From assembly GCF_002741035.1 (NCBI RefSeq), contig NZ_CP016808.1:1302001-1366000 (forward strand): DNA of 64,000 nt, in the 5' to 3' direction. The notes beneath the pieces are model-generated. The model saw nothing but the letters and a program-made list of their open reading frames with translations. It did not search any database and was not told the origin of the DNA. The position numbers and the translations under genes were made by a program. The DNA is from Paenibacillus sp. BIHB 4019 (GTDB lineage Bacteria > Bacillota > Bacilli > Paenibacillales > Paenibacillaceae). Of this stretch, positions 1 through 64,000 are shown piece after piece (the stretch's first letter is position 1; every line of letters starts with the position of its first letter).

Positions 1-819
1 GCCATTGAGTTTACTGTCAAAGGCATCTACGGCAATAAAGCCTTTGAGCTTACCAAATTCAATACTTATGTACAGCGCTCAATCGCTATACCGAGCGGCA
101 TTGACCCGAACAAAATTACAACGGGAGTTGTCGTTGAGCCGGATGGAACGGTGCGCCATGTGCCGACAAAGGTCGTCCAAGAGAATGGAACCTATTTTGC
201 ACAAGTAAATAGCCTAACCAACAGTACGTATGCGATTGTTTGGTATCCTTTTGAGTTTAGCGATGTCACGCAGCATTGGGCGAAAAAGGCAGTCAACGAT
301 ATGGGCTCGCGAATGATTATTGAAGGAAATGAAAATGGCCTCTTTAATCCCAATCGCGACATTACTCGCGCAGAGTTTGCGGCCGTAATCGTCCGTGGAC
401 TAGGCTTGCGGCTTGAAAACGGTACAGCTTCATTTTCAGATGTATCCGCTTCGGATTGGTACAGCTCCGCCATTCATACCGCTTATGCCTATCATTTAAT
501 CGATGGATTTGAAGATGGCACGTTCCGTCCGAACGATAAAATAACACGGGAACAAGCGATGGTCATTATCGCCAAAGCCATGACGCTGACGAATTTGAAA
601 GCCCAGCTTGCGAATGAGGCGGCAGCACAAACTCTTCTTCCTTATAAAGATGCAGCGAATGCTGCTGAATGGGCGAAAAATGGCATAGCCGACAGCGTGC
701 TAGCAGGCATCGTAACTGGAAGAACCAGCACCGAGCTGGCTCCTAAAGCTTTTATTACCAGAGCTGAGGTCGCCGCCATTATGCAAAGACTGCTGCAAAA
801 ATCGAATCTGATTCAATAA
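1..819 (+). CDS. SLH-domain surface protein, C-terminal part (5' end outside window)
   Basis: The frame is open from base 1 to the TAA at 817-819, so this is the last 272 codons of a longer gene. After about 80 residues of a domain also found in the large SLH protein at 14548-18102 come three SLH modules, beginning near FSDVTQHWAKKAV, FSDVSASDWYSSAI and YKDAANAAEWAKNG. Each carries the ITRAE or ITREQ signature. SLH triplets bind pyruvylated secondary cell-wall polysaccharide, so the protein should sit at the cell surface. The tail is clearly paralogous to the tail of the 14548 gene over its whole visible length. The role of the missing N-terminus is unknown. Confidence 0.9.
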   Translation, partial: AIEFTVKGIYGNKAFELTKFNTYVQRSIAIPSGIDPNKITTGVVVEPDGTVRHVPTKVVQENGTYFAQVNSLTNSTYAIVWYPFEFSDVTQHWAKKAVNDMGSRMIIEGNENGLFNPNRDITRAEFAAVIVRGLGLRLENGTASFSDVSASDWYSSAIHTAYAYHLIDGFEDGTFRPNDKITREQAMVIIAKAMTLTNLKAQLANEAAAQTLLPYKDAANAAEWAKNGIADSVLAGIVTGRTSTELAPKAFITRAEVAAIMQRLLQKSNLIQ

Positions 820-835
820 TTAAAATTAGACTGAC

Positions 836-888
836 AAAGGGCTGCCATCCAAGTCATCCACGATGACTTAAGGGCAGCCCTTTTCTAT
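836..888 (+). terminator. Rho-independent terminator of the SLH gene
   Basis: AAGGGCTGCC (837-846) pairs with GGCAGCCCTT (873-882), with an inner stem AAGTCATC/GATGACTT. The hairpin is followed by TTTTCTATTTT and begins 18 bases after the stop codon. Confidence 0.9.
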
Positions 889-904
889 TTTGCGGCACCG
901 CTGG

Positions 905-934
905 TTGTTGATCCTAAGAGCTGTCCATTATAAT
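905..934 (+). promoter_or_regulatory. Candidate sigma-A promoter for the first AraC-lipoprotein fusion
   Basis: TTGTTG (905-910), an 18-base spacer and TATAAT (929-934) lie 55 bases before the ATG at 990. No good Fur box was seen at this promoter, unlike several related genes. Confidence 0.45.
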
Positions 935-989
935 TGAATGTATAAGCATTAAGCAGCTCGGCATTTATTGAGAAAGCAGGTTTCAGAGG

Positions 990-2948
990 ATGAACGTACA
1001 TGATCATATCGTGATATGGAATTATACCTATTGCAAACTGCTGGATGTTCGCCGCATTGTTGTGAAAGCGGGAGAAGCCACTCGCCCCTATAAAGCGCCT
1101 GCCAGCCTGTTTATTATGTGTATTCGTGGAAGCGCACAGGTACAAGTCAACGGGGAATTGCATCATTTAAACCGTTTTAAGATTTTGCATATCGGTAAAG
1201 GAGCAGCCATTGATTTTCAGGCTAGTGAGGACGGCCTTGAATATTATAGTGTTTTTTATAAAGCGACGATTCCGCAGCCTGCGCCGCAGCCCATTATTCA
1301 GCTTGCTGAACGGCTGCGCCCTTTTCACACGCTATATGAATTTGCGCCTGCCCATCCTGTCGTTTTATACCGCTGCTTGACCGACATGTACAAGGAATGG
1401 AACAAGGCGGAGGCACTTGGACAGCTGCATGCCAAAAACCTGCTTTTCCAGTTCGTCCACGAACTTTTAAATCAATTGAAAGTACAGGGCACTTATTCAG
1501 AAAAGCGCGATTTAGCCGCGCAAATCATTGCTATTATTCAGAAGCAATATGCCGAGCCCATCACCCTTGAGTCTTTATCCGAAAGCCTGAATTACAGCGT
1601 CCCTCATTTATCCTCCTATTTTAAAAGCCGGACGGGTGTTAGCCCCATTGATTATTTGATCAAAGTCCGCATTGACAGGGCTGCTGCTCTGCTGCTTGAA
1701 ACCGATGCCACGTTAAGCGAAATAGCGGCTGGCGTCGGCTATCGCGACCCCTATTATTTAGGCAGGCTGTTTAAAAAATATAAAGGCGTCTCTCCCTCCC
1801 TATTCAGAGCGGAGCATTCTGCAAATAAACGGGTAGAAGATTGTCCTTCTACAATCATGAGATCCTCCATTGCCCCTCCAAAAACGCTCCGCTATACTAA
1901 TGTAGCTGATAACGATTATCAACGGAGCAAAGAGGGAGAGTCTATTATGTTTAGAGAATTAAAGCCGTCCATGGCGGCGGTATTACTACTCAGCTTTATG
2001 CTGCTTCTCAACGCTTGCGGAACACAAGCGTCTAGCAATAATGCTGCTGCTGGAGCAGCAAGCTCTACAGAACCGAGCAGTACGCCTCAAGCAACGGCTA
2101 GCCCCGTGCCTGAGCAAGAAGGAACCAAAATCGTATCGACCATTATGGGCGATGTTGAAGTTCCGCTGCATCCGAAACGCGTAGTGGCTGGAGAATATTT
2201 AGGAAGCCTGCTGGCACTCGGTGTGATTCCGGTTGGTACCTCCTCTCACCATCTTTCAAATCCTTATTTAAGCGATGCTTTAAAGGAGGTAGAGGATTTG
2301 GGAGACGGTAACGGCAGTCTAGAGAAAATTCTTTCGATAGAGCCAGATCTGATCATTATGGATGACATGTATACTGAAATGAATGATCAGCTAAGCAAAA
2401 TCGCACCCACTGTTATTATCCCTTATGCTTCGCTTAAATCGGTACATGAGGAAGTTTCCTATTTTGGCGAGCTGCTGGGCAAGGAGCAGGAAGCAACCGC
2501 ATGGCTTGCCGACTATGATAGCCGTATCGCAACAGCGAAACAAAAAGTGCTTGAGGTCATTCCGGCAGAAAGCACGTTCTCCGTCTTGGAATGGATCGGG
2601 AAAGACGTTTCGGCGGTCGGCGCCAACTATGGCAAAGGCGGACAGCCCATTTACAATGTATTTAGCTTTAAGCCTCCTGCTGAAGTAGCTGCTGAGATAG
2701 GCGATCCAGGCTGGGCAACCCTATCTAATGAGGTATTGCCTAAATATGCCGGGGATTATATCGTGCTCACGACCGACAGGCAGTCCATCGACGATCTCAA
2801 AGCAGACCCGATCTGGAGATCTCTTGACGCCGTCAAAAATAACCGGGTATTTATTTGGAGCAAAGAGCGTTCCTGGTACTGGGACCCGATTGCTATCCTG
2901 ACCCAAACGGAAGAGCTTGCTGATTGGCTTGTAAGTACGAAATCATAA
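990..2948 (+). CDS. AraC regulator fused to siderophore-binding lipoprotein (fusion A)
   Basis: 652 residues in one open frame. Residues 1-150 form a cupin-like AraC sensor region. Residues about 175-285 form a double helix-turn-helix AraC DNA-binding domain ending in a segment typical of the family (IAAGVGYRDPYYLGRLFKKY). A linker of about 35 residues follows, then a hydrophobic stretch with lipobox LLNAC (Cys343). The rest is a PF01497-type siderophore-binding domain (KRVVAGEYLGSLLALGVIPVG). Inside the linker, DNA at 1907-1921 is a Fur box, and AGAGGGAGAG is followed by an in-frame ATG at 1947 (Met320), which would start an ordinary 333-residue lipoprotein. The B. subtilis regulator Btr also joins AraC to a siderophore-binding domain, but it has no signal peptide. 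The product could be a membrane-anchored regulator, two separate products, or both. Confidence 0.85.
   Translation: MNVHDHIVIWNYTYCKLLDVRRIVVKAGEATRPYKAPASLFIMCIRGSAQVQVNGELHHLNRFKILHIGKGAAIDFQASEDGLEYYSVFYKATIPQPAPQPIIQLAERLRPFHTLYEFAPAHPVVLYRCLTDMYKEWNKAEALGQLHAKNLLFQFVHELLNQLKVQGTYSEKRDLAAQIIAIIQKQYAEPITLESLSESLNYSVPHLSSYFKSRTGVSPIDYLIKVRIDRAAALLLETDATLSEIAAGVGYRDPYYLGRLFKKYKGVSPSLFRAEHSANKRVEDCPSTIMRSSIAPPKTLRYTNVADNDYQRSKEGESIMFRELKPSMAAVLLLSFMLLLNACGTQASSNNAAAGAASSTEPSSTPQATASPVPEQEGTKIVSTIMGDVEVPLHPKRVVAGEYLGSLLALGVIPVGTSSHHLSNPYLSDALKEVEDLGDGNGSLEKILSIEPDLIIMDDMYTEMNDQLSKIAPTVIIPYASLKSVHEEVSYFGELLGKEQEATAWLADYDSRIATAKQKVLEVIPAESTFSVLEWIGKDVSAVGANYGKGGQPIYNVFSFKPPAEVAAEIGDPGWATLSNEVLPKYAGDYIVLTTDRQSIDDLKADPIWRSLDAVKNNRVFIWSKERSWYWDPIAILTQTEELADWLVSTKS
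1907..1921 (+). promoter_or_regulatory. Fur box inside fusion A, before the internal lipoprotein start
   Basis: TGATAACGATTATCA matches the Bacillus 7-1-7 Fur consensus with one change. It is read in frame as DNDYQ and lies 26 bases before the internal ATG at 1947. Confidence 0.75.
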
Positions 2949-2995
2949 TTTAATGGCGTTTAGAAAATAGGTAATGGGGTGAAATATTTGCTCCA

Positions 2996-3045
2996 TAAAA
3001 AAAACACAGCAACGGCGCGAAATGTGCCTTGCTGTGTTTTTTTAT
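2996..3045 (+). terminator. Bidirectional terminator between convergent genes
   Basis: A-rich AAAAAAAACACAGCAA pairs with TTGCTGTGTTTTTTT around a short loop. It serves fusion A on the plus strand and the small gene ending at 3047 on the minus strand. Confidence 0.9.
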
Positions 3046-3046
3046 T

Positions 3047-3244
3047 TTATGTGACAAGCTCCGAATGAACCATGGTAGAGCTACCGGGCTCCCAGTACCA
3101 ATTGCCATCAGTTGCTTTACTTACATCCTGCAACTCATAGCGCCGAGTAAATTCTTTCGTCGTCCCTTCACTATTTTTCACCGTAGAAACATAATATACT
3201 TTTGCTTTATTCGGCTCATATGAAACTATCGTGGCTTGCTCCAC
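3047..3244 (-). CDS. Small protein of unknown function (65 aa)
   Basis: Opens with GTG at 3244, with no strong ribosome binding site, and stops at 3047 just before a terminator. It lies in the same frame as, and 9 bases after, the stop of the RCC1 protein, beyond two adjacent stop codons (TAA TAG). The product is polar, with no signal peptide or membrane segment, and I do not recognise a family. It may be a small independent protein or the detached C-terminus of its upstream neighbour. Confidence 0.45.
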   Translation of the reverse strand: MEQATIVSYEPNKAKVYYVSTVKNSEGTTKEFTRRYELQDVSKATDGNWYWEPGSSTMVHSELVT

Positions 3245-3253
3245 ACTGAACTA

Positions 3254-5086
3254 TTATTGAAGCTTAATTTGCGTTAACTCACTGTAATTCAGATCATCCA
3301 TCCAACCTTTCTTATAGTTCTCGCCAAAAATAAAGTACGGACTATGCCCGACTCCCCATAACGTCCCATCTTGTTTTAAAAATAGGGTTTTGCTAGTATC
3401 CGCGAATACGTCTCTTACCGGAGACAAATCCGTAATTTTCGTTGGTTTCTCCACCGCCTCGCCAATCGAGAGCATACCAAGCTCTCCGGCGATATTTTCT
3501 CCCCAACCATATAAAGCTCCCTTATCATCAATTGCAAAAAAATGATATTTTCCAGCTACAGTTTTCACGATACGGCTTAAACCTTCAATCTGCTTTGGTG
3601 ACTTGGCAAAATAATAGCTGCTTCCAAAAATACTTTCTCGCAGCTCATCCCACCCCCACACCGTGCCATCTTTCTTAATAGCGAGTACGGCTGTATTGTT
3701 CATTTCAATGCTGGTAATATCGGAAAGCTCTTTAATATGAATAAGCTCGGAGCTGTCAGGATTCGTCTTCCACACCGTACCATCATTTTTCAATACAGCT
3801 GTAAAGGTAAATCCGATTTTAACCTCTTTCACATTGCTCCACGGCAACTTAACAGGGCTTGGGTGGATAATCTTATTGATATCGTATTCCTCTCCCAATT
3901 TCCCATTGAAGTTTGACCCCCAAGCATATACTTCTCCTAAATCATTTATTGCCATGACAGCCGAATTATGATTTTCTATAGCTGATATTTTCTCTAGCCC
4001 CTCCACTTGCTGGGGAATGCGGGTCACCTCATATTTTTTCAAGCCATTGCCCCAACCGCCTGCATTATTAAATCCCCACACCCAGACTGTTCCGTCATTT
4101 TTCAAAGCAATACCAAGGTCGCCATCCAGCTTGACCTGTTTAATATTTTCTAATATTTTCATAGGTTTCTCATAATATTCCCCCCATGTCCATAACTGCC
4201 CGCCTGCTGTTACAAGCGCAATTTCTCCATATATACTTGCCGTTTTAATTGAATCGGTTATGAAGGGCTCTGTATTGGACCAAATCCCCAGCTTTTTCGT
4301 GTGCGCTTCCTCTTGGAGAGGTAGAAGCTGTGCTTTCAGGTAGGGATCTTCATTAACTAAAGAGCTTTTAGCGTACCCTCGGCTCACCAGCTCTTGGTTA
4401 ACAATCGTCCCATCGTCCTTATATACCAAAGCCCACAGATTCTTATTACTATCCCGCCCACTTCGAAAATCTACCTTAACCTTTGTACCGATTGGCAGCA
4501 TAGCCTTTAAATATTCCGTTGCCTCCATACTATTTCGAATGGGAGAAAGCCCCGAAAGCCGGACTTGTTCGGTGACCAACTCCTGCTCCGTATTTATATA
4601 TTTTAATGCCACATACAGGCCATCAAAAACCTCAACAATCTCAGCATCTATCTTTGGAGCGGATTGTATTTGCAGCGTAAGATTCGTTTTATCCCACATC
4701 AGCTTGGCTCCAAAAGCCTCCGCCGCAATCCGTACAGGAAACATCGCTGATCCGTCTACCCATTCCCCTGGCAGCGTAAGCGATACAGGATCCTCGTTAA
4801 TAAAGGCCTGTTGTTCCCCCATCTGGTATGACAATATTTGATCAGCTTTGGAAGCGATAAATATTTTATAACCGTTGTACCAAACAAGCTCCGCCCCGAG
4901 CGCTTCAAAGATCATTTCCGCTGGTACCATTACACTTCCTTTTTGCAGAGCAGGAGCAGTTTCAGAGATAAGAGGAACTCCATCAAGCAATATCTTTATT
5001 TCTCGTGTATCTTTTGCACCGTAAGCTGCTGGAGCCAGCAAGCCTAAGCATAAAAATCCTATTACCAATACGACTATCTTCTTCAT
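3254..5086 (-). CDS. Secreted protein: stalk domain, nuclease-like domain, RCC1 repeats
   Basis: 610 residues. Residues 1-23 are a signal peptide ending near AYGA. Residues about 30-140 match the copper-amine-oxidase N-terminal (stalk) fold common in Paenibacillus exported proteins (VMVPAEMIFEALGAELVW, MFPVRIAAEAFGAKL). Residues about 150-275 resemble a staphylococcal-nuclease-like module (GTKVKVDF, LVSRGYAKS, KKLGIWS). Residues 280-605 hold RCC1/BNR-type beta-propeller repeats with recurrent 'KNDGTVW-WG' units. RCC1 propellers usually bind proteins or ligands, and the target here is unknown. I did not find a convincing full set of nuclease catalytic residues, so enzymatic activity is unproven. 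Confidence 0.85.
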   Translation of the reverse strand: MKKIVVLVIGFLCLGLLAPAAYGAKDTREIKILLDGVPLISETAPALQKGSVMVPAEMIFEALGAELVWYNGYKIFIASKADQILSYQMGEQQAFINEDPVSLTLPGEWVDGSAMFPVRIAAEAFGAKLMWDKTNLTLQIQSAPKIDAEIVEVFDGLYVALKYINTEQELVTEQVRLSGLSPIRNSMEATEYLKAMLPIGTKVKVDFRSGRDSNKNLWALVYKDDGTIVNQELVSRGYAKSSLVNEDPYLKAQLLPLQEEAHTKKLGIWSNTEPFITDSIKTASIYGEIALVTAGGQLWTWGEYYEKPMKILENIKQVKLDGDLGIALKNDGTVWVWGFNNAGGWGNGLKKYEVTRIPQQVEGLEKISAIENHNSAVMAINDLGEVYAWGSNFNGKLGEEYDINKIIHPSPVKLPWSNVKEVKIGFTFTAVLKNDGTVWKTNPDSSELIHIKELSDITSIEMNNTAVLAIKKDGTVWGWDELRESIFGSSYYFAKSPKQIEGLSRIVKTVAGKYHFFAIDDKGALYGWGENIAGELGMLSIGEAVEKPTKITDLSPVRDVFADTSKTLFLKQDGTLWGVGHSPYFIFGENYKKGWMDDLNYSELTQIKLQ

Positions 5087-5169
5087 ATACTTCTCTCATC
5101 CCCTATTATCCGCTTCATATAATATTGTGATTATCGGCATAATGTAACAGCTGATATAGATACAGCTTA

Positions 5170-5208
5170 TAAAAAAAACAGCCTTCGGCAGAATGCCGAG
5201 GCTGTTTT
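5170..5208 (-). terminator. Terminator of fusion B
   Basis: On the minus strand AACAGCCTCGGC pairs with GCCGAAGGCTGTT and is followed by a run of T residues. It lies about 45 bases after the stop at 5254. Confidence 0.9.
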
Positions 5209-5253
5209 GCATTTGAGATAAAATCTATCAACGATTTTCCTAAAGCAAGGTGC

Positions 5254-7200
5254 TTATTTCTGCAGCTGGGCTACCTTCTCAATCATCTCATCAACCGCTT
5301 GCTCCGCCAAATAAGGGCCGAAGTTCCATTTATCGCGGGTTACGTTGATAATCCGATTATTTTTGATCGCAGGGATGGATTGGTATAGCGGCTCCTGGAA
5401 CAGCTTATTCATGCCGACCAGTTCCTCGTCGGTCATTTGCGTGAAGAAATAGTCGGCTGGGCGATCCGCTAGCGATTCCATGGAAAGTGCGGCTCCGCCA
5501 TCCGAATATTGCTTGAACTGCTCCGGCATTTGGTAGCCGAAATCCTCATAAATTAATTTGCCAAGCGTACCGCCTTCGCCTCCAAGAAATAGCTCTCCTT
5601 GGTAAAGAATAAAGGTGATAGCCGTTTCGCCTGGCGTCACTTTTACTTCAAGCTGATCGCGGACGCTTTGCAGCTTCGCTTCAAATTTCGTAATCCACGC
5701 TTCCGCCTCTTGCTTGCGGTTCATAATATCGCCCATGTCCCGCAGCGTATTGATGATATCTGGATCGCCGCCCCATGAGACAGCTACCGTTGGCGCGATC
5801 TTTTCAAACTGGGTGTACGCAGCTGCGTCATGGTATTCCGGCAAAATAATCAAATCCGGCTCGAGCGCAGAAACGGCCTCGACATTGCCAAGCCCTTCAC
5901 CAATGCTAGCAACGCCTGCCAGCTCTTCTGGATAATGATCAAGCACCGCCTGATCAACCCCAACCGGTTGTATGCCAAGCGGCAGCAAATAACCGCCATA
6001 AGTGATAACAACCACTTTGCTAGGGCTCGATGGAATTTCCACCTCACGTCCAAGTGCATCCTTATACATTCTTGTCGTTGCTGCTGGTGATTCCGCTGCT
6101 GTATCAGCCGTAGCAGTTGCAGCTGGCTGAGCATTGCTTCCTTGTGCGCTCTGCTGCGGCTCTGCAGCTGTACCGCCACATGCAGCGAGCAGCAGCGACA
6201 AGCTAAATAATAATGTTACGGCAAAAGATGGCTTAAAACCTAACCTCATTTCATTCACTCTCCAAGCGCTATATTGATAATCATTCTCGCTGTTACCAAT
6301 ATAGCTTTGTCCAGCTTGAGGGGCAATGTGCGATTCGGGCATCATTTTTGGACGAATTGAACCTATTGAGCCCAAATTAAGCTTTTTAAACTGTGTAGGA
6401 GTTACACCTGTCAGCTTCTTAAACAGGCGGCTGAAATAATAAATATCGGTATAGCCCACCTTTTCAACAAGGCTGCGAATCGGCGTATCCGTCTCCGTGA
6501 GCAGATATTTGGCTCGATTGATCCGAGTTTGCATCAAATATTCCATAGGGCTGCAGCCGAATTTGCGCTTAAACACCCTTGCTAGATAATGCGTGCTGTA
6601 ATGGAACTTCCCAGCCATCGTTTCCATCGTTACCGTTTTATGAAAATACTCGTGAATGTACTCAGCGATTTGCTCTGGTAAATCTGGTACTGCTGCTTCA
6701 GCTTTCACCATTTGCAGTTGGCGAAACTGTTCCACCACGAATTGGTAGAATACTCCCGTTACCTGCAGCCGATCCAGCTCCTCGCTGCTTGCCCAAAGCT
6801 GAGACATCTGCTCCAGCAACGACAGCAGCGACATAGCATGCATCACCTCAAAGGCATAGCGCCTCCCGAACACATCCTGCTGCTCTAGATCACCATGCCT
6901 TACTTGATTGCCTATCATGGCCAGCGGTTTATACAAAATTAAATAATAGTCAAACGGCTCATCCCCACACCATATGCTCAGGTTGGCGCCTTTTCCACTA
7001 TGCAGCAAATAGCCATTATCGCAAGGAGCTTCTAGCTCCTCCATTACCAGCCTCGCATTGCCTTGATTGGCATATACAAAAGCGTTTGCAGGAAGCCGAT
7101 AGGCTAACCGCGTCTCTCCCGGCTTCAACGTAAGATGGCGAATATCCAGCACTTGAACAGGCCTTTGGTTCCATAATTGGATAATCTCCTGCCATTCCAT
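5254..7200 (-). CDS. AraC regulator fused to siderophore-binding lipoprotein (fusion B)
   Basis: 648 residues from the ATG at 7200. This start is preferred over an upstream in-frame ATG because GAGGTG lies just before it and the conserved Trp then falls at residue 10, as in the paralogues. Order: AraC sensor region (1-150), AraC helix-turn-helix (about 185-290, VGYTDIYYFSRLFKK), linker containing ENDYQY, hydrophobic stretch with lipobox LLAAC (Cys341), then a siderophore-binding domain (KVVVITYGGYLLPLGIQPVG). GGAGAG and an in-frame ATG at 6249 (residue 318) could start a separate 331-residue lipoprotein. A Fur box lies at the junction. The upstream region carries a different palindrome (7238-7256) rather than a Fur box. 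Confidence 0.85.
   Translation of the reverse strand: MEWQEIIQLWNQRPVQVLDIRHLTLKPGETRLAYRLPANAFVYANQGNARLVMEELEAPCDNGYLLHSGKGANLSIWCGDEPFDYYLILYKPLAMIGNQVRHGDLEQQDVFGRRYAFEVMHAMSLLSLLEQMSQLWASSEELDRLQVTGVFYQFVVEQFRQLQMVKAEAAVPDLPEQIAEYIHEYFHKTVTMETMAGKFHYSTHYLARVFKRKFGCSPMEYLMQTRINRAKYLLTETDTPIRSLVEKVGYTDIYYFSRLFKKLTGVTPTQFKKLNLGSIGSIRPKMMPESHIAPQAGQSYIGNSENDYQYSAWRVNEMRLGFKPSFAVTLLFSLSLLLAACGGTAAEPQQSAQGSNAQPAATATADTAAESPAATTRMYKDALGREVEIPSSPSKVVVITYGGYLLPLGIQPVGVDQAVLDHYPEELAGVASIGEGLGNVEAVSALEPDLIILPEYHDAAAYTQFEKIAPTVAVSWGGDPDIINTLRDMGDIMNRKQEAEAWITKFEAKLQSVRDQLEVKVTPGETAITFILYQGELFLGGEGGTLGKLIYEDFGYQMPEQFKQYSDGGAALSMESLADRPADYFFTQMTDEELVGMNKLFQEPLYQSIPAIKNNRIINVTRDKWNFGPYLAEQAVDEMIEKVAQLQK
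6275..6289 (-). promoter_or_regulatory. Fur box inside fusion B
   Basis: On the plus strand this reads TGATAATCATTCTCG, a 7-1-7 Fur-like site with two changes in one half. It lies 25 bases before the internal ATG at 6249. Confidence 0.65.
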
Positions 7201-7237
7201 AAAAACACCTCGAAACGAAAATAAATGCTGAAACTGC

Positions 7238-7256
7238 ATCCTTTATTATAAAGGAT
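7238..7256 (-). promoter_or_regulatory. Perfect inverted repeat upstream of fusion B
   Basis: ATCCTTTAT-T-ATAAAGGAT is a perfect 9-1-9 palindrome centred about 47 bases before the start at 7200. It is not a Fur box and may be an operator for the encoded AraC protein or another regulator. Confidence 0.45.
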
Positions 7257-7262
7257 AACATC

Positions 7263-7527
7263 CAAGCAGCAAGTACGTCAGCCCTATTGCTTTTCTTTTT
7301 GCCGATTGGGTTTTCAATAACTTAAATATGGTTTCAATGCTCCATTTTCATTAAGGATTTAGCAAGCCGATCCATTGTGAAATCCTCGATTTGTAAAGAA
7401 ATTATAAATATAAAACGGATACATTTTTTAGGCAGGCGAAAAGCAAATAATTATCTGTTTCATGTACATTATTTAGTTAATTATCCCGATAAATATACTA
7501 CATACATAAAAACTTGGGATAGAGACA
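7263..7527. other. Intergenic stretch without a supported gene
   Basis: AT-rich DNA between fusion B and the repeat element. A short frame (7377-7580) runs through here into the repeat but lacks a good ribosome binding site and family features, so no gene is called. Confidence 0.4.
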
Positions 7528-7626
7528 AGCGTAAACGGCTAAAGCTGCCCTCTGGCAGCAAGGCTACTGTTTCGCGCTGAAATATAAGAATGAATAAGTA
7601 TGAAGCTTATACATTCTTATATTTAA
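7528..7626 (+). repeat. Dispersed two-hairpin repeat, copy 1
   Basis: Hairpin 1 has an outer stem AAACGG (7533-7538)/CTGTTT (7567-7572) and inner stem GCTGCC/GGCAGC with loop CTCT. Hairpin 2 has a perfect 13-bp stem (7580-7592 with 7612-7624). A related copy lies at 57841-57940 with compensating stem changes, and a partial copy lies at 36612-36676. This copy ends 8 bases before the ribosome binding site of the next gene. Confidence 0.75.
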
Positions 7627-7649
7627 AAAAACCAAAGGAGACCATACGT

Positions 7650-8222
7650 ATGTTTAAGCGAGTGGAGAATGAACTGGAGCTAGCGATGTTTAATGGTGTT
7701 TGGACAACTGTCTGGAGGGAAAAAGGATTTGATCTTGAGTTTTCCGCTCAAGCACTTGAGCGACTTATGATTGTCACGATGGAGGGACATTATGTAGGCA
7801 CGGCTGAGATTAAGCCGTATAGTGCTGCAAGCACGATTAACGAAGCCGGAATCTTTCAGGAGCACCCGGAGCTGATATGCGCACAGGGAAAAATCGCGGA
7901 AATTGACAAAATAGCCTTATTAAAACCGTATCGTGGGCAACAATACATATCTGAGCTGCTCTCCTCCCTTGTCTATACGGCGGAGGAACGGCAGATCAAA
8001 TATTATGTTTCGTTGCTGGAGCCTGTATTTTTAAGAGCATTGCGGGTTACTTTCAAGGTGCCGCTAGAGAGGCTTGGAGAGAAGGTGTTTTATAAAGGAG
8101 ATTATGTGGTTCCAATGGTATTAAATGTGGAGCAGATTTATTCGAATAAACAAAAATATGCTTGGCTTTCCTATTCGCAGCAGGCCGCTTTCTCTGCACA
8201 TGCTAGCAACGCAAGCGTCTAG
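7650..8222 (+). CDS. GNAT-like acyltransferase, autoinducer-synthase-like
   Basis: 190 residues from the ATG at 7650, set by AAAGGAG at 7634-7640. An in-frame ATG at 7590 lies inside the hairpin repeat and is unlikely. The order '[13 protein letters not shown]... [21 protein letters not shown]' recalls the N-acyl amino acid/acyl-homoserine lactone synthase branch of the GNAT fold, where a central strand is followed by an acyl-CoA-binding helix. No signal peptide or membrane segment was seen. The gene lies 47 bases before a chemoreceptor gene on the same strand, so the two may be cotranscribed. The substrate is unknown and the family call rests on pattern only. Confidence 0.6.
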
Positions 8223-8269
8223 AACTGAATCGGCTTAGCTGTACAACTTATAAAAAGGTGGATTTACGT

Positions 8270-9751
8270 ATGAAGAGAGTACTAACGGAGCTTGATAAGC
8301 GGAACCGATTGTTAATCAAAATTCTTTGGGGCGTGCTCGTGCTGGGAGTGGCCACAGATATTGTCATCGGTCTGGATAAAAATATGATTTTTTTTCTTGC
8401 CTCCGTTGGAGGTGTAACGAGTGCTATCGTCACTTTTATGACTTATAGAGGCATCCTTACAGACTATATTAAGTATATGGTTCCGTGCATTTTAACGCTA
8501 GTTGTCTCCTTTCTTATCATTTCCGATCCGAATCCAGTCGTAAGCACTTATCTTATTGTTTATGTTAATCTCGCAATCATTACCTTGTACGCCGATTATC
8601 GGCCTATTGTTTTCACAGGCATACTGGGAGCAGCGCTGAGCACCTATTTATTTATGAATCCTGTGCTTCAGCCTAAGCTATTCCCCGGAGAATCACTCGC
8701 CTATTTGTATTTGTATTTAATGTTTGCAACAGGGGCTCTGGCATTCTCGGCCAGCTTCACCCAGCGGCTGCAGAAGCAGGTCACAGACAAGCAGCGCGAG
8801 GCAGTAGCCTCCAAGGATATGGCGGAGGCGCTGCTTACCAAGCTGGAATCCTCGATTCTAGTGCTTACCGAATTCAGCAGCAGCCAGCAAGCGACGGTTC
8901 GTTCAACCGGAGAAATCTCCAAGGAGGTGACGATGACCTTCTCGGCCATGTCGGCTGCCATTGAGACCCAGACGGGAACCATTATGAATATTAGCGATAC
9001 GACGCAGATCATAGACACAGCCGTCAAGCGCTTGCTTGATGGAACGGAAATGCTGCGACAATATTCAGCGGACAATGCTGCGTTGACCGTGGAAAATCGG
9101 GATCAAATGGCTGCATTATCAGAGGAGATTGAGCGTGTTAGAGCGATCATCCTGCATACAGTCGACATGATGAACCAGCTTAATGAGCAAAATGATCGGG
9201 TAAGCTCGATTGTCGGAACGATCGGCGATATTGCAGAGCAAACGAATCTGCTGGCGCTTAATGCCGCCATTGAAGCAGCACGGGCAGGCGAGCATGGCAA
9301 AGGCTTTGCAGTCGTATCCGACGAGGTACGAAAGCTTGCTGATAATTCAAGAGCTGCGACACAAGAAATTACGACGATTTTATCCGGCATTCGTTCGCAA
9401 ATCAGCGCCGTTCACCTGCAGGTAACAAGCGGACAAGCAGCAGCGACAACCAGCAGGGATGTTTCACGCCAGGTACAGCAGCTTATTGATCGCATCAGCG
9501 AAAATATGGAGCTCGTGAGGCAGCACTCTGATACAGTAGGCAGTTCTGCGGGTGATCTGCATGAGCGTTATGCAAGCATGGCCGATGAGATGGTCAATAT
9601 TGCGGCTACGACTGAACAGAACATGGCTTCCGTTGAAGAGGTACATGCTAGCATGGAGACGCAGGATGTGAAGATCCATGCGATGGTGCAGGAGTACGGC
9701 CAGCTAGATCAGTTGTTGTCAGAGCTTAAGGCGATGGTAGCAAAGCAGTAG
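8270..9751 (+). CDS. Six-helix membrane chemoreceptor (methyl-accepting chemotaxis protein)
   Basis: 493 residues from the ATG at 8270, after AAAAAGGTGG. An earlier GTG overlaps that ribosome binding site. About six hydrophobic segments fill residues 12-165 with little extracellular sequence. Residues about 200-490 are the MCP signalling coiled coil with the conserved hairpin tip ([20 protein letters not shown], then [14 protein letters not shown]). No periplasmic Cache domain and no clear HAMP domain are visible, so it probably senses a membrane or intracellular cue. It signals through CheA/CheW, which are not in this window. Confidence 0.9.
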
Positions 9752-9787
9752 GCTGATATGAGAAGTAACCGTAATAGTGTAGGCAAA

Positions 9788-9822
9788 GCCGATGATTCGG
9801 CTTCTGCCCACTTTACCCAACG
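9788..9822. terminator. Weak hairpin between convergent genes
   Basis: GGCAAAGCCGA/TCGGCTTCTGCC can fold between the chemoreceptor and the reductase gene, but it has no T run, so termination is uncertain. Confidence 0.35.
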
Positions 9823-9837
9823 GAGCACTCTCCCTTC

Positions 9838-10881
9838 TTACGCGTCTTCTTCCCGAACACCAAGCGCCAGATTTTTTTCTCTGAACTTGCTATTATGCGA
9901 GGATACATAAGCAACCTCGTCGGCTTTTGGCTCCATATACAGCTTGGCGCTGTTCACGGCAAAGGCCGCATCGGTAAACGCTCCGGCAATTAAATAAAGC
10001 TTTGATTCGTAATCTACAAAATCTCCGGCAGCAAAAACACCCGGTATATTCGTAGCCAGCTTGCTGCTTACCTTTACTCTACGAACGCCAATATCCAATC
10101 CCCATTCACGAATAGCTCCACAATCACTCTTCAAGCCATGATTTACAATTACGGCATCTACGTCCAACGTTTCTGTCTCTCCGCTTTCCACCTGACTGAT
10201 AGTCACCTGATGGATTGCTTTACCATCCTTGCTATGCAGCTGAGTAACCGCATATGGCGTTTTAACATTAACCATGGACTGTCTCATCCGCACAACATTT
10301 TTCTCATGTCCGCCAAATTGCTCGCGGCGGTGTATAATCGTAACGCTGGCCGCCAACTGCTCCAGCTCATTTGCCCAGTCTACCGCCGAATCCCCGCCGC
10401 CGGATATCAGAACATGCTTGCCACGAAATGGTTCAAGCTCCTGCACCGTGTAATGGAGATTGCTCACCTCATAACGATCTGCTCCTTCAATATCGAGCTT
10501 CGACATTTTCAGAATGCCGTAGCCGATCGTGAGAATGACCGTTTTCGTCCAATGCGTCTCTCCCGATTCCGCTGTAAGGAGAAAGGTTCCGTCCTCCAAT
10601 CGATCCAGACCGACAATCTGCTGTCCAAATACAAGGGTCGGATCGAAAGTTCGCGCTTGCTGTGCCAGCTGCGCAATCAATTGCCTGCATAGGATCGGCG
10701 TCACTCCGCCAACATCCCAAATCATTTTTTCCGGATAAATCAGCATCGTTCCACCAAGCTCTTCCTTGGCTTCAATCAGCTTTGTCTTCATATCGCGCAT
10801 ACCGCTATAGAAGGCCGCGTACATGCCAGCCGGGCCCCCGCCGATTATCGTTACATCGTATAACTCTGTGGATTGTGTCAC
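9838..10881 (-). CDS. Ferredoxin-NADP reductase, thioredoxin-reductase type (YumC/YcgT-like)
   Basis: 347 residues with a GTG start at 10881, 8 bases after GGAGG. The FAD site [12 protein letters not shown] (residues 14-25), the NADPH site [15 protein letters not shown] (around residue 160) and the C-terminal FAD contact [16 protein letters not shown] identify the family. The redox CxxC of thioredoxin reductase is absent, as expected for this FNR group. The gene starts 15 bases after fusion C, so the pair probably forms an operon in which the reductase helps supply electrons for iron release from siderophores. Fur-controlled YcgT in B. subtilis is a precedent. Confidence 0.88.
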
Positions 10882-10896
10882 TCTGCTTCCTCCAAT

Positions 10897-12888
10897 CTAT
10901 GACTTCGATTTCTCGATCAGCCAATTTGCCAGCTCTTCAACCTGAGACAGCATTGCGATCGGATCTTGGAACCATGATTGATCCTCTGTCCACAGAAATA
11001 CACGATCATTTTTTATTGCATCCAATTGGCTCCATAACGGATTAGACTTATATTCATCCATTGCTTTCGGACTGGTCAGGACAACATAATCACCAGCGAA
11101 ATCGCCCAGCTTTTCCAGCGAAATTGGGTAATATTTCTCCTTCATAATTTCTTTAGTTAGTCCTACTGGCGGATTGAGCCCCAATGCCTCATAGATTGCA
11201 CGTCCGCCGCGGCCAGAAATAATACCGAAGACGTAAATCGATTTATCCTGGTCTTCAAGCACGCTCACCGTCGCATCCTCAGGAAGCGCCTGTTTCACCT
11301 TTGCTTTTGCGGCAGCTATACGAGTATCGTAATCGTCCAGCCAAGCGGTTGCTTTTTCCTGAACGCCCAGCAGCTCGCCGAAATAGTTTATTTCCTCATG
11401 AACATTTTTGAATTTATTATAGGGAACGCTCACTGTCGGTGCTATTTTACTGAACAATTCATATTTCTCTTGATCACTTGTCAATGTGATAATCAGATCG
11501 GGCTCCATTTCCATGACCTTTTCAATGGAATCCCCCACATTTTCAACGCCATCGATCTTATCCTTTAAATACGGGTTTTGCATAAGCCACTCGGATGAAC
11601 CGATCGGATTCGCACCTAAAGCGACGAGAGATCCCAGATAGTCTATTGCTACGATTCGCTTAGGATTTACTGGTATCGTAACATCCCCAAACACGGTGGA
11701 TACCGTTTTAGTTGTTTCGGTTGGTGCTGAGCTCGCTTGATTTGTGCTGCCTTGCTGGCCATCAGCGGCTCCTCCTTGAGCAGCATCTGCTGGCTGTACG
11801 TTCGCCGGTTGGCTTCCCCCGTTTGCTGTCGCCGTCGTCGTATTCGTGCCTCCTGTGCCGCAAGCGCTTAGCAGCAGCATGAGACAAAGCAATAAAGTTG
11901 CTGTCATAGATGTTTTCGTACCTCTGTACAACGTAAAATCCCCCTCTAGTTTATATTGATAATGATTTTCATACTCATCACCAATATATCGTTGAGCGAC
12001 ACGTTTCACAATGGAGGATGTTAACGATTTTTTTGCAGAATATTGTATCTTGCCGCCGGCAAGCTTGCGTTTTTTGTACTGGCCGGGAGCTACGCCCACA
12101 TGCTTTTTAAACATCCGATTGAAATAAAACATATCGGGATAGCCCACAGAAGCGGCAACCTCCTGCAAGGTAGCATCCGACGTCAACAGCAGTTCCTGCG
12201 CTTTGTCCATTCTTAGCATGATGAGAAAGTTGATTGGACTGTTTCCCGTCTGCTCCTTAAACTTTCTGGATATATATTGCGGACTATAATTTAGCAGCTG
12301 CGCCAGCGATTCAATCGTAATATTGTGCTGATAATTGTCCGTCATATAACGAATGGCTTGCGCCGATAAATCTGGACTGTCCGTCTCCAAGCCCTGCCGT
12401 TGTATTTGCCACAGCAATTCATACACAAATTGATAGAACAGCGATTTGGCATGCAGCCTTTCCAGCGTATTCGGCCTACTCCATTCACGATGCATCCGCT
12501 TTACCTTGTCCAGCAATTCAACCGGATATTGCGGTGTAAAATCATATTGCTGTTGAAACGGATTTTCCCGTTCCATAAGAAGCTGCAGCTCGCGCCGGAA
12601 AGGTGGCACTAATGACGCTTTATACAAAATTAAATAATATTCAAATACATCCTCTGCTTCGATCTCCAGCCGGGCTCCTTTGCCGCCATGAAGCACATGA
12701 AACCGCCGGACCATGCTAAAATGGCCATCCAATGAAACCTTTGCACTGCCTCGCGCCGTCAACAAGAACGCACTCGCGGGCAAGTCATAAGCCGGCAGCT
12801 TCTCATTAAATTCCATCCTGATATGACGAACATCCATCATTCGAACTAACGCGTGGTTCCATAACAAGATATGATCTTCTATACTCAT
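10897..12888 (-). CDS. AraC regulator fused to siderophore-binding lipoprotein (fusion C)
   Basis: 663 residues. AraC sensor region (1-150), helix-turn-helix (about 180-285, VGYPDMFYFNRMFKKHVG), linker with conserved RYIG...ENHYQY, hydrophobic segment with lipobox LLSAC (Cys343), Ala/Gln/Thr-rich spacer, then a siderophore-binding domain (KRIVAIDYLGSLVALGANPIG). GAGGGGG and an in-frame TTG at 11931 (residue 320) could start a 344-residue lipoprotein. Fur boxes lie both before the gene (12975-12989) and at the internal junction (11957-11971). It is followed by the ferredoxin-NADP reductase gene. It is most similar to fusions A and D. Confidence 0.87.
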   Translation of the reverse strand: MSIEDHILLWNHALVRMMDVRHIRMEFNEKLPAYDLPASAFLLTARGSAKVSLDGHFSMVRRFHVLHGGKGARLEIEAEDVFEYYLILYKASLVPPFRRELQLLMERENPFQQQYDFTPQYPVELLDKVKRMHREWSRPNTLERLHAKSLFYQFVYELLWQIQRQGLETDSPDLSAQAIRYMTDNYQHNITIESLAQLLNYSPQYISRKFKEQTGNSPINFLIMLRMDKAQELLLTSDATLQEVAASVGYPDMFYFNRMFKKHVGVAPGQYKKRKLAGGKIQYSAKKSLTSSIVKRVAQRYIGDEYENHYQYKLEGDFTLYRGTKTSMTATLLLCLMLLLSACGTGGTNTTTATANGGSQPANVQPADAAQGGAADGQQGSTNQASSAPTETTKTVSTVFGDVTIPVNPKRIVAIDYLGSLVALGANPIGSSEWLMQNPYLKDKIDGVENVGDSIEKVMEMEPDLIITLTSDQEKYELFSKIAPTVSVPYNKFKNVHEEINYFGELLGVQEKATAWLDDYDTRIAAAKAKVKQALPEDATVSVLEDQDKSIYVFGIISGRGGRAIYEALGLNPPVGLTKEIMKEKYYPISLEKLGDFAGDYVVLTSPKAMDEYKSNPLWSQLDAIKNDRVFLWTEDQSWFQDPIAMLSQVEELANWLIEKSKS
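11957..11971 (-). promoter_or_regulatory. Fur box inside fusion C
   Basis: Plus-strand TGATAATGATTTTCA is a 7-1-7 site with one change. It lies 25 bases before the internal TTG at 11931. Confidence 0.7.
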
Positions 12889-12974
12889 CGTACCGTTTCA
12901 ATTCCTCTCCTCAGTTTCCCGTATGCTGAATCGCTCTATGAGATAACTGTCGCAACAACTCCCTCTATTATAAA

Positions 12975-12989
12975 TGATAATGATTCTCT
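12975..12989 (-). promoter_or_regulatory. Fur box upstream of fusion C
   Basis: Plus-strand TGATAATGATTCTCT lies about 90 bases before the start at 12888. It suggests iron-repressed transcription of the fusion and the downstream reductase. Confidence 0.7.
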
Positions 12990-12997
12990 CTCATAGA

Positions 12998-13747
12998 TTA
13001 TAAGTTTTCAACCACTACGGTGCTGCCAAAATCTTCACTAAACAACAGCTCGATTAATTTTGCCGCCGTGTATTCAGGTGTTTGCAGCTTGCCCTCTTCC
13101 GCGATTTGAATGAATTGATCAACATAGGGAAAGTCCGCTTTGGATACCGAACGCATCTCCGCTTGCATTTGGGTATCGATCATCCCCGGATAGACGGACA
13201 CGACCTTGGCTGGATATGGCTGAACCGTCTGCTCCAAGCTCACACTTTTTGAAAAAGAGTCCAGACCCGCTTTCGAAGTGCTGTAACAGCTTTGCGAAGG
13301 CAGCAAATAGCGGGCAGATCCGGAGGAAATATTCATAATCCGCTTCTCTACTTGATAGTCCCTTGCACGCTTGAGGAAATTCGCAGTCATAATCATTGGT
13401 GCCAGCAAATTGATATTTGCATTTTCAATGATGCTTTGAGCTGAATTTTGTTCGATGGGTGCCACCGGAGCCAGCATGCCCGCATTATTAATTAAATAGA
13501 GGCCTGTAATCTCTCTATCCTGCGGAATCATGCTGAATAGCTCCGTAAACATATGCTCAATATGCAGCAAATGATTCAAATCGAAAGGATAATAGGTCAT
13601 ACTCGTCTTTTTCTGAATCGACCGCTCTATTAGCTGTTCATTTTCCGCCCGCGATAGGCAAAATAAATGATGCCCCTCTGCCAACAGCTGATTCGCAAGT
13701 TCCTCGCCAATGCCTCTAGATGTGCCCGTAATGAAAAAAACTTTCAT
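12998..13747 (-). CDS. Short-chain dehydrogenase, YueD-like
   Basis: 249 residues of the classical SDR fold: cofactor motif TGTSRGIG near the N-terminus, NNAG in the middle, and a catalytic Ser/Tyr/Lys set in ISSGSARYLLPSQSCYSTSK. Overall order and length resemble the NADPH-dependent benzil reductase YueD of Bacillus, though the substrate cannot be read from sequence. It starts 3 bases after the stop of the TetR gene, so the two form an operon and the regulator probably controls this enzyme. Confidence 0.85.
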   Translation of the reverse strand: MKVFFITGTSRGIGEELANQLLAEGHHLFCLSRAENEQLIERSIQKKTSMTYYPFDLNHLLHIEHMFTELFSMIPQDREITGLYLINNAGMLAPVAPIEQNSAQSIIENANINLLAPMIMTANFLKRARDYQVEKRIMNISSGSARYLLPSQSCYSTSKAGLDSFSKSVSLEQTVQPYPAKVVSVYPGMIDTQMQAEMRSVSKADFPYVDQFIQIAEEGKLQTPEYTAAKLIELLFSEDFGSTVVVENL

Positions 13748-13750
13748 TCG

Positions 13751-14344
13751 TTATTCCCCCTTAACGTCTAGCAATACACTATTGACCGTTTCCTTCCATA
13801 CTTCATGGTACTCCATCGCAACTTTCATCATCATGCATCGGGATAAATTATCAATAACCAAGGCCAGCATATGGGCTTTGTATACGACATTTTGCGGTGC
13901 TACCACTCCCAGCTCCACACCCTTCATCAATAGATCATGGAAGCCGTTCAGAAAATTTTGCTGCATATTTCCGAGAAGTGACCGGTACAGCTCGTCGCGC
14001 TCCGCAAGCAGCATATATTCACTTAACACCCTTAAAGAGGCGGCATGCTCTTTGCTCCCATCGGGAAGCATCTTCAAGCCGCCTTCATACAAGGCTTTCC
14101 TGAAATCCTCTGCCGCAGCAAAATCCGCCTGAAAATAGCTTTCGAAATAATGATTTTCAAAAAGATGCGAATAAATCCGGCTGACCAGCTCTTCCTTTGT
14201 CGAAAAATGATAATAAATCGACGGCTTCGTAATGCCGACTTTACCCGCAATCATGCTTAAGCTTGTTCGTTCGATACCATGCTCGGCAAAAAGCTCAAAA
14301 GCCGCCTCTATAATTTGATTCGATGTAAGCTCCTTCTTCTTCAA
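13751..14344 (-). CDS. TetR-family repressor
   Basis: 197 residues. Residues 8-55 are a TetR helix-turn-helix (IIEAAFELFAEHGIERTSL, VGITKPSIYYHFSTKEELV). The C-terminal ligand-binding half is typical in length. It is directly upstream of, and nearly touching, the dehydrogenase gene. A near-palindrome at 14419-14434 is a likely autoregulatory operator. Confidence 0.9.
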   Translation of the reverse strand: MKKKELTSNQIIEAAFELFAEHGIERTSLSMIAGKVGITKPSIYYHFSTKEELVSRIYSHLFENHYFESYFQADFAAAEDFRKALYEGGLKMLPDGSKEHAASLRVLSEYMLLAERDELYRSLLGNMQQNFLNGFHDLLMKGVELGVVAPQNVVYKAHMLALVIDNLSRCMMMKVAMEYHEVWKETVNSVLLDVKGE

Positions 14345-14418
14345 GGCATTCCGCTCCTTTCTTCATCCATCCTGCTGGAAATGATTATAAGCGACAGGAA
14401 AACAGCCTGTCAATAATT

Positions 14419-14434
14419 TAACTACCGATAGTTA
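14419..14434 (-). promoter_or_regulatory. Candidate TetR operator
   Basis: TAACTACCGATAGTTA has TAACTA/TAGTTA arms and lies about 75 bases before the TetR start. Resembling operators are common for TetR autoregulation. Confidence 0.5.
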
Positions 14435-14547
14435 AAAAATATTGAAAAACGGCAACCGCTGCAATTGCAGGACTTTAGAACGATTTGTCGAAAATAATAT
14501 TTCAATCGAATACTACACTCATCGCAAAAAGGACGTGGTTCAGCATC

Positions 14548-17500
14548 ATGAAAGATATATCCCGTTTACAAAGCAAGCTTGCGCATCAGCTTTACAAACG
14601 AGTTCAGCTAAGCCTGCTCATTTGCTTTATGCTGTTCAATTCTTTTGCCGGCATTGCTCTAGCAGCATCCCCAGATGCTCCTAACGCTGTGGGCGGCGAA
14701 GAAAGCATTACGGTCAGCCATTTCACCTCTGGCGCTACACTAAAGCTTTATTTGGTCAATGGCACTTTAAAAGCTACGGAGACAAACGTTATTACTACTA
14801 CCTATACCTTCAACGAAGTCGAACCAAACCCCATCTATTATTATGTGACCCAAACCGTTGGCGGGGAGGAGAGCATCAATTCCAGCTTCATCAATTCCAG
14901 CCTTAGAACACCTGATGCCAGTGCTGGCATTGGCTATGTCGACATTGCCAATGTCCATCCGAACGCAGCCATCACGCTATACACTTCAAGCGGCAGCCCC
15001 GTTTCCAGCTCCCCCATTGATCAAGGCGGCGGCGTTTTCCGTTTTGACGGACTGACGGCAAGAAGCGATTATTATGCCGTGCAGAGCGTTAATGGCGTGA
15101 TAAGCAATGCTAGCAGCACCGTGACCGTACAGCCTTACATTCCTGCTGCTCCAACAGCAGCCAGCAGCGAAGAAAGCATAACGGCAAGCGGCTTCGATTC
15201 GGGTGCGACCTTAAAGCTTTATTTGACTAATGGCTCCTTGCAGGCTACGGCAACGAGTGTTACTGGTTCTGCCTATAGCTTTAGCGATGTTGAGCCAAAC
15301 TCCCTCTACTATTATGTGACTCAAACCGTCGGCGGGGAGGAAAGCATCAACTCCGGCTTCATTAATCCGAGTTTAAGGACACCTGTTGCCAGCGCCGGCA
15401 TCGGCTATGTGGACATCAGCAATGTTCATCCGAACGCAACGCTCACCCTGTATACCTCAGGCGGCAGCCCTGTTTCCAGTTCGCCTATTGATCAGGGCGG
15501 CGGCATTTTCCGCTTTGACGGACTAATGGCAAGAAGCGATTATTATGCCGTGCAGAGCGTTAACGGCGTGACTAGCGCTCTCACCAGCATCGTAACCGTG
15601 CAGCCTGACATTCCCGCTGCTCCAGCAGCAGTCGGCGGCGAGGAAAGCATTACGGCGAGCAGCTTCGAGCCGGGTGCGACCTTAAAGCTTTATTTGACCA
15701 ACGGCTCCTTGCAGGCTGCAGCAACGAGCGTCACTGCTTCTACCTATACCTTTAGCAATGTAGAGCCCAATTCCCTCTCCTATTATGTGACCCAAACGGT
15801 CGGAGCAGAGGAAAGCATCAATTCCAGCTTCATTAATTCAAGCCTAAGAACACCTATTGCCAGCGCTGGTATCGGCTATGTGGACATCAGCAATGTGTAC
15901 CCTAACGCAACCGTTACGCTGTATACCTCAAGCGGCAGCCCCGTTTCCAGTTCGCCTATGGATCAGGGCGGCGGCATTTTCCGCTTTGACGGACTAATGG
16001 CAAGAAGCGATTATTATGCCGTGCAGAGCGTTAATGGCGTGAGCAGCGCTCTCACCAGCATCGTAACCGTGCAGCCTAGTATTTCTGCAGCTCCAACAGC
16101 AGCCAGCGGCGAAGAAAGCATCACCGTAAGCGGCTTCGAGCCGGGCGCAACCTTAAAGCTATATTTGACCAATGGCTCCTTGCAAGCTACGGCAACGCAT
16201 GTTGTTAGTCCTTCCTATACGTTTAACGATGTTGAGCCAAATTCACTCTATTATTACGTAACCCAAACGGTAGGAGCAGAGGAAAGTGTCAATTCCAGCT
16301 TTATCAATGCGAGCCTGAGAACAACTGCCGCCATTGCCGGGCTCAGCTATGTAGACATTAGCAATGTATATCCGGGAGCAACGGTTACGCTATTTACGAT
16401 TGACGGCAGCCCTGTCTCCAATATCCCTATTGATCAAGGGAATGGAATTTACCGATTTGTTGCGCTAGATCCAGGTCGTGAATATTATGCGATACAAAGT
16501 ATTAACGGCGTGCCAAGCGAGGGCTCTACGATCGTCTGGGTTCCTGCTGTCGCTTCTGCACCAACGCAAGTAACGGCTGCCGCCGGCAACGGTCGGGCTG
16601 TAGTCAGCTTTACCGCGCCGGCCAATGATGGCGGCAACACCATTACGAGCTATGAAGTGACCGCCTCTCCGGGCAATATTATCGCAATCGGTACGACAAG
16701 CCCGATTACAGTTACAGGTCTCAGCAATGGCACGAGCTATACGTTTACCGTAAAGGCAATTAATGCGGTTGGGAGCAGCTTGGCGTCGGACGCATCGGAT
16801 GCGGTTACGCCAAGATCGTCGTCAAACAGCAGCAATACAACGACTCCAACTAGCACAGATGCCGATTTGCTGCTTAACGGCAAAACGGTTGATATCGGTA
16901 CGGTTATCACCACCAAGCTAAACGGACAGACCGTAACGACCGTTGCACTCGATAAAAATAAGCTGGAGAACCAGCTTCAGCAGCAAGGCACGCAAATGGC
17001 CAGCCTTTCAGTGAACCGTACATCTGATATTATGATTTTCGAAGGCGATGGCGAGCTGATCAAGAGCTTGTCCAACAAAGGAGTAACGCTGAATATTCAG
17101 ACGCCGCAAGCTGCTTACTCTTTGCCAGCCGAGCAAATTAACGTCGATGCGCTGTCTGCCCAGCTCGGCAGCCCGCTAGCTTTGAAGGATATTAAAATAA
17201 TCATTAAAATAGGCGCGCCATCGGCTGCTCAAAGAAGTGCAGCGGAAAGTGCGGCAGCCAAACAAGGCTTTACGTTAGCCGTGCCTCCGTTTGAGTTTAT
17301 CGTGCAGGGCACGTATTTGGGAAAATCGGTTAATGTCACAAAATTTAATGCTTATGTAGAGCGGATGCTCACTCTTCCTGATGGAGCAGACATTAGCAAA
17401 ATTACAACTGGAATCGTCATCGATCCAGACGGCACAATCCGCCACGTCCCAACGATGATTATAGAGAAGGACGGCAAGGCTTATGCAAAAATCAACAGCT

Positions 17501-18102
17501 TGACCAACAGTATGTATTCCGTTATCTGGAATCCGGTTGCGTTTAGCGATGTCCAAACGCATTGGGGAAAAGATGCGGTTAATGAAATGGGCTCGCGCCT
17601 TGTCATTGAAGGAACCGGCAATGGCTTGTTCAGTCCGGCACGCGATATTACCCGCGCCGAGTTTGCTGCCATCCTTGTACGAGGACTAGGACTCCGGCCG
17701 GAAAGCGGGGCAGCGCCTTTTTCAGATGTCCCATCATCCGCTTGGTACAGCGGCGCTGTTAGCACCGCTCATGCTTATGGGCTGATCGGCGGATATGAGG
17801 ATGGAACGTTCCGTCCCAATAGCAGCATTACCCGTGAGCAAGCCATGCTCATGATCGCTAAAGCCATGTCGCTGACGAAATTGAAAGCCCAGCTTCCGGC
17901 GCAATCGACTGAGCAGACCTTGCAGGCTTATAAGGATGCGGACAAGGCCTCTGCTTGGGCGCTGGACGGCATCGCAGACAGCGTGCAGGCTGGCATCGTA
18001 TCAGGCAGAAGCAGCGCAGAGCTTGCGCCAAAGGCTTTTATTACACGGGCTGAAGTCGCCTCAATCATCCAGCGTCTGCTCAAGGCATCCCATTTAATTT
18101 AA
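14548..18102 (+). CDS. Large repetitive SLH surface protein with FN3 domain
   Basis: 1184 residues from the ATG at 14548, chosen because the signal peptide then begins with a normal basic n-region (KDISRLQSKLAHQLYKR) followed by a hydrophobic core ending near ALAA. Residues 44-670 are four tandem copies of a 157-residue unit. Each unit begins AP-A-GGEESIT and contains GATLKLYLTNGSL, YYYVTQTVG and RSDYYAVQSVNGV. A fibronectin type III domain follows (about 671-760), then a domain shared with the gene at 1-819, then three SLH modules at the C-terminus. A wall-anchored, adhesin-like or enzyme-display role is inferred; no catalytic domain was seen. Confidence 0.88.
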   Translation: MKDISRLQSKLAHQLYKRVQLSLLICFMLFNSFAGIALAASPDAPNAVGGEESITVSHFTSGATLKLYLVNGTLKATETNVITTTYTFNEVEPNPIYYYVTQTVGGEESINSSFINSSLRTPDASAGIGYVDIANVHPNAAITLYTSSGSPVSSSPIDQGGGVFRFDGLTARSDYYAVQSVNGVISNASSTVTVQPYIPAAPTAASSEESITASGFDSGATLKLYLTNGSLQATATSVTGSAYSFSDVEPNSLYYYVTQTVGGEESINSGFINPSLRTPVASAGIGYVDISNVHPNATLTLYTSGGSPVSSSPIDQGGGIFRFDGLMARSDYYAVQSVNGVTSALTSIVTVQPDIPAAPAAVGGEESITASSFEPGATLKLYLTNGSLQAAATSVTASTYTFSNVEPNSLSYYVTQTVGAEESINSSFINSSLRTPIASAGIGYVDISNVYPNATVTLYTSSGSPVSSSPMDQGGGIFRFDGLMARSDYYAVQSVNGVSSALTSIVTVQPSISAAPTAASGEESITVSGFEPGATLKLYLTNGSLQATATHVVSPSYTFNDVEPNSLYYYVTQTVGAEESVNSSFINASLRTTAAIAGLSYVDISNVYPGATVTLFTIDGSPVSNIPIDQGNGIYRFVALDPGREYYAIQSINGVPSEGSTIVWVPAVASAPTQVTAAAGNGRAVVSFTAPANDGGNTITSYEVTASPGNIIAIGTTSPITVTGLSNGTSYTFTVKAINAVGSSLASDASDAVTPRSSSNSSNTTTPTSTDADLLLNGKTVDIGTVITTKLNGQTVTTVALDKNKLENQLQQQGTQMASLSVNRTSDIMIFEGDGELIKSLSNKGVTLNIQTPQAAYSLPAEQINVDALSAQLGSPLALKDIKIIIKIGAPSAAQRSAAESAAAKQGFTLAVPPFEFIVQGTYLGKSVNVTKFNAYVERMLTLPDGADISKITTGIVIDPDGTIRHVPTMIIEKDGKAYAKINSLTNSMYSVIWNPVAFSDVQTHWGKDAVNEMGSRLVIEGTGNGLFSPARDITRAEFAAILVRGLGLRPESGAAPFSDVPSSAWYSGAVSTAHAYGLIGGYEDGTFRPNSSITREQAMLMIAKAMSLTKLKAQLPAQSTEQTLQAYKDADKASAWALDGIADSVQAGIVSGRSSAELAPKAFITRAEVASIIQRLLKASHLI
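14677..16557 (+). repeat. Four in-frame 471-bp tandem repeats
   Basis: Units begin at 14677, 15148, 15619 and 16090, exactly 471 bases apart. Units 2 and 3 share long identical stretches, while the last unit has drifted most. Each unit appears to be two related half-modules. Confidence 0.9.
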
Positions 18103-18112
18103 GAGCAAGTTA

Positions 18113-18170
18113 AAAAGGTTGCCCTGCTCATGCCTGACAATAGGCGTAAGCAGGGCAGCCTTTTATTTTT
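18113..18170 (+). terminator. Terminator of the large SLH gene
   Basis: AAGGTTGCCCTGCT pairs with AGCAGGGCAGCCTT and is followed by TTATTTTT. Confidence 0.9.
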
Positions 18171-18186
18171 GCTTACAGCTTGTGGA

Positions 18187-18232
18187 TTGACAACCGCAGC
18201 CAAATCGATTATTTTTGTTGTACATACAAAAT
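18187..18232 (+). promoter_or_regulatory. Promoter and operator of the MarR gene
   Basis: TTGACA (18187-18192), a 17-base spacer and TATTTT (18210-18215). A 21-base site with core TTGTTGTACATACAA (18212-18232) overlaps the -10 region. The same 21 bases occur in reverse orientation before the MFS gene. Confidence 0.7.
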
Positions 18233-18251
18233 AAAAGAAGGAGGAATAGGG

Positions 18252-18707
18252 ATGACAAAACAGCCTCACAACGATTTCGCGCAGCAGGATGATGCTTTTT
18301 TGCATAGCTGCATGTATTTCACAACGAACCGCCTGAGCCGGGCTATAACGCGAATGGCAGATGAAGCCTTTGCGACAACTGGACTTGCGCCAGCCTATGG
18401 CTATTTGATTCGCCTTGTCGTCGGCAAGCCAGGCATTACGCAGAAGGAGCTCTCGGAGAAGCTGTATATTACCCCTTCCACTCTGACGCGTTTTATAGAT
18501 AAGCTTGAGGGAAAGCGACTGGTGGAGCGCCAAGTGCAGGGCAAGACCGTGCTCGTCTATCCAACCGACAAAGGCAAGGAGCTAGTACCGTCACTACGCC
18601 AAGCTTCACACACACTGAAGGAAAAATATGAAGCGATTCTCGGCAAAGAGCTGGCAGACCAGCTAACCCATAATCATGAATTAGCGAGCGAGCAGCTGGA
18701 GCGTTAA
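18252..18707 (+). CDS. MarR-family regulator
   Basis: 151 residues from the ATG at 18252, preceded by AAGGAGG. Winged-helix MarR core: ITQKELSEKLYITPSTLTRFIDKLEGKRLVER, with the wing continuing into GKTVLVYPTDKGKEL. Helices at both ends form the dimer interface. The adjacent MFS gene carries the same operator, so this protein very likely represses both its own gene and the transporter. The ligand is unknown. Confidence 0.9.
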   Translation: MTKQPHNDFAQQDDAFLHSCMYFTTNRLSRAITRMADEAFATTGLAPAYGYLIRLVVGKPGITQKELSEKLYITPSTLTRFIDKLEGKRLVERQVQGKTVLVYPTDKGKELVPSLRQASHTLKEKYEAILGKELADQLTHNHELASEQLER

Positions 18708-18717
18708 AATGTGCATG

Positions 18718-18751
18718 CCGGTTGTAAAAGCCACTTAAAGCGTGGAACCGG
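18718..18751 (+). terminator. Hairpin after the MarR gene
   Basis: GCCGGTT/AACCGGC enclose a 20-base loop. The T run is weak, so it may only partly separate the MarR and MFS units. Confidence 0.4.
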
Positions 18752-18817
18752 CTATTTCGCATTCTTTTGAGCACACTCGTATTTTTAATATTATGGCCTT
18801 ATTGAGCATTGCTTTTA

Positions 18818-18838
18818 ATTTTGTATGTACAACAAAAA
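18818..18838 (+). promoter_or_regulatory. Operator of the MFS gene, inverted copy of the MarR operator
   Basis: Core TTGTATGTACAACAA is the exact reverse complement of the site at 18212-18232 over 21 bases. It lies 21 bases before the ATG at 18860. Confidence 0.75.
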
Positions 18839-18859
18839 TATAAAGGGAGAGCAATTGAT

Positions 18860-20146
18860 ATGAGTCTTATACATTCGCAAGCTGAGCTGCAGCCAAAATC
18901 CCGGTTTTATTACGGCTGGATCATTGTACTGCTGACCTTCGCCACACTGCTCGTGTCGGCGGGTATCCGCTCGCTGCCGAGTATCTTGCTTGTCCCGTTT
19001 CAAAATGAGTTCCATTGGAGCCGCGGCAGCATCTCCAGCGTCATCTCCATGGGCATATTGCTATACGGCTTAGTGGGGCCATTTTCCGCCTCCATGCTGC
19101 TGCGCTTCGGTGTGCGCAAAGTCGTCATAAGCTCGCTCGCGCTGCTTGCCATTAGCCTGGCGGCCACGCCGTTCATCCACGCCTTATGGCAGTTCAACCT
19201 GCTGTGGGGGCTGGTCTCTGGCCTTGCTACGGGCATGATGGCGAATGTGCTTGGCGTAACGGTCAGCAATATGTGGTTTGTTAAGCGCAAAGGACTAGTC
19301 ATTGGTTTGCTGACAGCAAGCGCTGCTACCGGCCAACTGCTGTTTCTGCCCCTTTTTGCAAAAATGACGGCTGATTTCGGCTGGCGCTATGCTATTTTTG
19401 CAGCTATAGCGGGCGTTCTGCTCGTTCTCGCTGCTGTAGCCATCTGGATGCGCAACCACCCTTATGATGTTGGTGCCGCTCCCTACGGCTCCAGCGAAAT
19501 CGTAAAACCAGCCGAATTCACGGGGAACCTGCTTCTGACTCCACTGCGTAATCTCAGGCTGGCTATGAAAAATTCGACGTTCTGGCTGCTCGCCGGCACC
19601 TTCTTTTTTTGCGGCTTCTCCACCAATGGCTTGATCGGCACCCATCTAATTGCCGCTTGCGGCGACCATGGCATGCTGGAGGTTGCTGCTGCCGGCCTGC
19701 TCGCCATGATGGGTCTGTTCGATTTGTTCGGAACGACGATCTCTGGCTGGCTATCCGACCATTTTGACAGCCGCAAGCTGCTGTTCTGGTATTATGGGCT
19801 GCGCGGCCTGTCGCTGCTGTTTCTGCCTTATGCGCTTACTGCGACGCCAGCCATGCTTGTCGTGTTCTCCGTTTTCTATGGCCTCGACTGGATTGCAACG
19901 GTTCCCCCGACCGCAAAGCTAGCTGGCGAAACGTTCGGCAAGGAAAGATCCGGCATGATTTTCGGCTGGATCGTCGTTGCCCACCAGCTCGGCGCTTCTA
20001 CCGCAGCCTATGGGGCAGGGGTTATGCGCGATTGGTTCGGCACCTATTCGCAAGCGTTCTTCATCGCCGGATTTGTATGCTTCTTCGCAGCATTAATGGC
20101 GCTGCGCATTAGAAGAAGCCCGGCGGCTGCCGTTCAAGCGGCATAA
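18860..20146 (+). CDS. Major facilitator superfamily transporter (OFA/MCT-like)
   Basis: 428 residues from the ATG at 18860 after AAAGGGAG. About 12 hydrophobic segments are visible. The N-terminal 'YYGWIIVLLTF' and 'SRGSISSVISMGILLYGLVGPFS' patterns resemble the oxalate-formate/monocarboxylate branch of MFS. The product probably moves a small organic acid or related compound across the membrane. It is controlled with the MarR gene through the shared operator. The substrate is not readable from sequence. Confidence 0.85.
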   Translation: MSLIHSQAELQPKSRFYYGWIIVLLTFATLLVSAGIRSLPSILLVPFQNEFHWSRGSISSVISMGILLYGLVGPFSASMLLRFGVRKVVISSLALLAISLAATPFIHALWQFNLLWGLVSGLATGMMANVLGVTVSNMWFVKRKGLVIGLLTASAATGQLLFLPLFAKMTADFGWRYAIFAAIAGVLLVLAAVAIWMRNHPYDVGAAPYGSSEIVKPAEFTGNLLLTPLRNLRLAMKNSTFWLLAGTFFFCGFSTNGLIGTHLIAACGDHGMLEVAAAGLLAMMGLFDLFGTTISGWLSDHFDSRKLLFWYYGLRGLSLLFLPYALTATPAMLVVFSVFYGLDWIATVPPTAKLAGETFGKERSGMIFGWIVVAHQLGASTAAYGAGVMRDWFGTYSQAFFIAGFVCFFAALMALRIRRSPAAAVQAA

Positions 20147-20160
20147 CAGACACGAAAAAA

Positions 20161-20206
20161 CAAGCCATGAACAACGTCTCGACAGACGATGCTCATGGCT
20201 TATTTT
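20161..20206 (+). terminator. Terminator of the MFS gene
   Basis: AAGCCATGA/TCATGGCTT with inner CGTCT/AGACG, then TATTTT. Confidence 0.85.
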
Positions 20207-20231
20207 CAACCTTAGACGCTTTGCTGCACTC

Positions 20232-20588
20232 TTACTTGAAAAACACCTTGTCCACATTGTATTTCGCTCTTAGCTTATTCACGATATACGTCTCGTAAAT
20301 TTCTCTATCCACTGGCTCTTCAATGATGCAGACCTCAATCGTCGTCACTTCGTCGCGATGCGGTTTCATTGGGGATACCGAATCTTCAAAATGCTTCTTG
20401 ATTCTTGGTCTAAGCTTTCTTGCTTTGCCGACAAACAGCAGTTCCTTGCTCTTGTTGTAGAACATGAAGATGCCGCCTTTGTCGCGGGGAATCAGGTGAA
20501 AATCAGTAAAGCCATAAATATTGCTCAGCTCAGGAGAAATTTGCTTCTCAATCGTTACATCCGGTGTTGGTATCGTAATATTAATCAC
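20232..20588 (-). CDS. GIY-YIG nuclease-fold protein (UvrC N-terminal-like)
   Basis: 118 residues with a GTG start at 20588. The core reads GGIFMFYNKSKELLFVGKARKLRPRIKKHF, which is the GIY-YIG order (here GIF...FVG) with the following Arg, and ETYIVNKLRAKYNV supplies the usual Glu and Asn. This is the layout of the UvrC N-terminal nuclease module standing alone. Such stand-alone proteins are common in Bacillota. The DNA target is unknown. Confidence 0.75.
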   Translation of the reverse strand: MINITIPTPDVTIEKQISPELSNIYGFTDFHLIPRDKGGIFMFYNKSKELLFVGKARKLRPRIKKHFEDSVSPMKPHRDEVTTIEVCIIEEPVDREIYETYIVNKLRAKYNVDKVFFK

Positions 20589-20714
20589 GCGCTGCTCACG
20601 TCCTCATTCAATATAAGAGTAAATACTACCACAAAACCCGCCGCAACACCATTTCAAATTTCCCCCTTCTTTCTGCCCCTGCTTATTTACGCTGAAAATA
20701 AGTATCCATATAAT

Positions 20715-20758
20715 AAAGCATGTTCGCCAGCAGCTTCATGCCGGTTAACATGCTTTTT
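20715..20758 (-). terminator. Terminator downstream of the YwqG-like gene
   Basis: AAAGCATGTT/AACATGCTTT with a 22-base loop. It lies after the minus-strand stop at 20796; the flanking T run is stronger on the plus strand. Confidence 0.6.
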
Positions 20759-20795
20759 CTCATTTCGCTTCACAATTATACGCCATTAGCTTCCC

Positions 20796-21686
20796 TTAGC
20801 TGGAATACAGCGAACAATACGTACGCGTGAAATTCCCTGCCAGCAAATCTTCTTTGCGAATATAAAATTGCAACTCCCCGGCATCCCACCAGCAGAAGCC
20901 TACATCTTGATCCGAATCAAGAGCTAGCAGCACAAGCGTATCTGCAACCTCCTGCTCAGCTTGTCCTTCATCGCCTCCGAAGTGGTCTGCCAGCTGCTTC
21001 ATCGCCTTGTCCGGACTGTATTCATAATGCTTGCCCGTCATCAGCATCAGCGCCGCCTCAATCTCGCAGTCGCCATGCTGCGTTGCCGGATAGCCGAACA
21101 TGACGGCAAGATCGCCATTCTCGCTTCCGCTCAATTCATCGGTTAAATTCTCGTATTCCTCATAATCATGCTCTTCATCTTCTACTAGCTCTTCATCTAC
21201 ATAGCCATAGCCTGGAAGCTCAATCGAGGCTCGGCCCGCTACCTCATAGCCGGTATAGTCCGCATCCTCCAGCGACGTTTCCTCAGGAGCAAAGCGGCGC
21301 TTGGCACCTGCAAGCTGCTCGTCTTTCAAATGCAGGACGAAATGGTCAATATGATAAGCCGGCTCATCCACTCCCAAGAAAAAATAAAGCATGCCGCCAT
21401 GCGATAACCGCGCAGCCGCATCATGCGGTGCCAATTCCTCCATACGCAGCTGTGCCAAAAACGTCATCGGTGTGCCTTCTTTATCAAGCGGCCATTCTAT
21501 TTCATCAGGAAGATCGGGATCTCCACCAATTCGCGATACGCAGATTTTAGAATAATCCGCTATATTTCGCTTCGCCAAACGTACGCCTTCACGGGCATGT
21601 TTCATTAAATAGTCCAAGGCGTGGGTATACTCCTGTTCTTGCAGCAAGTGTTCCAATTTTTCCTGATTTGGTTTTGTTAATGGCAT
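20796..21686 (-). CDS. DUF1963/YwqG-like protein
   Basis: 296 residues, preceded by GAGGAG. Patterns typical of the YwqG family are present: SRIGGDPDLPDEIEWP near residue 52, TFLAQLRMEEL, GMLYFFLG, and the C-terminal FCWWDAGELQFYI. A very acidic insert of about 30 residues (EELVEDEEHDYEEYE) interrupts the middle. YwqG proteins are cytoplasmic and often linked to polymorphic-toxin or cell-contact loci, but no such partner is visible here, so no function is assigned. Confidence 0.8.
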   Translation of the reverse strand: MPLTKPNQEKLEHLLQEQEYTHALDYLMKHAREGVRLAKRNIADYSKICVSRIGGDPDLPDEIEWPLDKEGTPMTFLAQLRMEELAPHDAAARLSHGGMLYFFLGVDEPAYHIDHFVLHLKDEQLAGAKRRFAPEETSLEDADYTGYEVAGRASIELPGYGYVDEELVEDEEHDYEEYENLTDELSGSENGDLAVMFGYPATQHGDCEIEAALMLMTGKHYEYSPDKAMKQLADHFGGDEGQAEQEVADTLVLLALDSDQDVGFCWWDAGELQFYIRKEDLLAGNFTRTYCSLYSS

Positions 21687-21742
21687 AAAATCAAGCTCCT
21701 CATGGAAAATATGTAGACCCTTCGTTTATTGTAATCGATGGC

Positions 21743-22747
21743 CTACTTCATGCCCATCATTTTCGGAAGTTCATCCAGAAAACGTTCCATTGTAATCGGA
21801 TCACTTGCGTTCCAGCTAATATCAGCCGTATAAGCCTGATTGTTTTTCACAGCGGGGATCGACTTCCAAAGCGGGCCCTCCATCAGCTTTTTCGCTTCCA
21901 CTTCATCATCAGTACCGGGTGAACTGAGCAAAAACACGTGGTCCCCCGCATAATCAGGCAGCACCTCCATTGAAATAAGCGAGAATACTTCCTTCTTGTC
22001 GATCAGTTCCTGCACCTTCGCGCTTGGGCTAAAGCCGCCCGACTGGTACAGCGACATCGTTAAGCTGAAATTGCCCATGACATAGAAGTCACCAGCCAGG
22101 CTTAGGTAAACTGTTGCCGACTCTTCAGGCTTCAAACCGATTTTATCCCACATCGCCTTCGCCTTAATCTCATAGCTGGCAATCCAATCCTCCGCCTCCT
22201 GCTTCTTATTGACGATATCAGCAACCTCTCGCAAGCGGTCAAACGTTGCTGCATCTCTATTGAAGATGACCGTCGGCGCGATTTTGGACATTTTCTCGAA
22301 AATTTCGGTGTCATCGGGTCCACCATAACCAGCCTGCAAAATCAGGTCCGGCGCAAGCTCCAGCACCTTCTCCATATTATGCGGGTAGCCAATATCGACA
22401 ACCCCGACTAAATCGTCTTTATAAATGTAGGGCTCGTTCACCCAATCGTTCCCCGCAGGTGTAATGCCCAGTGCCAGCAAATCCCCTGGTATGTCGCCGA
22501 GCAATACGATTTTCTGAGGATGTGTTGGAATTGCAACTTCATGCCCGCCAAAATCCTTATAGATACGTGTTGCTGCCTCTGTCGCAATTGTTGCAGCTTG
22601 TTCAGCCGACTCAGACTCGGTTGGCTCGGTTGCAGCTGGTGCCGACTCCGTCGCTTCTACACCACCCGTAGAGCCGCAGGCTGCTAATAAACTGAAGGTT
22701 AATAACAGTATAACGGCAATGAACATTCTGACTTGTTTCGTAGACAT
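21743..22747 (-). CDS. Siderophore-binding lipoprotein of an ABC importer
   Basis: 334 residues from the ATG at 22747, set by AGAGGGG. A longer in-frame reading would translate the Fur box. Lipoprotein signal with lipobox LLAAC near residue 24, then a Ser/Thr/Glu-rich tether and a PF01497-type two-lobed binding domain (KIVLLGDIPGDLLALGITPAG; APDLILQAGYGGPDD). It captures a ferric siderophore outside the membrane for a FecCD-type importer, but no permease or ATPase is next to it. It closely resembles the binding halves of the AraC fusions but has no AraC part. Confidence 0.9.
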   Translation of the reverse strand: MSTKQVRMFIAVILLLTFSLLAACGSTGGVEATESAPAATEPTESESAEQAATIATEAATRIYKDFGGHEVAIPTHPQKIVLLGDIPGDLLALGITPAGNDWVNEPYIYKDDLVGVVDIGYPHNMEKVLELAPDLILQAGYGGPDDTEIFEKMSKIAPTVIFNRDAATFDRLREVADIVNKKQEAEDWIASYEIKAKAMWDKIGLKPEESATVYLSLAGDFYVMGNFSLTMSLYQSGGFSPSAKVQELIDKKEVFSLISMEVLPDYAGDHVFLLSSPGTDDEVEAKKLMEGPLWKSIPAVKNNQAYTADISWNASDPITMERFLDELPKMMGMK

Positions 22748-22770
22748 GTGAAAACCCCTCTTTTGTTTGA

Positions 22771-22785
22771 TGATAATCATTATCA
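22771..22785 (-). promoter_or_regulatory. Fur box before the binding-lipoprotein gene
   Basis: TGATAATCATTATCA is a perfect 7-1-7 consensus Fur box, 24 bases before the start at 22747. Confidence 0.9.
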
Positions 22786-23013
22786 ATATACTGGATGCTG
22801 CGATCCAACACAATGGACAAAACAGGCTTCTGTTATTTCACATGACAGGAAAACAACGACGAGGCTACATGACAACACTGTAAGCTTGGGTGTCCCGTTT
22901 TGTAAGGTAACAACTATAGTTCAGGCGATTTTGGCGGGATAAAATAGGATTAACCTCACCTGTGATTTGTTCGTCAGTGCTTGAGGAAATTTCACAAAAG
23001 GGACGATGTGATT

Positions 23014-24534
23014 ATGCAACGATTTGAAGTGCTGCTGCTTTTGTCCAATGTCGGCCTGCTCGTGTTATTGTTCGTGTTGAAGAAGGAGCGCCGCCCTGCG
23101 TCCCTATTCGTGGCAAGCGTTATTAGCACGATATTCATGATCCTCCATTGGACATTCGAAGGCCCGAGATTGCAGCTCCTGCTTGCTTATGGCATCACGC
23201 TGCTTTTTTTGGCACTTTCGAGTTATGCCTCATTCAAACAGACCGCTCTTCCTCATCTAACGCGGTTTTGGAGGGGCACCGTTTATGCTGCAATCGCCGC
23301 TATGCTGGCACTCACAGCGGGGCTGATGTATGTTTTCCCCGTCTTTAAGCTGCCGGCGCCAACCGGCGATTTCAGCGCAGGTACGCAAACGTTCCATTTC
23401 ATTGATGCGAACCGGGAAGAAATTTTTGGCGGGCCAGAGGGCGGCAAGCGGGAGCTCATCGTGCAATTTTGGTATCCTGCGCAGCATGCATCTGGCACTC
23501 CCGCCCCCTTCATCGCAGACCGCGCGCTGCTGAAGGAGGAGCCGTTGTCCAAAACGGTCGGTTTTCCATCCATCCTGATGGATTATCTCAAATATATCCC
23601 GAGCCACTCTTACCTCAATGCCGGGCTTTCCAACGCCTCACCTTCCTATCCCGTCGTTATTTAGAACCATGGGTACAAGTCGTCACGCATTTATCATACG
23701 TCGCAAGCTGAAAATCTCGCGAGCCACGGCTACATCGTTGTCGCTATCGACCATACGTACAGCACGTTTGCCACCGTCTTCCCGGATGGGCGTACCACAA
23801 CGATGCAGACCGACGAATATCTCATACGCGACATGGAATATCGGGACAGGGTTGGAAAGGTGTGGACGGACGATGTAGCGTTTGTTCTCGATCAGCTTCA
23901 GGAGCTCAACACTGGCGCAAGCCCTTCTCTTTTTCACGGAAAAATGGATTTGGATCGCATTGGCGTTTTTGGCCATTCCTATGGGGGAGCTGCGGCTTAT
24001 GATGCCTCTTATGATGAAAGAATTAAAGCGGGCATTGATTTGGATGGCGCGCTTTACCGTTACCACAACAAGGAGAGCCTCACAAAGCCTTTTCTGTTTA
24101 TGCTCTCCGAAGGCACCTTTGAGCGCTACAACAGAGTAAGGCAGCATGACTTTCCTGCCGATGAAGAGCTGAAGGAGATGGGAGCAACGAGGGAGGAAAT
24201 CGAGCGGGATTATCGCGATGTCGGGGCACAGCTTAAGCATATGGGCAGCGTCGCTGATCACGGAGGACAGGTTGTGTATGTAGCAGGCGCAGAGCATTAT
24301 AATTTTGCCGATGTGCAGCTTCTTACCCCCATACTTCGGCAAATTGGCATGACCGGGAAGCTGAGTACGGACCGGGTTGCTTCAATTATTAACGCCTATA
24401 CCCTTAGCTTCTTCGACCATTATTTGAAAAATAAAGGCGACAGCCTGCTGGAGGGACCAAACGAAGCCTATCCGGAGGTGAAGTTTATGACCTCGCTGTT
24501 TGCCGGCGGCAATGGAGAAAAGTCCGAGAAATGA
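23014..24534 (+). pseudogene. PAF-acetylhydrolase-like alpha/beta hydrolase broken by an in-frame TAG
   Basis: The frame opens at the ATG at 23014 (AAAGGGA upstream), encodes four or five membrane helices in the first 120 residues, then a lipase domain. TAG at 23662-23664 interrupts it after YPVVI, and the same frame continues NHGYKSS...ASHGYIVVAIDHTY to 24534 with no shift. The part beyond the stop carries the nucleophile GHSYGG, an acidic candidate in IDLDGA and His in GAEHYNF. In this family an aromatic or aliphatic residue followed by SHGYG normally sits where the TAG is. The simplest reading is a nonsense mutation removing the whole active site. Sequencing error or readthrough are alternatives. 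Confidence 0.85.
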
Positions 24535-24576
24535 GAGAGGCAGGAGCCTTGACGGGCCCCTGCCTCTCTTTTTTTC
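24534..24576. terminator. Bidirectional terminator
   Basis: GAGAGGCAGG/CCTGCCTCTC followed by TTTTTTTT. It serves the broken hydrolase and overlaps the stop of the convergent HesB-like gene. Confidence 0.85.
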
Positions 24577-24862
24577 ATTCCACGATCATGTCAATTTCCT
24601 CATGCTGCTCGTCGAACGTAATGCGCAGCCCTTTATTGTCGAGATACCACAAATTGGCTTCCTCTATGAAGAAGGTAACTCCTTCAACGGTAGCGCTGAG
24701 CCCCGGATTTATTGGCAGTTCCTTATTAACGCCTAGAGACAAGCCCGGCACTACAGTGCTGCAGCCGCCAAGCTTTATAAATATTCTGACCGACTCTCCA
24801 TTTTTCAGTTCCAACTGCTGCTTATACCAGCTCGCCGCTGGCTGCTCAACGATTAATTGCAT
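24575..24862 (-). CDS. HesB/IscA-like small protein
   Basis: 95 residues from the ATG at 24862, after GGAAGGGG. The pattern RIFIKLGGCSTVVPGLSLGV and the late VEGVTFFIEEANLWYLD match the HesB-like family of Bacillus (YneR/YqkB type). Only one of the three cysteines of A-type Fe-S carriers is present, so classical Fe-S cluster delivery is doubtful. Cytoplasmic, single gene. Confidence 0.7.
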   Translation of the reverse strand: MQLIVEQPAASWYKQQLELKNGESVRIFIKLGGCSTVVPGLSLGVNKELPINPGLSATVEGVTFFIEEANLWYLDNKGLRITFDEQHEEIDMIVE

Positions 24863-24985
24863 ATGTGTCAGCCCCTTCCATTCGATATTCGCCACTTAAA
24901 TGATGCTCCTTCAAGTACGAATACCTTCATCATCGCCAATTGGCGGGCTGGTGTCAATGCAGCTGCACATATTTGCTTATATCGT

Positions 24986-26578
24986 TTATTCGCTCAAGCT
25001 GGCAGCAGCTTTAACCTTAAGCCGATATTCCTGCGGAGAAATCCCCTCCAGCTCCTTGAACACGCGCGTAAATTGCTTGCTGCTCTCGAAGCCTAAAGCG
25101 CTTCCGATATCCTGCATTTTATCGCTTGTGCTCTCCAGCAGCTCCTTACCTTTGCGGATACGCAGCTTTTTCAAAAACAAGACAAAGCTTTCTCCTGTAT
25201 GTGCCTTAAACGCCTCGCTGAAATAAGAATAATTGAGGCCGACATAATTGCTGACAACCGCCATATTGAGCGGCCGGGCGTAGTTCATCTCCATATAAGC
25301 GATAGCCGAGTTAATTTCCGCATGCTCGTTATAGGCAGAGCGGATGCCTTTCACATATTCATTTACGCTGTATAATAGATGCTCCAAGCTGCGGTAATAG
25401 TCGTGAAAGCTGCGAAAATTGTCCATGCTGCCGACTCTGCGATACAGCTTCAGCACGTCAATAGACGCTTCTCCGTATAGGCGGAACACTTCATCGAGCA
25501 CCTGCTCATTCATTCGTTTGCCCACCTGGCGCAAATAACCGATATCTATATCAGCCAATTCCTCGATTCGAAAAATGGCTTTAAGCAGCGCTTGCAGCTC
25601 TTTCTCCCGCTCGGTGCCCAGCATATTGCCAAGCTTGCGAATGTCTTCATCCGGCAGCGGATGCATGCGGCGCTGCGGCGCGCAAATATCCTGATGCTGG
25701 AGCAGGCGGCTGCTGGGATAAAGAAAGGAATAGTGCAGCGCTTCCTCTGCCTGCTTATAGCAGCTGCGCAAATCCTCAAGCCTGGCCGCCTCTGAGCTTA
25801 GTCCCAAACGCAGCCCTTCCAGCTCCTTGCCGCCAGTTAGCCTCAGCAGCTCGTGGAACTGCGCAGCTTGCCCTCCAATTAGGACAAGCCTTCCCCCGCC
25901 ATCCACAAAAGAAGCATCGACCGTCCCTCCAAGCTGCTCCAGCATACTCTCGATGAGCTGCCCCCGCTCATTGCGGTTCACCGCTTCCCCATTCTCGGAT
26001 TTATAGCTCAGAACAGCTACATGGCATGGCAAGGTGATTGATTCGAAGGGCATATCATTATCAGGACGCAGCTCCTCCTCCTGCCCATGCAGCAGCTCAC
26101 CTTGAATGAGCCACTCTTTCAGGCGGCTCATTCGAACCTGCTCGCGGTATTTGTCGCCCTCTGCTGTTTTGCGAGCAAGCTCTGCCTGTGCCTGCAAAAT
26201 ACTTTCGCTCTTGCGCAGCGCCTCGAACAGCTCATCCCGGCGAATCGGCTTCAAAATATAATCTCTGACCTGGTACTCAATCGCCGCCTTCGCATACGTA
26301 AACTCATCATAGCCGCTCAAAATAATAAAAACAGGCTTGCGCTCCTCCTCCGGCTGCTGCATCACTTGCTTGATCAGCTCAATGCCATCCATCACCGGCA
26401 TACGAATGTCCGTAATGACGATATCCGCCTGCTCGCTCTCATATTGCGCCAACGCATCCTCTCCATGAATGGCTAGCCGAATATGGTAGTCATTCGGAAA
26501 CTCACGCTCGATCATCGTTTTCAGGCCGATTCTTATATTTTTCTCGTCATCCACGATCAGCAGCTTCTTAATCGTCAT
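24986..26578 (-). CDS. YesN-type response regulator, system 1
   Basis: 530 residues from the ATG at 26578, after GGAGGAGG. Receiver domain at residues 1-125 with acidic pocket (IVDDEKN) and phospho-acceptor Asp in IVITDIRMPVMDG. A variable middle region follows, then a C-terminal AraC helix-turn-helix (VSNYVGLNYSYFSEAFKAHTG; IGSALGFESSKQFTRVFKEL). It overlaps the 3' end of the kinase gene by 11 bases, so it is translationally coupled. It should activate the adjacent sugar ABC genes when phosphorylated. Confidence 0.93.
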   Translation of the reverse strand: MTIKKLLIVDDEKNIRIGLKTMIEREFPNDYHIRLAIHGEDALAQYESEQADIVITDIRMPVMDGIELIKQVMQQPEEERKPVFIILSGYDEFTYAKAAIEYQVRDYILKPIRRDELFEALRKSESILQAQAELARKTAEGDKYREQVRMSRLKEWLIQGELLHGQEEELRPDNDMPFESITLPCHVAVLSYKSENGEAVNRNERGQLIESMLEQLGGTVDASFVDGGGRLVLIGGQAAQFHELLRLTGGKELEGLRLGLSSEAARLEDLRSCYKQAEEALHYSFLYPSSRLLQHQDICAPQRRMHPLPDEDIRKLGNMLGTEREKELQALLKAIFRIEELADIDIGYLRQVGKRMNEQVLDEVFRLYGEASIDVLKLYRRVGSMDNFRSFHDYYRSLEHLLYSVNEYVKGIRSAYNEHAEINSAIAYMEMNYARPLNMAVVSNYVGLNYSYFSEAFKAHTGESFVLFLKKLRIRKGKELLESTSDKMQDIGSALGFESSKQFTRVFKELEGISPQEYRLKVKAAASLSE

Positions 26579-28538
26579 CCCCTCCTCCTGCAATCAGCAC
26601 CTTGGGCAGCGTCAACATTACTTCAGTGAACTGGCCTTCCTCGCTGCGCACCTGCAGCCCATAGGGCTTGCCGTAATAAATGCGGATGCGTTGGTGCACA
26701 TTGCGCAGCCCTATGCCGTACAACGGCTTGGCGCTTCGTTCATATTCGTCCATCAGGCGCTCGCCCGCCCGTTCCAGCTGAATGCGTTCATTCAGCAGCG
26801 CAAGCGGCTCCGGAGCGATTCCTTCGCCATTATCGCGCAGCGTAATGACGATTACGCCCTCCGCCTGCTCGAATGCGGCAATCTGGATGAGGCGCTGCTC
26901 CTCTCCCAGCTCTGGCCAGGCATGCTTAAGCGCATTTTCAACAATCGGCTGCAGGGACATTTTTAGCATCTCTACTTCCAGCAAGCCCGGCTCGATGCTC
27001 CGTTCAAGGACGACGGGCTCGTCGAAGCGAATATTCATGACGTCGATATAGTTTTGAATATGGCGAATTTCATCCTGCAAGCGCACATATTCGCCAGACC
27101 ACTTAAAGTTGTAGCGCATCATGCCGCCCAGCGACGTAAGCGAGTCAGAGATGAGGCGCTGATTTTCAATTTCGGCCAGCATTTTTATATTTTCCAGCGT
27201 ATTGTACAAGAAGTGGGAATCAATCTGGCTGTGCAGCGTCCGCAGCTCGGCTTCCTTCGTCAGCGCCTTCTTCCTCACGCCTTGGGCAATCAGTTCATTA
27301 ATCGTTTGCATCATTTTGTTAAAATGGAACGCCAGCTCGCCGATTTCCCCGCCTCCGCTGAGAGGAAGCCCCGCCGGCGTCTCTCCCCGCCTGACTTTCT
27401 TCATCGCATCGGTTAAGCGCCGCAAATTTTTGAGAATAATAGCATTCATCATATACGTAATAATAGACAGCAAGCCAATGAGCCCCACATTAACGGCCAT
27501 AATTCGAAATTGCCCATTAGATACGCGTTCATACACCGACTCCAAGGAAATGACATGAAGCAGCTCTGCTTCCGCTTGCTCTACGGGCGTACGAATGAGC
27601 AAATAAGGATGATCGTCTACGGAAAAACGTATCTCCTGCTGCCCAAGCTCCTTCATTGCGGCGAACTGCTCCTTAATGGCTGCGCGCAGCTTCGGATTGC
27701 TGCCCTTGCCCGCGAAGGCTTGGAGCTCATCGAGCACGATGCTTCCCTTGCTGTCGGCCAGCATCATCTGCGAGCCCTCATCCTGCAAGCTTGCAAAGGC
27801 TTTAGGCGCAAAATGCTTCAGCAGCATTTCCACCTGAATAACGCCGATTCGTTCGCTCCCTGCCCGGACGACCCGCATAAGGGAAACCTTGGGCATCTGA
27901 TTGTGCACATCCGTCACATTCCGGTGCAAAATATCGGCGTCCTCCTCCTTAAACACCCACAGCTCCTTGCCATCCAGCTCCGCAAGCTCTGAATACCAAG
28001 GCTCCTTCTGAATACGCCGCTCATGAAACACAATCGGCCACATTTCCGATATATAATCATTGTCTGCAAACAGGCGCAAATGGGCGATGTTCGGATTGTT
28101 CGTTTGAATATTGATGACGTCGGTCAGCGGCCCCCGGTATAAATCCAGCAGCTCCTCCGTCGAAAATTCCTTGTGTGTAGATATATACTCGGTTATATCC
28201 GCGCTTAATATCGTAAGCTGGGCTGCCAGCTCCATCGCATCAATTTGATTCAAAATATTTACCTTTTCCAGCTCCACTAAATACTGCCCCTGCCGAAGCG
28301 TCTCATTAATATGGCTGTCTCTAATTTCCCCAAACAAATAATTGGACACCACAATGCTTGGAAACAGCAATATAAAAACATACGCGGCGACCAGACGGCT
28401 TTGCATCGATCTTCTGCCCAGCCAATAAGCCGTCGCCTGAAAATAATTCCGGATTTGCCTTCCCACGTTAGGCTCACTTCCATCTCGCGGCCCAGCCCCC
28501 TGACTTGCTTGCAGGCGGCAAAAAGCGCGCCAGTCCAT
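26568..28538 (-). CDS. YesM-type sensor histidine kinase, system 1
   Basis: 656 residues from the ATG at 28538; the start is uncertain and an in-frame ATG at 28406 is closer to the first membrane helix. Membrane segments at about 50-70 and 345-370 flank a large extracellular sensor domain. A HAMP domain follows (LRRLTDAMKKVRRGE), then the His_kinase domain with HSQIDSHFLYNTLENIKML (phospho-acceptor His) and a HATPase domain with N box ENALKHAW and DNGEGI. This family usually senses oligosaccharide availability, often through a binding protein. It lies between the binding-protein gene and its response regulator. Confidence 0.9.
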   Translation of the reverse strand: MDWRAFCRLQASQGAGPRDGSEPNVGRQIRNYFQATAYWLGRRSMQSRLVAAYVFILLFPSIVVSNYLFGEIRDSHINETLRQGQYLVELEKVNILNQIDAMELAAQLTILSADITEYISTHKEFSTEELLDLYRGPLTDVINIQTNNPNIAHLRLFADNDYISEMWPIVFHERRIQKEPWYSELAELDGKELWVFKEEDADILHRNVTDVHNQMPKVSLMRVVRAGSERIGVIQVEMLLKHFAPKAFASLQDEGSQMMLADSKGSIVLDELQAFAGKGSNPKLRAAIKEQFAAMKELGQQEIRFSVDDHPYLLIRTPVEQAEAELLHVISLESVYERVSNGQFRIMAVNVGLIGLLSIITYMMNAIILKNLRRLTDAMKKVRRGETPAGLPLSGGGEIGELAFHFNKMMQTINELIAQGVRKKALTKEAELRTLHSQIDSHFLYNTLENIKMLAEIENQRLISDSLTSLGGMMRYNFKWSGEYVRLQDEIRHIQNYIDVMNIRFDEPVVLERSIEPGLLEVEMLKMSLQPIVENALKHAWPELGEEQRLIQIAAFEQAEGVIVITLRDNGEGIAPEPLALLNERIQLERAGERLMDEYERSAKPLYGIGLRNVHQRIRIYYGKPYGLQVRSEEGQFTEVMLTLPKVLIAGGGDDD

Positions 28539-28552
28539 AATGGATTTGGCGC
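28527..28552 (-). promoter_or_regulatory. Hairpin enclosing the proposed YesM start codon
   Basis: GCGCCA/TGGCGC and TCC/GGA stems flank the ATG at 28538 on the mRNA. It may damp kinase translation relative to the upstream binding protein, or act as an mRNA processing hairpin. Confidence 0.4.
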
Positions 28553-28589
28553 ACCTGATGCCGGGATGTATGCCCGGGTCTGGCCTGTA

Positions 28590-30263
28590 TTAGTTAATGA
28601 ATTCTGCCAGCTTTGCAACGTTCTCTTCATATTTTTTCTGCTTATAGGCCTGAACGGTGCCAAAGCCAAGAGCATCGCGCTTGCTCAAATACTCCTGCCA
28701 CAAGCTGTCGAATTCGGCATCCGACTTCGCAAGCAGCAGCCTCGGAAGCGCCTTGCCAAATTCATGGTCCAGCTTCGTCTTCATAATGCCTTCCTCGGAT
28801 GCCCCCGTCGGGTCAAGCTGGTCAAATTGCGACAGGCTGAGCGCTTTGCCGCGCGTCCAGTCTTCCATCTGCTTGAATGGCTCGACAGCTGGCGGCGACC
28901 ATTCCGGCGTCAAATTCGTATCCATCAGCATCCAGAACGTATGGGAGGCGCCATATTTTTTATCGAAGGCCCCACGGTCGGAATTAAGCAGCTCCAATAC
29001 GTCAGGTAAAAATTGGTCTTTCCCGTCTATTGTATCCCAGGTTACGCCCTGCTTGCCGAAAAACATATCCCGCTGGCCCTCTTCCGAAATGAGGTAGTCC
29101 AGGAAGCGGATCGCTCTTGTTTTATCCTTCACATTTTTGGAGATGAGGGTAACGGTCCAGCCGGAAATGGATGGCCCTGCAAGCGTTGCTTGATCCTGCG
29201 CAGCATTAGCTGGCCCATCCACCGCAATATAAATGGAGTTAGGATCGTTTGCAAATAGCGCATTTTGCTGGTTGGCCAGATCAGACCTCGCATACAGCAT
29301 CGCAAAGTAGCGGCCTTGGGCAATTTTCTCCTCCATTTGCGGACGCTTGTCGATGAATATGTCTTTCGAGAGCAGGCCGTTTTCATTCGCTTGGCGCATC
29401 GTCTTGAGCCACTTTACATATTCTGCGTCCGTGTCGCGATCATACAGCTGCCCATCTTTTTCATAAGGAATAGCCAAGAAATTTTGAATATAAGCTTGCA
29501 GCGAGCTGTTGCCCTTCTCATTAAAATCATACATGCCCAGCGGAATTAACGGCTGGCCGTTAATGTCGGGAAATTTCGCTTTTGCATCAGCCAACGCTTG
29601 AAGGAAACCTTCCGTTGTCCGCATATCCGGGCTGCCGATAGCCTCATACATATCCTTGCGTACGAGGAACGTCTGCGTAGAGGTGATGCTGTCGCCAAAC
29701 TTCTCGTAATCCTTCGGCGAGGAGGAGGCGTTCGGATACCCATAAATATGGCCATCCTCTTGCTTGTACCAGGCGAGCTTTGCCGGGTCGGTCACCTTAT
29801 AGAAGTAAGGGTCATATTGGTCAGCCAGCTCATTAAGCGGGAGCACCAGCTCGCCTTCTATCATTTTTTTGACAGCATCCTCATACCAGCCGAGCGTAAT
29901 GAAATCAGGCAGGCTGCCGGAGGCGATCATCGTATTCATCTTTTCCGCCTCATTGCCGGCAGGGACGATGAAGTTAATATCTACGCCTGTTTTCTCCGTA
30001 ATATACTTGGATGTGTCATCTACGCCCCACTTATTAGGAAACCACGCGAAATTAATATACCAGTCGAACGTAATCGGGCTTTTATCCACTTCCCAGCCTT
30101 TATCCTCCTGCGTCAGCTTCACCTCAGCAGCAGCAGTTGGAGACGCGCCCCCATTCGTTGCGCCCTCGTTCGTACTGCTGTTTGATGAGCAGGCTGCTGT
30201 AAATACGAGTGCAGCGGCAAGCGGCAGCACCAGCAAACGTTTAATTGCAGGTTGTTTAACCAT
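28590..30263 (-). CDS. Sugar-binding lipoprotein, LplA/YtcQ-like, system 1
   Basis: 557 residues with lipobox TAAC (Cys25) and a Ser/Asn/Gly-rich tether. The mature part has the size and order of the Paenibacillus oligosaccharide-binding family (VDINFIVPAGNEAEKMNTMIASG; GWYEDAVKKMIEGELVLPLNEL; EEGQRDMFFGKQGVTW). It delivers an oligosaccharide to the LplB/LplC permeases encoded upstream. No ATPase is present, as is usual: these systems share a general MsmX-type ATPase. The ligand is unknown, plausibly a plant-wall oligosaccharide. Confidence 0.92.
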   Translation of the reverse strand: MVKQPAIKRLLVLPLAAALVFTAACSSNSSTNEGATNGGASPTAAAEVKLTQEDKGWEVDKSPITFDWYINFAWFPNKWGVDDTSKYITEKTGVDINFIVPAGNEAEKMNTMIASGSLPDFITLGWYEDAVKKMIEGELVLPLNELADQYDPYFYKVTDPAKLAWYKQEDGHIYGYPNASSSPKDYEKFGDSITSTQTFLVRKDMYEAIGSPDMRTTEGFLQALADAKAKFPDINGQPLIPLGMYDFNEKGNSSLQAYIQNFLAIPYEKDGQLYDRDTDAEYVKWLKTMRQANENGLLSKDIFIDKRPQMEEKIAQGRYFAMLYARSDLANQQNALFANDPNSIYIAVDGPANAAQDQATLAGPSISGWTVTLISKNVKDKTRAIRFLDYLISEEGQRDMFFGKQGVTWDTIDGKDQFLPDVLELLNSDRGAFDKKYGASHTFWMLMDTNLTPEWSPPAVEPFKQMEDWTRGKALSLSQFDQLDPTGASEEGIMKTKLDHEFGKALPRLLLAKSDAEFDSLWQEYLSKRDALGFGTVQAYKQKKYEENVAKLAEFIN

Positions 30264-30293
30264 GTTTATTTTCCCCTTTTCTATTTGAGTAGA

Positions 30294-31181
30294 CTAGCCC
30301 TTAATGGAGCCAATCATCATGCCTTTGACAAAATACTTTTGCAGGAACGGATAAACCAGCACAATCGGCAGCGTCGTAACGACCATCGTCGCCAGCTTGA
30401 TCGACTGTGAGGTAACGGTTTTGCCAACGCCTCCCGGAATGGCGGCAACCATCTGATTCGAGCTGGACTGTGCCACTACCCGGTACAAATACGTTTGGAT
30501 CGGCTGCAAATCCATATTGTTCATATAAATGACGCCGGCAAAATAGTCATTCCACTGATACACCCCATGGAACAGCGCAATCGTCGCAATGACCGGCAGC
30601 GATACCGGCAGCACCACCTTGAGGAAAATGCCCCAGTCATTCGCTCCGTCGATTTTCGCCGCTTCCTCCAGTCCATCCGGAATTTCCCGGAAGAAGGTCA
30701 TGAATATAATAAGGTCGAAGAAGCTGAACAACGCTGGAATAATATACACGAGAAAATTGTCCAGCAAATGCAAATCTCTAATTAGCAAATAAGTAGGAAT
30801 CAGGCCGCCGCCGAAAAACAAGGTGACCGTGCCTATTAAAATGTAAATTTTGCCGCCAATAAGTCCCCTGCGGGAAAATGCATAGGCTACCATCGCGGTG
30901 AAAAAAACATGCAGCAGCACGCCAAGCACTGTTTTGGCTACCGTAATGCCCATTGCCGTCATAATGCCCGCGCTCTGGAATACCGCCTCAAAGCTTTCCA
31001 CGCTGAACATGCGCGGCCACCAGTATATGCCGCCGCGCATGCCGTCCTGTCCTTCATTGAATGCATTTACGAGGACGTACCAGATGGGATACAAGGTCGC
31101 AAAGCACACGAGCAGCATGCCGAAGCCGTTAAAGAAGTCGAATGCTGCTTCTCCCTTTGTTTTTCGTTTCAAGCTGAGCAA
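30294..31181 (-). CDS. Sugar ABC permease, LplC/YtcP-like, system 1
   Basis: 295 residues with a TTG start at 31181, 9 bases after GGAGG. About six membrane helices and the cytoplasmic EAA loop (EEAAKIDGANDWGIFLKVVLPVSLP) that contacts the shared ATPase. The family-typical C-terminus KYFVKGMMIGSIKG is present. It lies between LplB and the binding protein on the same strand. Confidence 0.93.
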   Translation of the reverse strand: MLSLKRKTKGEAAFDFFNGFGMLLVCFATLYPIWYVLVNAFNEGQDGMRGGIYWWPRMFSVESFEAVFQSAGIMTAMGITVAKTVLGVLLHVFFTAMVAYAFSRRGLIGGKIYILIGTVTLFFGGGLIPTYLLIRDLHLLDNFLVYIIPALFSFFDLIIFMTFFREIPDGLEEAAKIDGANDWGIFLKVVLPVSLPVIATIALFHGVYQWNDYFAGVIYMNNMDLQPIQTYLYRVVAQSSSNQMVAAIPGGVGKTVTSQSIKLATMVVTTLPIVLVYPFLQKYFVKGMMIGSIKG

Positions 31182-31198
31182 AGCCAGTCGCCTCCTTC

Positions 31199-32170
31199 CT
31201 AAAACAACGATGTGTTATTGATTTTTTTCGTTACACGATTGGCGATGAGCAGCAAAATAAGGGCGATAACGGATTTGAACAAGCCGACTGCGGTGGCATA
31301 GGAATACCGTCCCTGCTGCATGCCCGTCTGGTAGACGAACATATCAATCACATTGCTTGCGCTTTCATTTAATGCGTTTCTCAGCACCAGAATTTGATCA
31401 AAGTTGGAGTTCAGCACGCCGCTGACCGCCAGAATGAACAAAATCGAAATCGTTGCTTTGATGCTTGGCAGTGTAACGTACCACATTTTCTGAAAGCGGC
31501 CTGCACCGTCAATCGTAGCCGCCTCGTACATTTCAGGCGACACGCTCGAAATCGCGGCCAAATAAATAATGGCGGACCAGCCAAGCTCCTTCCATATGTC
31601 CGAGGTAATAATAATGCCCCAGAAATAATCCGGCTCTGCAAGATACGAGATCGGTTCCTTAATGACGTTAAGCGCCAGCAGCACATGGTTAACGATGCCG
31701 ACATCCGACAGCCATGTCGTCAGGATGCCGCCAAGAATAACCCACGATAGAAAATGCGGCAAATAGGATATCGTCTGCACCGACCTTTTGAACAGCACCG
31801 AGCGCACCTCGTTCAAAAACAAGGCGAATATAATCGGCAGCGGAAAACCGATCGCCAGCTTGATCAAGCTGATGCCCAGCGTATTGCGCATGACATTGAC
31901 GAAGCTCTCGTCTTGGAAAAATTCTTGAAAATGCGACCAGCCTACCCAAGGCGCCGCGCTGATCGGCTTGACGATATTAAATTCTTTGAACGCTATGATG
32001 ATGCCGTACATCGGAACATAATTAAAAATAATCATCCATAAAATGCCAAGCAGCGCCATCACCTGCACATGCCTCTGGCCGTACAGCTTCCTGAACCATC
32101 TGCTGCGCTTGGCCGCTCTCGTGCTTGCAGCAAGCGCTGCCGCTGATTGTGCTTCGTGCCGTATTTTCAC
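31199..32170 (-). CDS. Sugar ABC permease, LplB-like, system 1
   Basis: 323 residues from a GTG at 32170, 8 bases after GGGGGA; a longer in-frame reading has no ribosome binding site. About six helices, EAA loop MYEAATIDGAGRFQKMWYVTLPSI, and the family-typical start 'LLGILWMIIFNYVPMYG'. First gene of the five-gene unit LplB-LplC-LplA-YesM-YesN. Confidence 0.92.
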   Translation of the reverse strand: MKIRHEAQSAAALAASTRAAKRSRWFRKLYGQRHVQVMALLGILWMIIFNYVPMYGIIIAFKEFNIVKPISAAPWVGWSHFQEFFQDESFVNVMRNTLGISLIKLAIGFPLPIIFALFLNEVRSVLFKRSVQTISYLPHFLSWVILGGILTTWLSDVGIVNHVLLALNVIKEPISYLAEPDYFWGIIITSDIWKELGWSAIIYLAAISSVSPEMYEAATIDGAGRFQKMWYVTLPSIKATISILFILAVSGVLNSNFDQILVLRNALNESASNVIDMFVYQTGMQQGRYSYATAVGLFKSVIALILLLIANRVTKKINNTSLF

Positions 32171-32710
32171 CTTATAAATCCCCCATACTACGTTGGAATC
32201 TTGCTCTATAGACTGAAATGCCTTCTTTATCCATTGTAGACGGCAGCTTCCGTTCCGGTAAGGCTTCAAATTTCGTATTAGGGGGTCCTTTTTTCGGATT
32301 GCCTGTAAAACAAACAGGCCCATGCTTATGCGCATGGACCGGTCAAAATGTAATGATCTATTTTCAATTAACTAGGGCGTGTATGCAAATGGAAGTTCAC
32401 ACCTCATGAATGTGTAATACGAACCGATAGGCGGCTTCATGCTTTTCGTTTCAGGGAGGCTCTCTGCTTTAAGCTAGTTTTGGTGGACACAGCAGCCGCT
32501 ATTTCAACAGAATCACGTGTTATGGCATAGGCAGCGGACTCAGCAGCAGCTAATGCGCTGCAAATGGCCATTTTGACGGGATGATGAGAGCCATAGCGGC
32601 TTTCCTGTCCGCTTACGGCCTGATATCGTAGCAAAAGCCAGAATAGCGGAACCTCAGTCCTGCAGAAAAGGAGTGAGCGACCTGAGCTGTGGGGTGTCAG
32701 TAACAATCCG
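32171..32710. other. 540-bp region with no supported gene and scattered AGCGG motifs
   Basis: A frame at 32437-32727 is open on the minus strand but has no family features. The stretch 32480-32660 holds several short motifs in both orientations (CCGCTATTTC, AGCGGACTCAG, ATAGCGGCTTTCCTGTCCGCT, AATAGCGGAACCTCAG). It looks like a decayed intergenic repeat. The promoter of the LplB operon must lie in the 32171-32440 part, but no clear -35/-10 pair stands out. Confidence 0.4.
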
Positions 32711-33517
32711 CTAGCCGGATAAGGCAAATTTAATGACCCGGCTTATCGCTCCCGGCAGCACGCTAACGTGGCTCTCCTCGGGAAATTTGGCGATTGCGGC
32801 ATGGAATCCGCTGGCTTGGAGCGGCTTCAAACTGTCCGCCAACTGCTCGGAGTCCTTCACCATATCCGGCAGTTCCTCCGCGCCAATGGTAATCAACAGC
32901 TTAGGCGGGTGATCGGCCTGTACGAGCCATGCTGCGAATGCGGCTTGCTCCTCCAGCACCGCATGCTTGTTCCACCATATGGACGGGCTTCCCGCAGCAA
33001 AGCGCTGAAAGGACTGAGGGCGGCTGAATAAGGCATGGAGGACGAGCAGGCCCCCCAGCGAATGTCCGAAAATCGTCTGCCGCTCCTTGTCTATGGGAAA
33101 TTCCTGCTCCAGCGCCGGCTTCAGCTCCGTCTCCAAAAAATCGAGAAAGCAATCAGCTCCTCCATGCTCCGGCCATGGCTGGCCATTCGGCCGGGCAGGC
33201 AAATTTTCGAGCTTGGCAGGTGTCGTGAAATCATAGCAGCGCCGGGTCATATCGAACGGTTCACCGGATGGATAGCCGATGCCTACGATAATGACGGGGT
33301 CATAGCCATGCGGCTTGCGCGTTTGCAAGCGGGCAGCCTCGGCGAACGTGCCGAACACCGCATCCCCATCCGTTGCATAAATGATCGGGTAGCCCTTCTC
33401 CGGAGGCGCCTCCTTCGGCACAGCTATCCGAATGCGGTATTCCAGCTGCCTGTGGCTTGCATACACAACTCTCTCGCTGCTTCCAACCGTATAATGCCCC
33501 TTAGCTTCGCTTTTCAT
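32711..33517 (-). CDS. Siderophore esterase-like alpha/beta hydrolase (BesA/IroE type)
   Basis: 268 residues. Nucleophile motif IFGHSLGGLLVLHALF, oxyanion-region YPIIYATDGDAVF, and a late His in FPEESHVSVLPGAI, all in the order of the esterase-D/enterobactin-esterase family. No signal peptide, so it acts in the cytoplasm. Its ATG overlaps the stop of the binding-protein gene by one base (TAATG), so translation is coupled. The context supports hydrolysis of an imported tri-catecholate ferric siderophore to release iron. Confidence 0.87.
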   Translation of the reverse strand: MKSEAKGHYTVGSSERVVYASHRQLEYRIRIAVPKEAPPEKGYPIIYATDGDAVFGTFAEAARLQTRKPHGYDPVIIVGIGYPSGEPFDMTRRCYDFTTPAKLENLPARPNGQPWPEHGGADCFLDFLETELKPALEQEFPIDKERQTIFGHSLGGLLVLHALFSRPQSFQRFAAGSPSIWWNKHAVLEEQAAFAAWLVQADHPPKLLITIGAEELPDMVKDSEQLADSLKPLQASGFHAAIAKFPEESHVSVLPGAISRVIKFALSG

Positions 33518-34557
33518 TATGGCGCTAGAAACCGAACGATATCATCAATAATTTTGCTGTATGCGATTAGACCGCCGCCTGTCCAGTACTCATCGCTCAC
33601 CGCGTAAACATGGCCCGCTTTGACCGCAGGCATGCTTCGCCAAATCGCATTGTCGGTCAGCTCCTTAATGTTGGCTGCGCCTGAGCCCGCGTAGTCGATC
33701 GTAAAAATAAAATCGGCATCCAGCTCAGGAAGAATTTCGAGCGAGGCATCCACGCTGTTTTTCTCTTCAACCAGCTTGCTCTTTCCTATGCCCAGCTCAT
33801 GCGAAAGGACATAACCGCCAAAATAGTTGCCGCCAATCAGGTACATTCCTTTGGCATTAAAATTAATCAAAACCGCCTTTTTCCCATCAGCAACTGGAGC
33901 GAGCTTGGCCTTGGCTTCTTCCTTCTTCTGTTCATAATCGCCCAGCGCCTGCTTCGCCTCGGCAGGTTTGCCAAGCAGCTCTCCCAGCTTCGTTATCGAG
34001 CTGTTTAAATCGCCAGCCGCATTGACGAAAACGTAAGTAGGCGCAATTTTGGAATACTGCTCATAGATGCCGTCGTCGGCATAATGGGCCGTATGCAAAA
34101 TAATCAGATCAGGCTCAAAATCCATAATTTGCTCTGGGGAAGGCGGACGCCCTCCAGAAAACTCGACAGTCGGCACACCCTTAAGCCGATCCTGCAAGTA
34201 GGCTTGGCCTTTCCCGCTATTCCCCCATTGGGCAATAGGCGTTACGCCCAAGCTTAGCAGAGAATCCTCCATATAGGGGGCAAATACCTTTAATGGCTTG
34301 GCTGGTATAACGAGTTCATGCCCTTGCTCATCCGTTACCGTCTTCGTCGCTGATACTTCCACTGAAGCCTCAGGGGCCTCGCTGGCCTCGGGAGCCTGGC
34401 TTTCTTCTACAGCAGCTGCTGTCTGGCTTGGCTCAGCTGGGTTTTCGGCTTTCGTGGAGCCACAAGCGCTCAGCAGGCTAAGCGCCATTCCTATAATGAG
34501 CAGCGAGAGCCCGCTTGCTTTTAACCTTTTTCGCAAAAAACTGTACTTCTGAAACAT
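33517..34557 (-). CDS. Siderophore-binding lipoprotein paired with the esterase
   Basis: 346 residues from the ATG at 34557, after AGGAGGG; a TTG six bases upstream is less likely. Lipobox LLSAC near residue 33 and a Glu/Ala/Ser-rich tether, then a PF01497-type domain (KVFAPYMEDSLLSLGVTPIAQWG; EPDLIILHTAHYADDG). It pairs with the overlapping esterase gene and the divergent-function Btr-like gene just upstream, giving a compact Fur-controlled unit for one siderophore type. No permease is adjacent. Confidence 0.92.
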   Translation of the reverse strand: MFQKYSFLRKRLKASGLSLLIIGMALSLLSACGSTKAENPAEPSQTAAAVEESQAPEASEAPEASVEVSATKTVTDEQGHELVIPAKPLKVFAPYMEDSLLSLGVTPIAQWGNSGKGQAYLQDRLKGVPTVEFSGGRPPSPEQIMDFEPDLIILHTAHYADDGIYEQYSKIAPTYVFVNAAGDLNSSITKLGELLGKPAEAKQALGDYEQKKEEAKAKLAPVADGKKAVLINFNAKGMYLIGGNYFGGYVLSHELGIGKSKLVEEKNSVDASLEILPELDADFIFTIDYAGSGAANIKELTDNAIWRSMPAVKAGHVYAVSDEYWTGGGLIAYSKIIDDIVRFLAP

Positions 34558-34573
34558 TCGCAATACCCTCCTA

Positions 34574-34588
34574 TGATAACAATTCTCA
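34574..34588 (-). promoter_or_regulatory. Fur box before the binding protein-esterase pair
   Basis: TGATAACAATTCTCA, 7-1-7 with two changes, starts 17 bases before the ATG at 34557. Confidence 0.7.
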
Positions 34589-34598
34589 CTAAGAAGAA

Positions 34599-35774
34599 TT
34601 ATAAAGGATGCCCTATGCAGTCTCCATGGACTTTATCCGTTCCTGCCTTTGGACAATATCCGGTTAGGAGCAGCAGCATCTCGTCCAGCATCCGATTCAT
34701 CGCTATAGCTGAGTATTCGAACCACGGGTCCGAAGGCACCAGATAGACAAAATGATTGCGAACCGCTTTAAGCGCCCTCCACTCCTTGTTATGCTGAAGA
34801 GCTAGCCAGTACGAGCGCGACTCTGCCTCAGGGCATACGACTATCAGCAAGCGGTCTGGATCAAGATGGCTGAGCTGCTCCAGTGTTAGCTCCACATTGT
34901 ACAACGAATTCTGCTCATAGGCCGGAGACAATTGCAGCTCCTTATACAGCAGCTCAAAAATAGCTTGGTTGCAGTAGGCATGCACCTGTTTCCCATATAT
35001 CCGCAATACGGCAAAGGTATCCTCCTGCACGGCATGTTTGATGCTCGTCCGGGCCGATTCCAGCTTCTGCCCATAACCATCAATCCATTTCTCCGCCTGC
35101 TGCTCGCCTTTTAAAAAAGAGGCTATTTGACGAAGCTGCTCTCGCCAATTCTTCTGCCCTTTATCAATGAATAGGGCAGGGGCAATGCTGCCCAGCTTCT
35201 GCTTCTCTTCTTCGTGCAAATGATCGAAGCCTACGATGGCGTCGGGACGGACCTTCGTCAGCTTGTCCCATTCCTCATGCCGCTGCAAATCCCCATAGCG
35301 CATATGCACCTGAATGCTCATCTGGTACACATTATAATAATAAGGCGTCCACTTTGAATCGAGCGGCGCGGCAACCGGAATCATGCCCAGCGCCAGCAGC
35401 TGCCCTATGAGCGAAGGAGAACATACCGCAATGCGTTGTCTGGGACGGGCCGCAAAGACGGAGGGGGATACGCCAACCTCTTTCTTAAACTTGCGGCTGA
35501 AGTAAAATTCATCACTGTAGCCTACCTTGTGGGCAATTTCCCGCAGACGGTAACCCGTCTCCGTTAAATATTTTTTTGCCCGGTTGATGCGCAGGTCGGT
35601 CAAATAATCTATGGCGCTTTGCCCATATGTTTTTCTAAACAAATCCACAAAATATTTAGGGCTTATATGGGCCATCTCTGCCAGCTGTCCCACAGATATC
35701 GGCTCATTGAAATGCTGCTCCATAAAGCGGCGAATGCTTAATAAATCCGTCTTTGGGGGTTGATTATCGTCCAT
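34599..35774 (-). CDS. Btr-like regulator, short form: AraC DNA-binding domain plus siderophore-binding domain
   Basis: 391 residues. Residues 8-110 are an AraC helix-turn-helix pair (VGQLAEMAHISPKYFVDLFRK; IAHKVGYSDEFYFSRKFKKEVG). Residues about 115-375 form a siderophore-binding-like domain (RIAVCSPSLIGQLLALGMIPVA) with no signal peptide or lipobox, so it stays in the cytoplasm. In B. subtilis Btr, this arrangement lets the regulator bind an imported ferric siderophore and activate uptake genes. Here the N-terminal AraC sensor region is missing, unlike the longer version at 58014. The downstream binding protein and esterase are its likely targets. Confidence 0.88.
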   Translation of the reverse strand: MDDNQPPKTDLLSIRRFMEQHFNEPISVGQLAEMAHISPKYFVDLFRKTYGQSAIDYLTDLRINRAKKYLTETGYRLREIAHKVGYSDEFYFSRKFKKEVGVSPSVFAARPRQRIAVCSPSLIGQLLALGMIPVAAPLDSKWTPYYYNVYQMSIQVHMRYGDLQRHEEWDKLTKVRPDAIVGFDHLHEEEKQKLGSIAPALFIDKGQKNWREQLRQIASFLKGEQQAEKWIDGYGQKLESARTSIKHAVQEDTFAVLRIYGKQVHAYCNQAIFELLYKELQLSPAYEQNSLYNVELTLEQLSHLDPDRLLIVVCPEAESRSYWLALQHNKEWRALKAVRNHFVYLVPSDPWFEYSAIAMNRMLDEMLLLLTGYCPKAGTDKVHGDCIGHPL

Positions 35775-35833
35775 GCTGCCTCCGTTTCATGCTTTCGAGC
35801 CTTGTCCAGCTTATCCTCTCAGTATAGCAACAT

Positions 35834-35848
35834 TGAGAATCGCTATCA
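35834..35848 (-). promoter_or_regulatory. Fur-like box before the short Btr-like gene
   Basis: TGAGAATCGCTATCA is a 7-1-7 site with about three changes, 60 bases before the start at 35774. Confidence 0.55.
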
Positions 35849-35952
35849 ATGGATTTGAAAATTGACCTGAGCGTCACACGGCGTTAATCCTGAGTTGACA
35901 TAACTGGCGTATAGTCGAATCATACTCAACTAAATAAAGGATGATGGCACTT

Positions 35953-36606
35953 ATGGGCATTCATACGTACTTTAGATCACTAAACGACTTGGAACGCATT
36001 ATCCGTACTCCTGGAAAATTCAAGTTCGAAGAGCACAGCGTGTCGGCTCACTCCTGGAAAGTTGTCCAGTACGCCAAGACGCTTGCCGATATCGAGGAGC
36101 AGTACGGCGTCACGATTGATTGGAAGAAGCTTTATGAAATTACGAGCAGCCATGATTATGGAGAAATTTTTATCGGAGACATTAAGACGCCCGTCAAGCA
36201 TTATTCCCTTGAACTGCGTTCGATGCTGCAGCAGGTAGAAGATGGCATGGTCGAGCATTTTATTCAGGACAATATTCCTGAGGAATTTCAGGCTATTTTC
36301 CGCAGACAGCTGCGCGAGGGCAAAGACCATTCGGTAGAAGGGCTTATTTTGGAAGTTGCTGATAAAATGGATCAGGTCTACGAGGCATTCGCTGAGCTCC
36401 AGCGCGGCAATACCGAGAAGGAATTTATCGTCATGTATCGTTATGCGCTAATTAAAATCAAAAATATCAACCTCCACTGCGTGAAGTATTTCCTCGAGCA
36501 CATCCTGCCAGATATTATCCATGAAGGCACCCTCTCCCCCATCGATATACGCAAAATAACTGAAGAAGCACTGGCGCAAGGTGAAACAGCCGTCGCCGTT
36601 CTTTAG
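35953..36606 (+). CDS. HD-domain phosphohydrolase, YfbR-like
   Basis: 217 residues from the ATG at 35953 (AAAGGA 11 bases upstream); ATGs at 35941 and 35944 are possible alternatives. Metal ligands are visible as HSVSAHSW near residue 28, the HD pair in TSSHDYGEIFIGD, and a late Asp in EVADKMDQVYEA. This is the pattern of HD nucleotidases such as YfbR, which removes phosphate from deoxynucleoside monophosphates. A possible -35 TTGACA lies at 35895-35900. Stand-alone gene. Confidence 0.8.
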   Translation: MGIHTYFRSLNDLERIIRTPGKFKFEEHSVSAHSWKVVQYAKTLADIEEQYGVTIDWKKLYEITSSHDYGEIFIGDIKTPVKHYSLELRSMLQQVEDGMVEHFIQDNIPEEFQAIFRRQLREGKDHSVEGLILEVADKMDQVYEAFAELQRGNTEKEFIVMYRYALIKIKNINLHCVKYFLEHILPDIIHEGTLSPIDIRKITEEALAQGETAVAVL

Positions 36607-36611
36607 CGGCG

Positions 36612-36676
36612 CGGCGTGTTTCAGTCCGAGAAATATAGAGAAAGGATTGCGTGAGATATCCTTTCCTATATTTCAA
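36612..36676 (+). repeat. Dispersed repeat, partial copy 3 (second hairpin only)
   Basis: Contains GTTTCAG and the long stem AAATATAGAGAAAGGAT (36631-36647) with ATCCTTTCCTATATTT (36658-36673), matching the second half of the elements at 7528 and 57841. It immediately precedes a terminator. Confidence 0.65.
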
Positions 36677-36718
36677 AAAAAACGGCACTCCATCTTTTGA
36701 TGAAGTACCGTTTTTTTT
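36675..36718. terminator. Bidirectional terminator
   Basis: AAAAAAAACGGCACT pairs with AGTACCGTTTTTTTT between the convergent HD-domain and ABC-F genes. Confidence 0.85.
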
Positions 36719-36741
36719 GAACTTTTTCAGCCCATTCGCTG

Positions 36742-38313
36742 CTATAAATTTTGCTGGGTAATTCCTGATTCCGGATCGAACACCAGCATCTTCGTACCGA
36801 TTTTATCAATAAAAAACCGATCATGGCTTACGGTCACGACAGCACCGGGAAAATGAATCAGCGCCTGCTCCATCACCTGTATGCTCGTTAGATCCAAATG
36901 ATTCGTTGGTTCATCCAATATGATGACGGCTGCACCCGAAAGCAGGCATTTCGCCAATGCAACCCGGGCCATTTGGCCGCCGGAAAGGCTGCCAATCACT
37001 TTGCTTAAATCCATCTCGGAAAATTGCAGCATCGACAGAAATTTATTCACCTTTTTTCGCGGGGCATCAAGCCCTAGCCCATACGTATTGACGGCGTGGC
37101 TCACCGTATCCTTAGGATCAAGCTCCTCCCACATCCGGTTGAAATACGCGCAGCTGACCCCTTTTTCCCAGGTGACCTCGCCGGATTCAGGCTTCTCCTG
37201 CCCCGTCAGCACCTTGATCAGCGTGGACTTCCCGCTTCCGTTCGGGCCAACGATGACGAGGCGATCCTCCTTCTGAATGTCAAAGCTGACGTTCTGAAAA
37301 ATAGCGCGTTCCTCATAGCTTTGCCCGATTTGCTTAACCTCGCACAGCTTGTCCGGAAAACGCAGCTTCTCGTAAATATCCGTAATCAGCACGTTCACCG
37401 GATTCGGCTGGGCCCGCTTCTTATTATCAGCCAATTTGCGGGATAACCGGTCTTTGGACGATTTTTTGCTGGCGCGGCTGTCGATCGCTTCCGACTCCAT
37501 GAGCAGCAGCTCTTCCTCCCACTCGAACTGGCGGTCCAGCTCCTTCTTGCGAAGCTTCTTCTTGCGAATATAGTCCGTATAATTGCCATCGTATGGCTGA
37601 AAATGATAATTTTCAATCTCGATAATTTGCGTGACGACCTTGTCGATAAACTGCCGATCATGCGAGATCAGAATCATGGCGCCATTAAACCGGTAAAGCC
37701 ACTGCTCCAGCCATGCAATGCCTTCCATATCCAAGTAGTTTGTCGGCTCGTCAAGCAATACAACATCCGGCAGCTCAATTAGCATTTTCGCTAAAGCCGC
37801 ACGGTTTCTCCAGCCGCCAGACAGCTCATCAATCGGCTGATGGCGTGAACGATCGTTGAAACCCAGCTTCGTCAGAACGGTGTTGATCTCGACGGAAACG
37901 TTCCAGCCGTCCAAATGGTCCATTTGCTCGAACAGCTCCGCCTGCCTTGCCAGCAGCTCATTCATTTCGCCATCATCCGATACCAAGCCCAGCTTTTCCC
38001 CAACCGCTTGCAGTTCGCGCTCAATCAGAGCAACCTGCTCGAAGCACATTTCCAGCTCTTGCTGGACAGACAGACTACCGCGCATTTCTGAAAATTGCGA
38101 GAAATACCCGATCTTCACCTTTGGATCTATTTCTACTTTGCCGCTTGTCGGCTCTTCCTTGCCCATAATGAGCTTGAATACCGTCGACTTCCCGGCTCCA
38201 TTTTGCCCAATGAGGCCAATTCGCTCCCCTTGGCTCACGCGAAAATAAATATCGCGAAAAATCATGGCCTCTTCATATTTCTTCGTCACATTTTCCAACC
38301 GAATTACACTCAT
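36742..38313 (-). CDS. ABC-F ATPase
   Basis: 523 residues, preceded by AGAAGGG. Two ATP-binding cassettes: Walker A GQNGAGKST and GPNGSGKST, signatures LSGGW and LSGGQ, Walker B VVLLDEPTNYLD and VIILDEPTNHLD. They are joined by a basic, charged linker (about residues 240-320, KKKLRKKELDRQFEWEEELL). No membrane segments. ABC-F proteins act on the ribosome exit site, some as housekeeping factors and some as antibiotic-protection proteins. The linker here is not diagnostic of a resistance subtype. Confidence 0.93.
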   Translation of the reverse strand: MSVIRLENVTKKYEEAMIFRDIYFRVSQGERIGLIGQNGAGKSTVFKLIMGKEEPTSGKVEIDPKVKIGYFSQFSEMRGSLSVQQELEMCFEQVALIERELQAVGEKLGLVSDDGEMNELLARQAELFEQMDHLDGWNVSVEINTVLTKLGFNDRSRHQPIDELSGGWRNRAALAKMLIELPDVVLLDEPTNYLDMEGIAWLEQWLYRFNGAMILISHDRQFIDKVVTQIIEIENYHFQPYDGNYTDYIRKKKLRKKELDRQFEWEEELLLMESEAIDSRASKKSSKDRLSRKLADNKKRAQPNPVNVLITDIYEKLRFPDKLCEVKQIGQSYEERAIFQNVSFDIQKEDRLVIVGPNGSGKSTLIKVLTGQEKPESGEVTWEKGVSCAYFNRMWEELDPKDTVSHAVNTYGLGLDAPRKKVNKFLSMLQFSEMDLSKVIGSLSGGQMARVALAKCLLSGAAVIILDEPTNHLDLTSIQVMEQALIHFPGAVVTVSHDRFFIDKIGTKMLVFDPESGITQQNL

Positions 38314-38372
38314 GCTATCACCCTTCTAGCTCCGTCAGTAAGTCTACTAGCCATTATAACATTAGATATTGT

Positions 38373-39668
38373 TTATTTTTTGTTGCGCGCCAATATTTCG
38401 CCTGCCTTCGCCCGAAATTCAGCCGCCGCCGCCTCGGGCGTTATTTTGCCAAATAGCAGCAGGTCATGCAGATCACGCAGCACCACGGTCACTTCTGCCG
38501 TTCCGACCGGGTCTGGCGGGTCCATGGGACTGCTATTTTTCTCCACCCAATCGAGATATTCAAAGATTTGCGCAAGCTCCGGCTTAACGAACGGCTTCAG
38601 CTGCTCCTTTAACCGGGAGGATACGGGCACGCCCCTCTCTCCCTGCAGCAGCTTGTTTGCCTCCAAATTATTGACGAAGAAGCTGATAAATTTCGCGGCC
38701 TCTTCTTTATTTTTTGAATTTTTGGAAATCGAGAAAAACATGCCCGGCTTCAAAAATAACCCTTGCTTGCTGTTTGGCCCAGGCAGCGGCACGATAGCCA
38801 GCTGTTTGCCGTAATGCTCCACGATGTTGATGAACTGATTGGAATAGCCCCAGCCTAATAAAGCCTCCCCTTTATAAAAAGGGTCTGCGTCCGATTTATT
38901 AATATCCGACGTCCAAATATCGGGCGAAAATATCAGTTTATCCTTCGCGAGCCTTTGCATTCGTCCAAAATAGTCGATAAACAGCTTGTCATCCTCATAA
39001 CCTAGACTAGTGCCATCTTCTGCAAACAAGGCAAAGCCATGCTGTCTAAGAAAATAAGCAAAAAACTGCTCCGGCGTAAACACCGTTCCTAAATAAACGC
39101 CTGTGCCCTTGAGCTGCTCTCCCATCTGGTCAAAATCCTCCCAGGTCCACGAGGCGGTGGGCGGCTCTATGCCGCTGGCCTTGAAAACCTCTGGGTCATA
39201 TACAGCAAATAGAGCGTTGACGCCCAAATTCATGCCGTATAATTGGCCTCCCCATTTCCCGCTGGACAGATGGCTCTCGCTGATGGAGGACGCATCTATG
39301 ATGCCGCTTCGAATATACGGCTCCAAATTCTCCAGCAAATCAAGCGAGCTGTACTGGGACAAATACGAAATGTCCATCTGAATGATGTCCGGCAGCGCAT
39401 TGCCCGCCGCGTACGGCGCGAGCTTTCTCCAATATTCATTGAAAGCGCTATATTCAAATTCAATGTTAATATGCGGATTTAGCTCTTCATACATATGGAT
39501 AACCTCGATCGTTGCATTGTTGCGAAATTCATTGCCCCACCAAGCGATGCGAAGCGTAATCGGCTCCTCCTTAAGCTTGTTTAATGGGTCGGACTGCCCG
39601 GGGATGCAGCCCCAAAGCGCAGCTAGCAAGCCAAGCATTATGCCAATTCGGATGATCGTTCGCATCAT
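38373..39668 (-). CDS. Second sugar-binding lipoprotein, linked to the system 2 kinase
   Basis: 431 residues from the ATG at 39668 after GGAGGAT. Lipobox ALWGC near residue 20, then a family 1 extracellular solute-binding domain (LRIAWWGNEFRNNATIEVIHMY; DIIQMDISYLSQYSSLDLLENL; FISFFVNNLEANKLLQGERGVP). It starts 4 bases after the kinase stop and has no permeases of its own. It is smaller and of a different family from the LplA-like protein at 41587. It may present a ligand to the kinase rather than to the transporter; this is inference from gene order. Confidence 0.85.
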   Translation of the reverse strand: MMRTIIRIGIMLGLLAALWGCIPGQSDPLNKLKEEPITLRIAWWGNEFRNNATIEVIHMYEELNPHINIEFEYSAFNEYWRKLAPYAAGNALPDIIQMDISYLSQYSSLDLLENLEPYIRSGIIDASSISESHLSSGKWGGQLYGMNLGVNALFAVYDPEVFKASGIEPPTASWTWEDFDQMGEQLKGTGVYLGTVFTPEQFFAYFLRQHGFALFAEDGTSLGYEDDKLFIDYFGRMQRLAKDKLIFSPDIWTSDINKSDADPFYKGEALLGWGYSNQFINIVEHYGKQLAIVPLPGPNSKQGLFLKPGMFFSISKNSKNKEEAAKFISFFVNNLEANKLLQGERGVPVSSRLKEQLKPFVKPELAQIFEYLDWVEKNSSPMDPPDPVGTAEVTVVLRDLHDLLLFGKITPEAAAAEFRAKAGEILARNKK

Positions 39669-39672
39669 CTGC

Positions 39673-41415
39673 TTAATCCTCCTGCACACACGGAATAAGG
39701 ACGCTGACTTTCGTTCCGCCCCCCGCCCGGCTGTCAATTCCTAGCCCATAGCTTTCGCCGAAAGCGAGCTTGATCCGGTTTTTAATATTCAAAATGCCAA
39801 TGCCGTTCCCCCGTGTTTCCGCCTCTCCGCTCAGCACACGCTGCACATAAGCTTCCTCCATGCCCGGCCCGCCGTCCTCGACAATAAGCGCGAGCTTCCC
39901 TTCCCCCCACTCCGCATAAAGCCGGATCGTACAGGGCTCAATCATAGGCTCCAAACCGTATTGCACGGCATTTTCCAATAGAGGCTGCAAAGTAAGCTTA
40001 GGGATGGCAGCGGCATAACAGGAGACAGGCACATCCATATGAAAATCCAGCCGATTTTGAAATCGGTATTTTTGAATCGTAATGTAATGCTTCACCGTTT
40101 CAAGCTCTTCGGCAACGGTAATCACATTTTGCTTTAAGCTGATCGAGGAGCGCAGCAAATAACCTAGCGAGACGACCATGCTGGATATTTGCTGCTGCGC
40201 ATTTTTTTTGGCCAGCCAATGGATTGAATCGAGCGCATTATACAAAAAATGAGGATTGATCTGCGCCTGCAGCGCCTTGAACTCCGTTTCCTTAATGATA
40301 AGCTGGTTGGCGTAATTTTCTTTAATCAGCGTATTAATGCGAGTAATCATCATTCGATACGTTCGCTGCAGCAGCCCTACTTCATCCATTTGCTGAAATG
40401 CAGGTGCGGACATGCTGGCATCCATGCTGTCCAGGTCGCCATACTGTACCTCCTTCATCTGGCTGATTAACTGGCGAATGGGCCTCGTCAAGCTGCGGGC
40501 AAAGGCCATCCCGATGGCAACAACGACAATAAAGGTCAGGCTATAGACAATAACGAGCGAATTTTTCAGCCACACGACCGTTTCAAAAATATGATTGTAC
40601 GGGACGATATTGTAATACATCCATCCGGTATAAGAGGATTTTTTCTGCGACAGAAAGGTTGTCTCCTTATTGACCTTCTTGATCTCGTAGCCGTCTCCCG
40701 CCTTTAGCGGCTGAAAGGCAACAGCCACGCCTTCTGGCATTTGCCCGTACGGATAGACGACATCCTTCCCTGATTTAAGCAAAATATCACTACTCTGACT
40801 CGCCGTGCCCGCATAGTCCTCCACTAGTCTCTCAATATTAATCCGCAAAAATAATATGCCGACGGGCTCCAGCGTCAATGGCTCATACGCCCGCACCTCC
40901 CTGACCATAATGAGCATAGGGTCGGAAGCATCCGGGTAAAGCCAGCGGACTTCGCCTTTTCCCGCCACCGCTTCTTTAATCATGCGGGCATATTTTTCCT
41001 CCGAGAAGGATGGGGACTCTCCATATTTGCTGACCCGCTGTTTGGAGTCGATAAGATGAACAGATTGCACATAACGTTCAGCATTGCTAATATGCGCCCA
41101 CAGTTGATCGGTTATCTTCTTGCGGGTTATGTAACCGGCATATTCCGCATCATCCTGAAGCAAATCCTTTAATCCTCGCTGAATTTGTGAATCTGAAATA
41201 ATGGTGAGCGACATCGATTCCAGCTTCTTCAGCTCCATATCTATCGTGGTGGACGATAAATTCAAGAGCCGATAGGATTTGTCATATAGCTGTCTGTCAT
41301 AAATCGAATAGGCATAATATAAGGAGCTGTAAGCAATCGTAATAATAAGGGTCATGATCAGAAAGACCATGAGAAACATTTTTCGCTTGATGCTCAGATT
41401 CCGATATACCGCCAT
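39673..41415 (-). CDS. YesM-type sensor histidine kinase, system 2
   Basis: 580 residues from the ATG at 41415 with AAAGGAG upstream. Membrane helices at about 12-32 and 280-302 flank an extracellular sensor domain. HAMP (SLTRPIRQLISQMKEVQYGD), then FKALQAQINPHFLYNALDSI with the phospho-acceptor His, and HATPase N box ENAVQYGL with DGGPGM. A terminator separates it from the LplA-like gene upstream, so it may have its own promoter. The response regulator is probably that at 45388. Confidence 0.92.
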   Translation of the reverse strand: MAVYRNLSIKRKMFLMVFLIMTLIITIAYSSLYYAYSIYDRQLYDKSYRLLNLSSTTIDMELKKLESMSLTIISDSQIQRGLKDLLQDDAEYAGYITRKKITDQLWAHISNAERYVQSVHLIDSKQRVSKYGESPSFSEEKYARMIKEAVAGKGEVRWLYPDASDPMLIMVREVRAYEPLTLEPVGILFLRINIERLVEDYAGTASQSSDILLKSGKDVVYPYGQMPEGVAVAFQPLKAGDGYEIKKVNKETTFLSQKKSSYTGWMYYNIVPYNHIFETVVWLKNSLVIVYSLTFIVVVAIGMAFARSLTRPIRQLISQMKEVQYGDLDSMDASMSAPAFQQMDEVGLLQRTYRMMITRINTLIKENYANQLIIKETEFKALQAQINPHFLYNALDSIHWLAKKNAQQQISSMVVSLGYLLRSSISLKQNVITVAEELETVKHYITIQKYRFQNRLDFHMDVPVSCYAAAIPKLTLQPLLENAVQYGLEPMIEPCTIRLYAEWGEGKLALIVEDGGPGMEEAYVQRVLSGEAETRGNGIGILNIKNRIKLAFGESYGLGIDSRAGGGTKVSVLIPCVQED

Positions 41416-41512
41416 TATACAGAGCGCTCCTTTGCATAGGTCATACACTAGATATAACATACTCGGCAAAAACCAGATACACTAGGGGAACCCGGAGCTC
41501 TATTTTCACAAA

Positions 41513-41561
41513 GAAAAGGCTGCTTTGGGGCGCTTTACGCCCCATACAGCAGCCTTCATCC
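41513..41561 (-). terminator. Terminator of the system 2 ABC operon
   Basis: On the minus strand AAGGCTGCT and GGGGCG pair with CGCCCC and CAGCCTT, followed by TTCTTT, 25 bases after the stop at 41587. Confidence 0.88.
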
Positions 41562-41586
41562 GTTTATGCATTTTTCACGCTGCCGC

Positions 41587-43260
41587 TTATTTCGTTTGGT
41601 ATCTTTCGTATGCCGCTTGGTGCATTTCCACAGCTTGGTCAATGCCCATGCTCTTAATCGTCTCTACCATTTTATCGAACTCGGCAATCGGCTTCTGCCC
41701 ATTAATGATCGCTGTCATCGTCTCGTTCAAGTACGTATTGACTTGGCTCATAATGGAAGTGACCGTGCTTGCTTCGTCCAGCGTCAGGCGGATAGGAGGA
41801 AGCGTCAGCTCGGAGCTCGCTTTCATCCACTCCGCGTTGGCATCCCGCTGGCCTTGATCGAACAACAGGGCGTCCAAATATTTGCTGTCCTGATTGATTG
41901 GGCCATCCATAATCGATAACGCATAAGAAGCCAGCGCCTGATCATAGGTCAAGCCGTTCGGATTATCAGTGATGAGGCCCGTGAACTTGATAGCATCGCC
42001 GTCCTTCTCATAGCTCTCGCCCTCGATGCCAAAGTTGAACAAGTCGCTGCCTTGCGCGCTGTAATTAAAATCCATCCATTGCACGATATATTTCAGCTTG
42101 TCTTCATCGGCGCTTGATGTGATCGCTTCGCCATAAGTCAGCACCTTATTGTTCATATTGAAGGTCGCATAGGCATTGCCATCCGGCGATACCGGCCATG
42201 GCGCACCTGTCAGATTAAAATTCGGATCGCTATCCCTCATCAGGTTGAAGTATTTGCCCATGCCGCTGAACACACCGCCCAAGTAGGAGCCGGCTAAATT
42301 ATTCGTAATTTTATAGTCAAAAGCTTTGCCGTCATTCGTCATAATTTCCGGATCAATCAGCCCTTCTTTATACCAGGCTGCCATCGTCTCCAGGAAACTT
42401 TTGTATTCAGGCTCGATTGGCCCGAAAGCCACTTTTCCGCCCTTCATTTGGAAGCCGCCAATGACTCCGAAGGCTGGAGAAAAATCATGCAGCTTCGTCA
42501 AATTTCCCGGTCCCCAGTTGCCCGTAAACGGAAGCTCATCCTGCTTGCCGTTGCCGTTCGGGTCCTGTTCCTTGAACGCCTTAAGCACCGTATGCCATTC
42601 ATCAATCGTTGTAGGCGTTTTCAAATTGAGCTTGTCGAGCCAGTCCTTGCGCACGATGGGGCCCGTTGTTGCATTCAGCTTGAGCGCATCCAGCTTCAGA
42701 AGCGGGAACATATAGATCGTGCCGTCATCAAGGGCAATTTGCTTCAGCACATCCGGATCGGATTCAATAATGCCCTTCAGATTTGGCGCGTATTGGTCGA
42801 TCAGCTCGTTCAAGCGAATGATCCGCCCGTCCTCGATCATTTTCTCAGGACCGCCTACTGCATCCGCCCAGTTATAGTAGATGACGTCTGGAAGCTCCTT
42901 CGTTGCAATGAGCAGGTTGAACTGATCCTTCTGCTGTCCTAGCGGCGGGTGTGTGAATTTCACCTTGATTCCCGTCAGCTCTTCTTTTTTCTTATACGAG
43001 GCCATTTCCCCAAAGTTGTCCATCGAGGCGGTCAGCTTCGCATCATTCGCACGCCAATAATTAATCGTGAACGCTTCATTCGTAATCGGCAGCGGTATTT
43101 CCGTCAGTTTCTCTGCGCCGGCTGCTGGACTGGATGCCCCTGCATTGGCCGGACTGCCTGCTGCTGTTCCTTCATTTGGCGCATTGTTTTGCGAGCATGC
43201 TGACATCAGGCCGACAAGCAGCGCCGAGGACAAAATGACCAACCCCATTTTTCTTTTCAC
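41587..43260 (-). CDS. Sugar-binding lipoprotein, LplA/YtcQ-like, system 2
   Basis: 557 residues from a GTG at 43260, 8 bases after GGAGG. Lipobox LMSAC near residue 22, then a long binding domain (FNLLIATKELPDVIYYNWADAVGG; IIRLNELIDQYAPNLK; GNGKQDELPFTGNWG). It feeds the permeases encoded just upstream. The GNGKQDEL segment resembles a calcium-binding loop seen in several members of this family. The oligosaccharide ligand is not readable. Confidence 0.92.
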   Translation of the reverse strand: MKRKMGLVILSSALLVGLMSACSQNNAPNEGTAAGSPANAGASSPAAGAEKLTEIPLPITNEAFTINYWRANDAKLTASMDNFGEMASYKKKEELTGIKVKFTHPPLGQQKDQFNLLIATKELPDVIYYNWADAVGGPEKMIEDGRIIRLNELIDQYAPNLKGIIESDPDVLKQIALDDGTIYMFPLLKLDALKLNATTGPIVRKDWLDKLNLKTPTTIDEWHTVLKAFKEQDPNGNGKQDELPFTGNWGPGNLTKLHDFSPAFGVIGGFQMKGGKVAFGPIEPEYKSFLETMAAWYKEGLIDPEIMTNDGKAFDYKITNNLAGSYLGGVFSGMGKYFNLMRDSDPNFNLTGAPWPVSPDGNAYATFNMNNKVLTYGEAITSSADEDKLKYIVQWMDFNYSAQGSDLFNFGIEGESYEKDGDAIKFTGLITDNPNGLTYDQALASYALSIMDGPINQDSKYLDALLFDQGQRDANAEWMKASSELTLPPIRLTLDEASTVTSIMSQVNTYLNETMTAIINGQKPIAEFDKMVETIKSMGIDQAVEMHQAAYERYQTK

Positions 43261-43289
43261 CCAAATCGCCTCCAAAAAATAATTGATTT

Positions 43290-44159
43290 TTATTGTTTCA
43301 CGGCACCGATTAAAGCGCCTTGAACAAAAAACTTTTGAATAAACGGATACACCAGCATAATCGGCAGCGTAGAAATAATGATCGTGGCGTATTTAATGTT
43401 CTCTCCAATAGCAAAGCCCGTGTCCACGCCGGCGCCCATCGACTCCGTACTGCTGCTAATTAAAATATCCCGCATTACAATCTGGATCGGATACAGCTCC
43501 TGGCTTCGCAAATACAGCATCGGACCTACATAATCATTCCAATGGTCGACCGCGTAGTACAGCGACATGACCGCCAAAATCGATTTGGATAAAGGCAGGA
43601 CGATACGAAATAAGATTAGAAAATCATTAGCTCCATCCAGCTTCGCGGACTCGATCAAGCTTATCGGAATGCTCTCGAAGCTCGTTTTCATAATCAAGAA
43701 GTAGAAGGTGCTGATGGCACCAGGGATGATCATCGCCAGGCGGGTATCCACCAGCCCCAAATTCTGAATAAGCAGGAAGCTTGGGATCATGCCGCCGCCA
43801 AAAAACATCGTAAAGGTAATGAGCTGCATAAACGTTTTTCGGCCGAATAAATCCATTCTGGACAGCGCATAGGCAGCTAAAGCCGTCATCAGCAAATTGA
43901 CCAGCGTTCCAACTACGACATAAAATAGCGTGTTCAAGTAACCGTTATAAATTTTCGGGTTTTGAAACACATATTTATAAGCCTCAAGCTGGAAGCCTTC
44001 GGGCAGCAGCATGAGCGACCTTGAGCGCAGCAATTGATCTGGATCGCTAATCGAAGAATTCAGCACATACAGCATCGGATAAAAGGATACAGCTATAATG
44101 CAGCACAGCATAATCACGTTGAAAAAATCAAAAACATGTTCCCCTGACGAGCGTTTCAT
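43290..44159 (-). CDS. Sugar ABC permease, LplC/YtcP-like, system 2
   Basis: 289 residues, preceded by GGGAGGTGA. About six helices with EAA loop IESAKLDGANDFLILFRIVLPLSKS and C-terminal KFFVQGALIGAVKQ. It partners the LplB-like protein encoded 17 bases upstream. Confidence 0.93.
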   Translation of the reverse strand: MKRSSGEHVFDFFNVIMLCCIIAVSFYPMLYVLNSSISDPDQLLRSRSLMLLPEGFQLEAYKYVFQNPKIYNGYLNTLFYVVVGTLVNLLMTALAAYALSRMDLFGRKTFMQLITFTMFFGGGMIPSFLLIQNLGLVDTRLAMIIPGAISTFYFLIMKTSFESIPISLIESAKLDGANDFLILFRIVLPLSKSILAVMSLYYAVDHWNDYVGPMLYLRSQELYPIQIVMRDILISSSTESMGAGVDTGFAIGENIKYATIIISTLPIMLVYPFIQKFFVQGALIGAVKQ

Positions 44160-44176
44160 AGTAGGTCACCTCCCGT

Positions 44177-45151
44177 TTACCAGAGACTGGTCGAATTCAC
44201 TTTTTTACTAATCGCATTGGCCATTAACAGCAGCGAGAAATTAATAATGCCGTTAATTAATCCAATAGCTGTCGAATACGTGTAGTTGCCTTCTAATATG
44301 CCGGAACGGTAAATGAAAGTGGATATGACATCTGACGTTTCGTAAGTCGGTGCCGTCTGCATGAGCAAAATTTTCTGAAAGTCGGCGTTCATAACCGCAC
44401 CCAGACGCAAAATCAGCATAATGACAACCGTCGGCATAATGCCCGGGAGCGTAATATGCAGCAGCTGCTTCCACCTGCCAGCCCCATCCATCTTCGCCGC
44501 TTCATAGAGCTGGGGATCTATATTGCTAAGCGCCGCTAGAAAAATAATCGAGGCCCAGCCCGCCCCCTGCCAAATGTTCGAAAGAATGTACATCGGCCGA
44601 AACATATCCTTCTCCGCTAGAAACATCATCGGCTGCAGGTCGAAGAAGCTGCGAATTACATTAAACAAGCCGCCATCGAGCGAGGAGAACGTTTTCAGCA
44701 TCCCGACAACAACGACGACCGAAATGAAGTGGGGCATGTAGCTGATCGTCTGCACCGTGCTTTTGAACCACTTTTTGCGGACTTCATTCAGCAGCAGCGC
44801 CAAAATAATCGGTGCCGGAAAGCCGAATAAAATGCTGTAAAAGCTGAGGATCAACGTATTTTTAATAATTCGCCAAAAATAATAGCTGTTAAAAAACATC
44901 GTGAAATTGTCAAAGCCAATCCATTTTCCTTCCAAAATGCCTTTGATTGGGCTATAAGATTTCTGAAAAGCCATCAGCAAGCCGTACATCGGTCCATAGT
45001 GGAAAATGAAATAATACGCTAAGACCGGAATTAACATAAGGTATACATATTTATTCCGCAGCCATTCCTTTTTGAGGAAAACGAGTTTGCTTGTTTTAGG
45101 TCCGCTCCCCTTGAGCGGCGACTGCCGCTCTTCCTCCAGCTTCAACTCCAT
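44177..45151 (-). CDS. Sugar ABC permease, LplB-like, system 2
   Basis: 324 residues with GGAGG 7 bases before the ATG. About six helices, 'YVYLMLIPVLAYYFIFHYGPMYG' at the first helix, and EAA loop LYEAAKMDGAGRWKQLLHITLPGI. First gene of the LplB-LplC-LplA unit, behind a LacI-type palindrome. Confidence 0.93.
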   Translation of the reverse strand: MELKLEEERQSPLKGSGPKTSKLVFLKKEWLRNKYVYLMLIPVLAYYFIFHYGPMYGLLMAFQKSYSPIKGILEGKWIGFDNFTMFFNSYYFWRIIKNTLILSFYSILFGFPAPIILALLLNEVRKKWFKSTVQTISYMPHFISVVVVVGMLKTFSSLDGGLFNVIRSFFDLQPMMFLAEKDMFRPMYILSNIWQGAGWASIIFLAALSNIDPQLYEAAKMDGAGRWKQLLHITLPGIMPTVVIMLILRLGAVMNADFQKILLMQTAPTYETSDVISTFIYRSGILEGNYTYSTAIGLINGIINFSLLLMANAISKKVNSTSLW

Positions 45152-45173
45152 CCTTCTGCCTCCGCCCTAAATG

Positions 45174-45185
45174 TTAATCGATTAA
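45174..45185 (-). promoter_or_regulatory. Palindromic operator candidate before the system 2 permeases
   Basis: TTAATCGATTAA is a perfect 12-base palindrome with the central CG common to LacI-family operators, 23 bases before the ATG at 45151. Confidence 0.45.
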
Positions 45186-45305
45186 TATTTATGTTTATAA
45201 ATATACAAGTACGGCTTCTCTTTTCACATGTTCATTTCCGATGGTTTTATGTTCAAAACCGTGATGTACCCAGGTGAAACGGCTCGCGCATACATGCTTA
45301 TATTT

Positions 45306-45350
45306 GCAAAAAACACCCTGCAGCCGTATCTCGACGACTTCAGGGTGTAA
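45306..45350 (-). terminator. Terminator of the YesN-type gene, system 2
   Basis: ACACCCTG/CAGGGTGT followed on the minus strand by TTTTTT. It separates the response regulator from the permease operon. Confidence 0.88.
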
Positions 45351-45387
45351 ACAAATATAAATGCTATTAACGGCATAAACGATAAGC

Positions 45388-46935
45388 CTATGGCGTTTTT
45401 TTATATTCCGAAGGAGAAAATCCGGTATACTTCTTAAACATTTTGCTGAAATAAGAGGAATTGCCGCCGAAACCCGTTTCCTCGGCCAGCGCCGCTATTG
45501 TAAATTCCTCGCTTTGTCCGATAATCTCCAGCGCCTTTTGAATCCGAAAGCTCATCATGTAGTTCGTAAATTTTTCCCCTGTCTCCTTCTTGAACATTTT
45601 GCTTATGTAATCCGGATTCATATAAATCTCCCCGGCAATAGATTGCAAAGTCAGCGATTCATCCTTGAAGCGGCTTTGGACAATATTTTTCATATGAAGC
45701 ACCATCTGCGACTGCCTGCATCGATTCCGCTCATAGTTGTGGAGAGCAATCTCTTGGGCTATGCCCATCACATATTGTTGAAAAGACTGCAAGGTGCTCG
45801 TTTCGATTAAACCCGGGAGCTTATCCATATAGGCCTTCATCTCGGAAGGTCCACAAAGCCGAATCATTTCCATGTACATCTGGATCAAATAGGATTTCGT
45901 TGTGGATATGTCATAGCGCAGCTCAGAAAGCATTTCAAACATTTGCTGCAGCTCTTTTTCCGCTTCTGCCCAATGCCCTGCTTTAATTGCTGTCATTAAA
46001 CGTTCTTGGTCATACTCCCATTCAGAGCGATCTCCTTCGCCAGATGGGGAAATGTCGCGCTCCATAATAAGACTGCCTTCACCGAGATAAAACCGATGGT
46101 TCAAGCAGACGAGCGTCTGCGTATACAAGCGCCGCGCCTGCGCCAGCTCTCCCGGCTCGCTGAGGGCAGCGGTCAGATCAAAATGATAATATTTCGTGAA
46201 GGTGGCGCGGATGCTGTCAATTTTCTCGAAAAATTGCGCCTCGGACAGCTCGTCCTCCATGAGCAGAAGGACATGCTGGCCTACGGTAGAGCTGAGTATG
46301 GGATTAGGAAATATATCCTCGGCAATATTTTTCACGGCAAATAGATGCTCATACTCATGCTCGCCCTCGATTTCCACAAGCAGCAGGCGTACGCTTTGCG
46401 TTTGAAAATGCAGCCCGAACAGGTCGCCAAAATACTGCCATTCTCTTACGCCATACGTTTTATTCGTTACGAACTCCTTGAGAAAATGCTCCTTGGCATG
46501 CGGCATTACGCGCTCCAAATCATACTTGATCGACTGCACGAAGCTTTCCTGGCTGTCCCGTTCCCGCTTCTCCTGCACGATTTCCGTGATGGCCTCCACC
46601 AAGCTTTCCTCGCTGCACGGCTTCAGCAAATAATGCTTCACCCCATACTGCATAGCCGTTTTGGCATAATCAAATTCCGAGAAGCCGGTCAGCATGATAA
46701 AAGAGATTTCTGGATACTGCGATGCAACAGCAGCTACGAGCTGCAAGCCATCCATTCCCGGCATTCGAATGTCGGTAATAACGATGTCCGGCGGATTGCC
46801 CCTTAATTTTGTTAACGCTTCCAAACCATTTTGCGCTGTTCCTGTTAATTGTGTACCTAGCCGCGCCCAATCGATCACGGAGGAAATGCCGTCAAGAATA
46901 AGCCATTCATCATCAACCAAGAGAACCTTGTACAC
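45388..46935 (-). CDS. YesN-type response regulator, system 2
   Basis: 515 residues with a GTG start at 46935, 7 bases after GGAGGAG. Receiver domain with LLVDDEWL and phospho-acceptor Asp in IVITDIRMPGMDG, a middle region of about 280 residues, and a C-terminal AraC pair (IAGEIYMNPDYISKMFKKETG; LAEETGFGGNSSYFSKMFKKYTG). It lies upstream of the permease operon and is its likely activator together with the kinase at 39673. Confidence 0.93.
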   Translation of the reverse strand: MYKVLLVDDEWLILDGISSVIDWARLGTQLTGTAQNGLEALTKLRGNPPDIVITDIRMPGMDGLQLVAAVASQYPEISFIMLTGFSEFDYAKTAMQYGVKHYLLKPCSEESLVEAITEIVQEKRERDSQESFVQSIKYDLERVMPHAKEHFLKEFVTNKTYGVREWQYFGDLFGLHFQTQSVRLLLVEIEGEHEYEHLFAVKNIAEDIFPNPILSSTVGQHVLLLMEDELSEAQFFEKIDSIRATFTKYYHFDLTAALSEPGELAQARRLYTQTLVCLNHRFYLGEGSLIMERDISPSGEGDRSEWEYDQERLMTAIKAGHWAEAEKELQQMFEMLSELRYDISTTKSYLIQMYMEMIRLCGPSEMKAYMDKLPGLIETSTLQSFQQYVMGIAQEIALHNYERNRCRQSQMVLHMKNIVQSRFKDESLTLQSIAGEIYMNPDYISKMFKKETGEKFTNYMMSFRIQKALEIIGQSEEFTIAALAEETGFGGNSSYFSKMFKKYTGFSPSEYKKTP

Positions 46936-47075
46936 CGCTACTCCTCCTGCCCTGTTCCTAGCCTTATTAAAGCCGCTCGCTTTATACTAGATTTTACCTT
47001 GCTATGACAAGTCAAGCAATGAAAGGGATTTGAGCAATTGGAAGCACCATTAGAAATGTACAATTAACAGTACTA

Positions 47076-47115
47076 GCAAAAAAAGCAAAAGCAGCTATAA
47101 CTGCCCTTGCTCTTT
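47076..47115 (-). terminator. Terminator of the SLH/PTPPIV gene
   Basis: GCAAGGGCAG and CTGCTTTTGC form an imperfect stem followed on the minus strand by a T run. Confidence 0.75.
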
Positions 47116-47181
47116 CTACTACTTGCATTTAAATATTAACAGCGTGAATCTCGCCAATTATAACGTTATCCCTAATACTTA

Positions 47182-48192
47182 TTAAGGAATTTCCGTAGGG
47201 TTCGGTGGTGTTGGGATAATGATCGGTGGTGTCGGCACAACGATCGGTGGTGTTGGGATAATGATCGGTGGTGTTGGCACAACGATCGGTGGTGTCGGCA
47301 CAACGATTGGTGGTGTCGGCACAACGATCGGTGGTGTCGGCACAACGATTGGTGGTGTTGGCTCAACGATTGGTGGTGTTGGCTCAACGATTGGTGGTGT
47401 TGGCTCCGATGTCGGCGTTGCCGATTGCTCTGGTGTTGGTGTTGCCGTCGGCTCAGGTGTCGGCGTTGCCGCCGGACTATAGGTTGATGATGAAGCCGAT
47501 GTCGATGATGGCGTTGGAGTAGGCGTTGGCGAAGGAATAACAACATCCACAACACCGGTCTGTACAGCTACTTCATAGGAAGTTATAGCAAGCATTTCAC
47601 GCGTGGCATTGCTTTTCCCGCCAAACGTTCCGTCAGCGCTAATGGTCACAAGCTTGTTACTAAGCGCATAGGCCACATAGCCTTTAGCCCAATCCGATAC
47701 CGAATTGTCTTCAACACCCGGTGTCTGCTCAGCTTCCTCTTGTTTTCCCAATCCTCTGATTAGGAACGTTGCCAATTGCTCTTTCGTAACTTTACCCGCT
47801 GGCTCAAAGCTGCCTTGGCCTACCCCGTCAGTAATCCCTGCCTTTTTAATAGCTTCGATATAAGGCAAGGCGTAACCGTAGGATGCACTATCAGACCCCA
47901 CATCATTGAAGCTCGATGTTTTAAGGCCCGAATCCACTTTCAGATCGAAAACTAAAGCAGCTACCTTTGCAAATTGAGCGCGATTCATCTCTTCCTTCAG
48001 CCCAAATGTGCCCTCCGAAACGCCATCGAAAACTCCTGCACTAATCAGTGCATCGAACTTGGCTTTCGTTGCAGCATCCAAATCCTTCAAATCCGTGAAA
48101 TCAGCAGATGATTTCGCGCTGGCGGCGAACAAAGTTGTACTCGCCACACATAAAAGCAGACATATTAGTAAACTCAGCTTTCCTAATTTCAT
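47182..48192 (-). CDS. SLH-domain protein with a proline-rich PTPPIV tail
   Basis: 336 residues. Signal peptide to about residue 25 (LFAASA). Three SLH modules at the N-terminal side, about 30-215 (TKAKFDALISAGVFDGVSEGTFG; AIKKAGITDGVGQGSFEPAGKVTKEQLATFLIRG; ALSNKLVTISADGTFGGKSNATREMLA). Then a Pro/Thr/Ser-rich stretch and about ten copies of a seven-residue PTPPIVx unit up to the C-terminus. The protein probably binds the wall through its SLH part and projects a stiff proline-rich rod. No enzymatic domain was seen. Confidence 0.85.
   Translation of the reverse strand: MKLGKLSLLICLLLCVASTTLFAASAKSSADFTDLKDLDAATKAKFDALISAGVFDGVSEGTFGLKEEMNRAQFAKVAALVFDLKVDSGLKTSSFNDVGSDSASYGYALPYIEAIKKAGITDGVGQGSFEPAGKVTKEQLATFLIRGLGKQEEAEQTPGVEDNSVSDWAKGYVAYALSNKLVTISADGTFGGKSNATREMLAITSYEVAVQTGVVDVVIPSPTPTPTPSSTSASSSTYSPAATPTPEPTATPTPEQSATPTSEPTPPIVEPTPPIVEPTPPIVVPTPPIVVPTPPIVVPTPPIVVPTPPIIIPTPPIVVPTPPIIIPTPPNPTEIP
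47203..47409 (-). repeat. 21-bp tandem repeat encoding PTPPIVV/E/I
   Basis: About ten head-to-tail units of about 21 bases, with core GGTGGTGTTGG and ACGATCGGTGG on the plus strand. It is a protein-coding minisatellite likely to change length by slippage. Confidence 0.85.
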
Positions 48193-48462
48193 GAATAGAC
48201 CGCTCTCCCTTCATGCATCTCTTTTTTAGCTATCAAATGATCTATCGGCAAAACTTGTAGTTTTTTGAAGCACTTTTGACTGGGTCTACATTTATTTTTT
48301 TTTAGGCTTGTAGAACTATAATAGGAAAGGATCAAAATGGAAAAGCCCTCGGTGAATGCTAGCCCTTACCTAACCTATAGCTATACCCTCCACTGTCGGC
48401 ACCAAGATCTTTTTCCACATGCTATAATTGAATGGATGAAGCTTCTTAAAGGAGGAAACCAT

Positions 48463-48636
48463 GTGCAAATCGTTCCGGCGTTACAGGGAAAACGGTGGCC
48501 CAAAGATACGATAGCAGCGGGTTATCGCCATACTGTCGGGCTTAAAGCGGACGGGACGGTGACCGCTGTAGGCCGAAATAATGAAGGCCAATGCAAGGTT
48601 AGCGGCTGGTGCGGCATCCAAGTACCCGACAATTAG
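48463..48636 (+). CDS. Single RCC1-repeat mini-protein or gene fragment
   Basis: 57 residues from a GTG at 48463, 7 bases after AAAGGAGG. It contains one complete RCC1-type repeat (IAAGYRHTVGLKADGTVTAV, then GRNNEGQC) and nothing else; an RCC1 propeller normally needs several. The good ribosome binding site and the strong terminator after it argue for expression, but it may be the remnant of a larger RCC1 gene like the one at 3254. An in-frame ATG at 48337 gives a longer, less convincing product. Confidence 0.45.
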   Translation: MQIVPALQGKRWPKDTIAAGYRHTVGLKADGTVTAVGRNNEGQCKVSGWCGIQVPDN

Positions 48637-48659
48637 TTTTCAATATTAAACATACCTAT

Positions 48660-48706
48660 AATAATGAAAGCCATGCGCGGATGTTCCTCGCATGGCTTTC
48701 ATTATT
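48660..48706 (+). terminator. Strong hairpin after the RCC1 fragment
   Basis: AATGAAAGCCATGCG pairs perfectly with CGCATGGCTTTCATT and is followed by ATTATAT. Confidence 0.7.
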
Positions 48707-48818
48707 ATATAAATATCCAATTGCTTTACAGTCCTTTTCATGTAAATCATCAGATAAATCAGCAACTGCTACTGTTAGCAGCACCTCATGTGTAGGGTTT
48801 TACGCTTACGTTTATGAT

Positions 48819-49817
48819 TTAAAAAGTCAAAATCACTTTGCCCTGGGAGTGGCCCGTCGACACTTTCAACATCGCTTTGTTAATGTCATCAAACGTAAAA
48901 GTTGAATCTATAGAGGGCTTAATATTTTCTTTTTCAACAAGTTTAGTGATTTCTTGTAATTGGCCGCCATTTGCTTGCACAAATAAAAACCGATATTCCT
49001 TCTGGTTCTTACGTGCTAAAAAATCGAAGCGGGCACCCGCTAGACCAAACAATGCTTTTTTCCACATTGGAAAATGATTGTCAACCGCGAAGCGATAATT
49101 AGGTCCGGCTTTCAATGATACCAATTTCCCTTGCGGCTTTAAAATGTCCAGTTCAGCCTTGATCGCTTTGCTGCCCAAGGTGTCGATCACATAATCGATA
49201 TTGGACAGTATATCGGCATAATTTTCTGCCTGATAATTTATGAATTGATCAGCCCCGAGCGACAGTGCGCGTAATTGGCCTCTTTCACTTCCACTTGTAA
49301 TCACATATAATCCCATTGATTTGGCAATGGGAATTGCCATAGCGCCGAATCCTCCGGTTCCTCCGGGAATGAAAAGCTTTTTATTCGGCTGGGCATGGAG
49401 TACATTATGCAAGGCTTGATAAGCAGTCAAGGCAGTAAGGGGGACCGCAGCCGCCTCGTTAAAAGACAAATTGCCAGGCATGATGGATAAATCATCTTCA
49501 TTCACGGCCGCATATTCAGCAAAAGCACCGATTTTATTAAGCGGCAGCCTCGAATAGACAGGGTCACCTGCCTTAAAATTCAACACCTTATCGCCAACAG
49601 CTTCAATAATGCCAGATAGTTCATTCCCTAAAGTTAACGGGAACTTATAGTCAGCAATCATTCGAACACTGCCATTTAGATTAAGAATATCCAGTGGATT
49701 CACGCCGGCAGCTTTTACTTTGACAAGTACCTCATGGCTATTAATCTGCGGTATGTTAATTTCATTCCATTCTACTCGGATTTCTTTCGAATAGTTCTGT
49801 ATTTGTGCCGCTTTCAT
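48819..49817 (-). CDS. Zinc-free MDR-type NADPH oxidoreductase (quinone oxidoreductase-like)
   Basis: 332 residues. GroES-like N-terminal half (VKVKAAGVNPLDI, LGNELSGIIEAVG) and nucleotide-binding motif GGTGGFGAMAIPIAK. The zinc ligands of classical alcohol dehydrogenases are not present. It lies 42 bases downstream of the SDR gene on the same strand and near a TetR gene. The substrate is unknown, possibly an enal or quinone. Confidence 0.85.
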   Translation of the reverse strand: MKAAQIQNYSKEIRVEWNEINIPQINSHEVLVKVKAAGVNPLDILNLNGSVRMIADYKFPLTLGNELSGIIEAVGDKVLNFKAGDPVYSRLPLNKIGAFAEYAAVNEDDLSIMPGNLSFNEAAAVPLTALTAYQALHNVLHAQPNKKLFIPGGTGGFGAMAIPIAKSMGLYVITSGSERGQLRALSLGADQFINYQAENYADILSNIDYVIDTLGSKAIKAELDILKPQGKLVSLKAGPNYRFAVDNHFPMWKKALFGLAGARFDFLARKNQKEYRFLFVQANGGQLQEITKLVEKENIKPSIDSTFTFDDINKAMLKVSTGHSQGKVILTF

Positions 49818-49859
49818 GCTTCATCCTCTTCCATTGTTCCACGGATATATGAATGGAAT

Positions 49860-50612
49860 TTAAAATTCTGAAATGACCGGATAGATTTGGCCTCTCAGAT
49901 TAAAATCATAGTTCTGGTCTACAATCCCTACCACTGCGTTGCTATCATAAAGATCCACCATGAAGCCCGCCATTTGTTTGGCCGTGTGGTACTTGGGCAT
50001 GTTGGCTTTAAAATCAAATTCTTCCGTGCCCAATGAATGCTTCAGAAATTCCGTTTCTGTTATAGCCGGTGCTAAAACCTTTGCCTTTAGTTTGGCACCT
50101 TTCAGCTCTAGTTCTTTTGCAAGCCCTTCTGTGAAGGCACTAACATAATATTTGGATGCAGAATATGCAACATTCCCAACAGCAATGGCGTATCCGAGTG
50201 CGGATGAGACGTTAATTAACTGAGTCCCTTCGATATCGGCATAGTCCCGCACATATAGGGTAGAAAGGATCGTCAAGGATTCGATATTAACACGCAGCAT
50301 CGTTTGGGCTTTATCTAAATTCTGCTCTGCTACAAAAGCGGCTTCTCCCAGCCCCGCGTTGTTAATCCAAGTTTCAATTTCGTATTCCTTTAGCTTGCTA
50401 TACAGTGTATAGGCCTGATCTGTAACAGACAGGTCGCTTGTTTGAACAATAACATTTACACTAGGGTCTATTTCCTGAATGGCCGCTTTAAGCTCTTCTA
50501 ATTTATTCAATCTTCTAGCTACCAAAATTAAGTTTTTGCCACGTGCAGCAAACGCCAATGCCGTCTCATATCCAATCCCTGAGCTTGCTCCTGTAATAAC
50601 GGTATACTTCAT
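49860..50612 (-). CDS. Short-chain dehydrogenase (DltE-like)
   Basis: 250 residues, preceded by GGAGAG. Cofactor site TGASSGIG, NNAG, and catalytic Ser/Tyr/Lys in INVSSALGYAIAVGNVAYSASKYYV. Likely cotranscribed with the MDR oxidoreductase downstream, and controlled by the TetR protein encoded upstream. Confidence 0.88.
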   Translation of the reverse strand: MKYTVITGASSGIGYETALAFAARGKNLILVARRLNKLEELKAAIQEIDPSVNVIVQTSDLSVTDQAYTLYSKLKEYEIETWINNAGLGEAAFVAEQNLDKAQTMLRVNIESLTILSTLYVRDYADIEGTQLINVSSALGYAIAVGNVAYSASKYYVSAFTEGLAKELELKGAKLKAKVLAPAITETEFLKHSLGTEEFDFKANMPKYHTAKQMAGFMVDLYDSNAVVGIVDQNYDFNLRGQIYPVISEF

Positions 50613-50925
50613 CCTATTCTCTCCTTCATAACGTGCAGATTAGTTGTAAATGAGTTTCAAGCACAATTTTAGAACGATCATTCTTATTAAAGCAAAAAAA
50701 ATAGTTAGATCTAACTTGCTACTAGTATAGCTATTTTAGAACGAACAGTAAAGAATTATTTTATAACTAAAAATATTGCTTGTGGAGCGGCATTCTTTAG
50801 CTTGCTCAAGGCATAAGATACAAGCTCTTTCTTGCACTAGAGGGACAAGAGGGATCTTGTATCACAGAAACAAACCAGCTTCCATTAAGATGATTCCTTT
50901 TGCCCGTCATATTGGCATGACCCTT
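50613..50925. other. Regulatory region between the SDR and TetR genes
   Basis: No gene seen. It contains the imperfect palindrome AGAACGATCATTCT (about 50671-50684) and a second TTTTAGAACGA half-site near 50733, both upstream of the SDR start. They are reasonable TetR operator candidates. Confidence 0.45.
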
Positions 50926-51498
50926 TTAATCTAAAACGGACAGTGTCATAGCAATAATATTATTGAATTTTTGTTGATCCGATGTTGTCTTGACCAGCGT
51001 ACGCAGCCCCAACCACGCATTCATTAAATAATGAGAAATCATTTCAGGTTCAAGGCCAGCCTTGATCTCACCCGATTGCTGGCCCTGCAGAACAAGGCTA
51101 GTCAACAATTCCTCAGTCCGTGAATAACTCTCATCCACCAGGGATGCAACCTCTGGGTCCAACACGCCCAGTTCCACGCCTGAATTTACGAGAAAACACC
51201 CAAGAGGTTCCCCTTCATTTTTTATTGTCGCTTCAAACAATTCCCGAATGATTTCCTTTACCGGCGTTCGCTTTTCAACCAAAAATTTCATTTTATTCGT
51301 TTGCTTAGCTTCATATCGTTCGAGAGCTTTTATAAACAAGGCATGCTTATCCCCAAATGTATCATAAATACTTCTACGATGAATGCCCATAAAGTTAACC
51401 AATTCATTCATTGAAGTTTTCTCGTACCCTTGTGCCCAGAATAGCTGTATGGCTTTATCTAATACTTCATTAATTTCAAATTCCTTTGATCTTGCCAT
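50926..51498 (-). CDS. TetR-family repressor
   Basis: 190 residues from the ATG at 51498 after GAGGTG. Helix-turn-helix at residues 8-55 (VLDKAIQLFWAQGYEKTSM; FMGIHRRSIYDTFGDKHALF). The C-terminal half resembles the TetR C11/YxaF-like group (LFEATIKNEGEPLGCFLVNSGVEL). It probably controls the SDR-MDR pair downstream. Confidence 0.9.
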   Translation of the reverse strand: MARSKEFEINEVLDKAIQLFWAQGYEKTSMNELVNFMGIHRRSIYDTFGDKHALFIKALERYEAKQTNKMKFLVEKRTPVKEIIRELFEATIKNEGEPLGCFLVNSGVELGVLDPEVASLVDESYSRTEELLTSLVLQGQQSGEIKAGLEPEMISHYLMNAWLGLRTLVKTTSDQQKFNNIIAMTLSVLD

Positions 51499-51560
51499 CG
51501 TCATCACCTCGAATAATCATTATACATTTAAGTGAACGATTGGCAAACTGAAATAAACAT

Positions 51561-51602
51561 AGGAAAGAGCAAAGGCGGTTATAATCCCCTTTGCTCTTTC
51601 CT
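51561..51602 (-). terminator. Terminator of pectate lyase 1
   Basis: AGGAAAGAGCAAAGG pairs perfectly with CCTTTGCTCTTTCCT (15 bp). The T run is short. Confidence 0.75.
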
Positions 51603-51643
51603 CCAAGCCTACTGCAGCAGCTGCTGCTGCCAAAGCAGGATGC

Positions 51644-53722
51644 CTAGCTCGTTTGTAGCCAGTTCGCTTTAGCCCACGACAGCTTGCCCGCACCCGCGCC
51701 ATTTGCAGCCATGAGCCTTGCTTTTAATGTCGCTGGATCATCAGCCGTATAGCTATAAGGAAGCGTTGTGAATCCGTTCCAGGAAAAAGGCTTGATCGCT
51801 GCTGGAACTGGAGAAAGCGGGCTTCCCGCTGTATCGCTATTTCCTCTAAAGGTTGTTCCGTCCAGCGAATAGATCGTATCTATAGCCGCGATTTTCCCTG
51901 TATAGTCAGGGAGACTGGCATCCTTCTGATTGTTGCGAAGCGGGTAATAAACATCAATAATGACTGATTTCTCCACCAGCACAGCGCCATTTTCTGTGGA
52001 AATTGCTCCATTGCTCGTTACGCCAAAATGATAGCCATTGCCGGAAATGGCTGTCTCCATCGCCGATGTAATCCGTGATCTGGCATTCCAAGCGCCTGCG
52101 CTGTCCATGACGATATTGTAGGCATGGGCGTTTCCAGCCCGCAGACGAGGCATTCGGTCCTGCTGATCCTGATAATAGTTGTGATGCAGCGTCACTTCTA
52201 GCGCCGCATTGTCGCTGGCGAATTCAGTCGAGCCCACTAGATGCCCTTTCTTCTGGCTGGCAGCAACCGCAATAATATCATCCTTGCTCAGCCCTACCGC
52301 GCTGCTTCTTAAGAAAGCGTACATCGGATAAGCCGACTGATTCGCTTCGAGCGCATTAATTTGCTGGGTGACCCAGCTGCCCGCGCTGCCGTCATCGCCT
52401 AAGAAGGAGGACCATGAAATGGTGACGCCATTGCTTCCTTTTTTCACATCAACCAGTCCGTCATAGGCCTTGTGGAACGTACAGTGATCGATCCAAAACT
52501 TGCTGCTTTCTTCGATTGTGATATAATCCCAGTCATTTTTGTCGTAATCGCCCTTGGTTGCTTCATCCCATTCCCAAAGCTCGTCAAATTCGAGATTGCG
52601 AATGATGACATTCGTGCTTCTCTTGAAGGTAAATGCAGCATGCTTGATCTTCGCGCCGTTGGCGGAGAAAATCGTCAGGTTCGTAAAGCCGTCCACTGTA
52701 ATTTTGCTAACGCCCGTATTAAGCAGAACCGGGTGCGTCAATGCGCTGTTGTGAGAGGCGAACGGCGAGACTTTCGCTGCCGCCGGAATTTCGTTCCAGC
52801 CAAGATCGAGATCGTTCATGATTTCGACGACCTTATAGCCTGAGCCTTTCTTTAGCGCAGCGGCTAGATCTGTTGCATTATAAACTTTTATATATTGGGA
52901 ATCGGTTTCGGCGATGCTGCCTCCCCCAGTGTTGCCTATGGAAAAACCAGTTAGTTGATATTCGCTGGTCGTCCCAGATGTTGGAGAAGGCGATGGTGTC
53001 GGCGTTGGAGCAGTAGTGGGGCTAGTGGATGGAGCAGTCGTTGGCTGCGCCGTCGGAGTCGGGGTTGGAGCCACTGTCGGCGAAGGTGTCGATGGCACCG
53101 AAGTCGAATTGGTAACGCTTACATTATCGAACTTAGCAATAGATTTAAAAGTAACCAAACCCGCAGCACCCGCTGCCAGGCTGGAATCCGTAGCCGAAAG
53201 CTCCAGCTGGCCGTTTACATAAAGCTTGATGGATGTTCCACTCAATTCGAGCTTCACCTTATACCACACCCCCGTTGCCAGGCCAAAATTCGTTTTGCTC
53301 GCGATAGTTGTTGTGGAACCGCTTACTTTTTTCCTGATTTCAAGCGTGCCCCCACTGCTGTTATACAAGGATGCTGCATAAAAATTATTGCCATCCACGT
53401 ATCTGCCTGCAACATACGTTCTAGTCGATCCATTAAAATCAACGATCTTAACATCAGCCTCCACCGCATAATCGGTCCATGTCTGGCTGCCAGCAGAAGT
53501 GCGGCCTTCGCTTGTGCCCGTTTGGGAATAAACCGCATTGCCGCTGTCTTGAACGACGGACCAGCTTCCACTAGTGGATGTCCAATTGCCTGCTCCTCCA
53601 TCAAAGCTGTCCTCCAATAGCGTCGCTGCGCTTGCCGGATAAACAAAGCCGATTGTTCCAGCTGACAAGACAAGCGTTAAACATAATACGAACACCAAAT
53701 TCCGCTTTATAAAATCATTCAT
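51644..53722 (-). CDS. Secreted pectate lyase (PL1) with N-terminal carbohydrate-binding-like domain, copy 1
   Basis: 692 residues. Signal peptide to about residue 32. Residues 33-205 form a jelly-roll domain of LamG/DUF1080 type (YAVEADVKIVDFNGSTRTYVAG; WYKVKLELSGTSIKLYVNG). A Pro/Thr/Ser linker spans about 212-252. Residues 255-690 are a parallel beta-helix pectate lyase with WIDHCTFHKAYDGLVDVKKG and the catalytic Arg segment QDRMPRLRAGNAHAYNIV. It cleaves polygalacturonate by beta-elimination outside the cell. It is a close paralogue of the gene at 59865. Confidence 0.93.
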   Translation of the reverse strand: MNDFIKRNLVFVLCLTLVLSAGTIGFVYPASAATLLEDSFDGGAGNWTSTSGSWSVVQDSGNAVYSQTGTSEGRTSAGSQTWTDYAVEADVKIVDFNGSTRTYVAGRYVDGNNFYAASLYNSSGGTLEIRKKVSGSTTTIASKTNFGLATGVWYKVKLELSGTSIKLYVNGQLELSATDSSLAAGAAGLVTFKSIAKFDNVSVTNSTSVPSTPSPTVAPTPTPTAQPTTAPSTSPTTAPTPTPSPSPTSGTTSEYQLTGFSIGNTGGGSIAETDSQYIKVYNATDLAAALKKGSGYKVVEIMNDLDLGWNEIPAAAKVSPFASHNSALTHPVLLNTGVSKITVDGFTNLTIFSANGAKIKHAAFTFKRSTNVIIRNLEFDELWEWDEATKGDYDKNDWDYITIEESSKFWIDHCTFHKAYDGLVDVKKGSNGVTISWSSFLGDDGSAGSWVTQQINALEANQSAYPMYAFLRSSAVGLSKDDIIAVAASQKKGHLVGSTEFASDNAALEVTLHHNYYQDQQDRMPRLRAGNAHAYNIVMDSAGAWNARSRITSAMETAISGNGYHFGVTSNGAISTENGAVLVEKSVIIDVYYPLRNNQKDASLPDYTGKIAAIDTIYSLDGTTFRGNSDTAGSPLSPVPAAIKPFSWNGFTTLPYSYTADDPATLKARLMAANGAGAGKLSWAKANWLQTS

Positions 53723-53791
53723 CTCAAAACGCTCCTTCCATATTGTAGTAGATTACATTCTAATTATAGTAATTAATGGTAAAATTTGAAT

Positions 53792-53804
53792 AGTCTCGAA
53801 GACC
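53792..53804 (-). promoter_or_regulatory. Operator-like motif shared by both pectate lyase genes
   Basis: Plus-strand AGTCTCGAAGACC, containing GTCTC-G-AAGAC, begins exactly 70 bases before the start at 53722. The sister motif is at 62091-62103. A TATAAT (53763-53768) lies downstream. Confidence 0.55.
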
Positions 53805-53866
53805 TAATAAAAGCGGAACCAAACAGCTAAACACATCGCCACTACTATTCAAGGAAATGTTATAAT

Positions 53867-53881
53867 TGATAACAGTTATCA
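53867..53881 (+). promoter_or_regulatory. Fur box upstream of fusion D
   Basis: TGATAACAGTTATCA is a perfect 7-1-7 palindrome about 37-50 bases before the expected start of fusion D. Confidence 0.75.
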
Positions 53882-53917
53882 TTTAAATGCCTGATAGAAA
53901 GGAGGCGAGCCGTTGTT

Positions 53918-54046
53918 TTGTAGGATGACGACTATTTATTACTCTGGCATCATGCGCATATCCGGCTGAACGATATTCGCCATCAGCATATAGGAGTTGG
54001 GGGCTATTTAAATGCCTACCGGCTTCCATCACCCGCTTTTATATAT
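53918..54046 (+). other. N-terminal coding sequence of fusion D ahead of its first usable ATG
   Basis: In the frame of the gene below, bases 53924-54046 encode DDDYLLLWHHAHIRLNDIRH and onward, matching the first 43 residues of fusions A-C. Aligning the conserved Trp at residue 10 puts the start at TTG 53918, but codon 2 is TAG (53921-53923). AAAGGAGG lies at 53898-53905. The start is therefore damaged, or the sequence contains an error. Confidence 0.7.
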
Positions 54047-55900
54047 ATGGTTCGCGGTACGGCACGTTTTAGGCTTGACGGAAAGGAGCTTCAGGCGGAC
54101 CGTTTCCATATTCTGCACAGCGGCAAGGGCAGCCTCTTGGACATAGATGGAATTAAGGAACCATTAGAATATTATCTCATTCTTTATAAAGCTTCGCTGC
54201 CGCTCCTGACGGCTCCATTTATTCGAAAGCTTGCGGATAATAAAAGTCCTTTTCATAGACAATATGAATTCGCTCCCCATGATCCGGTTGTGCTGCTTCA
54301 TTTGGCGAAGACGATGCAGCAGCGGTGGCATGAAACTCATTCCCTACAGCGTATTCATGTCAAAGCCTTGTTTTATCAGTTCATCTACGAGGTGGAACAG
54401 CAATTGCAAATGCAAGGCAAACAGGCCATTCAGCCTGACCTTGTGGAGCAGGTCATCCGGCATATTCGTGAATGCTATAGCACGCCGATTACACTCGCAT
54501 CCATCGCCCGATTGTTGAATTATAGCGCCCCTTATGTGTCCAAGCAGTTTAAAAATAAGACTGGCTACAGCTTAATTGATTTTCTAATTCTAACTCGTGT
54601 GGATAAGGCGAAGGAGCTGCTGCTTCATTCAGAAGCTTCGCTCCAAGAAATTTCCAGCAGCGTGGGATACCCGGATTTATCTTATTTCATACGTATTTTC
54701 AAAAAGACGACCGGTGTAACACCCGGAAGCTTCAAAGCACAGGCTGGCAGCAGCCGGCAAGAAGCAGATCGTCCTACGCTTATGCTTAGATTGTCTGATG
54801 CAGCACGGGGGTTTCGACGTTATATTGATATGGAACATGATAATGATTATCAATATGTCGAAGAAGGGGAATTCACGATGTACAAAGGAACCAAAACCTC
54901 CATGGGAGCAACCGTGCTGTTATGTCTAGCCTTAATGCTCAGCGCCTGCTCCAGCGGCAGTGGAGCTGCTAATTCCATAGCTTCCAGTACCAGCCCTGCT
55001 GCCTCCACCCAGACGCAGAACAATAGTCCGGCTGCAAGCCAAACGAATGCTGAACCTGCTCCAAGCGTATATACAGACAGTCAGGGGCATGAGGTGCAGC
55101 TTCCCGAAAGTCCAAAGCGCGTTGTACTCCAAGGCAATTCAATCGGCGATCTGCTGGCGCTAGGCATTCAGCCCATCGGCGTTGATCGCCGGTTTATTGA
55201 TGAATCCGTCTATTTGGACAAAGAACAGACCAAGGCGCAGGATATTGGTTTTCCAACCAATTTTGAAGCTCTTGTAGACTTGGCTCCCGATCTGACGATG
55301 CTCGGTTATGTTTTAGATAAACAGTACGAAGAAGTATCAAAAATATCGCCGACCGTCGTTTTTGATCAAAGCCTGCCATTAGCCGAGCGCCTCCCCATCA
55401 TTGGAGAAATCGTCGGCAAACAAGCCGAGGCCAAGCAGCTGCTTGCCGATTATGATGCTAAAGCTGAGAACATGTGGAGTGAGCTGCATAAGGCAGGAAA
55501 GCTTACTGAAGGCGAAACAGCGGTCGTGTTAATTTATTATTGGAGCAAAGATATGTATTTGATGAAAACCGGCGGTCTTGCCTCTTTATTGTATCAGCAA
55601 TCAGGCTACCAAATGTCTGAGCGGGTAAAGGAGCTTGAACCGGCCGCTGGCTCTCCCTATATTGAGGTTTCAAAAGAGCTCATGCACGACATGCTCATCG
55701 GGGACCGCCTATTCATCTTGTATCCACACAATGAAGATGCGGAAGCCTCCTTTGCTGAACTGCTGGAAACATCCCTTTGGAAATCGCTCCCTGCCGTCAA
55801 GAGCGGAAAAGTCACTTTTGTCGAGACAAAATGGAATTACGAGGACATGCTGACTAGTGATATGCTGCTGGACGAGCTTCCCAAGCTGTTGGCTCAATAA
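54047..55900 (+). CDS. AraC regulator fused to siderophore-binding lipoprotein (fusion D)
   Basis: 617 residues from the first in-frame ATG (660 if read from TTG 53918 through a TAG at codon 2). AraC sensor region, helix-turn-helix (IARLLNYSAPYVSKQFKNKTG; VGYPDLSYFIRIFKKTTG), linker RYIDMEHDNDYQYVEEG, hydrophobic segment and lipobox MLSAC, then a siderophore-binding domain (KRVVLQGNSIGDLLALGIQPIG; APDLTMLGYVLDKQ). GAAGGGGA and an in-frame ATG at 54878 could start a free 340-residue lipoprotein. A perfect Fur box is translated within the linker. Even if the regulator half is dead, the lipoprotein half could be made from the inner start. Confidence 0.85.
   Translation: MVRGTARFRLDGKELQADRFHILHSGKGSLLDIDGIKEPLEYYLILYKASLPLLTAPFIRKLADNKSPFHRQYEFAPHDPVVLLHLAKTMQQRWHETHSLQRIHVKALFYQFIYEVEQQLQMQGKQAIQPDLVEQVIRHIRECYSTPITLASIARLLNYSAPYVSKQFKNKTGYSLIDFLILTRVDKAKELLLHSEASLQEISSSVGYPDLSYFIRIFKKTTGVTPGSFKAQAGSSRQEADRPTLMLRLSDAARGFRRYIDMEHDNDYQYVEEGEFTMYKGTKTSMGATVLLCLALMLSACSSGSGAANSIASSTSPAASTQTQNNSPAASQTNAEPAPSVYTDSQGHEVQLPESPKRVVLQGNSIGDLLALGIQPIGVDRRFIDESVYLDKEQTKAQDIGFPTNFEALVDLAPDLTMLGYVLDKQYEEVSKISPTVVFDQSLPLAERLPIIGEIVGKQAEAKQLLADYDAKAENMWSELHKAGKLTEGETAVVLIYYWSKDMYLMKTGGLASLLYQQSGYQMSERVKELEPAAGSPYIEVSKELMHDMLIGDRLFILYPHNEDAEASFAELLETSLWKSLPAVKSGKVTFVETKWNYEDMLTSDMLLDELPKLLAQ
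54838..54852 (+). promoter_or_regulatory. Perfect Fur box inside fusion D
   Basis: TGATAATGATTATCA, exact 7-1-7 consensus, read in frame as part of HDNDYQ, 26 bases before the internal ATG at 54878. Confidence 0.85.
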
Positions 55901-55967
55901 TATATGAAGACGCTGCAAGCCTAATCGGGGCAATATCCATCCCCCATTGCTTGTGACGCCTAATCAA

Positions 55968-56013
55968 AGAAGGTCTGCGCCCTCCCAATAATGGAGGATG
56001 CAGACCTTCTTCT
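55968..56013. terminator. Bidirectional terminator
   Basis: GAAGGTCTGC/GCAGACCTTC with inner CCTCC/GGAGG between the convergent fusion D and reductase genes. Confidence 0.85.
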
Positions 56014-56023
56014 GTGTATTTTT

Positions 56024-56770
56024 CTACCTCTGAGCGATCGGGCAATTGCAGCAATAACCAAACTCCGCCTCAAGCTTATAAGCCAGACAGCAGATCGCCT
56101 TCACAGCCATCATCTGCCCAGGTTCAGTCGGATGCGCCATAAATTTCGGCGTTATGCGGAAAGGATTGCGGCTCAGCCCGAAACTTTCCGGCTCCATGTC
56201 CCAGGTCCAGCGCCTGAAGCGCTCGCGGACTGCTGCCTGGCTCTCCTCATCCTCCGGCTCCATAGCTTCATCTTCCATATAGCCATAGAGAGAAGTATAT
56301 ATCTGCTTCCACAGCAAGGCAGCTTGGGTTTGTGATGCCTGCGAAAGCGCCGCAATAATCGGCCTCACTTCATCCCTATAGAAAATCGCCAGCGCAGCTT
56401 GAGCATTTCCAGCAGGCTCCTGGGCAGAAGGCGTGGCGGGAATAGTCTCACTCCAGCCCTCATAAACACGAAAGGAAAAGAGCGGCATTCCATCCATTAG
56501 ACTGAGCTGCACCGACATATTCGTCATCCGCAAAGCTGCGGCTCTACGATCTGCGGCGGCGAGCATGCTGTGCATGGCTCCACAAACGCCTGCGTACCAG
56601 CTGCAAAACAAAGCTGCGGCTACGCGTTTTTCCCCGGTTCCAATCATCGGGGCGTATGCTCGGAGCAGAAGCTCGGCGTTTTGCGGCTCGCTCAATTCCT
56701 CAAGCGAAAAGCTCAGTACGATGTCCTCTGCTGTCTTCGAAGTAATAAAAAACTTCTCCGATAATGGCAT
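56024..56770 (-). CDS. FhuF-like ferric-siderophore reductase
   Basis: 248 residues. The C-terminus carries ICCLAYKLEAEFGYCCNC: a Cys pair, 11 residues, then a further Cys cluster. This resembles the CC-x10-C-x2-C [2Fe-2S] ligand set of FhuF with one extra residue and one extra Cys. The rest lacks signal peptide or membrane segments, consistent with a cytoplasmic reductase that removes iron from imported siderophores. It starts 5 bases after the stop of the binding-protein gene, so it is in its operon. Confidence 0.82.
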   Translation of the reverse strand: MPLSEKFFITSKTAEDIVLSFSLEELSEPQNAELLLRAYAPMIGTGEKRVAAALFCSWYAGVCGAMHSMLAAADRRAAALRMTNMSVQLSLMDGMPLFSFRVYEGWSETIPATPSAQEPAGNAQAALAIFYRDEVRPIIAALSQASQTQAALLWKQIYTSLYGYMEDEAMEPEDEESQAAVRERFRRWTWDMEPESFGLSRNPFRITPKFMAHPTEPGQMMAVKAICCLAYKLEAEFGYCCNCPIAQR

Positions 56771-56775
56771 CGCCT

Positions 56776-57795
56776 CTATTTGCCTTTATTTTCGAAAGCC
56801 TGAAGAACAGCATTTATGGCATAGCTATTTGCCAGCGGGGACATGCCAAGGCTGAACCATTCTTTTCCGCCCATCATGTACACTTGATTTTTCTTCACTG
56901 CCGTCATGTTTTTCCATAATGAGCTTTCGAGCATATCCTTGTAAGCTTTTTGAATGACGGCATTGCTCTCGTCGTCCAACTGCACAATGATATGATCGGG
57001 GTTGTATTCCGGCAGCTTCTCAAGCGATATCGTGAGCGACTGCTCGCTCTGCGGGAAGTTCGCGATTGGCTTAAGTCCCAGCGTCTTATGAATAAAGCTG
57101 CCGCGATCAATGTTTTCACTATAAAGAACGATGCCTTTCGGCATAATCATCATATACATGACGGTTTCGTCGCCAACGAGAGTATCCAGCTTCTCTTTGG
57201 CTGCCAATTCCTGATCCTCTAAATCTTGAATGACTTTATCCGCAGCCTCTGGCTTGCCTAACACGCCAGCGATATCCTTCAGCTCATCACGCCAGTCATC
57301 GCGCTGCGGCAGCAGCACCGTCGGTGCGATCTTCGCAAGCTGATCGTAATCTTTGTCCGACCACCATACGGGTGCGATAATCAGATCAGGCTCAGCGGCT
57401 AATATTTTCTCAAAATCAGGCGTTTCGGCGATGCCCATTTTAATTGTATTTTTGAATGCATCCTCCAAATAAGACGGAAACTCCGGGTGATAATTTTGCA
57501 CGGCAATTGGCGTAACGCCCAAAGCTTGCAGAAATTCCGGATACACAACGGAAAGCCCAATCACTCGGCTGGGATTTGCCGGAATCGTAATATCGCCCTT
57601 CTCGCTAGCTACCGTACGGACGCTATCCGCTGCCGTGGCACTTGGCTCGCTGGACGAATTGCTCGCCTCTGGCGATGCTGATGGTGAAGCTGCTGCTGTC
57701 GTATTGCCTTGTCCATTGTTCCCCGAGCATGCAGCCATCACAAGCGCCACCAGCGCGATCATGATTAGCGATAATGCTGTCTTCGATTGTTTCAT
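56776..57795 (-). CDS. Siderophore-binding lipoprotein, operon with the reductase
   Basis: 339 residues from the ATG at 57795, after AGGAGGG; a longer in-frame reading begins upstream of that ribosome binding site. Lipobox VMAAC near residue 23, Asn/Ala/Ser-rich tether, then a PF01497-type domain (SRVIGLSVVYPEFLQALGVTPIA; EPDLIIAPVWWSDKDYDQLAKI). Preceded by a Fur-like box and by the Btr-like gene. No permease or ATPase adjoins it. Confidence 0.92.
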   Translation of the reverse strand: MKQSKTALSLIMIALVALVMAACSGNNGQGNTTAAASPSASPEASNSSSEPSATAADSVRTVASEKGDITIPANPSRVIGLSVVYPEFLQALGVTPIAVQNYHPEFPSYLEDAFKNTIKMGIAETPDFEKILAAEPDLIIAPVWWSDKDYDQLAKIAPTVLLPQRDDWRDELKDIAGVLGKPEAADKVIQDLEDQELAAKEKLDTLVGDETVMYMMIMPKGIVLYSENIDRGSFIHKTLGLKPIANFPQSEQSLTISLEKLPEYNPDHIIVQLDDESNAVIQKAYKDMLESSLWKNMTAVKKNQVYMMGGKEWFSLGMSPLANSYAINAVLQAFENKGK

Positions 57796-57840
57796 TTTTC
57801 TGTACCCTCCTGAGCGGTCGATATATTTCATTTCTCATCA

Positions 57841-57940
57841 AGCGTAAACGCCTGTCGCTGTCCTCTGGCGGCAAAGCTAGCGTTTCGCGTTGAAATATAG
57901 GGAAGGATGGAAAAATCATATCCTTGCCTATATTTTTAAA
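57841..57940 (+). repeat. Dispersed two-hairpin repeat, copy 2
   Basis: Same order and spacing as the element at 7528: outer stem AAACGC (57846-57851)/GCGTTT (57880-57885), inner GCTGTC/GGCGGC with loop CTCT, then stem 57893-57908 with 57920-57935. Outer stem bases differ from copy 1 yet still pair. Confidence 0.75.
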
Positions 57941-57941
57941 A

Positions 57942-57956
57942 TGAGAATCAATATCA
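57942..57956 (-). promoter_or_regulatory. Fur-like box before the binding protein-reductase operon
   Basis: TGAGAATCAATATCA, 7-1-7 with about three changes, lies about 150 bases before the start at 57795, on the far side of the hairpin repeat. Confidence 0.55.
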
Positions 57957-58013
57957 CTGTTAGGAGTATAACGGATACTTTCCTCCTCGCCTATCGACGA
58001 TCTCGCCAACATT

Positions 58014-59660
58014 TTATGCACGATTACGCCAAAGCTTTAACACCTCGTCCAAAACCAAATCCTGCGTGAACGCTGTATATTCGGTCCATGGATAAGAAGG
58101 AAGCTGGTCGATCCGCCTATTTCTGACTGCCTTCAGCTGCCCCCACGCCTCTGATTGCCGCAGCTCCTGCCAGGCTGCTTGCGCCTTTGCATCGTCATCT
58201 ACAATGAGCAGAAGCCTATCCGCATCCGTATGCAGCAGTTTTTCTAGCGTCCATTGATGCTCGGGCTGATCTAGCATGATGCCTGCCGCTGGCGCAATTT
58301 GGAGATCGTCATAAAACACCTCGCCCAAGCTTCTGCTGCCCAAAATGGTAATCGCATGCCCCGATATTCGGGCAATGAGCAGACGATCGTTGCCCCATGC
58401 CTTCTTCACCTGCTCCCGCACAGCACGTGTTTTTCGCTCGTACTGATCGAGCCAAGCTTCCGCTTCCGAGGACTTGTCCAGCCACTGGGCAAGCAATGTT
58501 AGCTGCATTCGCCAATCATGCTCCAGCCATGGCATCAAATAAGTTGATGCCAGCTCTTCCAGCTTCTTCTCTGCTTCCGCGCTTGTAAATGCTTTAAGCC
58601 CGATGATGTAGTCCGGGTTCGTACTGCGTATCTGCTCTATTTTCACATCATCATCCTGCGCTAAGGGCAGAACCGAATCGGTGTCGTATTTTCGACGGTA
58701 ATATTCGGTCCATGGATGATCGGCTGGAGCCGCATGAGGCGTAATATGCAGCGCCAGCAAATGTCCGATCATGTTGGCATGATAGGCTACGATTCTTTTT
58801 TTAGCATTTTTCATATATGCAGCAGGCGGCGTGCCCGTTATTTTTTTGAATTTGCGCCGAAAATAAAGCTCATCCTGATAGCCGACATAGCTGGCGATAT
58901 CTTTAAGCTGGTATTCCGAGTCGGGCTTCATCAGCTCTTGGGCTTGCCTAATGCGATATCTTGCCAAATATTCAATGGCGCTCCAGCCATAGGTTTGCTT
59001 AAACAGCCGGATAAAATGCCGCGAGCTAATGCCGGCCTCCCTCGCCAATAGCTCAATGGTCAGCTCCTCGCGGTAATGCTGCTCGATATATAACTTGGCA
59101 CGCTCCATTGCGGCCTCGGACTCCGTATCCAATATGCGCTTGCCATCTCGCAGCAGGCTGTACAGCAGCTCATAAAATTGAATTTGACCGCGCATTCGCT
59201 GCAAGCGATTGCCGCTTTTTATCGTATGGCCCATAGCCTCGCAAAGTGCACTCCATTCGATCATGGAGGTTACCACGACTTCTCCTTCGACGGGAAACCG
59301 CAGATTTTGGGGCTGCGGCTCGTTCTGCGTTTGCCGCTCCGACGTTTCGGGCTGCTCAAACACATCAAAGCGCACAACATAAAGTCCACGCTCGCCCGAA
59401 ACGTCTAGAAATGCCTCGACTAGTTGGCCAGGCATACAAACAAAGGCACTGCCTGCCCTTAGCTCCGAATACCGCCCGTCTACAGTAATCCAGCCTCTGC
59501 CGGATGCAGCAAGCAGCAGCATATGCGATTCGATGAATTGCAGCCGAAACGACCAGCTTCCCGAGCTGCTATCGTTTTTTTCGACCCCTCTAAGCTTGAA
59601 CCACATGTTGTCCAGCCGCTCATATTCGCCTGCTTGCGAAGCGTATTCATAATCGGACAT
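58014..59660 (-). CDS. Btr-like regulator, long form
   Basis: 548 residues from the ATG at 59660 (AAGGTGG upstream). Residues about 10-150 form the AraC sensor region (LLLAASGRGWITVDGRYSEL). Residues about 185-290 form the helix-turn-helix (LLAREAGISSRHFIRLFKQTYG; IASYVGYQDELYFRRKFKKITG). Residues 295-545 are a siderophore-binding-like domain (RIVAYHANMIGHLLALHITPHA) without signal peptide. This is the architecture and length of B. subtilis Btr, which binds imported bacillibactin and activates its uptake genes. The downstream binding protein and reductase are likely targets. Confidence 0.9.
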   Translation of the reverse strand: MSDYEYASQAGEYERLDNMWFKLRGVEKNDSSSGSWSFRLQFIESHMLLLAASGRGWITVDGRYSELRAGSAFVCMPGQLVEAFLDVSGERGLYVVRFDVFEQPETSERQTQNEPQPQNLRFPVEGEVVVTSMIEWSALCEAMGHTIKSGNRLQRMRGQIQFYELLYSLLRDGKRILDTESEAAMERAKLYIEQHYREELTIELLAREAGISSRHFIRLFKQTYGWSAIEYLARYRIRQAQELMKPDSEYQLKDIASYVGYQDELYFRRKFKKITGTPPAAYMKNAKKRIVAYHANMIGHLLALHITPHAAPADHPWTEYYRRKYDTDSVLPLAQDDDVKIEQIRSTNPDYIIGLKAFTSAEAEKKLEELASTYLMPWLEHDWRMQLTLLAQWLDKSSEAEAWLDQYERKTRAVREQVKKAWGNDRLLIARISGHAITILGSRSLGEVFYDDLQIAPAAGIMLDQPEHQWTLEKLLHTDADRLLLIVDDDAKAQAAWQELRQSEAWGQLKAVRNRRIDQLPSYPWTEYTAFTQDLVLDEVLKLWRNRA

Positions 59661-59757
59661 CCTGCTCGCCACCTTTTTCTCTTCCGCTTTATGCTTATTA
59701 TTTTATAGGAACGAGCAGCGATAAGAAATACAACCCTCCCCCTCGCGGGTAAAAATA

Positions 59758-59806
59758 GAAAGCTGCCGCCAAGCCGCAGGTTAAATATCCGCAGTTGGCG
59801 ACAGCC
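59758..59806 (-). terminator. Terminator of pectate lyase 2
   Basis: On the minus strand AGGCTGTCGCCAA pairs with TTGGCGGCAGCTT, followed by TCTATTTTT. Confidence 0.85.
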
Positions 59807-59864
59807 TTATTCCTGTTCTTTATATATAACGTTTCATGCAGATTGCAAAAACTTAAGCTTTAGC

Positions 59865-62021
59865 TTAAGACTTATAGCTCGTTTGAAGCCAATTCGCTTT
59901 GGACCACGAAAGCTTGCCTGCACCCGATCCGTCAGCCGCGACAAGTCTTGCTTTTAAAGCGGCTGGGTCATCTGGAGTATAGCTATATGGAAGCGATTTG
60001 AGTCCGTTCCAAGCAAAAGGCTTAATAGCTGCCGGCACAGGTGAAAGCGGGCTTTTGGCAGAACTGCTGTCCCCTCTGAACGTCGCTCCATCGAGTGAGT
60101 AGATCGTGTCGAGTGCCGCAATTTTTCCCGTATAGGTGGAATCGCCTGCATCTGCCTGATTATTGCGGAGCGGATACGTGACATCAATGATGACAGATTT
60201 CTCAACGAGCACGGCCCCACCCTCGGTCGAAATCGCACCGTTGCTTGTAATTCCAAAATGATAGCCTTTGCCGGAAATCGCCTTCTCCATGGACGAGGTC
60301 AGCCGTTTTTTGGAGCTTCTTGCTCCTGCGCTGTCCATCACGATGTTATAGACATGGACATTGCCGCCCCGCAGACGCGGCATCCGATCCTGCACGTCTT
60401 GATAATAATTGTGATGAAGCGTCACTTCAAGCGCGGCGTTATCGCTGGCGAATTCAGTAGCCCCAATCAGATGGCCCTTCTTTTGGCTGGATGCGATGGC
60501 AATAATATCTTCTTTGCTTAACCCAACCGAGCTGCTTCTTAAAAAAGCGTACATCGGATAATCCGATTTATTCGCCTCCATCGCATTGATTTGCTTGGTG
60601 ACCCAGCTGTTAGCACTTTGGTCATCAGCCAGGAAGGAGGACCAGGAAATCGTGACGCCCGTGCTGCCTTTTTTCACATCGACAAGACCATCATAAGCTT
60701 TGTGGAACGTACAGTGGTCAATCCATATGTTGCTGCTGTTTTCCACCGTTATATAGTCCCAGTCATTTTTATCGTAATTGCCTTTCGTCGCTTCATCCCA
60801 TTCCCACAGCTCGTCAAATTCAAGATTGCGAATGATGACATTCGTGCTTCTTTTGAAGGTAAAAGCGGCATGCTTAATCGTTGCCCCCTTCGCCGAGAAG
60901 ATCGTCAAATCGTTGAAATCATCAACCGTCACCTTGCTGATTCCCGTTTCCATTAAAACCGGGTGCGTTAATGCGCTATTATGGGCAGCGAAAGGCGATG
61001 TTTGGGCCTCTTTCGGAATCTCATTCCACCCCAAGTCAAGATCGTTCATAATTTCAATGACCTTATATCCCGACCCTTTCTTTAGCGCAAGAGCAAGATC
61101 CTTGGCATCATACACTTTCATATAACGGGAATCCGTTTCTGAAATCATGCCCCCACCCGTGCTGCCCTGCGCAAAGCCTGCCAAATTGTACTGGCCTGCC
61201 TTTCCTGCTGGCGGTGAAGGAACGAGCGTTGGCACAGGTATCGGTTCAACCGATGGGGTTGAAGACGGTATCGCCGTTGGTGTCGCCGTTGGTTCAATTG
61301 ACGGTTTAGTCGATGGCTCGTTTGACGGCACTGCTGTCGGAGCAGGCGTCGGAACTGGTGTTGGCGCCACAGTCGGCTCGGTTGATGGATGCGTTGCATC
61401 TGGCGAGCTATCTGCAATCTTCACATTATCGAACTTGGCGATGGACTTAAACGTAACGAGTCCCGCGGCACCCGCCGCCAAGCTGGTATCGGCAGCCGAC
61501 AGCTCCAGCTTGCCGTCTACATACATGTTGATTGTCGTTCCGCTCATTTCGAGCTTTACCTTATACCATACGCCAGCCTCTAAAGCATAACCCGCTTTGC
61601 TAGCTAACGTCGTTGTCGAACCATTCACTTTCTTTCTAATTTCCAGCGCACCGCCGTTGCTATTGTACAGCGATGCCGCATAAAAGTTATTGCCATCTAT
61701 ATAACGGCCTGCCACATAGGTTCTCGTCGATCCATTAAAATCGACAACCTGTACGTCAGCCTCAACCGAATAATCGCTCCATGACTGGCTGCCAGCAACC
61801 GCACGCCCTTCGCTTGTGCCAGACTGGAAATAGGCTTTATTGCCTTTCTCATTAACGACAGACCAGCTTCCGCTAGAAGGTGTCCAATTGCCAGCACCTG
61901 CATCAAAAGTGTCTTCCATTAGCGCAGCTGCGTTTGCCGGATAAACATAGCAAAGCGAAAGCACAAGCGCTGCACACAAAGCCAAAATCACATTCCTCTT
62001 TAAAAAATAATCCAATTTCAT
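59865..62021 (-). CDS. Secreted pectate lyase (PL1) with N-terminal carbohydrate-binding-like domain, copy 2
   Basis: 718 residues, preceded by AAAGAGGAG. Signal peptide to about residue 32, jelly-roll domain (about 33-205), a longer Pro/Thr/Ser/Glu linker (about 208-270) than copy 1, then the PL1 beta-helix with WIDHCTFHKAYDGLVDVKKG and QDRMPRLRGGNVHVYNIV. Very similar to the protein at 51644 in both folded domains, while the linkers differ. The pair is a duplication now separated by about 6 kb of iron-uptake genes. Confidence 0.93.
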   Translation of the reverse strand: MKLDYFLKRNVILALCAALVLSLCYVYPANAAALMEDTFDAGAGNWTPSSGSWSVVNEKGNKAYFQSGTSEGRAVAGSQSWSDYSVEADVQVVDFNGSTRTYVAGRYIDGNNFYAASLYNSNGGALEIRKKVNGSTTTLASKAGYALEAGVWYKVKLEMSGTTINMYVDGKLELSAADTSLAAGAAGLVTFKSIAKFDNVKIADSSPDATHPSTEPTVAPTPVPTPAPTAVPSNEPSTKPSIEPTATPTAIPSSTPSVEPIPVPTLVPSPPAGKAGQYNLAGFAQGSTGGGMISETDSRYMKVYDAKDLALALKKGSGYKVIEIMNDLDLGWNEIPKEAQTSPFAAHNSALTHPVLMETGISKVTVDDFNDLTIFSAKGATIKHAAFTFKRSTNVIIRNLEFDELWEWDEATKGNYDKNDWDYITVENSSNIWIDHCTFHKAYDGLVDVKKGSTGVTISWSSFLADDQSANSWVTKQINAMEANKSDYPMYAFLRSSSVGLSKEDIIAIASSQKKGHLIGATEFASDNAALEVTLHHNYYQDVQDRMPRLRGGNVHVYNIVMDSAGARSSKKRLTSSMEKAISGKGYHFGITSNGAISTEGGAVLVEKSVIIDVTYPLRNNQADAGDSTYTGKIAALDTIYSLDGATFRGDSSSAKSPLSPVPAAIKPFAWNGLKSLPYSYTPDDPAALKARLVAADGSGAGKLSWSKANWLQTSYKS

Positions 62022-62090
62022 TCTTACTCCTCTTTCCGATAGTAGATTTATAACCTATATAAATATCGGAAATTTTGGAAATATTTAAAT

Positions 62091-62103
62091 AGTCTTTAAG
62101 ACC
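62091..62103 (-). promoter_or_regulatory. Operator-like motif shared by both pectate lyase genes
   Basis: Plus-strand AGTCTTTAAGACC contains the perfect palindrome GTCTT-T-AAGAC. It begins exactly 70 bases before the start at 62021, as in copy 1. Confidence 0.55.
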
Positions 62104-62339
62104 CAAAATAAGGGAATTCATTTCATTCCCGGCTTTGGCGACTATCCCACTGAGCTGCCCTACCCATTCATCCTTTGCCTGAATACAATGAAGTGTGGAG
62201 GCGAGTGTAATCACGCATGCCCCTAATGAAACTAGACAATGGTCGGGGATCGTCTATTACCTCAGAAGGTTCCGCAGCATTCTCTCCTGTATTAAAGTTA
62301 ATATCAGACAAAAGATCTTTAATGTGGGGGTCATGTGGG
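62104..62339. other. Divergent intergenic region
   Basis: Between pectate lyase 2 and the papain-like gene. It holds a small hairpin GGGAAT/ATTCCC (62111-62130). No gene is supported. Confidence 0.35.
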
Positions 62340-62909
62340 ATGAGTATAGAAAAAGAGATTTATGTGCTTCTGACAGATACGGGGACCCTCTTCACAAGGA
62401 TTATCCGAACGTTTACGAAGGATCCGCTGAATCACGCTTCGATCGCTTTTGATTCGGACCTACGCGAAGTGTACAGCTTCGGCAGGAAAAATCCGAACAA
62501 TCCGTTCTTCGGAGGATTCGTCCGGGAAGACGTGAGCAGCGAGTTTTTCGGCGAGTCGATGTGCGCCCTTTATCGATGCACGGTGAGCCCGGTAGTTTAT
62601 GCTAATCTGAGAAATCAGGTTCAGCATTTTGAGCAAAATCAAGATTTGTATAGCTACAATTTGGTCGGCATGTTAGGCATTCTGTTCAATATCGAATGGG
62701 AGCGCAAAAATTCATACTTCTGCTCACAATTCGTGGCGACGATGTTCCAGCAAAGCGGGATGATTCTGATCGACAAGTCGCCGCTGCTCGTAACGCCTGG
62801 CGATCTCCAGCATACGCCCAAGCTGGAATTGGTGTATCATGGGCATCTGAATTCATATGTGGGCTGTCAGAACAGCATGGCCGCGGCAGGCTCGTTCCGC
62901 ACGGCATAG
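62340..62909 (+). CDS. Permuted papain-like (YiiX/NlpC-P60 type) protein
   Basis: 189 residues from the ATG at 62340, 9 bases after GGGGGT; upstream in-frame starts lack a ribosome binding site. The order His before Cys is visible: LNHASIAFDSDLREVYSFGRK holds the candidate His, and NSYFCSQFVATMFQQSG the candidate Cys nucleophile with the family-typical FCSxFV. This is the circularly permuted NlpC/P60 layout. No signal peptide is visible, so it is probably cytoplasmic. Substrate unknown, plausibly an amide or thioester. Confidence 0.72.
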   Translation: MSIEKEIYVLLTDTGTLFTRIIRTFTKDPLNHASIAFDSDLREVYSFGRKNPNNPFFGGFVREDVSSEFFGESMCALYRCTVSPVVYANLRNQVQHFEQNQDLYSYNLVGMLGILFNIEWERKNSYFCSQFVATMFQQSGMILIDKSPLLVTPGDLQHTPKLELVYHGHLNSYVGCQNSMAAAGSFRTA

Positions 62910-62948
62910 AAGGGATCCCGGAAGAAGTCGGGATCCCTTACTTTTTTT
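62910..62948 (+). terminator. Terminator of the papain-like gene
   Basis: AAGGGATCCCG pairs with CGGGATCCCTT, followed by ACTTTTTTT. Confidence 0.9.
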
Positions 62949-62971
62949 CGAAAGCTGGACTAAACTTTCTT

Positions 62972-63541
62972 TTATTCCCCTGTAATGCAGGTTAGCAGTT
63001 CCCCAACAGGTGTACGAGGTCGAGGCTTAGGCTTCTTATCGGGATCAAAATAGCCAAGATGCAGCGTGCCAATAATTCGTTCGCCTGGCTTTACGCCCGT
63101 AAGCCTGCAAAAATCCAGGTCGAAATTATATTCATTCGTCTTCCATACGACACCGATTCCCTGCTCCCATGCCAGCAGCTGGATATTTTGAATAAGCGCG
63201 GAGCCTGCGCCAACAGCATCCTCCCATTCCCGTTGTTTAGCGTCAGCCTCTATGACGATGAGCAAATGGGCTTGCATGCGTTCGCAATAATCAAGCTGCA
63301 GCTTCTGTCCCCATTTTTCCCGCTCGTCCTCCGAGAACGTATGCAGCACCGCATCTGAAAACTGCTGCCTTCCAGCTCCCATGAATAAAATGAATCGCCA
63401 AGGCTCCTTGCGTGAATGAACCGGAGCCCATACAGCCGCATCCAACAGAGCAATGACCGTTTCCTTCGCCAACGTCCGATCGTTAAATTGACGTATCGTT
63501 CTTCTTTCGCGAATGAGCTGCTCAATTGCCGATATTGCCAT
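62972..63541 (-). CDS. Nitroreductase-family flavoprotein
   Basis: 189 residues from the ATG at 63541, behind GAGGAGGAGG; an in-frame GTG at 63565 is upstream of that site. RRTIRQF near the N-terminus, AVWAPVHSRKEPWRFIL, and IGTLHLGYFDP at the C-terminus are family marks for FMN binding. It reduces nitro compounds, quinones or similar acceptors with NAD(P)H. It lies 30 bases downstream of a deleted siderophore-regulator remnant, so an iron-related role is possible but unproven. Confidence 0.85.
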   Translation of the reverse strand: MAISAIEQLIRERRTIRQFNDRTLAKETVIALLDAAVWAPVHSRKEPWRFILFMGAGRQQFSDAVLHTFSEDEREKWGQKLQLDYCERMQAHLLIVIEADAKQREWEDAVGAGSALIQNIQLLAWEQGIGVVWKTNEYNFDLDFCRLTGVKPGERIIGTLHLGYFDPDKKPKPRPRTPVGELLTCITGE

Positions 63542-63571
63542 CTCGCATCCTCCTCCTCTGCTCACCGCTCT

Positions 63572-63768
63572 TTATTGGGTAAGAAATTGAACCGTTTCTT
63601 CAATAATTTTCGTTTGGCCGATTGGGCCGCCAGGACCTTGAAACCATAGGCCATAGTCCACCAAATGGACATGGTTATTTTGAACAGCCTTCAAGCTTTT
63701 CCAAACTTCAGTTCTAATATTTTTATAGAAGCCTGATTCCACAGCCTAACATGCTGCTCTATATCCAT
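63572..63768 (-). pseudogene. Deletion remnant of a fifth AraC-lipoprotein fusion (fusion E)
   Basis: From the ATG at 63768 (AAGGTG upstream) the frame reads MDIEQHVRLWNQASIKILEL, matching the first residues of fusions A-D with Trp at position 10. After about 60 bases the homology jumps, in another frame, to the extreme C-terminus of the binding domain (VWKSLKAVQNNHVHLVDYGL ... VQFLTQ, stop at 63572). Roughly 1.8 kb is missing. The 5' and 3' ends of one fusion gene are therefore joined, and the gene is dead. Confidence 0.85.
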
Positions 63769-63816
63769 CGTTTCACCTTCCGAAAAAGCCCTGATCTATC
63801 TGCCTCTCTATTCTAT

Positions 63817-63831
63817 CGAGAATAATTCTCA
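63817..63831 (-). promoter_or_regulatory. Fur-like box before the fusion E remnant
   Basis: CGAGAATAATTCTCA is a 7-1-7 inverted repeat (GAGAAT-A-ATTCTC core), 49 bases before the start at 63768. Confidence 0.65.
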
Positions 63832-64000
63832 ACTACAATATAAATTTTATGTAATGCCATTAATAAATAGCTTGATATTGCGCCCAAAAACCGAAATAAT
63901 GATGGAATAGGTCTAATTGCTTGGATACATATCGTAGCGATTAGCGATTTATTTTGCACAGCAGAAAGGTTGTCTTTTACATCATGGAGTTATCTCAACG
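63832..64000. other. AT-rich end of the window, possible start of a plus-strand gene
   Basis: AAAGG at 63965-63969 is followed by an ATG at 63984 that stays open to the window end. With only five codons visible nothing more can be said. Confidence 0.25.

Follow-up and report, generated by a model that had tools for sequence, protein, structure and literature searches.

An inner control region within AraC-siderophore receptor fusion genes of Paenibacillus suggests one gene with two products

Btr (YbbB) of Bacillus subtilis activates an uptake gene in a siderophore-dependent manner; it is not known to carry an export signal, and its receptor domain is cytoplasmic. Elsewhere in the AraC family, direct-repeat operators are found next to the -35 element, as in AraC I1-I2. 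Four genes (fusions A-D) of a 64,000-nucleotide stretch of Paenibacillus sp. BIHB 4019 DNA, referred to hereafter as the window, resemble Btr in that an AraC module is followed by a PF01497 domain in an iron-uptake setting; PMC3896406 places ybbB/btr upstream of feuA and describes it as a regulator of the AraC type that carries a FeuA-like domain. A-D differ from Btr in the length of their linker, in their lipobox and in the presence of an inner promoter. Their best NCBIfam match is the Btr equivalog NF049932, at 87.2 (D), 91.3 (A), 94.4 (C) and 109.8 bits (B) against a cut-off of 900, and with scores so far under the cut-off and a lipobox present, plain orthology to Btr was rejected. The Btr-like gene of the window has residue 288 as the last of its helix-turn-helix (HTH) region and residue 294 as the first of its receptor, and none of 13 Btr-like frames from the source genome has a Fur box of at least 11/14 at the domain junction. 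As for siderophore-dependent activation of the Btr type, what A-D display is a candidate operator only.

The receptor half of C matches 3hxp (E 7e-54; fold match with a TM score of 0.90 on the target), placing it near the FhuD/YxeB-type siderophore-binding lipoproteins; these are separate genes, whereas here the receptor is joined in frame to an AraC regulator. Fur sites inside genes have a precedent in ppsB, for which an excerpt of PMC6212828 reports a Fur ChIP peak within the gene and promoters initiating internally. The linker Fur box described below is similar in lying inside a gene together with an internal promoter but, as far as that excerpt goes, differs in recurring at a fixed place (86/87 loci) and in heading a complete in-frame gene. 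Our search of the open-access literature returned no description of an AraC-lipobox-receptor fusion or of its inner promoter.

The four fusions are as follows.

990..2948, + strand: fusion A, 652 aa; AraC sensor, HTH, linker, lipobox and PF01497 receptor
5254..7200, - strand: fusion B; start at 7200 chosen over 7239
10897..12888, - strand: fusion C, 663 aa
54047..55900, + strand: fusion D; the conserved N-terminal block is directly preceded by an in-frame TAG (53921-53923)

The one-frame architecture of AraC module, linker, lipobox and receptor proposed in the initial annotation was confirmed: the linker is uninterrupted by stops in all four frames, and each contains the Pfam domains HTH_18, HTH_AraC and Peripla_BP_2. 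The DNA-binding domain of the AraC family, with its two helix-turn-helix motifs, was recognised at E 1e-18 or better (PF12833), the receptor domain at 59.8-95.1 bits against a cut-off of 27.5 (PF01497), and a lipoprotein signal peptide with its Cys is present in each. A and C carry this Cys at residue 343; in B it is residue 354 of the listed ORF and 341 counted from 7200, and in D residue 301 of the listed ORF and 344 from the aligned start, so that the positions given earlier (343, 341, 343 and 344) stand. For B we prefer the start at 7200, as first annotated, over the ORF lister's 7239, because the latter is only 3 nt from a TATAAT. At its aligned N-terminus D is without a canonical start, and the listed ORF begins 41 codons later, at 54047. 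The lipobox Cys is invariant across 72 aligned proteins, and a predicted structure shows AraC and receptor domains modelled with confidence, a helix where the signal peptide lies and a disordered linker. A flavoprotein reductase gene (9838-10881) lies 15 nt after fusion C.

The fusion does recur, and in a family larger than the four copies first noted: at least 20 fused loci, plus one split by a stop codon, are present in the source genome, these counts being lower bounds since 150 of 279 candidates were scored. Among 299 sampled Bacilli genomes, at least 32, counting the source genome itself, contain relatives (4 candidates scored per genome; another genome survey scored 30 per genome, and both give lower bounds). 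At class level, 27 of 29 loci had an open fused frame and an automatically detected lipobox; 307 database proteins (the best 120 of which were listed) matched the full-length query at E<=1e-40, and a contig scan for relatives yielded one locus, in Paenibacillus algorifonticola (95%).

In order, the linker DNA carries a direct repeat of AraC-operator type (22-bp spacing) touching the -35 hexamer, a TTGnnn-17-TATAnT promoter, a Fur box and a Shine-Dalgarno sequence ahead of a start codon, which usually stands 23 codons from the lipobox Cys. These calls use the 7-1-7 consensus for Fur and the consensus for sigma-A.

1839..1869, + strand: A, direct-repeat operator; half-sites 1839-1848 and 1861-1869, 22 bp apart
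1870..1898, + strand: A, inner promoter P2, TTGCCC-17-TATACT
1907..1921, + strand: A, Fur box TGATAACGATTATCA, 13/14
1929..1949, + strand: A, GA-rich Shine-Dalgarno stretch and inner start (ATG 1947-1949; Cys codon 2016-2018, 23 codons on)
6327..6357, - strand: B, direct-repeat operator; half-sites 6348-6357 and 6327-6335
6298..6326, - strand: B, inner promoter, TTGCCC-17-TATATT
6275..6289, - strand: B, Fur box CGAGAATGATTATCA, 12/14
6247..6249, - strand: B, inner start ATG (Cys codon 6178-6180, 23 codons on)
12975..12989, - strand: C, outer-promoter Fur-like box AGAGAATCATTATCA, 12/14
12012..12042, - strand: C, direct-repeat operator; half-sites 12033-12042 and 12012-12020
11983..12011, - strand: C, inner promoter, TTGTGA-17-TATATT
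11957..11971, - strand: C, Fur box TGAAAATCATTATCA, 13/14
11929..11931, - strand: C, inner start TTG, preceded by AGAGGGGGAT (Cys codon 11860-11862, 23 codons on)
53867..53881, + strand: D, outer-promoter Fur-like box TGATAACAGTTATCA, 12/14
54767..54797, + strand: D, direct-repeat operator; half-sites 54767-54776 and 54789-54797
54798..54826, + strand: D, inner promoter, ATGCAG-17-TATATT, -35 poor
54838..54852, + strand: D, Fur box TGATAATGATTATCA, 14/14
54878..54880, + strand: D, inner start ATG (Cys codon 54947-54949, 23 codons on)

Across the family, a Fur box of at least 11/14 is present in 86 of 87 loci, the exception being L064 with 10/14 only. In the first 60 loci the mean Fur score was 13.0, compared to 11.66 in synonymous shuffles (top shuffle mean 11.98), and elsewhere in these frames a score of at least 11 was reached in 3 of 595 windows. 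Inner promoter spacing is 17 in 84/87 loci (the promoter finder favoured this spacing by a bonus of 0.5), the -35 falls in one phase in 83/87, and the mean promoter score was 9.05 against 7.09 in shuffles (top shuffle mean 7.60; 61 loci). Half-sites of the direct repeat are 0.649 identical at 22 bp versus 0.16-0.32 at the 19 other spacings tested, with a repeat match of 5.75/9 against 3.09/9 in synonymous shuffles (61 distinct operators), although 7 of 83 operators did not rise above the best background window. The 87 loci exclude L116 (lipobox visible, pattern missed) and L118 (no lipobox Cys). L062 was added by hand since it begins at a contig end; L073 (G040), in which the elements are not seen, was dropped from later counts.

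The repeat was not found at the outer promoter (best upstream score 10.8 versus a linker median of 26.9), where a Fur-like box of at least 12/14 was seen in 28 of 60 loci only; receptor and Btr-like genes of the window had no repeat scoring above 3.8, and among 14 unfused receptor genes it was clear only in L023, L027 and L028. Genome-wide, all 7 operator matches with at most one mismatch lie inside linkers of the AraC-receptor fusion family. With up to two mismatches there were 42 matches, as opposed to 3 for the reversed pattern; in the 30 of these that were checked, a Fur box of at least 11/14 lay within 31-40 nt in 11/11 family loci and in 0/19 others. With no Fur box at the checked non-family loci, a wide operator regulon was rejected. 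The arrangement recalls AraC I1-I2, with direct half-sites about two helical turns apart and touching the -35, but unlike there the operator sits within the regulator's own coding frame.

Operator similarity tracks the DNA-binding domain encoded in the same gene rather than the receptor domain. Its correlation (rho) was 0.43 for the HTH, against 0.19 for the receptor and 0.08 for the sensor; the partial correlation of operator with HTH was 0.42 and was reached in 0 of 2000 permutations, which take no account of descent. Eight of the top 15 covarying HTH columns fall inside or directly before the two recognition helices, taken at their positions in AraC proteins. Joint inheritance of neighbouring DNA could account for part of this link.

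The initial annotation had taken two shared linker motifs, RYIG/RYID and N-D/H-YQY, as an argument that the linker is translated. This did not hold up: the former is the -10 hexamer read in frame and the latter ('DNHYQY') the Fur box. Over the elements synonymous change collapses (68 of 708 comparable codons, compared to 0.264 and 0.292 elsewhere), and synonymous shuffles destroy Fur box, promoter, ribosome site and direct repeat alike. Protein-level conservation was therefore rejected as the main cause of the motifs, which appear better explained as mainly DNA signals read in frame. Constraint at the DNA level falls exactly over the inner control elements within an open fused frame, all of which can be read directly from the sequence. 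Translation of the fusion as such finds support on other grounds, namely purifying selection on the AraC half (dN/dS 0.14) and, in 20 of the 21 loci of the source genome, a reading frame without any stop codon up to the lipobox. In its least constrained part the linker itself has only a weak coding signal (third-position excess 1.33, p 0.03, without a non-coding control). Lacking a separate stop codon, the AraC half is presumably produced as part of the fusion. With a complete inner promoter in the linker, together with its operator, Fur box, ribosome site and start, the lipoprotein is very probably also made free of the regulator.

We consider it likely that each gene has two promoters and yields two products, one a long protein uniting regulator and receptor, the other a short lipoprotein that binds siderophores. 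An outer promoter 5' of the AraC start, often with a Fur box, would give the long protein. Its AraC sensor and DNA-binding domain are predicted to lie in the cytoplasm and its siderophore-binding domain outside the cell, with a disordered linker and then a lipoprotein signal peptide between them. Linker DNA would serve as a second control region, with the repeat touching the -35 of an inner sigma-A-type promoter, the Fur box at its expected transcription start and then a ribosome site and start codon, from which the lipoprotein alone would be made. The inner promoter is probably repressed by Fur and activated by the gene's own AraC domain: iron limitation would take Fur off both promoters, and a siderophore sensed by the long protein would lead its AraC domain to bind the repeat within its own gene, driving mass production of free receptor. 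Production of the long form, binding of Fur and of the gene's own AraC domain to the linker, a ferri-siderophore as the ligand and the way in which the signal would cross the membrane are all inferred. Somewhat short of an even call is the fuller picture of a self-contained feedback circuit, in which a membrane-anchored sensor would read the siderophore outside with its C-terminal half and activate with its N-terminal half a promoter in its own coding sequence, yielding the free C-terminal receptor; some 20 such circuits could run in parallel per genome, separated by co-evolving half-sites and recognition helices, so that only the receptor for the siderophore met would rise.

The first alternative of the initial annotation, that only a single, uncut protein exists, a membrane-held regulator reading siderophore outside the cell with a linker conserved as protein, would agree with the frames open in 20/21 loci of the genome and with the domains, signal-position helix and disordered linker of the predicted model. 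This we regard as very improbable, given linker conservation at the DNA level, with synonymous sites kept and elements lost on shuffling, and a complete lipoprotein start within the frame. Compatible with the inner promoter, and quite possible though we rather doubt it, is an extension of the second alternative of that annotation, in which the long form acts as a precursor: signal peptidase II (SPII) would cut the receptor free, and the AraC part would remain anchored by what is left of the signal peptide; a RasP/Eep-type site-2 protease might afterwards release it. An excerpt of PMC10202637 describes site-2 proteases cutting signal peptides after SPII and cutting FecR in iron sensing, which lends this some plausibility, as does the invariant Cys of the 72 proteins; the latter, however, is already accounted for by the short lipoprotein.

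A functionless fusion is also to be considered, in which two ordinary adjacent genes have lost a stop codon, leaving an AraC regulator with a harmless tail, and for which the inner elements would suffice as those of two separate genes. Breaks between the halves in relatives, counted beforehand as a sign against the fusion, do occur, in L023 of the same genome (a TAA between the halves, every inner element in place) and in 6 of 12 short relatives examined out of 20 found, but are rare among the loci of the genome, 20 of 21 being open. Frames also remain open in very diverged paralogues, and when spacers were shuffled with the elements fixed the chance of an open linker averaged 0.24 per locus, with a product of 1e-11 over 17 non-independent loci. 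At the same E-value there were 20 AraC-half-only relatives versus 307 full-length ones, for queries that differ in length and sensitivity. We therefore hold a lost stop to be unlikely. A sequencing or annotation artefact has a negligible chance, as the architecture recurs in independent genomes and database records and nothing was found in its favour.

If the reading as one gene with two products is true, hundreds of proteins annotated as plain AraC regulators would be two-product genes with regulatory sites in their linkers, compactly coupling the detection of foreign siderophores to receptor production. For work on AraC specificity the family would supply natural pairs of regulator and operator, about 20 in each genome, and it cautions that conserved linker residues can be promoter DNA.

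All four fusions in the window have the single-frame architecture proposed in the initial annotation, with open frames and every domain present:

990-2948, forward strand: fusion A, stop-free through AraC, linker, lipoprotein signal peptide and PF01497 receptor
5254-7200, reverse strand: fusion B, stop-free through the same four parts
10897-12888, reverse strand: fusion C, stop-free through the same four parts
54047-55900, forward strand: fusion D, stop-free through the same four parts

With C as the query, the 7.25-Mb genome holds at least 20 fused loci including C, and one locus (L023) split by a TAA between the halves, alongside separate receptor lipoproteins and at least 13 shorter Btr-type AraC-PF01497 frames whose junction lacks a lipobox. 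A protein search returned 307 relatives at E≤1e-40; only one of the best 120 falls outside 628-692 aa, and they come from Paenibacillus, Brevibacillus, Cohnella, Lysinibacillus, Sporosarcina, Gottschalkia and other genera. Strong matches occur in at least 10/40 relatives' genomes and at least 32/299 Bacilli genomes (own genome included in both; these and the fused-locus count are lower bounds), and 15 of the 24 other same-genus genomes within the 40-genome sample gave no match at the strong-match threshold. One fused relative (L118, genome G167) has a signal-peptide region without the lipobox Cys and may represent a tethered form that naturally escapes cutting.

The linker of the fused loci is a control region. 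RYIG/RYID and N-D/H-YQY, previously taken as protein features showing a translated linker, do not serve that argument, as these residues match a -10 element and a Fur-box core: translated in frame, GATAATCATTATCA gives the motif D/E-N-H/D-Y-Q, the -10 gives RYIG/RYID and the -35 gives S-I-V/A/G. In 87 fused loci, scanned for the best box no more than 55 codons from the Cys, the Fur box scored 14/14 in 38, 13 in 25, 12 in 13, 11 in 10 and 10 in 1. For the first 60 loci the mean of 13.0 fell to 11.66 when codons were shuffled among synonyms (highest shuffle mean 11.98), and only 3/595 other windows of these frames scored ≥11. TTGnnn-17-TATAnT sits 5' of the box, with a spacing of 17 in 84/87 loci and the -35 in a single reading phase in 83/87. 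On its 3' side come a Shine-Dalgarno-like run averaging 4.2 bases (2.9 in shuffles, 61 loci; finder score 0 in 4 of them) and an inner start codon, most commonly 23 codons before the Cys. In loci L009 and L014 the boxes TGAAAATCATTTTCA depart from consensus symmetrically in both arms, which replaces the encoded Y with F and favours dyad symmetry in the DNA over a protein-level cause. A Fur-like box (≥12/14) also lies upstream of the AraC start in 28/60 loci, against 4/300 background windows; C and D have this outer box, A and B do not.

Across 20 pairs of orthologues, conserved codons showed synonymous change at a rate of 0.264 in AraC and 0.292 in the receptor, as against 68/708 from -25 to +19 codons around the Fur box start and 1/92 inside the box. 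In 11 close pairs, pS was 0.134-0.187 in linker segments vs 0.273 and 0.278, with dN/dS of 0.43, 0.28 and 0.22 in linker segments, against 0.14 for AraC and 0.10 for the receptor. Third-position excess was a modest 1.33 in the linker before the elements, 2.66 in AraC and 4.28 in the receptor. When fusion C was modelled from 72 sequences (mean pLDDT 81.7; pTM 0.46, uninformative on the arrangement of the halves), the AraC and receptor domains were predicted with confidence, residues 326-341 formed a helix, and 278-328 and 344-389 were disordered, a pattern that constraint of the linker at the DNA level would lead one to expect. The receptor is similar to proteins that bind ferric hydroxamates.

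The linker also carries a candidate operator of AraC type. With loci aligned on the -35, gATnnTCCA occurs at both -31 and -9, a spacing of exactly 22 bp; at that spacing the paired 9-mers had an identity of 0.649, vs 0.16-0.32 at 19 others (83 loci), with 5.75/9 observed vs 3.09/9 in synonymous shuffles, and 76/83 loci exceeded the best of 499 background windows. Distal halves are closer to their own proximal half than to those of other loci (0/5000 shuffles as high, also for 61 distinct operators). The repeat is absent upstream of the AraC start, at the outer promoter, and clear in 3/14 unfused receptor genes: L023, with an AraC gene directly upstream, and L027 and L028, which adjoin Btr-like genes. 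Genome-wide, the 7 matches with ≤1 mismatch all lie in linkers of the fused family. Among 29 diverged loci, operator similarity followed HTH similarity (rho 0.43) more than receptor (0.19) or sensor (0.08) similarity, with a partial correlation given the receptor of 0.42 (0/2000 permutations as high). Eight of the top 15 covarying HTH columns fall just before the first recognition helix, where it begins, or in the second (modelled at residues 203-214 and 253-264): N-Y-S goes with GTCC and D/E-C-S with ATCC or TGCC in the first, and the covarying residues of the second lie in V-Y-Y-F/A-H-T-L. These correlations, which may partly reflect shared descent, support, short of proof, recognition of the operator by the gene's own AraC domain.

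Since purifying selection acts on the AraC part, which lacks a stop codon of its own, we infer that it is made only by read-through of the linker, unless message or protein is cut. Linkers open by chance are unlikely, the probability with elements fixed averaging 0.24 per locus (17 loci). Breaks between the halves do occur, in L023 and in 6 of 12 short relatives examined, which end between HTH and lipobox (P0121, P0122, P0125, P0126, P0127, P0129); P0127 has what looks like the Fur box in a different frame. The remaining six run past the lipobox before they break. The fused state still predominates, judging by 20 AraC-half relatives against 307 for the full query at the same cut-off, albeit with queries of unequal length. 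In L023 (G000:C1:2387335-2389092) the TAA lies inside the operator spacer with all inner elements present, possibly a pre-fusion or post-fusion state. In fusion D an in-frame TAG at 53921-53923 immediately precedes the conserved block at the N-terminus. The long form of D may therefore be truncated or missing, while the inner unit seems intact.

A thioredoxin-reductase-like flavoprotein gene (9838-10881), possibly a siderophore or ferredoxin reductase, begins 15 nt after C, and its ribosome site overlaps the end of C. Immediately next to D, at 56776-59672, are a receptor lipoprotein and a 552-aa Btr-like gene that has no linker. The cassette at 32711-35774 (putative esterase, PF01497 receptor, Btr-like gene whose open frame starts just before the HTH, without a sensor domain) resembles a bacillibactin-use cassette. 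Predicted surface-type proteins at 151-819 and 14485-18102 are strikingly alike from RHVPTK/RHVPTM to the C-terminus, which suggests a recent duplication.

Internal Fur sites are already known (PMC6212828), and we found no description of this fusion and inner-control arrangement in open-access full-text literature, subscription papers lying mostly outside it. The family would work partly like Btr; its proteins, however, fail the Btr model (NF049932) and lack Btr's cytoplasmic-only layout. It is possible, if somewhat less likely than not, that signal peptidase II cuts the long form; a site-2 protease might then release its AraC portion. PMC10202637 describes such steps for signal peptides and FecR. 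Only 2/20 fused loci have a FecCD permease gene within 2 kb, so most of the receptors would need to rely on shared permeases; the genome has 22 strong FecCD permease genes (≥250 bits) for 20 fused receptors plus the separate ones, leaving many orphan receptors. Most likely, we suggest, the long protein and the repeat in its own gene form an iron-loss and siderophore circuit. On iron loss Fur would come off the inner promoter and, at many loci, off the outer promoter too; the long protein would be inserted with AraC inside and the receptor outside; siderophore would be sensed by the receptor, or by the AraC sensor after uptake; and the triggered AraC domain would bind the repeat in its own gene, yielding more free lipoprotein receptor.
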